A stretch of 64,000 nucleotides of DNA from Isoetes taiwanensis (lineage: Eukaryota; Streptophyta; Lycopodiopsida; Isoetales; Isoetaceae). The position numbers and the translations under genes were made by a program. Below, piece by piece: positions 1 to 64,000 of this stretch (position 1 is the first letter of the stretch; each line of letters opens with the position of its first letter). The notes beneath the pieces were generated by a model. It was given only the letters and a program-made list of their open reading frames with translations. It did not search any database and was not told where the DNA came from. The stretch is taken from positions 14,708,902 to 14,772,901 of the forward strand of contig JAJEKV010000006.1 in NCBI GenBank assembly GCA_021234155.1, in the 5' to 3' direction.

Positions 1-248
1 AAATATAATTGCAAATCAACTCAAACGTTAAGCTACAATTTCACACAACGATAGAATCCACATACGCATTACGCCAAGATTAAGGATGAAAGAAAAATGC
101 TAGTTTCATATTAAACAATCCAAGCTTTAGCAATGTAACAAAATGGGAGAATATTTACCTTGCATGCAATTATTAGTGAAGCGTAAAAAGAAGCGCCACA
201 ATAGCTCTTCAAGTGCTCTCAATCGCGCCGAGACAATAAGAAGGCCTT

Positions 249-257
249 CTATTTATA
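249..257 (-). promoter_or_regulatory. TATA box, unit A (minus strand)
   Basis: TATAAATAG on the minus strand, in the same context as the box at 1,825-1,833. The leader that follows runs off the left window edge. Confidence 0.5.
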
Positions 258-454
258 AGATGGAGTTTTGTTGGATGATCGACACACATGACTAATCTAG
301 GGCTATATTTATGCCAAGTGCCTATATCACAACTCGCATGTAATCATTAATATCATTTGATATATATTTCATATCCATAATTATCCTAAAATGGATATCA
401 TTAAGATTCTATATATATTGGGATTGATATCTTCTAACAAATTTGCCAATGGCC

Positions 455-832
455 GCAATAAATGCAAAGTGCACACATGTCGACATTTGATGATTCGAAA
501 TAAATGCAAAGCGTATTAATGGCCGCAATAAATGCAAAGCATATTAATGGCCGCAATAAATGCAAAGGGTATTAATAGCCGCAATAAATGCAAAGTGCAC
601 ACATGTCGCCAGCTTTGATAATTCGCAATAAATGCAAAGCGTATTAATTGTCGCAAATAAATGCAAAGCATATTAATGGCCGCAATAAATGCAAAAGGTA
701 TTAATGGCCACAATAAATGCAAAGTGCACACATGTCGTGCTTTGATAATTCGCAATAAATTCAAAGCGTATTAATGGCTACAATAAATGCAAAGTGTATT
801 AATGGCCGCAATAAATGCAAAGTGCACAAATC
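455..832. repeat. 28-bp minisatellite, unit A
   Basis: About a dozen degenerate units built on AATAAATGCAAAGCG followed by TATTAATGGCCGC, some interrupted by a GTGCACACATGTCG insert. In minus-strand sense the array lies upstream of the TATA box at 249-257. Confidence 0.85.
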
Positions 833-1120
833 TGCCATAAATGCGATGAATGCAACGTGTCATTCTATGGTAATGCTCATATCTTCCTCCGCCATAAATG
901 CTCATAAATGCCTCAAATCTGAAATTAATGCCATAAATGCCTCAATGCAACGTGTCATGCTCTCCTAATTTTTAAGGAAGAAATTACGTGCGAACACAAA
1001 AATGTAATGCGATGAATGCAACGTGTTATTCTATGGTAATGCTCATATCTTCCTCCGCCATAAATGCTCATAAATGCCTCAAATCTGAAATTAATGCCAT
1101 AAATGCCTCAATGCAACGTC
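830..1120. repeat. Direct repeat of about 170 bp (ATAAATGC-rich), unit A
   Basis: A block with CATAAATGCTCATAAATG and a CAACGTGTCAT border occurs at about 840-960 and again at about 1,010-1,118. The same block is found at about 2,410-2,530 and 2,580-2,700 in unit B. No coding pattern is convincing in it. Confidence 0.7.
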
Positions 1121-1348
1121 AAGGCCGCCGCGAACATTTCTCTTTTTCAAAACTGTGCAGTTGGACCCCAGTTAACGTCCAACATTCTCTTCTGCAATGG
1201 CCAAGTGATTCTAGATTGATGTGAAGCAACTTCGTAAGATCTTACATTCTAACTCTAATTTAGAAATTACAAAGTACAATATTTAGCTTAGTCTTTTAAA
1301 AAGTTGGTCAATACTTTTTGTTATTGAAGGTTCATGTGTTCACAGACA

Positions 1349-1570
1349 TCAAACATCAAGTAGAATTATCAATTTGCAGAACTGAAGATGCCTCATCATC
1401 ACTAGAATATATTTTTGCGAATAATATAAATTACGAAATAAATCCAAAAGGAACTCCAATACAACATCTCTTGACACAAAGGCTGGTGAGTTACCAAAGG
1501 CGCTCATCCACCATCCATAAAAATCATCTCGATTTAGCTCAATAATGTAGTCTTTTTTCATCTGTGCCAT
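1349..1570 (-). CDS. Unrecognised small protein or first exon (73 codons)
   Basis: The ATG at 1,570 directly follows a plausible 5' UTR intron acceptor (TTTGCAG|AG|ATG), and a TATA box lies about 255 bp upstream. The reading frame starts MAQMKKDYIIELNRDD and continues with an aromatic stretch (FYGWWMSAFG) and a leucine/phenylalanine-rich part (VLEFLLDLF). It stops after 73 codons. A GTGATG donor-like site after residue about 55 means this may be only exon 1. I do not recognise the family. Support comes from the promoter-leader-ATG architecture and from the preserved leader in the neighbouring unit, not from homology. It may be a remnant. Confidence 0.3.
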   Translation of the reverse strand: MAQMKKDYIIELNRDDFYGWWMSAFGNSPAFVSRDVVLEFLLDLFRNLYYSQKYILVMMRHLQFCKLIILLDV

Positions 1571-1824
1571 CTCTGCAAATCAAAATATAATTGCAAATCA
1601 ACTCAAACGTTCGCTACAATTTCACACAACGATAGAATCCACATACGCATTACGCCAAGATTAAGGATGAAAGAAAAATGCTAGTTTCATATTAAACAAT
1701 CCAAGCTTTAGCAATGTAACAAAATGGGAGAATATTTACTTGTATGCAATTAGTGAAGCAGAAGAGAAGCGCTCACAATAGCTCTTCCAGTGCTCTCAAT
1801 GCGTCGAAACAATAAGAAGGCCTT

Positions 1825-1833
1825 CTATTTATA
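1825..1833 (-). promoter_or_regulatory. TATA box, unit B (minus strand)
   Basis: TATAAATAG on the minus strand about 255 bp upstream of the ATG at 1,570. The leader between them has a plausible intron: a donor GTAAATATTC near 1,735 and an acceptor TTTGCAG ending at 1,573, two bases before the ATG. Core promoter plus a 5' UTR intron is an inference. Confidence 0.5.
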
Positions 1834-2019
1834 AGATGGAGTTTTGTTGGATGATCGACACACATGACTAATCTAGGGCTATATTTATGCCAAGTGCCTA
1901 TATCACAACTCGCATGTAATCATTAATATCATTCGTTATATATTTTATATCCATAATTATCCTAAAATGGATATCATTAAGATTCTATATATATTGGAAT
2001 TGATATCTTCTAACAAATT

Positions 2020-2405
2020 TGCCAATGGCCGCAATAAATGCAAAGTGCACACATGTCGTGCTTTGATAATTCCCAATAAATGCAAAGCGTATTAATGGCC
2101 GCAATAAATGCAAAGCATATTAATGGCCGCAATAAATGCAAAGGGTATTAATAGCCGCAATAAATGCAAAGTGCACACATGTCGCGCTTTGATAATTCGC
2201 AATAAATGCAAAGCGTATTAATGGCCGCAATAAATGCAAAGCGTATTAATGGCCGCAATAAATGCAAAAGGTATTAATGGCCACAATAAATGCAAAGTGC
2301 ACACATGTCGTGCTTTGATAATTCGCAATAAATTCAAAGCGTATTAATGGCCACAATAAATGCAAAGTGTATTAATGGCTTCAATAAATGCAAAGTGCAC
2401 AAATC
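2020..2405. repeat. 28-bp minisatellite, unit B
   Basis: Same repeat as at 455-832, again about a dozen units and in the same relation to a minus-strand TATA box (1,825-1,833). The order of variant units is nearly the same in both arrays, so the long unit was duplicated after the minisatellite had formed. Confidence 0.85.
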
Positions 2406-2872
2406 TGCCATAAATGCGATGAATGCAACGTGTCATTCTATGGTAATGCTCATATCTTCTTCCGCCATAAATGCTCATAAATGCCTCAAATCTGAAATTA
2501 ATGCCATAAATGCCTCAATGCAACGTGTCATGCTCTCCTAATTTTTGAGGAAGAAATTACGTGCGAACACAAAAATGTAATGCGATGAATACAACGTGTC
2601 ATTCTATGGTAATGCTCATATCTTCCTCCGCCATAAATGCTCATAAATGCCTCAAATCTGAAATTAATGCTATAAATGCCTCAATGCAACGTGTCATGCT
2701 CTCCTAATTTGTAAGGAAGATATTAGAGGCGAGCAGAAAAATGTAACTGCTTTATAATAGGAAGAAAAAGAATGTTATTGGTAAAATAAGACTAAATAGC
2801 AACGTAATGAACCAAAGGTATAAAAATATTTGACATTTGCCTCATGAGGATTGAAGCCCCTTGTTAACGAAT

Positions 2873-4277
2873 CTAGAATTTGAGGAATGAACCAACCAAA
2901 CTAATTACTCTAGAGAAAAGTGAAGTGAAGTGTTTTAAGGGGGCGGGGAGGGAGGGCAAAATGAAAACTACAATAGAATAGAAAATTTTAATATCCATGA
3001 AGGACGAAAGAATGAAATTGTTTAAAACTAGAGCAACAAGCTTGAACAAAATAAAAAAAAGGCACATAGGTCCAACAATAACGCAGAAAAGATAAAATAA
3101 AGGCACAAAGCTCAATCAGACAAAGGAAGGAAGGAAGGAAGGAAGGAAGGAAGGAATGAATGAAGGTAAAGGCATAAAGCCCAAAATATAGAATAGAATA
3201 GAATAGAATAGAGCATAGATTAAATACAAAATAGCATAAAACTAGACGATGTGATACCACTCAAGGTCTATATGATGTAACTGCATAGATAGAAAGAGAG
3301 AAATATAAGAATTCAAAAGGAGATGTGCAAGAATGGGCTTGTGGGGCTCTCGCATTAAGTGATCACTAACAACCATTAGGGGCATTTTTAACACTGTAAC
3401 TATTCAAGCCAAGAACATGATCAGGTCAATCAAGACAGTTATAGCTATGCCTATGGCTACAGCAAACCACTATATTTTTTTTTTTACTAAATCGAACTCT
3501 TTCTTCCATTAGTTTTCCATGTACTAATGGAGTAATATTTAAAGAAACATCTTTGATGTTGATATTTACAGAATCATAACTATAAACTACCTATCAATAG
3601 GGAAATTAACCCCTCGAACGAGGGAGAACAATTAGAGATCAATTTAGATGTGCACAAACAACACTAAGATTGCTTATTCGCCCTATATAGATGATGTGTA
3701 AGGAGCAAGAATCGTGCAAATCAATTGCTCAACTAGCAATTATCATACAATGTTATAATATATATTTGTGTTCTATAGGAGGCAGTGACAATGGCATTGC
3801 TCTATATATAAATATATGCTTAAATGTAAGAAACTATTCTTGTTGCATATTATTTGCACTTTGTATATTCTAATTCATACATATCTTTCAACGAAACTGA
3901 CTTTAAAGGCTGAGTGAGCTCTACAATAGATTTTTTTAACACCAATTGGTTTAAGAATCACTTTTTATCTATTGCTCTTTGCAATGGTAGAGAGGTATCG
4001 TTGAAGCGGCAACTACATTTAGGATGCAAAATGAGGAGGATTGTGACAAATAGAAATATGTGCATTTGTTGATTGAATATTGTATTAGTTGTACCATAGC
4101 TAAAAGCTAGATTGCATCATGTCAATGGTAACTATGGCATTCGACATGTTCTACTACTATCATTGAGAATAATTAACTTCTTGGTAAGTGAAATCTGTAT
4201 TCTATTAGTAGATAAATTTATTATTTAATCTAGCAATGCAATCTTCACATATCCTCATATACTCTATCGTCATGCAG
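2873..4277. other. PAE intron 3 sequence in the left arm, no gene
   Basis: Matches the 3' part of PAE intron 3 (about 14,716-16,040) in reverse orientation. Short open frames here recur in the matching intron DNA and show no coding constraint. I see nothing else. Confidence 0.7.
3120..3166. repeat. (GGAA)n microsatellite
   Basis: About ten GAAG/GAAT tetramers. It is missing from the right arm at the corresponding place near 15,790, so it expanded only in this arm. An (AATAG)n tract follows at about 3,188-3,214. Confidence 0.9.
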
Positions 4278-5710
4278 ATTTTTGGAATTGGAATCATGTT
4301 TTTATTGAGTATTGTGACGGTTCTTCATTTAGTGGCAATATGGAAGAACCAATATCTGGTCAAAACCAGGTAATAGATCTTGGCTATCAGATTTTAGATA
4401 CTAAATTAAAGGACTAATTATATGTACATCTTGGTTGCAATTTATAGACACTACTTTATCATAGAGGATATACAAACTGGAAAGTGATTATGTCAAATTT
4501 ATTATCCTATGGATTGGAAAATGCTGAGAAGGTGGGATATTTTAAAACTCTACTACCTTTGTATTATAGCTTTGATTGGTATATGGTTGGTTACTTCTAG
4601 GCAGAACTTATTGGATGCTCAGCTGGAGGGACAGCGACCACCTTGTTATGTAATAACTTTCGAGAACTACTTCCAAGGGCATGTCTTGTGAAGTGCTTAA
4701 ATGATGGAGGCTTCTTTCTTGATGTGTAAGTGCTAAACAAACAAACATGTACCTGAAACAAACTACATCGTTAATAGCTCTATCTATTTGAATGTAGGAA
4801 GGATATCTATGGAAGGAATCATATCAGAGAAGTATTTGATGCCGTTGTTGTTGAACATGTAAGATAATAAGTAAACTGAAGTTCTCGCTTCCTAACTCTA
4901 TCCTTATTGCTATAGAACATTACAGTTGGATTGAAGAGAAAGTACACATATGTAAACAAGAGATATGAGGTAATAGCCAATTTTGCATGTACTCTAATAT
5001 TAGAAGCTATATGTTTTTCTCAGTCTCTCCTTTATGGAACACGTGCAGCAACTATTCCCCCAATATATGATACCGTATATTCAAACACCTTTGTTTATAG
5101 TACATGCAACGTATGACACATGGCAGGTAGTATAATCCATTACAATAATGTGAATATGGTTTAAACCTATACTGATTTTTCTTTCTTTCCCTAGATGGGC
5201 AATGTATTACTCATGCAGGACTACTCCTCTTGCAATAACTCCCAAAGAGAGATATTAGAAGGTAATACCTAGTAGACAAATAGATGTCCTATGTATATTA
5301 CTAGGTATTTGTAGGTAAAAGATAGACTATGAGCTAGATTAACCATTTCATCTGCACGAATTAACAAGTATGCAAAAGAAAAAGGATTAAAAAAAAAAGG
5401 CAAAATCCTATTATCTCAATCAAACATTTGTTGTGACACAGTTTCAACAAATCCTATTATCTCAATTTAAACATTTGTTGTGACACAGTTTCAAAGAAAT
5501 TCATTTAATACGTCATAGTTACTCTAGAAAAAATGTTTTTGGAATCAATGCAAAAAATAGAGACGTTAACACATATTGTATAAACTTCTAGGTTTTAGAA
5601 GTAATTTGCTTCAAGAAATAAATTATCTATCTATGAAGGATGGTTTTATCAAATCATGCTTTGGACATTGTGAGCTTTGTGGTTGGAATACCACAACCAT
5701 CAATAGTAAG
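4278..5710 (+). pseudogene. Pectin acetylesterase, 3'-half pseudogene (exons 4-11)
   Basis: Plus-strand copies of PAE exons 4 (4,278-4,369), 5 (4,448-4,531), 6 (4,601-4,725), 7 (4,798-4,858), 8 (4,926-4,951), 9 (5,024-5,126), 10 (5,195-5,261) and 11 (5,592-5,710), all with splice sites kept. The nucleophile motif GCSAGG is kept in exon 6 and the FGHCE histidine motif in exon 11. Against the full gene at 13,078-18,028, exons 1-3 and 12 are absent, exon 8 has a TGA in frame (TGG to TGA), and exon 11 has lost nine bases in frame (GFGMFIK becomes GFIK). No promoter or signal peptide is present. It cannot make an active enzyme, but it is a long inverted homologue of the intact gene. Confidence 0.9.
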
Positions 5711-5744
5711 GTGCGCCTATCTTCAATCGTTCATTGTATATGTT

Positions 5745-6111
5745 TTATCAACCTGGATATATCCACTTGTCAAATCGTGCATGCCCTTCATATAGAAAGT
5801 TTTCCAACTTGCCTAAATAATAGGATGCCCTGTTGTCCTTAAGTTCCAGCTTGTCGTTGACTTTGACCCGTTTGACCAGTCAACCCAAAACCCTAAGTGG
5901 CGGGTAAGGGGTTTCAAGCGTTTTCTGGCGGGCGTAGCAACGTCTGGGTAGTACCTGCCTGCCACTTTTCAACTTCTATGCTTTTTTCCTTGCATTCACT
6001 GCCACTGCTTCTCATGAGTGCTTGTATGAATCCTCATTAGCCTAGGGGAGCCAAGATGTGGTCACTAATCCCCTTATGTGCTCGAATATCACATGACACA
6101 TAATTTTAACA
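5745..6111 (-). repeat. Copia 3' LTR, outer part missing
   Basis: Matches about 10,902-11,268 of the 5' LTR. The outer end is not present; the inverted PAE arm begins there instead. Confidence 0.85.
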
Positions 6112-9100
6112 TTCCCCCTTCATGTGATATTCCCTGTTGTCACAGTGTAGCAAACTTCTTAATTCCAGAAATCTGGACAATGGTAAGGCTTTTGTAAGTA
6201 TATCTGCTCGTTGATCTTGTGAACTAACATAAGTTAAATGCACCTGATCCTTCTTTACCATATCCCTGATAAAATGAACCTCCATATCAATATGTTTTGA
6301 TCTTTCATGCACTTGGGTTTTGTCATAGCAATACAGCTAGTATTGTCACAATAGAGAACTGTTGGTCCTGTTTGTGGAAATCCAAATTCTTCCATGAGTC
6401 TTCTTTCCCAAATTATTTCTTTAGTCAACAAGGCTGCAGAATTATACTCAGCTTCAGCGCTTGATAGTGCAATGCTTCCTTGCTTTTTACATTTCCAGGC
6501 AATTGGAGCTCCACCTAATAGAACCACATACCCTGAAGTAGATTTTCGTTTGTCTAAATCCCTCCCCAATCAAAGATCACAATAAGCTTGCAAATCGCAG
6601 ATTAGCTTCACTAAATAGAATACCATAATGCATTGTACCTTTTAAATATTTTAAGATTCTTTTTGTTGCATTCCGGTGACCTCTTCCAAATTTTATTATT
6701 GTACTGGCCGAGAATATTAACTGCAAATGCAATGTCGGTCTAGTACAGTTTGCCACATATGACAAGCACCCAATCAAACTCCTGTAGGGTATTTTCTCCA
6801 TTTCTTTGCTTTCTTTTTTTTAGTTTTGGGCTCATGTCCGCAGAGATTTTATGACCGGGCACCATGGGTGTATGTGCCACATTACAATTTTCCATATAAA
6901 ATCTCTTTAACATATTTTGAATATGCCCTTGTTGACTCAGAGCTAGTATCCGTTGACTTCTATTCCTCAGATACATCAATTCCCGAAATCTTTGCGGTGA
7001 CCTCTTCCAGCTTTTTTATTGTACCCGGCCGAGAATATTAACTTGAAATGCAATGTCGTCTAGTACGCTTTTGCCACACATGACAAGCACCCAATCAAAC
7101 TCCCAGGGGTATTTTCTCCATTTCTTTGCTTTCTTTTTTTGGGTTTTGGGCTCATGTCTGGCAGAGATTTTATGACCAGGCACCATGGGTGTATGTGCCA
7201 CATTACAATTTTCCATATAAAATCTCTTTTAACATATTTTGAATATGCCCTTGTTGACTCGTGAGCTAGTATCCGTTGACTTCTATTCCTCAGATACATC
7301 AATTCCCGTGAAATCTTTTGAGTTCTCCAAGGTCACTCATTTGAAATCTCTTTTTCAAAATATCTTTGCAATGGTTTAGTACTTTGCTTCCATTAGCTAC
7401 CATAATGTTGTCATCAACATACAAAGCAATAATGCACCAGTCATTTCCCATTTTAAATCTGTAAATATTCCCATCATAATTGAGCTTTTCAAAACCTTGT
7501 TCCAACAAATATCCATCCATACACTTATACCATTCTCTGGGAGATTGCTTAAGGCCATACACTGCTCTATTTAATCTCCACACTTTACCTTTTTCTTCTT
7601 CAAATCCGAGTGCAGGTTTCAGATATATTTCCTCTTCCAATTTAGCATTCAGAAATGATGTACTTACATCCATATGATGTATTTCATAATCACAGGCATT
7701 TGCAATAGCCAATAGCATTCTTAAGCTGTTTATCTTCACTAATGGTGAAAATGTTTCATCAAAATCTTCCCCTTTTTTCTGTGTGAACCCTTGAGCAACC
7801 AGTCTGGCTTTGAATTTTTTTGTTCTTTTATCAACACCCGGTTTCACTCGATATATCCATTTACTTCCAACTATATTCTTATTCAATGGCATATCTACTA
7901 CGGTATAAGTGTTTGTTCTCTTAAAAGCACTCATTTCTTCTTCCATGGCACTTAGCCAGTTTTTTCCATGAGAATCATGCACTGCTTCATCATAATTTTG
8001 AGGTATTTTATCATTTTCTAATATCAAAATGTCAAATACTGTATTAATTTCTCCTGCAACAGATCTGAGTCTTTTGCTTCTTCCAGTTTCATTTCTCCCA
8101 TGTGATTCTAAAACATGTTTAGCTTCCTCTGCCAAAATCTGAGCTTCAGTTCGTCTTGGCTTTCTCTTGGGTTTAATACCATGATCAACTTCTAACTCTT
8201 GATGTTCAATACCAGGTTTCATTTCAGACTCAACAACTTCCTCTGGAATTAATTCTGACTCATTGTCAGAATCATTTAAATCTGCATGTTCAAGCTTTTC
8301 AGTTTTATCCTCTTCTTCATTTATTTCTTGTTGTATTTCTGAAATAACATCTTTCCTTTTATTGTCACATGGAGTTTCTGAGTTTACCATGGGAATCCTT
8401 CTATAAAACTCATTCTCATTAAAAATAACATCCCTGCTAACTATGATTTTTCTCCTTGCTGGATCATATAGTCTGAATGCTTTTGAGCTTGAATCATATC
8501 CTACAAGATATGTTATATATGCCCTATCATCCAATTTCTTTCTTAATTCTTCAGGAACATGAACAAAACATAAACATCCATATGCTTTAAATCTGTCATA
8601 AGATGGAAGCTTACCAGACCAAAGCATTTTGGGAATGGCACCTCTTATGCTTGTAGAAGGTAACAAATTTTGAATATAGACTGCTGCATTCACATCTTCA
8701 TCCCACAGAAAATTTGGTAGGCCAGAGTATTTTAGCATGGATCTCACAGCATCTAGTAAGGTCCTGTTCTTTCTTTCAGCTACTCCATTTTGTTGTGGTG
8801 AGTATCTACAAGTTAGTTGCCTCTTGATTCCTCTGCTTGCACAAAAAAACTTAAATTCATCAGATATATACTCACCACCCCTATCTGATATTATACACTT
8901 AATTTTCCTTCCAGTCTCTAGCTCAGTTTCAGCAGTAAATAATTTCAAGGCCTCACTTGCTTGATCTTTTGTTTTCAAAATATAACTTTTTGTCCTTCTA
9001 CTAAAATCGTCTATGAAGGTCATGAAATGCTTATGTCCACTTAAACTGGTAACATTTATAGGACCACATAGATCCGTGTGTACCAAATCCAAAATGCCCT

Positions 9101-9398
9101 TTGCTCTTTTATTTGACCTTTTGAATGGTAATCTTGGTTGTTTTCCAAGCTGACAACCACCACATAAAAGTTTTCCTTCTTCTTCTACTTTTGCAGATAT
9201 TATACCCTTGTTTTTTAGAGCTTCAATTACTGCAGAATTCACATGACATAGCCTGTTATGCCAAAGTTTTATATCTGGATATTCTACCAGATTAACTTCA
9301 TGAAGATGATCAATATTAAAACCAAACAAGTTTCCAACTCTTTTGCCAATGAACTTTAATTCATCATTCGTAAATACTTTACAATTGGATTTGTTCAA
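6106..9398 (-). mobile_element. Copia pol region: integrase, RT, RNase H (fossil)
   Basis: Minus-strand pol. GAG-pre-integrase (LWHNRLCH), integrase core (HTDLCGP, SPQQNGVAERKNR), reverse transcriptase (GSKWIYRVKPG, YGLKQSPREWY, ALYVDD) and RNase H (SSAEAEY) come in that order. The longest uninterrupted stretch is 7,299-9,398. Broken overall. Confidence 0.9.
6112..6121 (-). other. Copia polypurine tract
   Basis: AAGGGGGAA on the minus strand immediately before the 3' LTR. Confidence 0.8.
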
Positions 9399-9879
9399 AT
9401 AAAACTTTGTATCCCATATCCACTAACTGACACACAGATATGAGATTTCTTACAAGACTAGGTACACACAAAACCTCTTTCAGCATAACAGGTTTTCCAT
9501 TCAAATCAAACAACTCCAAAACTCCAGAGTCTTCTATTTTTTTTAGCCTCCATCACCAAGTTTGAACATGACCTTCTTTCTTTTCCACATTTTTAACATG
9601 TGCATATCACACATCACACTTTTTTCTCTCGCCTCCCCGAATTTATAACCACAAACTTGTTATTATTTCTTCTTGGACATATAGAAACATTACAAGTTAA
9701 GCTTTTTCTTACCTCCAAGGTGTCATCTTCTATCTCTCCTTCACTACTTTCATGCTTCTCCATTATATTGACACTTGCACCACCCCCTCAAACTTGTCCC
9801 CGCCTCTTCCCCTCTCAGAAACCTCGAGATTTTACCACGACCTCTTCCTCTTTTTAGGACTTGAGCAATTGAAAGAGAA

Positions 9880-10729
9880 ATGGCCCTTGCCCTCACAATT
9901 AAAACACCTCAATTCTTTTTCACTGTTACTTGGACATTCATTCTTCAAATGACCATACTGATTACATAAATAGCAAGGCCCTACTTTTTCTTGTGAAAAT
10001 TTTTTAAAGCCAACCTTCTTAGCTTACCAGTGTACAATACCTCTGCAGATTGTTCTGACTCCTCTTGTGCAACATTAGATTGTTCAAATTCAGTGCGTAT
10101 CATTCTGATAGCATGTTCCTTAGAAGTAGCTACATTTCTGAGCAAAGTTGCTAAATGACTATTATGAGAAACTGACCTTGCTAAAGCCAAAATCGATATC
10201 GCTCACTTCGGGAATATTTCCAAAGACCTTCAAGATCTGCAATAATAGAGTCAAACCTTTCTAAAAAATTAGTTAGATTATCTTTTTCGACAAGCTTCAT
10301 CTTCCTTAACTCCTTTTCTAACAGATCTATCTGTGAGGAACTCTTTTGTTCATAATGTTTAATTAGATAGTTCCACATATCTTTAGGCTTCATACCTCGA
10401 AGTTTTAACTTTAAGGCAGTTCCTACCTTGCATATAATTATGGCTTGAGCTTCCATAATTTTAGCTGCGTCTCCTTCTGAGCTAGCAGAAGTTCCCCCTG
10501 CACGAGACACTACTGCACCACCTTCAGACTGTGCACTAGAGCTAGCAGCCGAGTTTGAATCCCCTGAACTAGTTGCTCCTGCACTTGCAACTGCACTACC
10601 ATCAATCAGATACCATAACTTTTCAAACTCGAGCACGCTCCTAATACTTTCCTTCCAGATTTGAAATCCTCCATCCCCTTTAAAAACTTCAATTGTATTC
10701 AGCAAATTTGCACCAAATCTAGTTGTCAT
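9880..10729 (-). mobile_element. Copia gag region (fossil)
   Basis: Minus-strand capsid-like sequence with the usual copia gag start just inside the primer site, followed by two CCHC zinc knuckles of the CYLCNQYGH and CFNCEGKGH type near 9,880-10,000. Part of the broken element. Confidence 0.8.
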
Positions 10730-10746
10730 GATTACTAGATCTTATA

Positions 10747-10759
10747 GCTCTGATACCAA
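10747..10759 (-). other. Copia primer binding site (tRNA-iMet)
   Basis: TGGTATCAGAGC on the minus strand next to the 5' LTR, the standard initiator tRNA-Met complement of plant copia elements. Confidence 0.88.
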
Positions 10760-11268
10760 TGTTAGAATCAGAGCTTGGGGTTTGAACCCAAGTATGCCAA
10801 GACTCTCCTCCTTCAAACCCCCTCGCCGCTCCTAAAGTCGCATACACGCACTTTAGATTCCGCCTCATTCTATTCTATCACCATCATTCATCTATTTATT
10901 TTCTTATCAACCTGGATATATCCACTTGTCAAATCGTGCATGCCCTTCATATAGAAAGTTTTCCAACTTGCCTAAATAATAGGATGCCCTGCTGTCCTTA
11001 AGTTCCAGCTGTCGTTGACTTTGACCCGTTTGACCAGTCAACCCAAAACCCTAAGTGGCAGGCAGGGGGTATCAACGTGTTCTGGCGGGCGTAGCAACGT
11101 CTGGGTAGTACCTGCCCGCCACTTTTCAACTTCTATGCTTTTTTCCTTGCATTCACTGCCACTGCTTCTCATGAGTGCTTGTATGAATCCTCATTAGCCT
11201 AGGGGAGCCAAGATGTGGTCACTAATCCCCTTATGTGCTCGAATATCACATGACACATAATTTTAACA
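10760..11268 (-). repeat. Copia 5' LTR
   Basis: 509 bp beginning TGTTAAAATT and ending GATTCTAACA on the minus strand, the TG...CA ends usual for the family. A second copy lies at 46,883-47,403 in the other duplicon. Confidence 0.88.
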
Positions 11269-13077
11269 TGAATGATTCTAGAATTTGTGTGTCTATACCA
11301 ATAGGTGCTTCATTGCCAAATCGTATTGTGGTGAAAAGCGACCCTTGATACAAGAAGTTAGATCTCAAATTGTTGAATGGTCCAGAATTGGCTTGCTGTC
11401 ATTTGCTTCTTTTTGACATGGTTCTTATAATTAGCAGCATGTGAGACCTCCTTTTGCTCCTCTTAAATCTCCAATCCAGTCTATATTTAGTGCCTCTCAA
11501 TCTTATCTCTCTCGATCGTTCCATTTGATTCTGTTGTTATCATTTTTTCTTTGTCTCTGAGTTCCTCTATGGTACAAACATCTAAATTTATTGTTTCTCT
11601 TGACTCTCATGTTGATGATATTATTGATGTTTCTCCTCGTTTAGTTCAGATACCAGAGGTTATCATGTCTGACATCATCATTATTCTGCATACTAAAGCT
11701 TTGGCATAGGGTTAATTTAAAGAAGGCTGCAAGAAAAAAAATCAATTGCAAGTTCATGTGAGTCTTAGTCCTTCTAGTGTGAACTTATCGAAAAATGATG
11801 GTTCTACTACCTCTCTTCTTCACTTTATTGTATAACATGACAACTTGATGTCAAGTGATCAATGTTTAGATATCATGGAGTATATTAATAATGACGAGGT
11901 GGCTAAACACCTCAAAGTAGTACAAGATAGATAACATTTTACTGTGTATAGGTAGTTTTGCCTGGCGGTACTATTGCATTTTATAAGCTTTTAGTCCCAT
12001 ATTACAATACTTGTGATGTATCTTGATTACATTTGCAAATGCTTTTTACAAATTTTTGGTTCGAAGAAAAAGGTTTTAATCAAAAATAAGATTTTTGTGA
12101 GAGGTTTTTTTTTTTAACCCAACCATTGTATGTGATATCTAAATCACGTAAAATAGTTTAAGAAAAGAAGCACTAGAGAGAATGTCAAAATTGTTTCTAC
12201 GCTCATAACTTGAGCTACAGAGATTAGATTCAGATGATCTTGGGCTCCTTAGGAAGCTTATGCAGAGAGCTTTCCATTGGCATATGATCTGGCCCAGATC
12301 TATCAAGATAGGTACCTGCTTTTTGTAGTTTTTATTCCGAATACCTTTTATAAAGTGCAGAATTGATGTTAATATGTTTTGAATTCCAGACTCCGCTTTG
12401 TGTGTTTTGCGTTGCGTTGGAAAGCTCTCTTTGGGATCTTTCTGATTGTATATTTGGTTAAGTTTATGGATAAAAACAGGAAATTTGTAAGCAGATTTGA
12501 TAGGGTTTCACACCTGATTAAAAGATGATTTTCAAAACAATAAATCATACTTCTTATCCAGTTCATCATTTTGGTCATGTCTTTTGTCCTGTATCATTGT
12601 AGTGCAGTAAGCTTTTATGAAGATATTGAAGAGATGATGTTATCGTGGCCACATTCTGTATCGGAAAAAAAAGGTTAAAACTTTTTGTTTTGGCGTGTCA
12701 TAGGATTTGTGCTATATTTGATGGTTTATATGTTATTCATGAACTTATCAATGTTTTTTGAATTTTTATTTCCTTTTCAAAGAAAAAAATAACATCTCCC
12801 ATAACGCACCAAAACAAATAGTTTTCAATTTTTGAAGTTTTTTTTTGTTTTTAGTTTTATCTTGACTTCGATTCTTGATTAAAAAGAATAACATAGGTTC
12901 AACTTTTCAAATGCCAAAATATCATGATTTGACTTTTCAAGTGTTAATAAAACAAAAATATAGTATGTGCAAATCATAGTTTGAATCAATTAAATTGGTT
13001 ATTATCTTTATGGAGATCAAATGGTCTAAAACATAACTAATATTGCAATAGGTTCCAAAACATATCCTTTAAAAATC
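11269..13077. other. PAE 3' flank, no gene recognised
   Basis: A+T-rich DNA between the copia 5' LTR and the PAE stop codon, repeated at 47,404-49,192. Short open frames such as the one at 12,369-12,578 are in both copies but have no recognisable motif. The PAE transcript should end in the part just below 13,078. Confidence 0.6.
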
Positions 13078-16000
13078 TTACAATTCACAACTAGGTGGAC
13101 ATGATGGGATGCATAATAAAGGAGGCCCATCAATTTGTTGTATTACACCTCTATCAAGAATCCAGTCTCCAACAGCTTCTAAAATTGACTGTTACCATCA
13201 TCATAAATATTTTCATTTAAACTTAGTACACACCCAACCCAAACATAGACAATGAACGATTGAAGATAGGCGTACCTTATTATTGATGGTTGTGGTGTTC
13301 CAACCACAAAGCTCACAATGTCCAAAGCATGATTTGATAAACATCCCAAAACCATCCTTCATAGATAGATAATTTATTTCTTGAAGCAAATTACTTCTAA
13401 AACCTAGAAGTTTATACAATATGTGTTAACGTCTCTATTTTTTGCATTGATTCCAAAAACATTTTTTCTAGAGTAACTATGACGTATTAAATGAATTTCT
13501 TTGAAACTGTGTCACAACAAATGTTTGATTGAGATACTAGGATTTGTTGAAACTGTGTCACAACAAATGTTTGATTGAGATAATAGGATTTTGCCCCTTT
13601 TTTTTAATCCTTTTTCTTTTGCATACTTGTTAATTCGTGCAGATGAAATGGTAATCTAGCTCATAGTCTATCTTTTACCTACAAATACCTACTAATATAC
13701 ATAGGACATCTATTTGTCTACTAGGTATTACCTTCTAGTATGGCTCTTTGGGAGTTATTGCAAGAGGAGTAGTCCTGCATGAGTAACACATTGCCCATCT
13801 AGGGAAAGAAAGAAAAATCAGTATAGGTTTAAACCATATTCACATTATTATAATGGGTTATACTACCTGCCATGTGTCATACGTTGCATGTACTATAAAC
13901 AAAGGTGTTTGAATATACGGTATCATATATTGGGGGAATAGTTGCTGCACGTGTTCCATAAAGGAGAGACTGAGAAAAACATATAGCTTCTAATATTAGA
14001 GTACATGCAAAATTGGCTATTACCTCATATCTCTTGTTTACATATGTGTACTTTCTCTCCAATCCAACTGTAATGTTCTATAGCAATAAGGATAGAGTTA
14101 GGAAGCGAGAACTTCAGTTTACTTATTATCTTACATGTTCAACAACAACGGCATCAAATACTTCTCTGATATGATTCCTTCCATAGATATCCTTCCTACA
14201 TTCAAATAGATAGAGCTATTAATGATGTAGTTTGTTTCAGGTACATGTTTGTTTGTTTAGCACTTACACATCAAGAAAGAAGCCTCCATCATTTAAGCAC
14301 TTCACAAGACATGCCCTTGGAAGTAGTTCTCGAAAGTTATTACATAACAAGGTGGTCGCTGTCCCTCCAGCTGAGCATCCCATAAGTACTGCCTAGAAGT
14401 AACCAACGATATACCAATCAAAGCTATAATACAAAGGTAGTAGAGTTATAAAACATCCCACCTTCTCAGCATTTTCCAATCCATAGGATAATAAATTTGA
14501 CATAATCACTTTCCAGATTGTATATCCTCTATGATAAAGTAGTGTCTATAAATTGCAACCAAGATGTACATATAATTAGTCCTTTAATTTAGTATCTAAA
14601 ATCTCATAGCCAAGATTTATTACCTGGTTTTGACCAGATATTGGTTCTTCCATATTGCCACTAAATGAAGAACCGTCACAATACTCAATAAAAACATGAT
14701 TCCAATTCCAAAAATCTGCATGATGATAGAATATATGAGGACATGTGAAGATTGCATTGCTATATTAAATAATAAATTTATCTATTAATAGAATACGGAT
14801 TTCACTTACCAAGGAGTTAATTATTCTCAATGATAGTAGTAGAACATGTCGAATGCCATAGTTACCATTGACATGATGCAATCTAGCTTTTAGCTATGGT
14901 ACAACTAATACAATATTCAATCAACAAATGCACATATTTCTATTTGTCACAATCCTCCTCATTTTGCCCCCTAAATGTAGTTGCCGCTTCAACGATACCT
15001 CTCTACCATTACAAAGAGCAATAGATAAAATAATTCTTAAACCAATTGGTATTAAAAAATATATTGTAGAACTCACTCAGCTTTTAAAGTCAGTTTCGTT
15101 GAAAGGGTTGTATGAATTAGAATATACAAAGTGCAAATAATATGCAACAAGAATAGTTTCTTACATTTAGACATATATTTATATATAGAGGAATGCCATT
15201 GTCACTGCCTCCTATAGAACACAAATATATATTGTAACATTGTATGATAGATAATTGCTAGCTGAGCAATTGATTTGCATGATTCTTGCTCTTTACACAT
15301 CATCTGTATAGGGCGAATAAGCAATCTTAGTGTTGTTTGTGCACAGCTAAATTGATCTCTAATTCTCCCTCGTTCGAGGGGTAAATTTCCCTATTGATAG
15401 GTAGTTTATAGTTATGATTCTGTAAATATCAACATCAAAGATGTTTCTTTAAATATTACTCCATTAGTACATGGAAAACTAATGGAAGAAAGAGTTCGAT
15501 TTAGTAAAATAAAATAAAATAATGGTTTGCTGTAGCCATAGGCATAGCCATAACTGTCTTGATTGACGTGATCATGTTCTTGGCTTGAATAGTTACAGTG
15601 TTAAAAATGCCCCTAATGGTTGTTAGTGATCTCTTAATGTGAGAGCCCACAAGCCCATTCTTGCACATCTCCTTTTGAACTCTTATATTTCTCTCTTTCT
15701 ATCTATGCAGTTACATCATATAGACCTTGAGTGGTATCACATCGTCTAGTTTATGCTATTTTGTATTTAATCTATGCTCTATACTTTGGGCTTTACGCCT
15801 TTGTCTGATTGAGCTTTGTGCCTTTATTTTATCTTTTCTGCGTTATTGTTGGACCTATGTGCCTCTTTTTTATTTTGTTCAAGCTTGTTGCTCTAGTTTT
15901 GAACAATTTCATTCTTTCGTCTTTCATGGATATTAAAATTTTCTATTCTATTGTAGTTTCCTCTGCTCCCTCCACACTTCACCTCACTTTTCTCTAGAGT

Positions 16001-18028
16001 AATTAGTTTGGTTGGTTCATTCCTCAAATTCTCGATTCGTTAACCAGGGTTTCAATCTTCATGAGGCAAATGTCAAATATTTTTATACCTTTGGTTCATT
16101 ACGTTGCTATTTAGTCTTATTTTACCAATAACATTCCTTTTTAAGGATATTTTTATACTCGCAAAAAGTATTTGCTACATAGCATGAGTTGTGTAATAGT
16201 ATTTCTAACCTATGTACCTAAGTGAAAGAAAGGAACCCTTTACATATAAGGAAATAGGTCCATAAAATGTAAATAAATATAATATTATTGCATATAATTT
16301 AAGTTTGGTTTGAGTGTTTGGCCTTTGGCTTATTTCTAGCTGCATTTGAGCTTTGCCCATGCATATAATTTAAGTTTGGTTTGAGTGTTTGGCCTTTGGC
16401 TATTTCTAGCTGCATTTGAGCTTTGCCCATGCGCATCTTTTGGGAGTTAACATTTCTATTTTGTTCTATTCTATTCAAGATAGTTCTACTAGATATGTAG
16501 GGGTTAGTTATAGTGTAGTCCCCTATGGGGGTTTTTCAACATATCCGAAATTGAGAATGCTTGATAATAATTTCCATGACCTGGATGTGGTGCCGAAAGT
16601 TACGAAGGAACAGGATCCGGGGAGTGATCACATCGTAATGCGATATTCTAAAAACACCCAAACACCCACCTCTCGAGGAATCTTTACTAGTTATATACCG
16701 TGATTAGGCATTTCTATCCGATCACCGGGTAATCTTGTGAACCGGGAGGTCGACTTTGATCCCCGCTGTGAGGTAACACCTCGATACATGGTGGTTATCT
16801 AACGCAAATGGAATCGGGCTAGCTTGATATGAAGCACTAAACGGTATGCATTCGTATGATCCGGGTATCTGTTCATCTTGTTGTGCTCTCTTTCTGAGCT
16901 TGCTTCTTTATGCCCGGTCAACACAGGGTTTTCTATAGGAAAAAGGAGGAGGTAGAGGAGGTGAACTACCTACCTACCTACCTACCTACCTACCTACCTA
17001 CCTACATACGTACGTACGTACGTACGTACGTATGTATGTATGTATCTATCTATTTATCTATCTATCTTTGGTACAATGAAATGAATATTAGTCACTATGG
17101 TGATAAATGAAGGAGTTTCATTTTGTATTCTAATCTCCATATAACCCTACTACTATATATAGCATATTAAATGATGGAAAAAGAGGAGGCTATTGAAGGA
17201 GGACTCCAAAGTGTGGGTGGAGGCCTTCACATGCTACTTTTTGGGCAAACGTGGAGTGACCACTTAACCAAGGGAGAGTTCCTTGCAAGTATAGGAGAGT
17301 CATTTTCATCTCATTTTGGAAATATTATGGAAGGAATGGGGAAAGGCATCTAAGAGGACCCACACCATGGAACACAAAGTAATAACGACAAAGCTACGAG
17401 GTTGGGTTCACATGGATAATTGCATCACGACAAAGTGATGATGTGTAGGATGCTATTGCCTCAAATTTATAATAAACATTGGACGTTACGAGTGTCAATT
17501 CCATGTAAATTAAGGATGCACCTGGATTCTCCACTTCCGAATTGCTCAAAATATAGCCGAAGGTCCGTCTCAATGGCCAAAATTTGGACGATCCGAGCTT
17601 TGTTGTGCTTCGAATAGCGCAGGAATTAGTGCCATTTCCATAACACCATCCACCGCCCTGATCCGAGGCCCATAATATGAGAATAATGTAAAACGATCCC
17701 CTTTTTTTTGTGTAAGGACATAAAACCACATCAAGCATTCATGCATTGATCACCTGTAGAAAAACGATCCAGTTGGGTGAGTCTGATTTTCTCCAGTAAT
17801 ACGCACCCGGGCTCCCGTCTAAGCAAACTATAATATTTTTGCATGAATTCGTCGGTCACTAGACAAACAAACATAGACGAAAAAAACTAGGAGGAAGAAA
17901 AAAAAATGTTTGTTACCAGCTTCCTGGCTCTCAACAAATGTTATGTTGACCCATGGATCCAAATCCGAGTGGGCTGAGTTCATAATCCAAAGCAACAGCA
18001 CCACACAAGCCGCCGCTCTCTTTTCCAT
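13078..18028 (-). CDS. Pectin acetylesterase (PAE/Notum family), complete 12-exon gene
   Basis: Predicted to remove O-acetyl groups from cell-wall pectin in the apoplast. Exons on the minus strand: 17,917-18,028; 17,754-17,827; 17,522-17,657; 14,624-14,715; 14,462-14,545; 14,268-14,392; 14,135-14,195; 14,042-14,067; 13,867-13,969; 13,732-13,798; 13,276-13,403; 13,078-13,188. All junctions are GT-AG and in phase, giving 372 codons with TAA at 13,078 (family usually about 390-400). Residues 1-21 form a signal peptide with a VVLLLW core. [10 protein letters not shown] starts at 39, GGGWC at 63-67 (oxyanion region), and GCSAGG holds the nucleophile Ser173. HATYDTWQ holds Asp268 and FGHCE holds His322, so the Ser/Asp/His triad is present. 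Intron 3 is 2.8 kb. Exon 8 is only 26 nt and is the least certain exon, but it is the only choice I found that keeps phase. A near-identical gene lies at 49,193-54,152 and an inverted half copy at 4,278-5,710. Confidence 0.9.
13241..16143. repeat. Inverted repeat, right arm
   Basis: Reverse-complement partner of 2,765-5,744, with about 7.5 kb between the arms. It starts in PAE intron 11 and ends in intron 3. Confidence 0.85.
13496..13596. repeat. Short tandem duplication in PAE intron 10
   Basis: A unit of about 50 bp (TGTGTCACAACAAATGTTTG) occurs twice. The same doubling is in the left arm near 5,405-5,495 and in the second PAE copy, so it predates all the duplications. Confidence 0.8.
16290..16431. 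repeat. 71-bp tandem duplication in PAE intron 3
   Basis: Two adjacent copies of a unit starting CATATAATTTAAGTTTGG; repeated in the other duplicon at about 52,416-52,558. Confidence 0.85.
16432..17521. other. PAE intron 3, 5' part
   Basis: No exon is needed here, because exon 3 (phase 1) joins exon 4 in frame. A plus-strand frame at 17,171-17,353 is identical in both duplicons but unrecognised. 16,560-16,870 is one of the patches where the duplicon copies differ mainly at CAG/CTG. Confidence 0.6.
16966..17067. repeat. Compound tetranucleotide microsatellite
   Basis: (CTAC)n, then (GTAC)n, (GTAT)n and (CTAT)n in one uninterrupted tract; each block differs from the next by one base of the tetramer. 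Lies in PAE intron 3. Confidence 0.95.
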
Positions 18029-18340
18029 TTAGCTAGTTTCGGTTCTCACCTGGAGGGGCTTCCGTTTATTATTTCAAAGGTTAATGCAACCCTATGGCTA
18101 TTCCTTCTTTAAAAAATACTATCTATCTATTTCACTTTCTCTTTGTCGGCCAACACGTCTTTTGGTGGCTAGAATATGCCAATTGGACTTACCCTAAAGT
18201 GAATGGAGGAAGGTGTATGAAAGCCGACTATGGTTTTTGTTGCATTGGCTCTCTTATCACGTACTTGATAAGCCATTAAATTGACAAGAATGATGGGGAA
18301 AGAGCACATTATTAGAGCCCAATGACTCTCCATATTAATA
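18029..18340. other. PAE upstream region
   Basis: Should hold the PAE promoter, but I see no clear TATA box at a convincing distance. A plus-strand open frame at 18,094-18,279 is kept in copy 2 but has no recognised motif. Confidence 0.4.
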
Positions 18341-18660
18341 CATTATAATATACTAGTAACGGGTGCACGGCATTGCCGGGCATAAATACATTCTATAACA
18401 CCTTGCACAGTTTGAAAGATGGTCAAGAGATAGATAGTAGATAGTAGTTTTAACGTCACGCCACTAGGCAGCATCCAACTGGACATGTGACCACACACCA
18501 CACTACATTGCTTGGTTGGGCCCTGCCCCCAACCACCTTCCTTTACATTAAGCCTCATTTGGATTTGACCCCAACAAGATCGAAAAGGCGATTCTCGCTG
18601 TCCTCGAACTCGAGACCACATTGCTAAGGAACTAGTGTGTTACCACTAGACCAAACGCCT
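18340..18660 (-). repeat. tRNA-derived SINE-like repeat, copy 1
   Basis: Minus-strand head resembling the 5' half of plant tRNA-Pro (GCGTTTGGTCTAGTGGTAAC, an A-box-like start), with a B-box-like GAGTTCGAG 45 bases on. A weakly defined tail runs to about 18,340. The cleaner version is at 54,460-54,776. The tail has no clear poly-A, so the SINE label is tentative. Confidence 0.35.
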
Positions 18661-19827
18661 GCAGAGAAGTCCAAGAAAGCGATAATGTCAAATCGGTTTG
18701 GCAATAGTGGTATTAATATATTTAGAAAGTCTGTATAAATATGAATTTGAATTAGCAAACATGGTGTTAAGTTGGAATAGATATAGAGTGCAATCAACGT
18801 TAGTCTCAAGTTGTATAATAGAATTATTTGTACACTCTGCATGATGTCTTCTTTGTTATTTTCTATGTCATGGTTGTTTGCAGCTATGTTTTGAATATGT
18901 AGTTTTCAGGGGATGACGTTACAATGGTAGAAATTAACATCACTGTACTGACAATTTGGGCAATTAAGACTTGAAGCTTGAATGTAATAATGGACCCTAA
19001 TATCCATTGTATGAATGCAAATACACATGTTATTGGATTAGCTATCTATAAGTAAATAGCTCCTCTGTCTTGGTACAATGTACATGCACTAAATAGTTGG
19101 TTCAACCTTTATAAGCAACGTGGTTTATAGTTGACTTTGAAATATGATGATCTCGATTGGGAATTGTTCGTTTTATATCCACAAATAGGAATTGCACACC
19201 ACTGTGTTGAATTGATAAGGTTTCCACCGAATTAAGATGAAATGTTTGATGGGGGTTTTTTTTTTTTGGGAGGGGATGAATATGGTGGGATAGACTATAG
19301 TCCTATGCAACTGATGTATAAAAGGAGCAGGATCACCAAAAAAAAAGGGGGGGATAGGGAAATGTCTATCTTCTAAAGCATTCAAGTCTTGCATATTCAA
19401 GAACATATTTGAACAAATAACATCTTTTGCGCCATTGTGAAATAGATAATATGAACAAATATCGACTTCCCAAAATATAGGGAGGTCGTTAAAAAAAGAA
19501 ATGTTTGGTGGCATCAAATTCACTGCTCTTTTAGCCTCTAGTTTTGATGTTTCCTTTGTTATTTGGAGTAGCATAAAATATTTGATAGTTTCCACTCGGA
19601 GAATGTATCCAACTTCAAGATGATGGAGGCCTCCACCTCTGTTTTTGCATCAAAATCTGTCATTGATCATGTGGCCACCTCTAATCTCTTCGTAGAGACC
19701 CATAGCAGGAGTGCGCACACCCCTGAAATGAGCTGACATGTGTACTTCCAGATCACCAAACAAATTAGAGCCCTACAAGTATTATATGCCCGCTTCTTGA
19801 AATGTGGCATCCTTGCTACGGAGTAGT
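18661..19827. other. Intergenic, one unrecognised open frame
   Basis: The longest frame is minus 19,173-19,595 (140 codons, beginning METIKYFMLLQ). In copy 2 its C-terminus differs (162 codons at 55,218-55,706) because homopolymer lengths at about 19,255-19,275 differ. No known motif; probably chance. Confidence 0.4.
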
Positions 19828-19913
19828 TGTTAAATTCCATTCATATATTAGATATACCTGAGGGCACCAATCCACATGGCCATATGTCTAACATATAATT
19901 ATAATAGGGTAGA

Positions 19914-20115
19914 TTCTAGAATGTTCTATAATTAGACACTAAAATGCAGATATTTCAATGGTGCGTCCAACGGAAGCTACTAGATTCCAGCCTCTTGGTT
20001 CCAGCCTCAAGGTTCCAAGAGGCTGGAGCATTTCTAGAAGATGTTCTGGAAAATATGCTGTCTTTCTGGAAGCCTTCTCGAATGGTCTAGATAGGTCTTT
20101 GTCTTCGCATAAAAG
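19914..20115 (+). promoter_or_regulatory. Heat-shock-element cluster before a TATA box, copy 1
   Basis: A perfect three-part element TTCTAGAATGTTC lies at 19,914-19,926. More TTCnnGAA pairs follow at 20,032-20,039, 20,044-20,051, 20,064-20,071 and 20,075-20,082, and a TATA-like ATAAAAG lies at 20,109-20,115. Between them is a 13-bp perfect inverted repeat (19,986-19,998 with 20,015-20,027; TCCAGCCTCTTGG). HSEs bind heat-shock factors. What is transcribed downstream is unknown. TGTTA at 19,828 and TAACA ending at 20,496 could be the ends of a lone copia-type LTR, but I find no flanking target duplication. Confidence 0.5.
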
Positions 20116-20640
20116 GGAGAAGATGATCCGTCAGTCCACCCTATAGCGGCTGTGCAGCGGTCGGAGTTTGTGGAGAGCGATGATACAAGCTCCGTTGGGT
20201 TAAATCAAGGCTTGCTTTTCAAGCTTGCGAGAGCTATGTTGGATTTTAAGGCTTGTGTTTCAAGCTCGGGCAGACTCTGAACAGAGTTGAAGCTGCAGAA
20301 GGAACAGAAAACTAGAGAGGGTTCTGATTGCAGATCCTTACTTTGTAGGATTTGAGTTCGTAAGGCAGAGCTGCTGTCATCGTATGTAGGTATTGAGAAT
20401 ATCTGGACTGTGTCTGTTCTGTTTTTTCCTTTTTTTTTCTTAAGCTTATGTGTTATTGACGCTCAGAGGTTCGCGCTTCCGGTTTCAGAGATAACATTAA
20501 ATCTCTGTGGGGGAATACCATGACCTGAGTGTTCCGCCATAGAAAGAGCATGGAAGACTCGTCATCACAGCGATTTTTTGAATGCCTGTCTTTCATTTTC
20601 GACCCTAAATCACCCTGCTGACGCCGCCTTCATTTCTGAA
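20116..20640 (+). other. Possible transcribed leader downstream of the HSE cluster
   Basis: No long open frame. Contains pyrimidine tracts and several GT/AG signals. It is either a non-coding leader or the downstream part of a possible solo LTR. Confidence 0.3.
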
Positions 20641-20840
20641 CCTAAATCGGCCTACTAAGGTTTCCGGTTTTATAGAAATCTCGACGCTCCAATACCTTGA
20701 AGCCGGAGCAAATAGAATCAAGGGCAGAATTTTCGTATGCATATGTTTTTTGAAAAGGACAAAAGAGTCCATGTGTTTTTTTTCCTTTAAAGGATACCAG
20801 AAACCGTAGCCGGGTTATTCGCTTCATGGGTAGAGGAATG

Positions 20841-21115
20841 TCATGGAGTTATGAAGTAGTTGAAGAAATAGCTAGAGATACCCGTGACCGCTTGTGCAAG
20901 TGTGAAGCTCAATCTCATAGGCTCTCGCTTATATGGAGCACAATTGTAAATGTTGTTCTCTCGAATAACAACCTTTTGGAGGATGAATAGCATCCGCAGA
21001 GCTTTGCTTGTGTCAAATCCATCCGGTCCAACAAAGTTTTGGCCCCGCCGAGGATCCACCGATTGATTTTGTGGGCTTTATTGAGAAGATTTCTCCGAGC
21101 TCATCCATTTAGATG
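20841..21115 (-). other. Unrecognised coding-like segment, copy 1
   Basis: Matches copy 2 at 56,955-57,254. There a minus-strand frame (57,043-57,225) reads MDELREIFSNKAHKINQW and continues to GPDGFDTSKAL. In copy 1 the frame is disturbed by differences that fall on CTG/CAG sites. It could be an exon of an unknown gene. Confidence 0.3.
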
Positions 21116-21159
21116 ACCTGCGGTTGCTCTCGCCCCAACCATGTCCGTTTTTCTGCTTT

Positions 21160-22597
21160 TTGTATGCATGTTCATGCAACATTAAGCGAAGAATACGTTT
21201 GATCTGCTAAGGAGCTGCAATTTTTTCAATAGGTTTGTACTAGCATACCTTCCTTTTTAATTAGGTTTAGATAGATTTCTTGCTATTTCTTAAAGATTCC
21301 TTTTTGTTGGAGGGTAACTCCTAGAAAACTTTAGGATTTATGTACATTCATGAAGAAATGGCAATGGCCACAGCCTAGGGTTTGAGTCAAATGAGCCCTC
21401 AAAAGATACGCCTATACAGCCTTATTCCGCAGGTCTACTATGTCACGAAAATGGTACATGTATTGTATGGTAAAGAATTAGCTAAGGTTTTAAAAGCACG
21501 GAAACTATTGTTCACCGAACCTTTGACCACTAATCAACCTAGTTATATATTCCCGTTATCCATATCCATATTAAATAAACATACAAGACATTAAAAATCA
21601 CAAAGTTATGCACAAGGGGTTTTCCCAAATATTCACCAATAAGTAAAACTCTTTACGCTCATTGAAAGCATGTAAGTTTGCAAACGTCATCATTTCTTAG
21701 CTATGTAGCTTACACACTATGAAAATGTATAGGGGATTTCTTAGCTATGTTGCATACACGTTATGAAAATGTATAAGAGAAGGGCAGCAAGGGCTTGCCT
21801 TCTACAAAACTGGCAGTATTATGCATATCATATCAGTATGTTTTTGTTTTTTGGGTGTCAAGCATGAGCGCTGACGATTTAAATGCATGATGAACCACGC
21901 AATTTAAACGCATGACGAACCACTATAGGAAGACCCATTTGGCAAGAGGTGTTTTGATGGCCATGCATAGTTCTAACTTTATAGACAATATGGAAATTCA
22001 AATTTTAGCGTCCTTTGTTTTTCTATTGATTATGCATTATGGAGTAAATCGCATTAGCTTGGGGTTTTGAAAAATAAACCCTCTAGTGGCACAACTAGGG
22101 ATTGCAATCACAGTGCCTTTCTGGATATTAAAATATGTGCAATGCTTGCTAAGTTGGAAAGACATTAATTTGCAAAAGTTTAGTCCTTTTTTGCATAGGA
22201 TAATGATAAAATTCCATGGCAATACCAAACAGAATTCATGCTTCTAGTGGTTTGCAAAGTCCAAATAGCTCAAGTGCAAATAGTGAGTCCATCAAACGAA
22301 TATTTTAGTAGTATCTCCACAAACTTGCCCCTAAGGCTAGCATGATTTATATACTCTTCCTCTTCTTTCCACCAAGATTTTCAACTCTTTGATGGTACAA
22401 CTTCTATGCCTTAATTAATCCATTTATTCCAATCATCCCAATCATCCACAATCTTTTGCCCCTCAATCCACATCCATTGAACAAAGATGGAGCAAAGAAG
22501 CAAGATAGCAACCAAGAACCCGTTGAAAAGGTAACCAAAATGTAACCACCACCACCTTTTGCAGATTGGCAATAGGCAATATATAAATAATCAATAG
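21160..22597. other. Intergenic, short tandem repeats only
   Basis: A repeat of about 48 bp (TTTCTTAGCTATGT ... GAAAATGTATA) occurs twice at about 21,694-21,775, and a degenerate pair around GATGAACCAC near 21,880-21,922. Small frames at 21,382-21,594 and 22,404-22,607 are kept in copy 2 but unrecognised. Confidence 0.5.
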
Positions 22598-23387
22598 CGT
22601 AATGCACACCTAGGCAGAATTACTGCATTTTTCTGCTGATTTTACCCCCCGCAATTCTCTCTCCGCCTGTGTATAGCGGCGCCGCCAGTATTTTGTGGCT
22701 ATGGCGGACTATGGCGGATCAGCTCTTCTGGCGACCCTTCCTTCAAATCTCTTCTTCTGAAGCCAGCATAGCTAAGAAGAGCAAACCAAAGTGATGCACT
22801 CTTGCCGGATGTTTGACGTAGAGCAGTCTGAATAGCAGAGAGCCTAAGAGCAACCGGAGAGCTTCATTTAGGAAAGACAGAGGTTTCTTTGTGAATCTAT
22901 TTCTTAACTTTCGTTTCTTTTCTTTGCGAATCTATTTCTTAACTTTCGTTTCTTTTCTGTGTCATTTCGTGCCTTCGATTCCATGTTCTTGCATTTTTTC
23001 CCTGTTCTATGCATGCATTAGAAGCTCCGATGGCGATGATAAGAGCATTTTGGCGATATAGAAGCGTAGATCTAGGGTAGCAATGGCATTTTAAGCCGCT
23101 TTGGCGCAAATCAAAGCTCTAACAGCCCGGACACCCGGTTTTTTTACATAGCCATTCAAGGGAAAAGTTTCTCACATAGCCAATCCAAATTTCCATTCAA
23201 GGGAAAAGTTTACGCCATAGCCAATCCTCCTCCATTCAAGGGAAAAAGTTTCGCCATAGCCAATCCGGTCCTCTATTCAAGGGAAAAGTTTACGCCATAG
23301 TGGCCCAAATCCCGGTTCTCTCCTCCTGCTCATAATTCCCGCCTAGGTGTGCCCGTTTTGTAATTACGCTTAGGTGTGTATATTACG
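22598..23387. mobile_element. Non-autonomous element with terminal inverted repeats, copy 1
   Basis: The left end (22,598-22,623) is CGTAATGCACACCTAGGCAG plus six more bases. The right end (about 23,360-23,387) is its worn inverse. In copy 2 both 26-bp ends are perfect. The interior has no transposase frame. It holds a 35-bp doublet (about 22,877-22,955) and a 40-bp tandem repeat (about 23,150-23,310). Superfamily unknown; no clear target duplication. Confidence 0.55.
23145..23310. repeat. 40-bp tandem repeat (ATTCAAGGGAAAAGTTT), copy 1
   Basis: Four to five units, each with ATTCAAGGGAAAAGTTT and CCATAGCCAATCC. Inside the TIR element. Copy 2 at 59,270-59,425 has more regular units with TTTCTGCCATAG where copy 1 has TTTACGCCATAG. 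Confidence 0.8.
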
Positions 23388-23639
23388 TAAGGGAAAGTTC
23401 TATGCCTCGGAATATTCCCTCTGAATATTCTCTACTGGCCGCCGCCAGACTGGCGGCTTGCCAAGCCGCTTGGCGCCGGCCATCTTGCGGCTCGCCTCGA
23501 GAAATTCCCTCGTGGAATTACCTCAACTAGAACTTTCCCATATATAACAATTTCATGCACTTCGTTGTCACTCGTGTATGCACTTCTTCTTTCTAGAAAT
23601 GCCTAAAACCACCAAATAGCGGCGGGGCCGCTGCGACAA

Positions 23640-25825
23640 TTTCGTAAGAAATTATTCAGGAACTTTGCATATCGGTCCCAAACATTTTTAACTCAGCTTT
23701 GGCGGAATTGGACAGATGTTGTTCTATAGTTTGTTTCCGAGGGTTCTTGCAGACAAAGCTAACCACCGATGCAGGACTCCGGATAAGGTCCATTGAACAT
23801 CTGTTTATATCTGACAGTGCCTTATTTGGTCCAAGCATCTAGGTTATTGAAAGATGGAGCAACCCATTGTTTGATATTCGCCTTGATTCTGTTTGATTTT
23901 ATCTATGCATTGCTGCTTTGAGCTGTACATTTTTAATTTGCAAGCTCGAAACTCAACATACACGTCGTGTGAATTTGCAGCGTGTATTAAGCAGACCAGT
24001 TGGAAAAGAGGTACATTCTACTGCACCAAGAAGCGCCACATATTCATCATGATGCTATGGTAAGGATGTCGATACTAACAGTCACAGGTTATGCAGAGAC
24101 GTTTTATGGTCACGTAGCACATTTTGGTTCAGAAGTTAGCAGACTGGATTTAGTAATGCCCTTGTTTTCTTTGAAAGAAAATAAACACTTAAGGTTTGCT
24201 CTATTATGGTTGTCAAACTGGCTTGCCCATAGATTATCTTTCATTTCCTTCAATATATGCCTTATCGTGATACCTTATTTATGATGAAATCCTTCTGTTC
24301 TTTAGTAGGACTGCCCACATACAGCGAGTTGACAAATATACAAACCTTATGGGGTCCATAGAAGCATGGCTGAATGGCAATAGAGCCAAACATCTTTACA
24401 ATGTAAATTTGGTCAGCACCACAAGTGCATAATCAGGTTATACAAATAGAATGTAGATGCAGCCATCAGATTCTACTAAATCATTTGAATGGGGAATCTC
24501 CAAGGGTCTAGCACAAAATGCAAATTGGCATCCAGAACTTTCATCTTTGTTTCACAATGATATGCCATGGGTTGATCTATAGCCTGGGATGCACATCAAA
24601 AAAAAAATCTCCAGAGTCAGATGGATACTCCCCTGGTGGAGGCTTTTGCGTTTGTGCATCAATATTTGCCAATGGGATCCCTTCTTGTGATACCTTATTT
24701 ATAGTAAAATCCTTCTGATCTTTAGTAGGACTGCACACATACAGTGAGTTGACAAACATACAAACCTTATGGGGTCCATAGCACCATAGCAGCATGGCTG
24801 AATGGCAATAGAGCCAAACATCTTATAATGTAAATTTGGTCAGCATTAAAAGTGTATAATAAGGTTATGACTATATCTGCACTTAAACTAAAAACGACAG
24901 CTTCTACTGACCTGTAATACACTAGAAAATGCCACTTACTTTGGAACATGCTGCATAAGTGAGCCTGCTACCAAATAAATAATGCAGTGCTTAAAGTAGC
25001 TATCTTTGTTGCATTTTTCTGGCTGTAAAGAATAGCCAGATGTGCTTCCTAGAAATATATTCAATGTCAGCAGCTCATCCTAACTAGTAACAGACTGTTG
25101 CAATAGTGCATACAAAATTGACTTCAAAAGTGGAAGCTCATTTCATACATAATCAAAGATTTTGCATGTTGTAAAAAATGAGAATTAGCCCTTATCACTC
25201 TTCACAGGACCTTAAGCTCAAAAGATGGATATCTAAAACAACAAACGTTGAAACTTAGATTTTCTACCTTTTAAGCTGTGCACAGAACTCTCAGATATAT
25301 TCTCAGATAGGTTATGTAATTTTCTTTAAACAATAGGGAGAAAAAGCGACGGACCTTTTGAGCAGAAGTGCAACATCCCCTTCTGTGCTGCAGGATTGGC
25401 CATGCACAGACCCAGGGAGCCATTGCTTTCTGCGACCCACATAAATCCCCCTCTATCTGCACACCATGAAGCAAGCTCTGGAACTGAATGTCCACTGACC
25501 AAGCCATGAAAATAAACAAAACCCTGTCATTAGCACACATTTTCAGAACTGGTGGAGCAACACCCATATTCAAAACTTATGCATCAGGTCCAGATCTTAA
25601 TGTTCTGTGGCTGGAAAATAGAATTAATGTTGCAAGAAAGACAGAACTACGAAGAAAATGACCTTCCTTCTGCTCTAAGCTATACAATGCAACACAAATA
25701 GAGAGATCACTAAATTCAAATCCTTCAAAAACTCCAAATCGATCCTATCAACGGGTAGCTTACATCGCTTCAATGTATTCGGACGGATAGCCAAATCCTA
25801 TAGCGTGTCCAGATCGACACGCCAT
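23640..25825 (-). CDS. Unrecognised spliced gene, copy 1 (tentative)
   Basis: Several exon-like blocks on the minus strand. The first starts with ATG at 25,825 (MACRSGHAIGFGYPSEYIEA) and ends at a GTAAGC donor at 25,764. A second, 25,355-25,523, lies between ACAG and a GT donor and contains GLVSGHSVPELASW and GFMWVAESNGSLG. A third, 24,972-25,048, reads EAHLAILYSQKN onward and has good GT-AG borders. The phases between blocks one and two do not fit without an exon I could not fix. A last frame (23,656-23,838) may or may not belong. The peptide composition looks like real protein, but I do not recognise the family. All blocks are kept in copy 2 (61,951 downwards). Confidence 0.3.
24268..24850. 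repeat. Direct repeat of about 150 bp, 420 bp apart
   Basis: About 24,268-24,420 recurs at about 24,687-24,845 (TGATACCTTATTTAT ... CAAACCTTATGGGGTCCATA). Present in both duplicons. Confidence 0.85.
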
Positions 25826-26411
25826 GCCAGATCACGACACACTTTTGTTGACCATAAAATTTTTAGCCTAATTCCCTAAGAAACATTCAATAAAGCAATA
25901 CCGCACACCATACACGTTTCATTATTTGGAGACGGTATTAAAGAACTGGTCAATCTAAATTAGAGTTAAAGAACTCGTCACTCTAAATTACACATGTTTA
26001 GATTAGTTAGTTGATTGATGTCTCAATATGAGCACGAATATGAGATTGATAGTTATAAAAAATTGATTAGCATGTTTTAGGCCTTCCCACGTCGTAAACA
26101 TTTATAAGAAACTTTGTGAACAATGTGAACAAGGCAATAACAATGTTATAACAATGTGATAAATAAGAAAGAAACTTTATGACAATGTGAACAATTGCAA
26201 TACCCACAATGTTGGGCAAAGTGTTGGAACACGAAAGTAAAGTCCTTGAAAAACCGTGCACAACATTAGTTGATGACTTGATATTGGCAAAGGAGATTAC
26301 CAAATGACTAGGTCCATTTTTGGGCACTTCCATGTGGAAAACATTTATAAGCAACGTTGTGAGCAAATGCAATACGCATGCTGTGCTATGGCCTGAGAAA
26401 GACACCTTCAT
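25826..26411. other. Intergenic between the unrecognised gene and GulLO
   Basis: A+T-rich with internal repeats: AACATTTATAAG and GTGAACAATGTGAACAA words recur at about 26,095-26,200 and 26,338-26,360. The two genes point away from each other, so this may be a shared promoter region. Confidence 0.5.
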
Positions 26412-26419
26412 TATTTAAG
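26412..26419 (+). promoter_or_regulatory. GulLO TATA box, copy 1
   Basis: TATTTAAG 57 bases before the first base of the ATG; this leaves a leader of about 30 nt. Confidence 0.5.
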
Positions 26420-26475
26420 AAGGAGCCTTGTTCCAAATTATCATATTCCAATTTGGAGCAAGAGAGAAGATCACA

Positions 26476-28433
26476 ATGAGAACAATTTTTGTTGCCTTTG
26501 CACTATTTCTGATTCTCAAAAATGCATATGCAGCTCCACCTCCAGCTGTTAAATGCAGTGGAAACAATGTAAAATGCACAGTGAGTGGAACCTTTGGAAC
26601 ATGGCCTGATAGGAGCATCTGCAGAGCAGAAAAAGTGGTGTACCCAAAAAATGAAGAAGAGATCATTGCGGCGGTGTCCGAGGCAACCAGAAACAAAATG
26701 AAGATGAAAGTGGTGAGCAAATTATCCCACAGTATGACCAAACTAGTATGTCCAGGAGGAGACAAAGGCCTTCTTATCAGCACAAGAGATCTTATCAGCA
26801 TTAAAGTTGATAAAGAATCTAAAAGTGTGACAGTAGATCCTGGAGTTTATCTACAGGATTTTGTGGATGAAATTGCAAAATATGGTTTTGCATTTCCTCG
26901 CCACATCGAATGGATTATCAATGGCGTGCATGCTTGGAACAGAGCTCATGGCGCTTCATTTTGGGGCAAAGGTAGTGCGCTCATGAATATGTGAAAAGTA
27001 TTCATCTTGTAGTCCCCGCCTCCAAATCGGTTATGCTAAGGTTCCGTGCTTACCGTAGGCATCCGAGGTTTGAAGCAAAGAAAGGTTTCACTTGGTGTGT
27101 TGGGTGTTATTTCAAAATAACCTTTGAAGTGCGACCCATGTTCAAACGCTCGCTACAAACTTGAAGCAATCGATGATGACCTTGAAGATCGATCGTATCC
27201 TTTGGATTACAAAGATGAATTTGCAGATGTGATTTGGTATGCATCTCAACACAAGGCCATTTACGAATCGACAACAGAGTTGATGTTAGCACCGAGGGAG
27301 AGGGTGTAAATAAATTCCTTGGCTTCGTGAAATACCATAAACTTGTGGCCCAGCCGATAGAATAGCCGGGTAAGAGTAAGAAGTATAGAAAACATGTATA
27401 TGCATTGATGTTCTTCAAGGCATATGTAACAAATGATCTCGCTTTGTTTTGTTACGTAGAATCTTTATGAATCAGCCAAGGATTCTCGCAGAAGAAAATG
27501 TGCTCAAAACCATACAAAAGATTTAATTTAACCATGAACATTTGAACAATTTATAAACCGCTTAAACATTGCCTAACATTTTTGCTCTTTCCATTCCAAA
27601 TCAAATTATTTCGTGACATGGTAGTGGGATGAAAAAACACGAGGACGATTTTGTTGGATATCCGGTTATTGGTTTCCGAACAAAATTCAAACTACTGTGA
27701 AGCCGCCACAAAGTCAAGATGAGAGCCGATATTTGTGTATGGGATCCAAGAGTGGATCGATTATTTTTCCACCGCATCTACGCTGTCCATATCCGTGGAA
27801 CAAGATCGAGATTTTCATAATGGATGTGAAAAAACTGAGGAAAGAAAGGCCCACAACGTTATGTGGAGTAGACATGTATTATGGCTTCGTGATGCGCCAT
27901 GTGAAGGCGCCTAGTGCATTTTGGGGCATGCGTAAGATTCAATTGATGTGGATATTACCTATTATCGCTCAAGAGATCCCAAAGCTCCAAGGCTACAATT
28001 GCATGCTTTGGAAGAGATTGAACAGTGATCGCCGTGTTTAAATATGGTGGCCTTCCTCATCGGGCAAGAAACGTAAACGCTGCATTTATTGACGCTTGCA
28101 AAAGAAATTCCATTACATGGACCTCGTTTCAAAAACTAGAGCAGAGCTTGATCCTCAAGGGTTGTTCTCAAGTGAGTGGTCCGATGCAATGTTAGGGATC
28201 AATACTAAAGGCTTGACAAATTCAAGATCATCAGGCCATGGAAGGTATGTGTATTTGTTCTCAAGACCGCCCACCGTGCTCCTCAAGACCATTACTATTG
28301 TGAAGTCGGCTTAGTTTATCCCCGCTACGCTAGGGTGTGTAGGCACTTGGATTTGTTAGCACGCTACCGAAGAACTCTAGTCTATATATATGTATTTTAT
28401 CCGTGGTTGGAAAATGTGTCCAATCATCTTTAG
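26476..28433 (+). CDS. L-gulono-1,4-lactone oxidase-like (GulLO), copy 1
   Basis: FAD-linked oxidase of the family that makes ascorbate from L-gulono-1,4-lactone; plant members are mostly secreted. The ATG at 26,476 gives a signal peptide ([19 protein letters not shown]). The FAD domain follows, with [38 protein letters not shown] and [10 protein letters not shown]. Clean up to about 26,890. Beyond that the frame is interrupted repeatedly, but family blocks remain: KGSA near 26,970, [20 protein letters not shown] near 27,820, [13 protein letters not shown] near 28,150, and a Cys-rich C-terminus (MCICSQD) to a stop at about 28,431. An intron (about 27,517-27,597) matches one in copy 2, but its donor reads AAAAGATT instead of CAGGTGATT. 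In 27,120-27,515, 14 of 15 differences from copy 2 fall on CAG or CTG, so the damage may be an assembly artefact and the gene intact. Otherwise it is a young pseudogene. Confidence 0.75.
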
Positions 28434-28572
28434 ATTATTTCAATCAAGACTTTGTCTTGATGCATTATTCTTTATTTTGGTGTGTTATATGGGAGATCTT
28501 ATTTTTTTATTGTTTTAAAAAATAAAAAATTCAAGAAACACCATGAACGACATATAACCCATTAAAAATAAA
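28434..28572. other. GulLO 3' flank
   Basis: A+T-rich spacer, probably holding the GulLO poly-A signal; ends with the 8-bp repeat AAAATAAA (28,565-28,572) that flanks the MULE. Confidence 0.5.
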
Positions 28573-28989
28573 GGGAAAATTCTGAAACTGCCCTTATCTT
28601 AATGTAATTATCAAATTGCCCCTGTATTTACAAAAACTATCAAAATGCCCTTCTTTTTGTAGCAACGGGCTTTTTTGTAGCAACGGGCTTGGGCCAGAAG
28701 AACATCGCCTCAAAATCGATTCCCCCAAAATCGATTCTGTTCTTTCGGCAAAGCATACTCTTGAATCCATTATCTAAAGAGGACTAGGCGAAAGAGAGTT
28801 TTGAAAGGAAGGAATTCGTTGGAAGAAGAGAGCTTGGAAACCCTCCTTTACGTGATTATTGTATCTGCATGTTTCATATTGAAACAAAATAGGATTACAG
28901 TAGCCAAAGTTGGACTGGATGCAGCAGTGAGAAACAGTGAGAATCTATCTATCTATATATATAGTAATAAAGGAGTTTTGAGATATCTG

Positions 28990-31900
28990 TGCACAAAATC
29001 TCAACCCTTAAGTTTTTTAACTTATTTTGGAGCGTTGATTTAGCAGTTTGTTTGGAGCTATTTGCTTTGGTTGTTAATAGGATGCCATTGTCGAATTCAA
29101 GACCACCTTCTTTTGTAAGTTTTTCGTCCTCTTGCCTTTTATGGTTCGTCAAGGTTATGTTCCGGTGGGACTTCTTATAAAACACAAGCAATCAGTTCGG
29201 ATTATGCAGTTTGTTTGTGCGGAAGAGGTAGCGTGGAGATTCAAGATGCAAGGCTTTTTTTTAAGGTTTTCTCCTATTCCGTTTGATTATTAGGGTTATT
29301 TTTCTATACTGGAAATCTTTCATGAAATTAGGTTGATCCTTCTGTTGCGTTTATCCTCCTGTTGCCTTTGATGCCCTCTCACATGATTGAAGATCGTCGC
29401 CTGATGGTCTTCGTCTCACAGGTTTGCTCGCTTGTGGTCGATTTTCTGGACGAGACCTCCTTTTTTGTTGTTTTGCGACAGTTCTGAGCAGGTTTCTGTA
29501 GTTCATTTGCATTGGGGAGATGAAGAAGGTATAACGGAATAGCATTGGGAAATTTTGAGGTCCGTCTCATTCTTGAATGATTCTTAATGCATGAACGATT
29601 TTTCCTTATTCGTGGGAGTATTTTCTTGCAAACAGTGCATGGTTAATCCCTTCACGGGCTATATGATGCCTGACAAGCAAGAGACGGCAGCACAAAACCA
29701 ATTCTTAGATCCCCCAATTTGAATGCTTGCACTTGCCAGAGAAGAAATGCATTTGCATGGGACTCCACATTGCAGCCTTCCTCTCCATCTCCTCAAAAAG
29801 GGGTCTTACGTTGACGGAGAGGTTGAAGCTTTATTGAAGATGTTTTCATGACTTGGATGAGCAGCTCTTGCAGCTTCATGCGTAGGGTACCTTAGTTCAG
29901 AGGCCAAACTACAGATATGCAAGCGGAAGTTGAATGTTTGAAGGAATTAATCATGGTTTCTACAAACCTTCTCGAATTTGTCCGCCTCTTGTTGGCAAAG
30001 GAAGTAGACATTTGAGAAATTTGTGAGTATATTTCTTCCCTTTATTATTGTTCTCAAATTTTTGGTCTGTTACTGTCTACCTCAAGCAATTTCTCACTCA
30101 AATCATCTATAAGTCATCAATTCAAGCTGTTACACCCCCATGCCAGCACATTTTAATTGCATCTTTCTTTCTGTCGTAATTATTGTTGAAGTCTCATGCT
30201 ATCTGACCTGTTTAGCAGTTTTTTGCTTCTGTTCGTGAAAATAGTCCCATAGTTTCTTCTGTTTTGTTTAATGTATTCTGTGATTTTGGCTATGTCTTTA
30301 CGTTTTTGCAATGGGTATAGGTTTAGGTCTATGGCACCGACTCTCTGGTAGCCATGTGCAATCTGGCTATGGGCTCCTGAAGCACCTTGCCAGAGCAACA
30401 ACATATGCACTAAAGAGGGTCGCTACTTCAAGATCAGAAAAAGCTGTATTGTAGAAGGAATTAGTACACCTGCTGAACTCTACCAAAGTTATTATGTGGT
30501 TCTGCAATAGCATGGGAGAGGTTAGTTAGATAGTTTTGTTTCAATAAAGCTCTTGAATGAATCACAAGCAGTGTTTATATGCAGTAGAGGCCAATGGCAT
30601 TCCTGATGAGCATGTGAAACATTTTTATGCTAGCTCATATTGCAGGCTTAAAATGCAGACCTAAAAATTGCAAACAAATATTCTGTTTTATATGTTTTAG
30701 TCAAGATTCGGAAGTTCATGCAATGAGCATGGCTTTTCCTTTGTCAGGTGGGTGTTCAGCTTCACACAGTTAAGACAGCTTCCTGCTCTTGCTCCCTATA
30801 TCCCACAAGCAATCCATAACTATGTGACACAATATATGAGGTAATGTGGAATAACTTTTTGTTGTCAATAGTTAGTTTCCAGTGATTGTTCTTCTGAATC
30901 TGATTTATTAATACATCCAAGTCAAGCCAAGTATCTTGGGGGTCCAGATCCCAGCCCAGATAACAAGTTGACTTCAGGTAAGATTTCTTCTATTTGCATC
31001 TGCATTCAGCCATTTTTCGAATTCAGTCATATCTAAAAATCAATCTTGGTCTTTCACTTTTCGCTTCTTAACCCGTTATCTTTATGGTTTATGACAGAAG
31101 CTTGGCTATGGCATAGACTTGGCGGCTGGATCTAGAATTCCATAGTAGTCGGAGTTCTACAAAATGCCTAAAAGCAGCTTCACAATTGTTCTTCACATGG
31201 GATTCCAGAAAGGACATGGGCATGCCGCATGATATACTGTTGAGGCCCATTTTTCCCCCTGACTATAAAATCCTGTTCTTATGCATGCTGACAAGGATCA
31301 GAATGAGCAGGTTTGTTGGGGTAAGTTCTTCTACTTTTGATAATGTATTTTTGATTATTGAACTCTACAATATGAATTTCAACCTCGAAATAGTCCTGCA
31401 CAGATTTTTGCATAGCTATATAGAATAGAATAGAATAGATATAGATATAGAGAAGGCATGTTATAGATATCATAAGCATTGCCAAGTTCTATTTTTGATG
31501 GTGGATCTCTTTGTTGCAGAGCCCAAGACACGCATCTCCTGCTCCAGTTACTTTTAGAGTAGATTCTACTTTCTAGAGTAGGTTGTTCTGAGATCCTTTA
31601 TGTTTCAGCATTTTTGCTTTGTCTAAATACTGGTTTGCCATATTGGTCTACTCATCTCAGCCTAATAAGGGCACTGAACATGATACATTGCTTAATATAC
31701 TTGCAAATACATACAATGCATGAATATCCTATATATCACAGGCATAGTCAGATTAAAATGCTTCATTTGTAGTTGTTGCTATGCACCAATGGTCGGAAAA
31801 TGAATGACCAGATCAAAATTTTGTATTTGTAATTATCGTCATGGAACTCGTATGAGAATAAAAATAGCAACTCTTATGGAACCGAGAATAGATCGAGGCT

Positions 31901-32760
31901 GCCATTAAGACAAGTCAACAAATGTCACTCTTTTTATTGATAACAATGAAGGGCAATAATGAAGCAATCTATATATTTTGCATAGCTTCCATCAGAGTCA
32001 GAACATAACTTCTGCTCACCATATGCTTCTATTCAAAATTATCCATACCCATTTCTGAAAATCATTTCTAAGGTCATGCCTTTGACCTTGGCTAAAAACA
32101 AAAATTATAGTACTCTAAAGCATATGATGCTGATTTACATCTAGCAAAGAATTTTGCATATGATTTCTTTGTCTTGGTTTACGGACATTTGAGTTCCAAG
32201 GTGGATAGCCATTATATAATCTTGCCGCTTTACAAGGAGTTATTGAGAATCTGCCTAAAAAAATGATCTATTTTATTGGATATTTTTATTCCTCGATCGT
32301 CTAAGAAAGGCTCCTTTGAAAAGTATAGAACCTTTTCAAAGAAGCTTTGCAAGTCATATGTGAAACCGATGGTTGAAAAAAAGGACCAAACATGTCAAAT
32401 GTTGGTTTATTGAAGGTGTAGATAAGACGGATAAATCCACATTATGCTTTGAATATTATTTCTTCATGGCGAGCTTTGAATATACAAACACAACATGGCG
32501 AAGCTTTTAAACGCTTTCCCATCTTATAGATAATGGTATATTTAGCCATGTTGATTTGCAATAAATTGGGTCATACTTGCCTCAGAATGTTGATTGCAAT
32601 ACCATAAGCACATGGCAAAATGTATAGATTTCCATATGACATTTTTTCAATTCTCTTAAAAAGTTTGAAATTTTAGCCTTACTCAGCCACATTTAAGAGG
32701 GCCTTCAAAAGATACTATAATAAGTTCATTGCGAAGGTAGAATAATTTCTATGAATCTTA
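28990..32760. other. MULE interior, left two thirds
   Basis: Mixed sequence with splice-like signals and no frame over 80 codons. Some blocks (around 29,700-30,000 and 30,400-30,620) have the base composition of exons, but I recognise none apart from the VPS41-like piece. Confidence 0.35.
30749..30840 (+). pseudogene. VPS41-like exon fragment inside the MULE
   Basis: Bounded by TTGTCAG and a GTAATG donor. It reads WVFSFTQLRQLPALAPYIP, which resembles the block WVFxFxxLRQLxVLVPYIP that I remember from plant VPS41, a HOPS-complex subunit for vacuolar fusion. The frame then leaves the family (the next residues are QAIHNY). Probably a captured, non-functional fragment; identification is from memory of one short motif. 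Confidence 0.4.
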
Positions 32761-32780
32761 GTGATACTGTTGCTAAGGGT

Positions 32781-32784
<4 letters not shown>

Positions 32785-32826
<42 letters not shown>
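32785..32826. repeat. (GATA)n microsatellite
   Basis: About ten perfect GATA units inside the MULE. Confidence 0.95.
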
Positions 32827-32827
<1 letters not shown>

Positions 32828-32829
32828 GG

Positions 32830-34900
32830 ATTTTTTACTTCTACGGAAACCCCAATGGGTTATGGGATGGGTTCATAGCACTGGGGATAAACCTAAATAA
32901 AATTCAGGGACTAAGCCCCATTACAAAACGAAATAATAAATGAAAACAACAGAAGAAGAAGAACAAATGGAGCAACTAAATATAATCCATCCAGAGTTTT
33001 GAGGCCTATCCGATGTTCAAAGTTGCAACATCATCATGTAGCCTTCATTCGGTTATCACCGACCTTTGCACGCCGAAGAAGATATAGTGTTGAGAAAATT
33101 TTGTGTGATAATATTATGCCTTGAAGGTGCCTCTAAAGTGCATCCTCGCCATGTGGGTATAATGGGTACATTTTGGGTATACGCCGTTATATATCGAAAA
33201 TTCGTAGACCGGGTTTAAACCTATTGTTGCGTTAATTTGCACGTGTAAGAGCACTTGTGCTTCAGGCATGGCTTGATTGGATTTAATGGACGCAAGGACT
33301 CAAACCTTAGCATTTGTCTGTGATGGTCAAACCAAAGGGAGTCCTTGCAGCTTTAGCCATAATGAAGATGGTGCATGACTTGAAGGTTTTTTTTAGGCTT
33401 GAACCATATATATACATCATACATCGAAGAATACAATGTGTTGTCAATATCTCGCTTTCTCTTGGTACCAAGTGCAAGATTGTAGCTAGAACCTATATCC
33501 TTAGATGGACCTGAGTTTCTATATAATTATCCGATCCCTATAACATGGACTTCTAATTGATTGTGAACTTGAAGCCATCATAATTTTTCATGTCCAGAAA
33601 AATCTTTGCTCATTAGCACCTTATACATTCAAATGTTATATTTATTTTGAAGTCGAATGAGTTACTTGGGTAATACATGGCCTATACAATATTTTATTTA
33701 TATTTATGGTTGTTGTTAGTCATAAACATGCCTCCATCGCATGGCAATATCTACTTAGAACCTCTTTTTGTGCTTTCGAAGAAAAGGCGCTAATATTGCC
33801 TTATAGTCAAGGCCTCTTCAATAAGGAAAAATGACTGGTTCATCCCCGTGTAGAGCTCTATAAAGAGACAATTTTGCAAAGGTTTCAAGTTTTCTCTTTA
33901 TTGTAGGAACTCTAGATTGGATAGTTGCATCATCTAAGAACATGGATTCATGCCTGGCCTCGGTCAATTGCAAGTACCATGTAGATGTTCAACTTATTGC
34001 CAAATATAAGCTTTTACGATGTGCACTTTTAGGAGTGAAAAACAAAAAGTAAAACATTAAAATTAAACTTCAACTTGCATAAACTTGAAGCAATCTCTAA
34101 ATCAAGTAACTTATGTGACTTGTCATGTCTTCTTTAAAGTCGATTTAAAGTGTATAATCCGCGAATGGAAAACACCATATTTGCTATATCCACATCAGTA
34201 TTAGTGCGGGGTAACACGTAAAATTTCTCAAAGATTCTACCATTAACCTTCGCCTCCACATTTAACACAACCCTTCTCATCATTCAACACAAGCCTTCTC
34301 AAGTGAAATATATCCACCATTTTTGTTGATTTTTTAAATTATACTTTTGATTTTAAAAACTCCGAGAACGCCGGCACTTTTTCTAGTAAAGAGATATTCT
34401 TGGATGTGGCGGTGAAAAAATGATGAGAATAAGAGATAAAATGGGTGGATCCACAAAGGATCGGAAATATCCAGAAGGGAACACAACAGGTGCTTAACAA
34501 AATATACAAGTTTGCATGGTATTGAAAATCAAGAAAACCGCGAACCGACATTACTCATGTTGCGAAAACCTCTTTGCCATCTTCGCCCCTTAAAACCTCT
34601 TGCATGCAACAGAAGAATCGAATAGAAGAATCATTTTAAGAACCTCTGCAGTTAAGCTCTCTTACATGCAAAAGAAGAGAATAAGAATAAAAGAACAACA
34701 TCAATATGGAACAGCCCACTTCTTAAGCTTTTGCCGCGTACTTGACGGAGGTCCGAAGATATCTTCTTAAGCTTTGGTACGTTTTATAATAGCGCCGAGT
34801 TCTGATTAAAACACGCACAGCGGGTTGTGAAGATGGATGGAAATTGTTTTCCGGTTGAATCATCACATGATGCTGATTTTGAGATTGACTTTTGGAGTCG
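32830..34900. other. MULE interior, right third
   Basis: No frame above 70 codons and no recognised motif. CAG/CTG trinucleotides look sparse here. Confidence 0.4.
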
Positions 34901-35000
34901 TGATCCAATACAAAAGGCATTTAACAAATTCCAAAATACAAGGGCATTATAACAATTTTAAAAACAAAAGAAGGGCATTTTGGAATTTTCCCAAAATAAA

Positions 35001-38000
35001 ACATGTCCCATGAACTTGTTGAATGTCGCCATGCAGTCTAAAAATGGGTTGGAAAACACCCACTCAGCAATATATGTTGTGAAGCATACCGGTCAACAGG
35101 GTAAGCTTCCCAAAGAAGGGGTAGAACCAAATCAAATCAATCTCCCTTCCCTGGGACCCAAGTCCTAGGCATCTCATCGTAACCAAGTCCTATAGGACCA
35201 AAAAGCATCCCCGGGTTAAGTTTTACTAAACCTCCTTTACCCGACTTCAAACCTTAAACTTGGATCACACTTTGTTGCTATGACTTCAAAAAACGCACCC
35301 CCCATTGTGCGCTCCCATTTCCGGGGCCCCATGCTTGAAGAAGTTCGCCTCCCATTGTCCCTCGGTCCACTGGCCCCGCCGCCCCTCCGGCCCCAAGAAG
35401 GTCTGCCCTCTTCATAGAAGACCTTTTTCTTAGGTGCCCGCTTTTTTTTTTTTTTTTCCCTTCCCAAACCAATGTTCACAATGCCAAAGAAATCCATATT
35501 TCTAATTTACCCTTCCTCTCCTCCCCTCCCACCCCAAAAAAAAGGGAAACCCATTTGCAAACGCATACATCATCTATGGACCCTTGATTCTCGTGAAATG
35601 ATACAAATTCTAACAAGATTACCAAATTAAACAGAGTGTTGCAAAGCCTCTGCTTCAAAGATTCCTAAAAAAAAATACCACTCTTTAAAAATTGACCATT
35701 TTTGGAAGAAGTTGAAAATTTCGTATAGGTTCAGATTATTTTTTCCTGCATTTTATGTCCTCTCATTCAAAAGGACGAATTTTGTTTTTGTAAAAGAAAA
35801 ACACTTGAAAATGGTAAAATTCAGACATGAGTATGCATTCTCAAAATGTAAGATGTCGAAAAGCTCTAAATCTAGTAGAAAGAATAATAAGTATTTCTTT
35901 TAAAGTTTTGTGATACATCAATATTGGCAACAATTTAGTGTCAACAATAAATAATATAAAGATAAGACAAGTCGAGGTCCAAATCATAGTCTTCCCCATT
36001 TTGTTTGCTTGTCTCAAATTTTGACATTGTCATTTTGATCTTTCTCGGTGGCTTGCCCTTGTCCGTGTCACGGTTCTTCAGAATAGTAGCTAGAGCTACT
36101 TCTTTCAACTCTTTTGCAAATGTAGCTTCATCGGCCCGTAGGAGCTTGTAAATGGAGTTTGTATCTCTGATGTCATCTTGGCATAATCGATGAAGATTTG
36201 GCACCTAACTTGATTCTCGCTCCGGTAGAGTTGGTAAAGCATCCAATCTCATCTTCATAGCTGACCTCCTTATCAATGTCAGCGGCACTTTTCTACTTAT
36301 AGGACATATTTGCTAGTGTTAAAATGCGCATTTTTGCTGCAAGTTACAAGACATAAAGATGCCAACAAGTAAATTAGAAGCTTATGCTGCTATTAGAAAC
36401 CTCCCAAAAAGTTCTACTCACGGTTTGAATCTTCTTTTATATGTTGTGGGTGTTCTTTGTTGACATGTAACGCTTTAGCCATTCCACCACCTCGTGTGCA
36501 TTGGTCATCTTGTCGCCCTTCAACCTGTTGCTCTCAAAGCCCTCTCTTTATTAATTTGCTCCGACCATCATGTTCTCCCCTCCATGGCCGTGAAAGCATC
36601 AAAAGTTCCACATCATGTCTAAACCTGTTAAAGATTTGAATCTAGCATCAAAGTAAAATTTTTTACCTTTGAATTGTGAGGTCGCACTCATCTAAGAAGA
36701 CATAAGTGATTTCCTTCTTGCATCCAATGATTGTGTAAGAGAAAGCAATGACACAAACAAAGAATCATGTTTTTGTCATCATATATATAAAAAATGTTCT
36801 TCCTTGATCATTTCTTGTGTCTCGGGATCCCTTCTATATGTGAGGTGCACAAGAATAGTGATATTAACTATTATGCCAATGCTTGACCCAACTTCATTCT
36901 CAAGCTCCTTTGAAAGAGTAATACCGCAAATTCAACCATCGATACAATAGTATCATCAACAAACCTGTTCAGGTGGTTGTCTAAACATGGCTTGCCATTT
37001 ATACCGAACAGTCACAAACTCCTTTGCTTTAGATCCGGGTTTCCATCAAAACATTGGGTGAAGTCTCGTAAATATTGATGCTCAATTCTTTTTTTCGGTT
37101 TGCCATTTTTATCCTTACCAATTTCAATGTAGTCTATGTTCTCCCAAGTGATTTTTGAGGTCTTGTCCTTTGTTTCTTCTTTTTGGACACCTTTCCATTT
37201 TGTCCACACCACATTTGCTGCAAAGGTTCCCGACAAGCATGCTTCATTGTGCCATTCCTCACCTTCGTGCTTTGGCAAACCATGCTTCTCCACATGTCAT
37301 CACGCGACCCGCCAAACATGTCTTTGCTACATTGCACCCTACTTGGCTTACCGTGTGGTCACATATCTTGCACTCACAAAAGTAACTGCGACTTGCAGTG
37401 CATGGACTTTTTCCTCATGTTCTTCTTCACCTTCCCTCGGCTGATTGACATCCTCTCATGATACGCAACAAAATTGAATTAGGATAGCTTTACAACAAAG
37501 TAAGGCTTTTAATTTCTCAAGGCCCCTCTGCTTAATTTGAACATCCGGATTGTCTTGCTTGAAACTAGTGAAGAATTCGTCGTCTCGAGAATAAGAATAG
37601 AAAACTACTTTGATAAATGCTAATGCTAATACCACTTTCAAAAATAGCTGCTAATGAATAGCAACTTAGAACTAATTAATAATGATTCCATTAGCATTAC
37701 AACATAACCTTTAGCAAACTAAAAGGACATTGAGATGAAAGCATTGCCAATCAGAGGCAGGTGGTGCTTCACTAACTACGATTAAGTTTAGTGCTAACAT
37801 TGACAAAATTACACTACAAAGGAACAACATTAACAAATTAGTAGTATTAGTAATCGCCATTTATAAAATCACTAACGCTGGCACTAACATCAACACAATT
37901 ACTAAACGCGGGCAACCAACATTATAAGGTGAGAAACCATCAATAGCACTAAGACTTGCTACCACGAGAAGAACGCGTCTCTTGATTAATTCCATTAGCG

Positions 38001-39550
38001 TATCATATTGGAATCAATACTTCAAAACTTATAAAAAATATTAGTATTAGTAAACGGAAAAAGACTTAATAAAAACCGATCTACCGGTATACCGTCTCAC
38101 ATCAAGGTAATGTGTTGGATGCTTAGATGTTTTCCTCTACTAGATCTCGACGCCCTTGAAGTTAGATCCGAAACTCCTCGTGTAGTTTTATCCAATAATC
38201 CACAACTTTTTTCAATCCACTTCTTGGCTCGGGGAATCCTTTCTCTTCTTCCTTTTCCCAAGAGCCCACAATGCGTTTTTATTACTAATTGCAACATTTG
38301 CTCCTTAGCTATGGAACAATTCCTTGATGAATTCCTAAAGCCTTGGCGACTAATCTTTGTCGCCATGCCCGAATCTTCCCAAGTGCCATGACTAATAACG
38401 TCTTTTCTTTGCTAATTTGTCATTGACTCCCCCTTCACACATCTTTGTATGGTTTCTTGATGCTAAATGAGCAATTTCACTTTGGAACAATCTTTTCCTT
38501 TATCGACACCGCAACCTCGTGATAACTTTGTTGTTCTCCACTAGATGCCATACTTCTTTTTTCCTCGGCCCCGACATTGAACCCGCTCCAAATCCAAAAA
38601 CGCTTTTGTGATTATGGAGGCTGCATGTTGCAATTGCTTTTTTGAGTGCTCAATACTTTAATCTAAATTTTCATTTGACAATTGTTGCCTCATCTTTGCT
38701 TTTGCTCTTTGCCGTTATTTCTCGCGCCATTTCCACCTCGCCTTCGCCATTAGTCATTGGATCACAAGAAGCCTGAACAAAAATGGATGGAAAGAAAGAA
38801 ACGGGATCTCTCTTCCTCGAGAAAGGGGAATCAACCACGATATTCTCGTTAATTTTGAATTTCCTTTTACATAATACTAAAAATAGTGCTAATTTGGGTG
38901 GATAAAAGGACACTAAAAATGAGACACCGTAATATGCAAGGACCCTTAGACAAAACTAGACGATAGAAGATCCAAATGCTACTGATAACTATGACCAAAT
39001 TCAAGGCCTATCAAATGTATGATACAAACAGAGGAAGATTGTTATAAAGCGAGGGATATGTACTTTGACGAAACCAAACTCTACAAGGATAGAGAGACTA
39101 AAGGTACACAACAGTCACAAAACAATGGAGTTAATATTGAAGGGAAGACAATCCAAGTGGATTTAGATGACGATAACACTTGAGGAAGTCACAAACAAGG
39201 CATTTGAAGTTGCCGATCAAGAAGAATCAACATTTTACAAGGACTAAGATATGCCACCACATGATATTCAGCCACCACATGGAGAAAGCAAAAAAAGCAA
39301 AGAAAATAGAGGTTGAAAATTAATGAAAATGTTAGAATTGATATTGATAAGTTTGGAAAGATGGAAAGAAGGGAAAAGCAAAAACCAGAGAAGGAAAAGA
39401 CAAGGAGGACTAATTAGTGCTATTATGGCTATTCTTGAGCCTCATGTGCAAGCAACGATATGAAGAGGCAATAAATTCAGATCATTCATAAAAGTGAAAA
39501 GAAGCAACGGACTCGGAAATGACTCATACAAAAGAACTCATACATCCGAG
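35001..39550. other. No recognised gene; scattered short frames
   Basis: Small minus-strand frames at 35,941-36,204, 37,012-37,293 (Lys/Glu-rich, KWKGVQKEETKDKTSK), 38,097-38,366 and 38,671-38,913 have protein-like composition and the same orientation. They could be a damaged gene or an old DNA transposon. I counted about 16 CAG/CTG sites between 36,001 and 37,560, about half the number expected for this base composition, so the frames may be interrupted by the same artefact seen in the duplicons. A poly-T tract lies at about 35,440-35,457. Confidence 0.35.
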
Positions 39551-39559
39551 TTAATGCAG

Positions 39560-41060
39560 AGACCAAAAAAAAAAAATGTAGTAGATAATAGGTAGATATT
39601 TAAACTAAAACCAAAGTTCGGATGGAAGTCCACACATTTCACAAAGCGATTAGTAGCAAAGGGATATTCTCAAAAGAAAGGATTAGACTATGACGAGACT
39701 TTTTCTCCCATAGTTAAAATTGCAAGCATCGTATCGTTATTGGCTTATGAAAAATGCTCTAGACTTGGAAATACATATGGATGTTAGTACCATTTCAAAA
39801 TGCAAAGTTAGAAGAGGAAATGTTTATGAAACAAGCATTTGGATATGGAGGGATGACATGGTGTGGAAATTTAAAGAGCATTGTCTCTGACCAAAATGCA
39901 GTCCCTTGGATATAAATGTGATCAATTCTTGAGAGATCATCGATTTAATAAACTTCAAAGTGATGGTAATTTATATCAAAAAGAGCTGGAATAAATTGTG
40001 CATCATAGCTTTGTATGTTGATGATTGGCAAATGGTATAAAATAAGATGCAATGCTTAAATGATTGCAAGCTGTGCTCTTTAAAAGTAAATTTAAAATGT
40101 CGATTTGGGAACTCGAAGATTTATGGGAAAAGAGGTGGTTAGAGAAAGGAGCAAGAAAATCTTGACATTAACTCAAATCCAAAATATCCAGTAACACTAA
40201 CCCGTCCGGCATGACAAATTGCAAGGCAAAGAATCACACCTTTGGTCCCCGGGCATAAAATATCCACAATATATATCTCTAATTCCTAAACCCGAGGCTA
40301 CGTGAATGGAAAACGCATCTCCCTCTGGAGAATTGTTAGGATGTCTACTCTATGTTAGCAACTCTACATGTCCGTATATTACCTTCTTAGTTAGTCTTGA
40401 AAGATGATATTCAAATACTTGTAAACAACATTGGATTGCAGCTAAAAAGAGTATTGAGGTTTCTAAAGGGCATATAAAATCGAAAAATTGCTATTCAAAA
40501 CATGATCTTGAGTTAAAGGATATTGTGATCTTTGATTGGGCAGATCTGGATCAATGGAAAAGTACATATGGCTTTGCTCTTATGTTAGCGGTGGAGGAAC
40601 AATAGTCTGAAATCTAAGAAACAATCTAGTGGCCATGTCCCTCCAGATGCAAAATATGCAGCAACAAGTTTAGTCAAGCAAAGAAATTACCTCGACAAGA
40701 ACACTCTTTATATGAACTAGAAAAGCAAACCCATCAGACTTTGGTGTGACAGTTTAAGTTTGCATTGCTTGCATTTTATCACAAAAAACCCCTCATGCAC
40801 CAAAAGAACTAAACACATCGAGATACACATGCATTTTTATAAGGAGCAAATTGCAAAGCAAAATATTACAAGTAGAATATGAGCACACTTAAGAACAAGT
40901 CAACATGTTCCACGGCAAGCATTACCCTCATATCAAGTTCATCAAGTTCAAACAAATGCTTGAATTCAAGATAAGACCGGATAATTTTCCGCCTTTACTC
41001 ATCCAGAATAAAGTTATAAATAAAGGTTACGACATGAAGGAGGAATATTGAAGTGTAAAA
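39560..41060 (+). mobile_element. Ty1/copia fossil, 3' part of pol
   Basis: Plus-strand reverse transcriptase remnants (LVAKGYSQKKGLDYDETFSP; ALYVDD near 40,010) followed by RNase H-like sequence and the end-of-pol motif TKHIEIHMHF near 40,810. A purine-rich tract ends at about 41,050, where a 3' LTR could begin. Heavily broken, clearly older than the element at 5,745-11,268, and in the opposite orientation. Confidence 0.75.
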
Positions 41061-41764
41061 ATTAATTATGTCATAAAAGAAAATATATAGGTTCAATGTT
41101 GAACTTTGTATAATTGTGGGATGTGAAGAGTTTAGAATAGTCAATTTGATTCGAACTGCACTAGTACAACAAGGTTAGATCAATATGGCAATAGAGTAAA
41201 ACTTTCAGTGCTATATCATTAAAATAAACCATTGAAGTGCTACAGCTTGAATCACCGTTTAGGGATTAATTAAAATGTCAGAGTATTAACACATTTATTC
41301 GACAAACCAAGCTTGTCTCAGATATACTTCAATTTAACGAACTTTGTATCGGTTAAAACCAAAATAAACATACTGCTTTGATTTACTATAATCAATCCAA
41401 TCGATAAGCCGAATCGATTTCATACTTCTTGTCTTTGAACTAGGTAACCAGGTATTTAAAAGCATCTTGCCTCCAACTTATTGGATCAGAATCAAATCTT
41501 CATTCTAAATTTAACCTTTTAAAACCAAATTAAGCCCTTGTATAATAATAGGACTTATCTCTAACTTTTGTTGGAGATACTTTTCGACCCCTTTTTTTTA
41601 TCAAACATCCCTACAAACATATATAGTGTCATAGCTCAAATTCAATCAATATGATTCAGCCTAGACCTTGATGTGTACTTCACAAATATGATATATCCCC
41701 GCAACCTTCCATGATAGCACAATTGTCATATTGTTCATTTTGATCAGAATATGTATTGCTTTGG

Positions 41765-42135
41765 CATGAATATATTCTTCATTTCCCCTTCATGTCATAA
41801 GCGATTGGATGTTGTATCTTTTCTCTCGAAAAATTGAATCTATATTCTGGAGCCTTTGTCAAGATGTGCGGGCCAGTTGGTTTTCATAGTTTACATATGA
41901 CAACTTGACCACTCCTTTTCCTACTACTCTTATAAAGTGCAATTCGATTCAATATGCTTGATCTTTCATGTAGATGTGGATCTTTGGACAATCCCGCTTT
42001 TAATGCCAAGTTCATTGAATTATTCTCTTTTCCATACTAATTCGCTGCGACCAAGGTTGCAGAATATAATACGCTTGGCGACGTTCAAGATAACATACCA
42101 TCCGAATACGATAGCATTATAGTGCCGTCCACGTC
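41765..42135 (-). mobile_element. Copia RNase H-end fragment (fossil)
   Basis: Reverse-strand sequence similar in layout to 6,112-6,480: a CCCCTTCATG start, then the complement of the copia C-terminal region. Short and broken. Confidence 0.45.
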
Positions 42136-42299
42136 ATTACGACATGTCATCATGACAAGTACTTGAGAGTCAGAAAGGGAAGTTTTCATTTGGGGAGGCA
42201 ACCTCATCGTTGTGCATGTATATAAACATATACAACTAAAACCCCTTACCCAGTGGCAATACCCATTGGTCCTTCTAACCTAACCTAAAAGTTCACATG

Positions 42300-43557
42300 C
42301 GGAACCAAGAGAAACCCTAAACCTTTCCTCTTTTAGCATGTTGGGCTTCCTAAAGGCTATTGCGGCTAAGACGAAACGCCATTTCGCGTGCGGGCATATG
42401 AGCCATCTTTACACATGATTCGCAGGCGGCAGGTCTTGGTAAGATCGAAGCCATGGGCGCAATCCGGGGAGTTGGAATTTGTAAAGGTCCAGGGTAACTA
42501 TGATTACTGTTGTTGAAGAGCGCCTCTTAACTTGACAATGAAGTTGGGATAGCATGTTAGATGGAGTCCTATGGTAGATCCTAAGATGTGGTAAATGTGA
42601 AAAGAACCTAACCTTAGCCATCAGTTTAGAGTAGATAAGATTAGATCTTATTGTTATTTCACTTCCTTGATGTTGATGATGTTCCATTCTATACTTTCTC
42701 TATATGTATGCTGGAAAGGTAGAGACAACGAAACTTAACCGGTAGCGGATGATCCTAGATAGCCTCATTAATTCCTAATTAATGCGGCCCATGTATAAAC
42801 ACTTTGGTTTGTGAGTGGCGGGGAGCTAGACCCGGTGGAGATAAGGGGACTTGTCCCATCAGCGATTGATCCCTCACGGTGTGTAAAGCCTGTGGGGATC
42901 TTGGTGGGCTAGGCTTAATGGTTTGCCAACTGCGTGTGGGGCGAGGCATGAGCTCGACACCTCTTGGGTGATGCATTAGCTTCAATGAGGTTCAGAGTCG
43001 AATGGGGTGAGTGGCCCTCTAGCCGCTGTGATAGGCATCGTGCCTGGAGGGTGACTCTCCTCACACCTCATCGGAGACTGGGGAGGTGCAACCCGGCGTA
43101 ACCCTTTTTGGCTATGCACAGAAGCAGTGCAGTGGAGTCCCAAAGGCTTCTCAGCCCTGCAAAGTGTGCACGGGAGAGCGAGAATGGAGTGGACTACCCA
43201 ACAGCCATGTTCTTATGCCGGCCCAATCCAAATTGCCATGAATTGAGTGCGCATTGACTTTTGGAGAGAGCCCAGCCGGTCACTCCCATGATGCAGGCAG
43301 CAGGTGGATCCTGTAGTGACCATGATGTGGTTGTACATATTATGTTATGATGTGTTTACCGATGTCGCGATGCTCATGTTTATTCCATACGCGGGCCGGT
43401 CGAAGGAAGATGTGCCAAATGACCCATCCACTCTTCCTCAAGGCTGGGTCAGCAGTTGGTGTCGGTGGATGGCCCTGCTAGTGCATTTTGTCGAGGGGGA
43501 TGAACTTCAGCCTTACGATACAATGGGAACATGCATTAGAGAAGTAGGGGCGTCACA
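42300..43557 (+). mobile_element. Gypsy-like LTR remnant (fossil)
   Basis: More G+C-rich than its surroundings. It ends GGGGCGTCACA and is followed at once by a near match to the TGGTATCAGAGC primer site (43,558-43,572). This end-plus-primer arrangement is typical of long LTRs of Tekay/Del-type gypsy elements. The left limit is uncertain and no matching second LTR is in the window. Confidence 0.4.
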
Positions 43558-43572
43558 GTGGTATCGAGCATG

Positions 43573-44664
43573 ATCTTGGTTGACCAAGATAGAACGCCGA
43601 CCATTCCTGTTAAACTAACGGTAGACTTCAGGTCTTGGGAACAACATTTAAAGCATGAACCTCGAAAATTGGAAAAAATTTGAAATCCTTAGGCATTTAA
43701 GTAGAGTAATGCTAAGTTGGTAATTTTGGCAAAAAGCCTTGAAAATTATGGCCATTGAGGGTGACCCTCACAAAAGTCGCCACAGGCATTTCTGAAATTT
43801 TGAAAGTGGCTACCATGTGTGAGTGATGGACCCATGTTGACCTAGATAGATGCATAATTAGAGAGCAATTTGATATACTGGGGCAGCAATCATGAATTTG
43901 ACTAGAACTACTAAAGAAATTGCTTATAAAATGAAATTTGAGTCAAGGTGGACACTTTTGCGAAACAAACCTAATGTATTGATCGTACAAACTGTGCTTT
44001 ACAGTGGCCGCGACGTGAAGTGCGGGGTCCAAACCTAAAATCCCGGACCTATAGTAGAGACCATTAAGGTTCTTCATTTTCACTTTCCTTCTCGGCTAAA
44101 ATTTGCTCTTACGATATGGCGATTTTTAAGCTTCGAAGCTGATGAGTTCATTTCAAACATGTGGGACCAAGCAAGCCTTCCGGATGGTGGTATCAGATGA
44201 CTATGTCGGTCACCCATGTCCTCGCCGCTCCAGCGAAGGCGAGAGAGCTGGGAGGCGAGCCCGACAAGAACAAGATCGACTACGTACTGGCCTTCGGAGG
44301 ATGGGGAGCATCAAGGAGGGACCATAAAACAATGAAACAGAGGCTCGAGAATCGAAGTGTCGACATTTCTGAAGAGCGAGGATGAAACACAGGCGGGTAT
44401 GGAAATAAAGATCATGAAAGGAAGAGAGGCGTGAAAAGGTGAAGAAACTGAGGCGGAAAAGGTTAAGAGAAAATAAGCGGAAGAGGAATAAAGGGGATCC
44501 GGAGGTCTCGAAACCAGGCAGAGCGAAGTCAACCGACTGAGGGGTCCGCAGGCGAGGAACTGACGGAACCCTATTGTCATCGGTCTTGAGTCAGGCGAGG
44601 ATGGAACAAAGTTCGCTGGTGACTCGGGACATGAATGTGGACGCCGAGGAGGAGGAGTTACGTA
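43573..44664 (+). mobile_element. Gypsy-like internal remnant, up to the duplicon edge
   Basis: The sequence after the primer site has no clear gag or pol motif; purine-rich stretches near 44,330-44,540. It stops where the second duplicon begins. Assigned only by position next to the LTR-like block. Confidence 0.3.
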
Positions 44665-47403
44665 TTGCTAATTCTTGGGGAACATGAGACAGAAACATAA
44701 GCTTATCCATATGCTAAATCTGTCATAAGATGAAGCTTACAGGATAAAGCATTTTGGGAATGGCACCTCTTATGCTTGTAGAAGGTAACAAATTTTACAC
44801 GAATATAGGCTGCTTTGCATTCACATCTTCATCCACGAAATTTGGTAGGCAGTATTTTAGCATGGATCTCCGGCATCTAGTAAAGGTCCTGTTCTTTCTT
44901 TCAGCTACCTCCATTTTGTTGTGGTGAGTATCTACAAGTTAGTTGCCTCTTGATTCCTCTGCTTGCACAAAAAACTTAAATTCATCAGATATATACTCAC
45001 CACCCCTATCGATATTACACTTAATTTTTTCCTTCCAGTCTCTAGCTCGGTTCCGTGATAAATAATTTCAAGGCCTCACTTGCTTGATCTTTTTTTTCAA
45101 AATATAACTTTTTGTCCTTCTACTAAAATCGTCTATGAAGGGTCATGAAATGCTTATGTCCCATAAAGCGGTAACATTTTATAGGACCACATATAGATCC
45201 GTGTGTACCAAATCCAAAATGCCCTTTGCTCTTTTATTTGACCTTTTGAATGGTAATCTTGGTTTGTTTTCAAAGTGACAACCACCACATAAAGTTTTCC
45301 TTCTTCTTCTACTTTTGCAGATATTATACCCTTGTTTTTAGAGCTTCAATTCTTGCGAGAATTCACATGACATAACTGTTATGCCAAAGTTTTATATCGA
45401 GATATTCTACGGGATTAACTTCATGAAGATGATCAATATTAAAACCAAACAAGTTTCCAACTCTTTTGCCAATGAACTTTTAATTCATCATTCGGAAATA
45501 CTTTTACTGGTTTGTTCAAATAAAACTTTGTATCCCATATCCACTAAGCGACCTACGGATATGAGATTTCTTACAAGACTAGGTACACACAAAACCTCTT
45601 CGGCATAACGGGTTTTCCATTCAAATCAAACAACTCAAAACTCGGAGTCTTCTATTTTTTTTAGGCCTCCATCACCAAAATTTGAACATGACCTTCTTTC
45701 TTTTCCACATTTTTAACATGTGCATATCACACATCCACACTTTTCTCTCTCACACGAATTTATAACCACAAACTTGTTATTATTTCTTCTTGGACATATA
45801 GAAACATTACAAGTTAAGCTTTTCTTACCTCAAGGTGTCATCTTCTATCTCTCCTTCACTACTTTCATGCTTCTCCATTATATTGACACTTGCACCACCC
45901 ACGAAACTTGTCACCTCTTCCCCTCTCGTAACCTCGAAATTTACCGACCTCTTCCTCTTTTAGGACTTGAGCAATTGAAAGAGAAATGGCCCTTGCCCTC
46001 CTGATTAAAACACCTCAATTCTTTTCAACATTACTTGGACATTCATTCTTCAAATGACCATCTTGCGATTACATAAATAGCAAGGCCCTACTTTTTCTTG
46101 TGAAAATTTTTAAAATAACCTTCTTAGCTTACCCTTTAAAAACGTGATTTTATACAATACCTCTGCATTCATTTGTTCCATCTTGACTCCTCTTGTGCAA
46201 CATTAGATTGTTCAAATTCCTCCTCTTGGTCGTTATCATTCGATAGCATGTTCCTTAAAGTAGCTACATTTACGAGCAAAGTTGCTAAATGACTATTATG
46301 AGAAACCGACCTTGCTAAAGCCAAAATCTGATACTGCTCACTCAGAATATTTCCAGCACCTTCAAGATCTGCAATAATAGAGTCAAACCTTTCTAAAAAT
46401 TAGTTAGATTATCTTTTTAGACAAGCTTCATCTTCCTTAACTCCTTTTCTAACAGGATCTATGCGTGAGGAACTCTTTTGTTCATAATGTTTAATTAGAT
46501 AGTTCCACATATCTTTAGGCTTCATACCTCGAAGTTTTAACTTTAAGGCAGTTCCTACCTTGCATATAATTATGGCTTGAGCTTCCATAATTTTAGCTGC
46601 GTCTCCTTACGAGCTAGCGAGTTCCCCACCTGCCTGAGACACTCTTGCACCACCTTCGGGCATGCACTAGAGCTAGCGGCCGGTTTGAATCCCACAGAAC
46701 TAGTTGCTCACGCAACTGCACTACCATCAATCGGATACCATAACTTTTCAAACTCGAACGCAGCTCCTAATACTTTCCTTCAGTTTGAAATCCTCCATCC
46801 CCTTTAAAACTTCAATTGTATTGACAAATTTGCACCAAATCTAGTTGTCATGATTACTAGATCTTATAGCTCACGATACCAATGTTAGAATCGAGCTTGG
46901 GGTTTGAACAAGTATGCCAAGACTCTGTCTCCTTCAAACCCCCCTGCTTTGCTCCTAAAATTTTGCATACCGCCTTTTATATCGCCCTCGGCTCATTCTA
47001 TTCTATCACCATCATTCATCTATTTATTTTTCTTATCAACTTTGGATATATCCACTTGTCAAATCGTGCATGCCCTTCATATAGAAAGTTTTCCAACTTG
47101 CCTAAATAATAGGATGCCCTGGCGTGTCCTTAAGTTCCGGTATGGGTTGACTTTTGACCCGTTTGACGGTCAACCCAAAACCCTAAGTGGCGGGCGGGGG
47201 TATCAGCGTGTTACGGGCGTATTAGCGATGTCAGGGTAGTACACTGCCGCCACTTTTCAACTTCTATGCTTTTTTTTCCTTGCATTCCTTGCCCTTTGCT
47301 TCTCATGAGTGCTTGTATGAATCCTCATTAGCCCTAGGGGAGCCAAGATGTGGTCACTAATCCCCTTATGTTATCGAATATCACATGACACATAATTTTA
47401 ACA
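44665..47403 (-). mobile_element. Partial Ty1/copia, copy 2 (fossil)
   Basis: Corresponds to 8,546-11,268: integrase part of pol, gag, primer site and 5' LTR (46,883-47,403). The rest of the element lies outside the duplicated block. Broken, with more breaks than the first copy; most differences from it sit at CAG/CTG sites. Confidence 0.88.
46883..47403 (-). repeat. Copia LTR in duplicon copy 2
   Basis: 521 bp with the same TG...CA ends as 10,760-11,268; primer site adjacent at about 46,870-46,882. Confidence 0.85.
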
Positions 47404-49192
47404 TGAATGATTCTAGATTTTGTGTCTATACCAATAGGTGCTTCATTGCCAAATCGTATTGTGGTGGCGACCCTTGATACAAAAGTTAGATCTCAAATTG
47501 TTGAATGGTCGAAATTGGCTTCTTGTCATTTGCTTCTTTTTGACATGGTTCTTATAATTAGCGACATGTGAGACCTCCTTTTGCTCCTCTTAAATCTCAA
47601 TCCGTCTATATTTAGTGCCTCTCAATCTTATCTCTCGATCGTTCCATTTGATTACATTTGTTATCATTTTTTCTTTGTCTCTGAGTTCCTCTATGGTACA
47701 AACATCTAAATTTATTGTTTCTCTTGACTCTCATGTTGATGATATTATTGATGTTTCTCCTCGTTTAGTTCGGATACGAGGAGGTTATCATGTGCGACAT
47801 CATCATTATTACATACTAAAAGCTTTGGCATAGGGTTAATTTAAAGAAGGCTGCAAGAAAAAAAATCAATTGCAAGTTCATGTGAGTCTTAGTCCTTCTA
47901 GTGTGAACTTATCGAAAAATGATGGTTCTACTACCTCTCTTCTTCACTTTATTGTATAACATGACAACTTGATGTCAAGTGATCAATGTTTAGATATCAT
48001 GGGTATATTAATAATGGCGAGGGTGGCTAAACACCTCAAAGTAGTACAAGATAGATAACATTTTACTGTGTATAGGTAGTTTTGCCTGGCGGTACTATTG
48101 CATTTTATAAGCTTTTAGTCCCATATTACAATACTTGTGATGTATCTTGATTACATTTGCAAATGCTTTTTACAAATTTTTGGTTCGAAGAAAAAGGTTT
48201 TAATCAAAAATAAGATTTTTGTGAGAGGTTTTTTTTTTTAACCCAACCATTGTATGTGATATCTAAATCACGTAAAATAGTTTAAGAAAAGAAGCACTAG
48301 AGAATGTCAAAATTGTTTCTAAGCTCATAACAGAGCTCTGAGATTAGATTGGATGATCTTGGGCTCCTTAGGAAGCTTATGCGAGAGAGCTTTCCATTGG
48401 CATATGATCGGCCCGGATCTATCAAGATAGGTACACCTTTTTGTAGTTTTTATTCGAATACCTTTTATAAAGTCACGAAATTGATGTTAATATGTTTTGA
48501 ATTCGGACTCCAGCTTTGTGTGTTTTGCGTTGCGTTGGAAAGCTCTCTTTGGGATCTTTCTGATTGTATATTTGGTTAAGTTTATGGATAAAAACAGGAA
48601 ATTTGTAAGCAGATTTGATAGGGTTTCACACCTGATTAAAAGATGATTTTCAAAACAATAAATCATACTTCTTATCCAGTTCATCATTTTGGTCATGTCT
48701 TTTGTCCTGTATCATTGTAGTGCAGTAAGCTTTTATGAAGATATTGAAGAGATGATGTTATCGTGGCCACATTCTGTATCGGAAAAAAAGGTTAAAACTT
48801 TTTGTTTTGGCGTGTCATAGGATTTGTGCTATATTTGATGGTTTATATGTTATTCATGAACTTATCAATGTTTTTGAATTTTTATTTCCTTTTCAAAGAA
48901 AAAATAACATCTCCCATAACGCACCAAAACAAATAGTTTTCAATTTTTGAAGTTTTTTTTTGTTTTTAGTTTTATCTTGACTTCGATTCTTGATTAAAAA
49001 GAATAACATAGGTTCAACTTTTCAAATGCCAAAATATCATGATTTGACTTTTCAAGTGTTAATAAAACAAAAATATAGTATGTGCAAATCATAGTTTGAA
49101 TCAATTAAATTGGTTATTATCTTTATGGAGATCAAATGGTCTAAAACATAACTAATATTGCAATAGGTTCCAAAACATATCCTTTAAAAATC
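47404..49192. other. PAE 3' flank, copy 2, no gene
   Basis: Same content as 11,269-13,077. Confidence 0.6.
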
Positions 49193-52100
49193 TTACAATT
49201 CACAACTAGGTGGACATGATGGGATGCATAATAAAGGAGGCCCATCAATTTGTTGTATTACACCTCTATCAAGAATCCAGTCTCCAACAGCTTCTAAAAT
49301 TGACTGTTACCATCATCATAAATATTTTCATTTAAACTTAGTACACACCCAACCCAAACATAGACAATGAACGATTGAAGATAGGCGTACCTTATTATTG
49401 ATGGTTGTGGTGTTCCAACCACAAAAAGCTCACAATGTCCAAAGCATGATTTGATAAACATCCCAAAACCATCCTTCATAGATAGATAATTTATTTCTTG
49501 AAGCAAATTACTTCTAAAACCTAGAAGTTTATACAATATGTGTTAACGTCTCTATTTTTTGCATTGATTCCAAAAACATTTTTTCTAGAGTAACTATGAC
49601 GTATTAAATGAATTTCTTTGAAACTGTGTCACAACAAATGTTTGATTGAGATACTAGGATTTGTTGAAACTGTGTCACAACAAATGTTTGATTGAGATAA
49701 TAGGATTTTGCCCCTTTTTTTTTAATCCTTTTTTCTTTTGCATACTTGTTAATTCGTGCAGATGAAATGGTAATCTAGCTCATAGTCTATCTTTTACCTA
49801 CAAATACCTACTAATATACATAGGACATCTATTTGTCTACTAGGTATTACCTTCTAGTATGGCTCTTTGGGAGTTATTGCAAGAGGAGTAGTCCTGCATG
49901 AGTAACACATTGCCCATCTAGGGAAAGAAAGAAAAATCAGTATAGGTTTAAACCATATTCACATTATTATAATGGGTTATACTACCTGCCATGTGTCATA
50001 CGTTGCATGTACTATAAACAAAGGTGTTTGAATATACGGTATCATATATTGGGGGAATAGTTGCTGCACGTGTTCCATAAAGGAGAGACTGAGAAAAACA
50101 TATAGCTTCTAATATTAGAGTACATGCAAAATTGGCTATTACCTCATATCTCTTGTTTACATATGTGTACTTTCTCTCCAATCCAACTGTAATGTTCTAT
50201 AGCAATAAGGATAGAGTTAGGAAAAGCAAGAACTTCAGTTTACTTATTATCTTACATGTTCAACAACAACGGCATCAAATACTTCTCTGATATGATTCCT
50301 TCCATAGATATCCTTCCTACATTCAAATAGATAGAGCTATTAATGATGTAGTTTGTTTCAGGTACATGTTTGTTTGTTTAGCACTTACACATCAAGAAAG
50401 AAGCCTCCATCATTTAAGCACTTCACAAGACATGCCCTTGGAAGTAGTTCTCGAAAGTTATTACATAACAAGGTGGTCGCTGTCCCTCCAGCTGAGCATC
50501 CCATAAGTACTGCCTAGAAGTAACCAACGATATACCAATCAAAGCTATAATACAAAGGTAGTAGAGTTATAAAACATCCCACCTTCTCAGCATTTTCCAA
50601 TCCATAGGATAATAAATTTGACATAATCACTTTCCAGATTGTATATCCTCTATGATAAAGTAGTGTCTATAAATTGCAACCAAGATGTACATATAATTAG
50701 TCCTTTAATTTAGTATCTAAAATCTCATAGCCAAGATTTATTACCTGGTTTTGACCAGATATTGGTTCTTCCATATTGCCACTATATGAAGAACCGTCAC
50801 AATACTCAATAAAAACATGTTTCCAATTCCAAAAATCTGCATGATGATAGAATATATGAGGACATGTGTAGATTGCATTGCTATATTAAATAATAAATTT
50901 ATCTATTAATAGAATACGGTTTCACTTACCAAGGAGTTAATTATTCTCAATGATAGTAGTAGAACATGTCGAATGCCATAGTTACCATTGACATGATGCA
51001 ATCTAGCTTTTAGCTATGGTACAACTAATACAATATTCAATCAACAAATGCACATATTTCTATTTGTCACAATCCTCCTCATTTTGCCCCTAAATGTAGT
51101 TGCCGCTTCAACGATACCTCTCTACCATTACAAAGAGCAATAGATAAAATAATTCTTAAACCAATTGGTATTAAAAAATATATTGTAGAACTCACTCAGC
51201 TTTTAAAGTCAGTTTCGTTGAAAGGGTTGTATGAATTAGAATATACAAAGTGCAAATAATATGCAACAAGAATAGTTTCTTACATTTAGACATATATTTA
51301 TATATATAGAGGAATGCCATTGTCACTGCCTCCTATAGAACACAAATATATATTGTAACATTGTATGATAGATAATTGCTAGCTGAGCAATTGATTTGCA
51401 TGATTCTTGCTCTTTACACATCATCTGTATAGGGCGAATAAGCAATCTTAGTGTTGTTTGTGCACAGCTAAATTGATCTCTAATTCTCCCTCGTTCGAGG
51501 GGTAAATTTCCCTATTGATAGGTAGTTTATAGTTATGATTCTGTAAATATCAACATCAAAGATGTTTCTTTAAATATTACTCCATTAGTACATGGAAAAC
51601 TAATGGAAGAAAGAGTTCGATTTAGTAAAATAAAATAAAATAATGGTTTGCTGTAGCCATAGGCATAGCCATAACTGTCTTGATTGACGTGATCATGTTC
51701 TTGGCTTGAATAGTTACAGTGTTAAAAATGCCCCTAATGGTTGTTAGTGATCTCTTAATGTGAGAGCCCACAAGCCCATTCTTGCACATCTCCTTTTGAA
51801 CTCTTATATTTCTCTCTTTCTATCTATGCAGTTACATCATATAGACCTTGAGTGGTATCACATCGTCTAGTTTATGCTATTTTGTATTTAATCTATGCTC
51901 TATACTTTGGGCTTTACGCCTTTGTCTGATTGAGCTTTGTGCCTTTATTTTATCTTTTCTGCGTTATTGTTGGACCTATGTGCCTCTTTTTTATTTTGTT
52001 CAAGCTTGTTGCTCTAGTTTTGAACAATTTCATTCTTTCGTCTTTCATGGATATTAAAATTTTCTATTCTATTGTAGTTTCCTCTGCTCCCTCCCACACT

Positions 52101-54152
52101 TCACCTCACTTTTCTCTAGAGTAATTAGTTTGGTTGGTTCATTCCTCAAATTCTCGATTCGTTAACCAGGGGTTTCAATCTTCATGAGGCAAATGTCAAA
52201 TATTTTTATACCTTTGGTTCATTACGTTGCTATTTAGTCTTATTTTACCAATAACATTCCTTTTAAGGATATTTTTTATACTCGCAAAAAAAGTATTTGC
52301 TACATAGCATGAGTTGTGTAATAGTATTTCTAACCTATGTACCTAAGTGAAAGAAAGGAACCCTTTACATATAAGGAAATAGGTCCATAAAATGTAAATA
52401 AATATAATATTATTGCATATAATTTAAGTTTGGTTTGAGTGTTTGGCCTTTGGCTATTTCTAGCTGCATTTGAGCTTTGCCCATGCATATAATTTAAGTT
52501 TGGTTTGAGTGTTTGGCCTTTGGCTATTTCTAGCTGCATTTGAGCTTTGCCCATGCGCATCTTTGGGAGTTAACATTTCTATTTTGTTCTATTCTATTCA
52601 AGATAGTTCTACTAGATATGTAGGGGTTAGTTATAGTGTAGTCCCCTATGGGGGTTTTTCAACATATCTGAAATTGAGAATGCTTGATAATAATTTCCAT
52701 GACCTGGATGTGGTGCCAGAGTTACGAAGGAACAGGATCTGGGGGGAGTGACTGCTACTGTAATGCGATATTCTAAAACACCCAAACACCCACCTCTGGA
52801 GGAATCTTTACTAGTTATATACCAGGATTAGGCATTTCTATCTGATCGCTGGTAATCTTGTGAACTGGGGAGGCTGACTTTGATCCTGCGTAGGTAACAC
52901 CTCAGATACATGGTGGTTATCTAACGCAGCTGGAACGGGCTAGCTTGATATGAAGCACGAACGGGGTATGCATTCTGTATGATCTGGGGTATCTGTTCAT
53001 CTTGTTGTGCTCTCTTTCTGAGCTTGCTTCTTTATGCCCGGTCAACACAGGGTTTTCTATAGGAAAAAGGAGGAGGTAGAGGAGGTGAACTACCTACCTA
53101 CCTACCTACCTACCTACCTACCTACCTACATACGTACGTACGTACGTACGTACGTATGTATGTATGTATCTATCTATTTATCTATCTATCTTTGGTACAA
53201 TGAAATGAATATTAGTCACTATGGTGATAAATGAAGGAGTTTCATTTTGTATTCTAATCTCCATATAACCCTACTACTATATATAGCATATTAAATGATG
53301 GAAAAAGAGGAGGCTATTGAAGGAGGACTCCAAAGTGTGGGTGGAGGCCTTCACATGCTACTTTTTGGGCAAACGTGGAGTGACCACTTAACCAAGGGAG
53401 AGTTCCTTGCAAGTATAGGAGAGTCATTTTCATCTCATTTTGGAAATATTATGGAAGGAATGGGGAAAGGCATCTAAGAGGACCCACACCATGGAACACA
53501 AAGTAATAACGACAAAGCTACGAGGTTGGGTTCACATGGATAATTGCATCACGACAAAGTGATGATGTGTAGGATGCTATTGCCTCAAATTTATAATAAA
53601 CATTGGACGTTACGAGTGTCAATTCCATGTAAATTAAGGATGCACCTGGATTCTCCACTTCCGAATTGCTCAAAATATAGCCGAAGGTCCGTCTCAATGG
53701 CCAAAATTTGGACGATCCGAGCTTTGTTGTGCTTCGAATAGCGCAGGAATTAGTGCCATTTCCATAACACCATCCACCGCCCTGATCCGAGGCCCATAAT
53801 ATGAGAATAATGTAAAACGATCCCCTTTTTTTTGTGTAAGGACATAAAACCACATCAAGCATTCATGCATTGATCACCTGTAGAAAAACGATCCAGTTGG
53901 GTGAGTCTGATTTTCTCCAGTAATACGCACCCGGGCTCCCGTCTAAGCAAACTATAATATTTTTGCATGAATTCGTCGGTCACTAGACAAACAAACATAG
54001 ACGAAAAAAACTAGGAGGAAGAAAAAAAAATGTTTGTTACCAGCTTCCTGGCTCTCAACAAATGTTATGTTGACCCATGGATCCAAATCCGAGTGGGCTG
54101 AGTTCATAATCCAAAGCAACAGCACCACACAAGCCGCCGCTCTCTTTTCCAT
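49193..54152 (-). CDS. Pectin acetylesterase, copy 2
   Basis: Twelve exons as in copy 1: 54,041-54,152; 53,878-53,951; 53,646-53,781; 50,745-50,836; 50,583-50,666; 50,389-50,513; 50,256-50,316; 50,161-50,186; 49,986-50,088; 49,851-49,917; 49,391-49,520; 49,193-49,303. All splice sites are kept. Exon 4 has two amino-acid changes (WNWNHV to WNWKHV, SSFSG to SSYSG). Exon 11 is two bases longer in an A run (CACAAAAAGC against CACAAAGC), shifting the frame just after the catalytic FGHCEL motif and replacing the last 50 or so residues. A homopolymer difference is a common consensus error, so the gene may be intact. If the shift is real, the triad survives but the C-terminal tail, including the EAVGDW block and its cysteines, is lost. 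Confidence 0.85.
49356..52268. repeat. Third copy of the PAE inverted-arm sequence
   Basis: Corresponds to 13,241-16,143, direct relative to it and inverted relative to 2,765-5,744. Confidence 0.85.
52416..52558. repeat. 71-bp tandem duplication, copy 2
   Basis: Same as at 16,290-16,431. Confidence 0.85.
53090..53191. repeat. Compound tetranucleotide microsatellite, copy 2
   Basis: Same four blocks and nearly the same repeat numbers as at 16,966-17,067. Such tracts change length quickly, so this points to a very recent duplication. Confidence 0.95.
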
Positions 54153-54459
54153 TTAGCTAGTTTCGGTTCTCACCTGGAGGGGCTTCCGTTTATTATTTCA
54201 AAGGTTAATGCAACCCTATGGCTATTCCTTCTTTAAAAATACTATCTATCTATTTCACTTTCTCTTTGTCGGCCAACACGTCTTTTGGTGGCTAGAATAT
54301 GCCAATTGGACTTACCCTAAAGTGAATGGAGGAAGGTGTATGAAAGCCGACTATGGTTTTTGTTGCATTGGCTCTCTTATCACGTACTTGATAAGCCATT
54401 AAATTGACAAGAATGATGGGGAAAGAGCACATTATTAGAGCCCAATGACTCTCCATATT

Positions 54460-54776
54460 AATACATTATAATATACTAGTAACGGGTGCACGGCATTGCC
54501 GGGCATAAATACATTCTATAACACCTTGCACAGTTTGAAAGATGGTCAAGAGATAGATAGTAGATAGTAGTTTTAACGTCACGCCACTAGGCAGCATCCA
54601 ACTGGACATGTGACCACACACCACACTACATTGCTTGGTTGGGCCCTGCCCCCAACCACCTTACATTGCGTCTGTTGGGATTTGACCCCCAACAGTACCG
54701 AGTGCGATTCTGGGCGGTCTCGAACTCGAGACCACATTGCTAAGGAACTAGTGTGTTACCACTAGACCAAACGCCC
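54460..54776 (-). repeat. tRNA-derived SINE-like repeat, copy 2
   Basis: Minus strand from 54,776: GGGCGTTTGGTCTAGTGGTA at the 5' end, and a 3' end ACCGCCC at 54,712 that can pair with the first seven bases (one mismatch). This gives a tRNA-Pro-like fold of about 65 nt. No proline anticodon loop is evident, so it is not a working tRNA gene. Confidence 0.4.
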
Positions 54777-55217
54777 AGAGAGAAGTCCAAGAAAGCAGAT
54801 AATGTCAAATCGGTTTGGCAATAGTGGTATTAATATATTTAGAAAGCTGTATAAATATGAATTTGAATTAGCAAACATGGTGTTAAGTTGGAATAGATAT
54901 AGAGTGCAATCAACGTTAGTCTCAAGTTGTATAATAGAATTATTTGTACACTCTGCATGATGTCTTCTTTGTTATTTTCTATGTCATGGTTGTTTGCAGC
55001 TATGTTTTGAATATGTAGTTTTCAGGGGATGACGTTACAATGGTAGAAATTAACATCACTGTACTGACAATTTGGGCAATTAAGACTTGAAGCTTGAATG
55101 TAATAATGGACCCTAATATCCATTGTATGAATGCAAATACACATGTTATTGGATTAGCTATCTATAAGTAAATAGCTCCTCTGTCTTGGTACAATGTACA
55201 TGCACTAAATAGTTGGT

Positions 55218-55706
55218 TCAACCTTTATAAGCAACGTGGTTTATAGTTGACTTTGAAATATGATGATCTCGATTGGGAATTGTTCGTTTTATATCCACAA
55301 ATAGGAATTGCACACCACTGTGTTGAATTGATAAGGTTTCCACCGAATTAAGATGAAATGTTTGATGGGGGGTTTTTTTTTTGGGGATGAATATGGTGGG
55401 ATAGACTATAGTCCTATGCAACTGATGTATAAAAGGAGCAGGATCACCAAAAAAAAAAGGGGGGATAGGGAAATGTCTATCTTCTAAAGCATTCAAGTCT
55501 TGCATATTCAAGAACATATTTGAACAAATAACATCTTTTGCGCCATTGTGAAATAGATAATATGAACAAATATCGACTTCCCAAAATATAGGGAGGTCGT
55601 TAAAAAAAGAAATGTTTGGTGGCATCAAATTCACTGCTCTTTTAGCCTCTAGTTTTGATGTTTCCTTTGTTATTTGGAGTAGCATAAAATATTTGATAGT
55701 TTCCAC
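55218..55706 (-). other. Unrecognised open frame, 162 codons
   Basis: Longest non-transposon frame in this part; starts METIKYFMLLQ. In copy 1 (19,173-19,595) the C-terminus differs because of homopolymer length, and no motif is seen. Weak candidate. Confidence 0.2.
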
Positions 55707-56024
55707 TCGGAGAATGTATCCAACTTCAAGATGATGGAGGCCTCCACCTCTGTTTTTGCATCAAAATCTGTCATTGATCATGTGGCCACCTCTAATCTCT
55801 TCGTAGAGACCCATAGCAGGAGTGCGCACACCCCTGAAATGAGCTGACATGTGTACTTCCAGATCACCAAACAAATTAGAGCCCTACAAGTATTATATGC
55901 CCGCTTCTTGAAATGTGGCATCCTTGCTACGGAGTAGTTGTTAAATTCCATTCATATATTAGATATACCTGAGGGCACCAATCCACATGGCCATATGTCT
56001 AACATATAATTATAATAGGGTAGA

Positions 56025-56226
56025 TTCTAGAATGTTCTATAATTAGACACTAAAATGCAGATATTTCAATGGTGCGTCCAACGGAAGCTACTAGATTCCA
56101 GCCTCTTGGTTCCAGCCTCAAGGTTCCAAGAGGCTGGAGCATTTCTAGAAGATGTTCTGGAAAATATGCTGTCTTTCTGGAAGCCTTCTCGAATGGTCTA
56201 GATAGGTCTTTGTCTTCGCATAAAAG
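56025..56226 (+). promoter_or_regulatory. Heat-shock-element cluster before a TATA box, copy 2
   Basis: Identical arrangement to 19,914-20,115: TTCTAGAATGTTC at 56,025-56,037, further TTCnnGAA pairs, the 13-bp hairpin and ATAAAAG at 56,220-56,226. Confidence 0.5.
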
Positions 56227-56954
56227 GGAGAAGATGATCCGTCAGTCCACCCTATAGCGGCTGTGCAGCGGTCGGAGTTTGTGGAGAGCGATGATACAAG
56301 CTCCGTTGGGTTAAATCAAGGCTTGCTTTTCAAGCTTGCGAGAGCTATGTTGGATTTTAAGGCTTGTGTTTCAAGCTCGGGCAGACTCTGAACAGAGTTG
56401 AAGCTGCAGAAGGAACAGAAAACTAGAGAGGGTTCTGATTGCAGATCCTTACTTTGTAGGATTTGAGTTCGTAAGGCAGAGCTGCTGTCATCGTATGTAG
56501 GTATTGAGAATATCTGGACTGTGTCTGTTCTGTTTTTTCCTTTTTTTTTCTTAAGCTTATGTGTTATTGACGCTCAGAGGTTCGCGCTTCCGGTTTCAGA
56601 GATAACATTAAATCTCTGTGGGGGAATACCATGACCTGAGTGTTCCGCCATAGAAAGAGCATGGAAGACTCGTCATCACAGCGATTTTTTGAATGCCTGT
56701 CTTTCATTTTCGACCCTAAATCACCCTGCTGACGCCGCCTTCATTTCTGAACCTAAATCGGCCTACTAAGGTTTCCGGTTTTATAGAAATCTCGACGCTC
56801 CAATACCTTGAAGCCGGAGCAAATAGAATCAAGGGCAGAATTTTCGTATGCATATGTTTTTTGAAAAGGACAAAAGAGTCCATGTGTTTTTTTTCCTTTA
56901 AAGGATACGGTAAAACCAGAGCTGTGGTTATTCTGTTCTGCGGGTAGAGGAATG

Positions 56955-57254
56955 TCATGGAGTTATGAAGTAGTTGAAGAAATAGCTAGAGATACCCAGA
57001 TCTGTTTGTGCAAGTGTGAAGCTCAATCTCATAGGCTCTCGTTTATATGGAGCACAATTGTAAATGTTGTTCTCTGCGAATAACAACCTTTTGGAGGATG
57101 AATAGCATCTGCAGAGCTTTGCTTGTGTCAAATCCATCTGGTCCAACAAAGTTTTGGCCCCGCTCGAGGATCCACTGATTGATTTTGTGGGCTTTATTGG
57201 AGAAGATTTCTCTGAGCTCATCCATTTAGATGACCCGTGTTGCTCTCGCTCCAA
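56955..57254 (-). other. Unrecognised coding-like segment, copy 2
   Basis: The frame at 57,043-57,225 reads MDELREIFSNKAHK and later GPDGFDTSKALQML. It is open here and disturbed in copy 1 (20,841-21,115). No family recognised. Confidence 0.3.
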
Positions 57255-58714
57255 CCATGTCCGTTCTTTCTGTTTTTGTATGCATGTTCATGCAACATTA
57301 AGCGAAGAATACGTTTGATCTGCTAAGGAGCTGCAATTTTTTCAATAGGTTTGTACTAGCATACCTTCCTTTTTAATTAGGTTTAGATAGATTTCTTGCT
57401 ATTTCTTAAAGATTCCTTTTTGTTGGAGGGTAACTCCTAGAAAACTTTAGGATTTATGTACATTCATGAAGAAATGGCAATGGCCACAGCCTAGGGTTTG
57501 AGTCAAATGAGCCCTCAAAAGATACGCCTATACAGCCTTATTCCGCAGGTCTACTATGTCACGAAAATGGTACATGTATTGTATGGTAAAGAATTAGCTA
57601 AGGTTTTAAAAGCACGGAAACTATTGTTCACCGAACCTTTGACCACTAATCAACCTAGTTATATATTCCCGTTATCCATATCCATATTAAATAAACATAC
57701 AAGACATTAAAAATCACAAAGTTATGCACAAGGGGTTTTCCCAAATATTCACCAATAAGTAAAACTCTTTACGCTCATTGAAAGCATGTAAGTTTGCAAA
57801 CGTCATCATTTCTTAGCTATGTAGCTTACACACTATGAAAATGTATAGGGGATTTCTTAGCTATGTTGCATACACGTTATGAAAATGTATAAGAGAAGGG
57901 CAGCAAGGGCTTGCCTTCTACAAAACTGGCAGTATTATGCATATCATATCAGTATGTTTTTGTTTTTTGGGTGTCAAGCATGAGCGCTGACGATTTAAAT
58001 GCATGATGAACCACGCAATTTAAACGCATGACGAACCACTATAGGAAGACCCATTTGGCAAGAGGTGTTTTGATGGCCATGCATAGTTCTAACTTTATAG
58101 ACAATATGGAAATTCAAATTTTAGCGTCCTTTGTTTTTCTATTGATTATGCATTATGGAGTAAATCGCATTAGCTTGGGGGTTTTGAAAAATAAACCCTC
58201 TAGTGGCACAACTAGGGATTGCAATCACAGTGCCTTTCTGGATATTAAAATATGTGCAATGCTTGCTAAGTTGGAAAGACATTAATTTGCAAAAGTTTAG
58301 TCCTTTTTTGCATAGGATAATGATAAAATTCCATGGCAATACCAAACAGAATTCATGCTTCTAGTGGTTTGCAAAGTCCAAATAGCTCAAGTGCAAATAG
58401 TGAGTCCATCAAACGAATATTTTAGTAGTATCTCCACAAACTTGCCCCTAAGGCTAGCATGATTTATATACTCTTCCTCTTCTTTCCACCAAGATTTTCA
58501 ACTCTTTGATGGTACAACTTCTATGCCTTAATTAATCCATTTATTCCAATCATCCCAATCATCCACAATCTTTTGCCCCTCAATCCACATCCATTGAACA
58601 AAGATGGAGCAAAGAAGCAAGATAGCAACCAAGAACCCGTTGAAAAGGTAACCAAAATGTAACCACCACCACCTTTTGCAGATTGGCAATAGGCAATATA
58701 TAAATAATCAATAG
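57255..58714. other. Intergenic, copy 2 of 21,160-22,597
   Basis: Nearly identical to copy 1, with the same short tandem repeats and no recognised gene. Confidence 0.5.
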
Positions 58715-59506
58715 CGTAATGCACACCTAGGCAGAATTACTGCATTTTTCTGCTGATTTTACCCCCCGCAATTCTCTCTCCGCCTGTGTATAGCGGCGCC
58801 GCCAGTATTTTGTGGCTATGGCGGACTATGGCGGATCAGCTCTTCTGGCGACCCTTCCTTCAAATCTCTTCTTCTGAAGCCAGCATAGCTAAGAAGAGCA
58901 AACCAAAGTGATGCACTCTTGCCGGATGTTTGACGTAGAGCAGTCTGAATAGCAGAGAGCCTAAGAGCAACCGGAGAGCTTCATTTAGGAAAGACAGAGG
59001 TTTCTTTGTGAATCTATTTCTTAACTTTCGTTTCTTTTCTTTGCGAATCTATTTCTTAACTTTCGTTTCTTTTCTGTGTCATTTCGTGCCTTCGATTCCA
59101 TGTTCTTGCATTTTTTCCCTGTTCTATGCATGCATTAGAAGCTCCGATGGCGATGATAAGAGCATTTTGGCGATATAGAAGCGTAGATCTAGGGTAGCAA
59201 TGGCATTTCTGAAGCGTTTTGGCGTGCAAATCAAAGCTCTAACAGCCAGACACCCAGTTTTTTTTTTACATAGCCATTCAAGGGAAAAGTTTCTGTCATA
59301 GCCAATCCAGCCCTCCATTCAAGGGAAAAGTTTCTGCCATAGCCAATCCGGCCTCCATTCAAGGGAAAAGTTTCTGCCATAGCCAATCCGGTCCTCTATT
59401 CAAGGGAAAAGTTTCTGCCATAGTCGTTCCAGTCCTCAGTTCTCTCCTCTGTTCATAATTCTGCCTAGGTGTGCCTGTTTGTAATTCTGCCTAGGTGTGC
59501 ATTACG
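58715..59506. mobile_element. Non-autonomous TIR element, copy 2 (ends perfect)
   Basis: Left end 58,715-58,740 and right end 59,481-59,506 are perfect 26-bp inverted repeats (outermost CGTAATGCACACCTAGG). A partial extra copy of the end (AATTCTGCCTAGGTGTGC) sits just inside at about 59,457-59,474. No transposase. Interior as in copy 1 (35-bp doublet, 40-bp tandem repeat at 59,270-59,425). About 790 bp. No convincing target duplication, so the superfamily is open. Confidence 0.6.
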
Positions 59507-59528
59507 TAAGGGAAAGTTCTATGCCTCG

Positions 59529-59640
59529 GAATATTCCCTCGGGAATATTCTCTCGGCGGGCCGCCAGACTCGGCGGCGCTGCGGCTTCGCCGCTTGGGCG
59601 CCGCCTCATCTTGCGGCTCCGCCTCGAGAAATTCCCTCGT
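59529..59640. other. Palindrome and G+C-rich hairpin block
   Basis: GAATATTCC, CTCG, GGAATATTC form a perfect 9-bp-arm palindrome at 59,529-59,550. A strongly G+C-rich stretch with nested inverted repeats follows (59,551-59,632). Copy 1 (23,405-23,500) differs strongly here. Confidence 0.6.
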
Positions 59641-59759
59641 GGAATTACCTCAACTAGAACTTTCCCATATATAACAATTTCATGCACTTCGTTGTCACTC
59701 GTGTATGCACTTCTTCTTTCTAGAAATGCCTAAAACCACCAAATAGCGGCGGGGCCGCT

Positions 59760-61951
59760 GCGACAATTTCGTAAGAAATTATTCAGGAACTTTGCATATC
59801 GGTCCCAAACATTTTTAACTCAGCTTTGGCGGAATTGGACAGATGTTGTTCTATAGTTTTTTTCTGAGGGTTCTAGGGGTTGCAGACAAAGCTAACCACC
59901 TATGCAGGACTCCGGATAAGGTCCACTGAACATCTGTTTATATCTGACAGTGCCTTATTTGGTCCAAGCATCTAGGTTATTGAAAGATGGAGCAACCTAT
60001 TGTTTCATTTTCGCCTTGAACCTGTTTAATTTTATCTATGCATTGCTGCTTTGAGCTGTACATTTTTAATTTGCAAGCTCGAAACTCAACATACACGTCG
60101 TGTGAATTTGCAGCGTGTATCAAGCAGACCAGTTAGAAAAGAGGTACATTCTACTGCACCAAGAAGCGCCACATATTCATCATGATGCTATGGTAAGGAT
60201 GTCGATATTAACAGTCACAGGTTATGCAGAGACGTTTTATGGTCACGTAGCACATTTTGGTTCAGAAGTTAGCAGACTGGATTTAGTAATGCCCTTGTTT
60301 TCTTTGAAAGAAAATAAACACTTAAGGTTTGCTCTATTATGGTTGTCAAACTGGCTTGCCCATAGATTATCTTTCATTTCCTTCAATATATGCCTTATCG
60401 TGATACCTTATTTATGATGAAATCCTTCTGTTCTTTAGTAGGACTGCCCACATACAGCGAGTTGACAAATATACAAACCTTATGGGGTCCATAGAAGCAT
60501 GGCTGAATGGCAATAGAGCCAAACATCTTTACAATGTAAATTTGGTCAGCACCACAAGTGCATAATCAGGTTATACAAATAGAATGTAGATGCAGCCATC
60601 AGATTCTACTAAATCATTTGAATGGGGAATCTCCAAGGGTCTAGCACAAATGCAAATTGGCATCCAGAACTTTCATCTTTGTTTCACAATGATATGCCAT
60701 GGGTTGATCTATAGCCTGGGATGCACATCAAAAAAAATCTCCAGAGTCAGATGGATACTCCCGTGGTGGAGGCTTTTGCGTTTGTGCATCAATATTTGCC
60801 AATGGGATCCCTTCTTGTGATACCTTATTTATAGTAAAATCCTTCTGATCTTTAGTAGGACTGCACACATACAGTGAGTTGACAAACATACAAACCTTAT
60901 GGGGTCCATAGCACCATAGCAGCATGGCTGAATGGCAATAGAGCCAAACATCTTATAATGTAAATTTGGTCAGCATTAAAAGTGTATAATCAGGTTATGA
61001 CTATATCTGCACTTAAACTAAAACGACAGCTTCTACTGACCTGTAATACACTAGAAAATGCCACTTACTTTGGAACATGCTGCATAAGTGAGCCTGCTAC
61101 CAAATAAATAATGCAGTGCTTAAAGTAGCTATCTTTGTTGCATTTTTCTGGCTGTAAAGAATAGCCAGATGTGCTTCCTAGAAATATATTCAATGTCAGC
61201 AGCTCATCCTAACTAGTAACAGACTGTTGCAATAGTGCATACAAAATTGACTTCAAAAGTGGAAGCTCATTTCATACATAATCAAAGATTTTGCATGTTG
61301 TAAAAATGAGAATTAGCCCTTATCACTCTTCACAGGACCTTAAGCTCAAAAGATGGATATCTAAAACAACAAACGTTGAAACTTAGATTTTCTACCTTTT
61401 AAGCTGTGCACAGAACTCTCAGATATATTCTCAGATAGGTTATGTAATTTTCTTTAAACAATAGGGAGAAAAAGCGACGGACCTTTTGAGCAGAAGTGCA
61501 ACATCCCCTTCTGTGCTGCAGGATTGGCCATGCACAGACCCAGGGAGCCATTGCTTTCTGCGACCCACATAAATCCCCCTCTATCTGCACACCATGAAGC
61601 AAGCTCTGGAACTGAATGTCCACTGACCAAGCCATGAAAATAAACAAAACCCTGTCATTAGCACACATTTTCAGAACTGGTGGAGCAACACCCATATTCA
61701 AAACTTATGCATCAGGTCCAGATCTTAATGTTCTGTGGCTGGAAAATAGAATTAATGTTGCAAGAAAGACAGAACTACGAAGAAAATGACCTTCCTTCTG
61801 CTCTAAGCTATACAATGCAACACAAATAGAGATCACTAAATTCAAATCCTTCAAAAACTCCAAATCGATCCTATCAACGGGTAGCTTACATCGCTTCAAT
61901 GTATTCGGACGGATAGCCAAATCCTATAGCGTGTCCAGATCGACACGCCAT
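59760..61951 (-). CDS. Unrecognised spliced gene, copy 2 (tentative)
   Basis: Same exon-like blocks as 23,640-25,825. Exon 1 starts with ATG at 61,951 (MACRSGHAIGFGYPS) and ends at the GTAAGC donor at 61,890; the GLVSGHSVPELASW and EAHLAILYSQKN blocks follow downstream. The coding-like sequence is practically identical in the two copies. Confidence 0.3.
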
Positions 61952-62537
61952 GCCAGATCACGACACACTTTTGTTGACCATAAAATTTTTAGCCTAATTC
62001 CCTAAGAAACATTCAATAAAGCAATACCGCACACCATACACGTTTCATTATTTGGAGACGGTATTAAAGAACTGGTCAATCTAAATTAGAGTTAAAGAAC
62101 TCGTCACTCTAAATTACACATGTTTAGATTAGTTAGTTGATTGATGTCTCAATATGAGCACGAATATGAGATTGATAGTTATAAAAAATTGATTAGCATG
62201 TTTTAGGCCTTCCCACGTCGTAAACATTTATAAGAAACTTTGTGAACAATGTGAACAAGGCAATAACAATGTTATAACAATGTGATAAATAAGAAAGAAA
62301 CTTTATGACAATGTGAACAATTGCAATACCCACAATGTTGGGCAAAGTGTTGGAACACGAAAGTAAAGTCCTTGAAAAACCGTGCACAACATTAGTTGAT
62401 GACTTGATATTGGCAAAGGAGATTACCAAATGACTAGGTCCATTTTTGGGCACTTCCATGTGGAAAACATTTATAAGCAACGTTGTGAGCAAATGCAATA
62501 CGCATGCTGTGCTATGGCCTGAGAAAGACACCTTCAT

Positions 62538-62545
62538 TATTTAAG
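62538..62545 (+). promoter_or_regulatory. GulLO TATA box, copy 2
   Basis: TATTTAAG, same spacing to the ATG as in copy 1. Confidence 0.5.
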
Positions 62546-62601
62546 AAGGAGCCTTGTTCCAAATTATCATATTCCAATTTGGAGCAAGAGAGAAGATCAC
62601 A

Positions 62602-64000
62602 ATGAGAACAATTTTTGTTGCCTTTGCACTATTTCTGATTCTCAAAAATGCATATGCAGCTCCACCTCCAAATTGTTAAATGCAAATTGGAAACAATGTA
62701 AAATGCACAAAGGAGTGGAACCTTTGGAACATGGCCTCGATAGGAGCATCTGCGAGCGCGAAAAAGTGGTGTACCCAAAAATGAAGAAGAGATCATTCGG
62801 CGGTGTCCGAGGCAACCGAGAAACAAAATGAAGATGAAAGTGGTGAGCAAATTATCCCACAAAGTATGACCAAACTAGTATGTCCGGGAGGAGACAAAGG
62901 CCTTCTTATCGGCCAAGAGATCTTATCGGCATTAAAGTTGATAAAGAATCTAAAAGTGTGACAATGAGATCCCGGAGTTTATCTACGAGATTTTGTGGAT
63001 GAAATTGCAAAATATGGTTTTGCATTTCACCTTCACCGTCTTGGAATGGATTATCAATGGCGGGCATGCTTGGAACAGAGCTCATGGCGGTTCATTTTGG
63101 GGCAAAGGTAGTGCAGTTCATGAATATGTGAAAAGTATTCATCTTGTAGTCCCCGCTTCCAAATCGAGAAGGTTATGCTAAGGTTCCGTGCTTACCGGCG
63201 CGATCCGAGGTTTGAAGCAGCAAAGGTTTCACTTGGTGTGTTGGGTGTTATTTCAAAAATAACCTTTGAAGTGCAGCCCATGTTCAAACGTTCTGTTACA
63301 AACTTGAAGCAATCAGATGATGACCTTGAAGATCAGATCGTATCCTTTGGATTACAGCATGAATTTGCAGATGTGATTTGGTATGCATCTCAACACAAGG
63401 CCATTTACAGAATCGACAACAGAGTTGATGTTAGCACTGAGGGAGAGGGTGTAAATAAATTCCTTGGCTTCAGGAAATACCATAAACTTGTGGCCCAGGC
63501 TGATAGAATAGCTGGTAAGAGTAAGAAGTATAGAAAACATGTATATGCATTGATGTTCTTCAAGGCATATGTAACAAATGATCTCGTTTGTTTTGTTACA
63601 GAGAATCTTTATGAATCAGCCAAGGATTCTGCAGCAAAATGTGCTCAGGCAGCCATACAGGTGATTTAATTTAACCATGAACATTTGAACAATTTATAAA
63701 CTGTTTAAACATTGCCTAACATTTTTGCTCTTTCCATTCCAGTCAGAAATTATTTCAGGACATGGTAGTGGGATGAAAAACACAGAGGACGATTTTGTTG
63801 GATATCCAGTTATTGGTTTCCAGAACAAAATTCAAACTACAGGAAGCTGCCACAAAGCTGAAGATGAGAGCGATATTTGTGTATGGGATCCAAGAGTGGA
63901 CGGATTATTTTTCCACCAGACGACAGTGTCCATATCTGTGAACAAGATCAGAGATTTCATAATGGATGTGAAAAAACTGAGGAAAGAAAGGCCCACAACG
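62602..64000 (+). CDS. L-gulono-1,4-lactone oxidase-like (GulLO), copy 2, cut by window end
   Basis: Exon 1 is 62,602-63,660, the intron 63,661-63,742 (GT-AG, phase 0), and exon 2 starts at 63,743 and runs off the window. The signal peptide is as in copy 1. From about 62,660 to 63,180 the frame is interrupted several times, although copy 1 is open over the first half of that part. From 63,175 the frame is clean: [39 protein letters not shown], then in exon 2 GYPVIGFQNKIQ, DPRVDGLFFHQTT and [12 protein letters not shown]. These blocks match plant GulLO proteins I remember. Near 63,060-63,110 the expected GGMLGTGAHGS block reads [11 protein letters not shown], which single-base errors next to CAG sites would produce. 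Intact gene with sequencing error, or recent pseudogene. Confidence 0.78.

Follow-up and report, generated by a model that had tools for sequence, protein, structure and literature searches.

Methylation of cytosines in the CHG context is established in plants. The closest described counterpart of the pattern reported here comes from bacteria, where about 70% of the consensus errors left in a K. pneumoniae genome by current ONT basecallers with default models were located in the Dcm motifs CCAGG/CCTGG (Wick et al. 2019, PMC6591954). In Enterobacteriaceae, homopolymer lengths were the next class of error, and Dcm errors were nearly gone once a model trained on such DNA was used (PMC6591954). 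More generally, modification types missing from training systematically lower consensus quality (Chiou et al. 2023, PMC10687267). That study dealt with bacterial isolates, in which quality was improved by amplification or reference-based correction, whereas the present case concerns a plant. For plants, lower nanopore accuracy has been noted, with native methylation named as a likely cause, and a plant-specific model was introduced with Guppy 6.1.2 (Ferguson et al. 2022, PMC9749173). The main text of that report does not contain the term CHG, nor does a motif-level error spectrum appear in what is accessible of it; a CWG (CAG/CTG) spectrum is given here. A description of such a spectrum in plants was not found in the open-licence PMC literature, including the accessible parts of PMC8188678, PMC10027222 and PMC7501810, and we do not claim that it is unpublished. 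The locus described below resembles the Dcm case in that errors pile up at a C within a CWG core, which is known to be methylated in the bacterial case and is presumed to be so here. It differs from the Dcm case in that any CAG or CTG (plant CHG) is affected and in that a second copy of the sequence substitutes for a truth sequence. We regard it as an already familiar type of artefact that is met here in a plant, as a counterpart to the Dcm (CCWGG) error described in bacteria.

The window analysed is a stretch of 64,000 nucleotides from Isoetes taiwanensis (contig JAJEKV010000006.1) and contains two copies of a duplicon, from now on referred to as copy A and copy B. Its gene content, with a copia element, a pectinacetylesterase fragment and a plant FAD oxidoreductase, points to a plant. 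Self-BLAST of the 64-kb window aligned the two in direct orientation at 96.5% identity, with 337 mismatches and 239 gap openings, and the repeat may continue past the window end. A global alignment resolved their differences into 315 groups which are strongly clustered. Inside the patches rich in CWG changes, 253 substitutions and 349 gap columns were counted in 6,270 columns; outside them, only 9 mismatches and 38 gap columns were found in 12,843 columns, a count that excludes the region 23700-24100 (13 substitutions in 407 columns), which was treated neither as patch nor as non-patch. Homopolymer-length changes, which are expected to accompany modification-induced error, make up 42 of the 315 groups and, among the 48 groups that fall elsewhere than in the CWG patches, 19. 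The coordinates of all features are collected in Table 1.

Table 1. Features of the 64-kb window, with difference groups counted between copies A and B unless another pair is named.
Feature	Position	Strand	Details
Duplicon copy A	8544..27858	+	Self-BLAST; partner 44669-64000, offset ~36.1 kb
Duplicon copy B	44669..64000	+	Self-BLAST; cut by window end, true end outside view
Patch, copy B mainly damaged	44669..47820		Partner 8544-11720; 133 groups: 53 B-damaged, 12 A-damaged, 7 equal, 44 without CWG, 17 homopolymer
Patch, copy B mainly damaged	48298..48520		Partner 12175-12394; 7 B-damaged and 2 A-damaged of 13 groups
Patch, copy A damaged	16546..16861		14 A-damaged and 0 B-damaged of 18 groups
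Weaker small patch	18538..18680		3 A-damaged and 1 B-damaged of 7 groups; outside pooled CWG count
Patch, copy A mainly damaged	20797..21156		8 A-damaged and 2 B-damaged of 16 groups
Patch, copy A mainly damaged	23091..23492		13 A-damaged and 3 B-damaged of 24 groups; contains 41-bp tandem repeat
GULLO-like gene, first half, damaged in copy B	62670..62987	+	Labelled sites 26543-26855: 14/14 B-damaged
GULLO-like gene, second half, damaged in copy A	26978..27858	+	Labelled sites 26978-27807: 27/27 A-damaged
GULLO-like gene, 3' end, copy A	27859..28311	+	Without partner in window; two frame changes, possible introns
Ty1/copia LTR retrotransposon	5726..11269	-	RVT_2, rve, gag_pre-integrs, Retrotran_gag_2; LTRs 5726-6112 and 10883-11269
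Control transposon copy	2765..5745		Pairs with 13241-16141 (inverted), 93.9% identity, 73 difference groups, without CWG bias

Differences inside the patches are centred on CWG. In the blocks where polarity is clear, the cleaner copy has 193 CAG/CTG, of which 161 are disrupted in its counterpart, the highest rate among 32 trimer classes, so that the changes concentrate at a motif that is methylated in plants (CHG). Relative to all other trimers the odds ratio is 25.6, with a P value of 1.8e-88 that is optimistic because block borders were picked from the alignment; the effect far exceeds what such border-choice bias could produce. Patch borders were set by eye from the alignment before counting, which favours the pattern somewhat, and the pooled count omits 18530-18700 as well as the two switch zones at 23420-23500 and 26860-26970. 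Base composition shifts in the same blocks: across seven of them, the observed/expected ratio of CWG is 1.26-2.16 in the cleaner copy versus 0.12-0.54 in the damaged copy, and that of CG goes from 0.22-0.81 to 0.65-1.12. The patch at 18530-18700 is weaker, its CWG ratio falling from 0.99 to 0.64 with a polarity of 3 to 1 only.

An earlier, sequence-only reading of this DNA had described the copies as differing almost only at CAG/CTG sites and had proposed a trinucleotide count as a check. In this window, the count given above bears out the enrichment, and the words "almost only" proved too strong over all patches: of 547 differing columns, 314 are located in or directly beside a CWG of the cleaner copy, positions that cover 937 of 5,740 bases, and the other 233, which include homopolymer lengths, CG-containing sites and a stretch at about 9,500-9,900 in which both copies look damaged, lie elsewhere. 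Trimers of the cleaner copy that contain CG are also disrupted, at rates of 38-64% (CGC 23/36, ACG 26/47, CCG 15/33, CGA 21/56). Together with the 233 columns away from CWG, this indicates that other contexts err too or that the nominally clean copy carries errors of its own. The example given with the earlier description, 15 difference sites in 27,120-27,515, could be reproduced. Of these 15, 13 show a gain or loss of CWG within two flanking bases, and the 14 originally counted are reached if position 27492, which abuts a CAG of copy B, is included. The other patches named at the time were likewise recovered in the A/B alignment.

Either copy can be the damaged one, as had been claimed. After 42 of the 315 groups had been set aside as homopolymer changes, and with groups having equal or zero CWG in both copies left unlabelled, the seven CWG patches contain 79 A-damaged and 80 B-damaged sites. 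These labels are arranged in blocks, forming 30 runs compared with a mean of 81.5 in shuffles and a minimum of 57 among 10,000 of them (161 labels, two of which come from the ordinary cluster at 23700-24100; the CWG patches alone hold 159). Parts of the patch at the left edge of copy B are probably damaged in both copies. At about 9,500-9,900, neither copy has a CWG at the majority of difference sites, and copy A is poor in CWG; we infer that both copies are damaged here, which would fit the break between the two open frames of the retrotransposon in copy A. The patch at 23091..23492 contains a tandem array whose period-41 units give 86% matches and 8% indels in copy A and 91% and 1% in copy B; in copy A the same CTG appears as ACG twice and as CG once, and the units are more alike in copy B, which keeps the CTG.

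Damage labels are defined through CWG, and polarity could be tested independently of CWG at two places only, an LTR and a protein-coding gene. The copia element straddles the left edge of copy A, and its LTR at 5726-6112 lies outside the duplicon, thus providing a third copy. At 47 A/B difference columns, this third copy agrees with A at 42, with B at 3 and with neither at 2.

The gene, which we take to be GULLO-like, matches TIGR01677 (plant FAD-dependent oxidoreductase), and the profile reads in frame only in the gene halves that keep CAG/CTG. TIGR01677 is matched by one copy A frame at positions 2-157 (143.8 bits) in the first half and, in the second half, by one copy B frame at positions 182-295 (141.6 bits) and another at positions 317-399 (77.9 bits), each fragment scoring under the full-length cut-off of 383.1. 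The first half is a single open frame in copy A (26419-26991) and the second in copy B (63124-63666). To judge from the sequence, an intron may separate the two copy B segments. The opposite copies are barely readable: over the first half, six copy B frames yield 12.2 bits, 35.2 bits and four times no TIGR01677 match, and over positions 157-286 copy A yields 21.1, 25.9 and 17.2 bits in alternating frames. Overall, the profile pieces of the damaged copy are short, score 12-39 bits and change frame, or are missing. The damaged copy switches from B to A within about 120 bp inside this gene, and a frame shift of copy B near profile positions 173-182, in the switch zone, indicates that copy B is not clean throughout. 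In the 3' end present in copy A, positions 379-426 and 481-518 fall in one frame and 458-497 in another; CWG is low and CG high over 27001-28500. The interval 26890-28433, singled out by the sequence-only reading as a stretch of duplicon differences, is indeed the part of this one gene that is damaged in copy A, with a partner in the window only for 26978-27858. Pfam identified FAD_binding_4 in copy A (E 9.4e-14) and ALO in copy B (E 7.5e-4, under the cut-off), and a solved-structure search with the copy B frame returned nothing significant (best E 0.43). At both of the CWG-independent places, the version carrying CWG reads as the original one; the third LTR copy and the protein profile thus agree, if indirectly, in identifying the unaltered motif as the true sequence.

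The pattern is a real property of the assembled sequence and very probably not one of the plant's DNA. However the two copies came to diverge, we are confident, on the evidence of the sequence, that the A/B differences represent consensus error at methylated CWG, and we infer a nanopore origin, CHG methylation and a CpG-trained caller. The assembly would have been built from native-DNA nanopore reads in which the cytosines of CAG/CTG (CHG context) were methylated. A basecaller that knows 5-methylcytosine mainly before G (CpG) would put a G straight after the C, turning CAG into CGG, CG or CGT and, as seen from the other strand, CTG into CCG, CG or ACG. Such an error would outlast consensus because the mark sits on both strands. 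In a near-identical duplicon, short-read correction or read assignment could then fix one copy per stretch and leave the other damaged; the copy nearer the truth would attract the correcting reads, giving rise to alternating damaged blocks. Taken alone, we give this correction step an even chance. Consensus error at methylated CWG was also the explanation offered by the sequence-only reading, and motif specificity, outcome spectrum, indels, homopolymer changes, alternation and the polarity seen in LTR and profile all favour it. Its further suggestion that the patches map CHG methylation does not hold in simple form: a patch becomes visible only if exactly one of the two copies is in error, and hence something else, probably correction, also shapes the patches.

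Block-wise damage could also arise if only the damaged copy were methylated in each block, with no correction involved. Such copy-specific methylation (epialleles) is a sub-case of methylated-CWG error and would involve the same error chemistry, but the switch from B-damaged (14/14) to A-damaged (27/27) sites within about 120 bp of one gene would call for sharply reciprocal epialleles, which are unlikely in near-identical DNA. For this reason we rank it below short-read correction and consider it improbable.

The products of the damaged motifs bear on explanations that invoke real mutation. They were counted in slightly narrower blocks, also omitting 9390-9900, which contain 187 CWG; 167 of these are disrupted and 104 of the disrupted ones gain CG. 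Isolation was sufficient for 94 to be classed (the remaining 73 of 167 are unclassed) and, written as CAG, these become CGG (18), CG (15), CGT (9), CGAG (5), CGA (4) or one of a tail of other products. CG is present in 63 of the 94 and stands at the start in 58, indicating that the C is mostly retained, that the middle A/T is lost or altered and that a G follows the C. Among the 159 labelled sites, 108 gain a CG and 2 lose one. A mutational process aimed at CWG on a young duplication, for example error-prone repair after 5-methylcytosine excision at CHG that leaves CG, would account for the motif specificity and for indels and multi-base changes. It would, however, need hundreds of targeted changes against a background of 9 mismatches in 12,843 columns, retain the C and place a G next to it in 58 of 94 isolated outcomes, yield differing outcomes in one 41-bp repeat unit and act in alternating blocks such that each copy stays readable where the other is broken. 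We regard it as very improbable; the sequence-only reading had also judged an unknown CWG-targeted mutation process less likely.

Deamination of 5-methylcytosine, or a RIP-like C-to-T process, might be considered given that CHG is methylated in plants and that transitions make up 144 of the 253 patch substitutions. The commonest transition, however, is CAG to CGG, the patches hold 349 gap columns, and TAG, CAA and TAA are each found 0 times among the 94 isolated outcomes, in agreement with the earlier observation that TAG/CAA-type changes are missing. C-to-T mutation is contradicted at these isolated sites and was rejected, its probability being negligible.

Ordinary divergence of old paralogues in fast-evolving patches is equally negligible and was rejected for the CWG patches by the transposon control, an ordinarily diverged pair in which CWG is disrupted at 3/34 and 5/36 sites (trimer backgrounds 329/2979 and 249/2899) as opposed to 161/193 in the patches. 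A second pair, 1-1119/1583-2692, has very few sites, with CWG disrupted at 1/4 and 2/5. What does look like ordinary divergence is the cluster at 23733-24075 (59860-60208 in copy B), where 13 ordinary substitutions are accompanied by a length difference of 6 bp and CWG bias is absent. Consensus error leaves this cluster unexplained; it may stem from a true difference between haplotypes or paralogues, or from cross-mapped correction.

The A/B duplication could be false, or it could be genuine and of very recent date. Sequence errors can yield under-collapsed copies, and remaining false duplications were located on the same scaffold in 61-92% of cases in VGP assemblies and 7-24% in older assemblies, according to the accessible part of a survey (PMC9516828). 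That survey concerns vertebrate genomes; here we deal with a plant duplicon that is a candidate false duplication only. Near-zero divergence, as expected of a false duplication, is seen outside the patches (9 mismatches in 12,843 columns, cluster 23733-24075 excluded), and the same is also expected from a very young real duplication. The 1-kb segments that flank the two copies on the left (at 8544 and at 44669) match each other at chance level only, and 8544, the left edge of copy A, falls within copia coding sequence. For copy B, the left edge at 44668/44669 corresponds to that point within the copia coding part, without homology in the 1 kb leftward, and is a candidate false join.

The copia pol open frame ends in a 322-bp head-to-tail duplication (6671-7318). 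Its two copies differ at CWG, with 5/7 and 4/6 sites disrupted compared with 55/320 and 59/324 for all trimers, suggesting that it may be a small false duplication.

The composition signature was also surveyed along the window. Seven of 64 1-kb windows have less than 0.5 of the expected CWG together with more than 0.7 of the expected CG, namely those starting at 1, 2001, 17001, 27001, 34001, 37001 and 38001, by a crude threshold that the damaged copy B windows at 45001, 47001 and 62001 just miss. Very low CWG and high CG at 1-1000, 2001-3000, 34001-35000 and 37001-39000 occur outside the 36-kb duplicon pairing. These spots without a partner may represent undetected damage of the CWG kind or natural CHG depletion; as damage without a visible second copy, they would weaken the need for duplication.

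Errors of this type break genes in assemblies, as they do here with the two complementary halves of the GULLO-like gene, and the result may pass for pseudogenes, for divergence between paralogues or for a bias in mutation. Since depleted CWG and inflated CG are recognisable in the sequence itself, a screen of public plant assemblies for this signature is feasible; used with care, the signature also hints at former locations of CHG methylation.

As to the remaining content of the window, searches for RNA families (gathering threshold) and tRNAs found none. In a Pfam search for broken genes among 30 open frames inside and outside the duplicon, 1 reached its cut-off and one more gave a weak match below it, too few to gauge damage in single-copy sequence. 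The one that reached it is a pectinacetylesterase gene fragment on the minus strand at 17397-17738 (E 5e-8), where copies A and B of the duplicon do not differ. Near the window start, two tandem arrays at 499-828 and 2024-2746 consist of a 28-bp unit (CAATAAATGCAAAGCGTATTAATGGCCG) and longer units.
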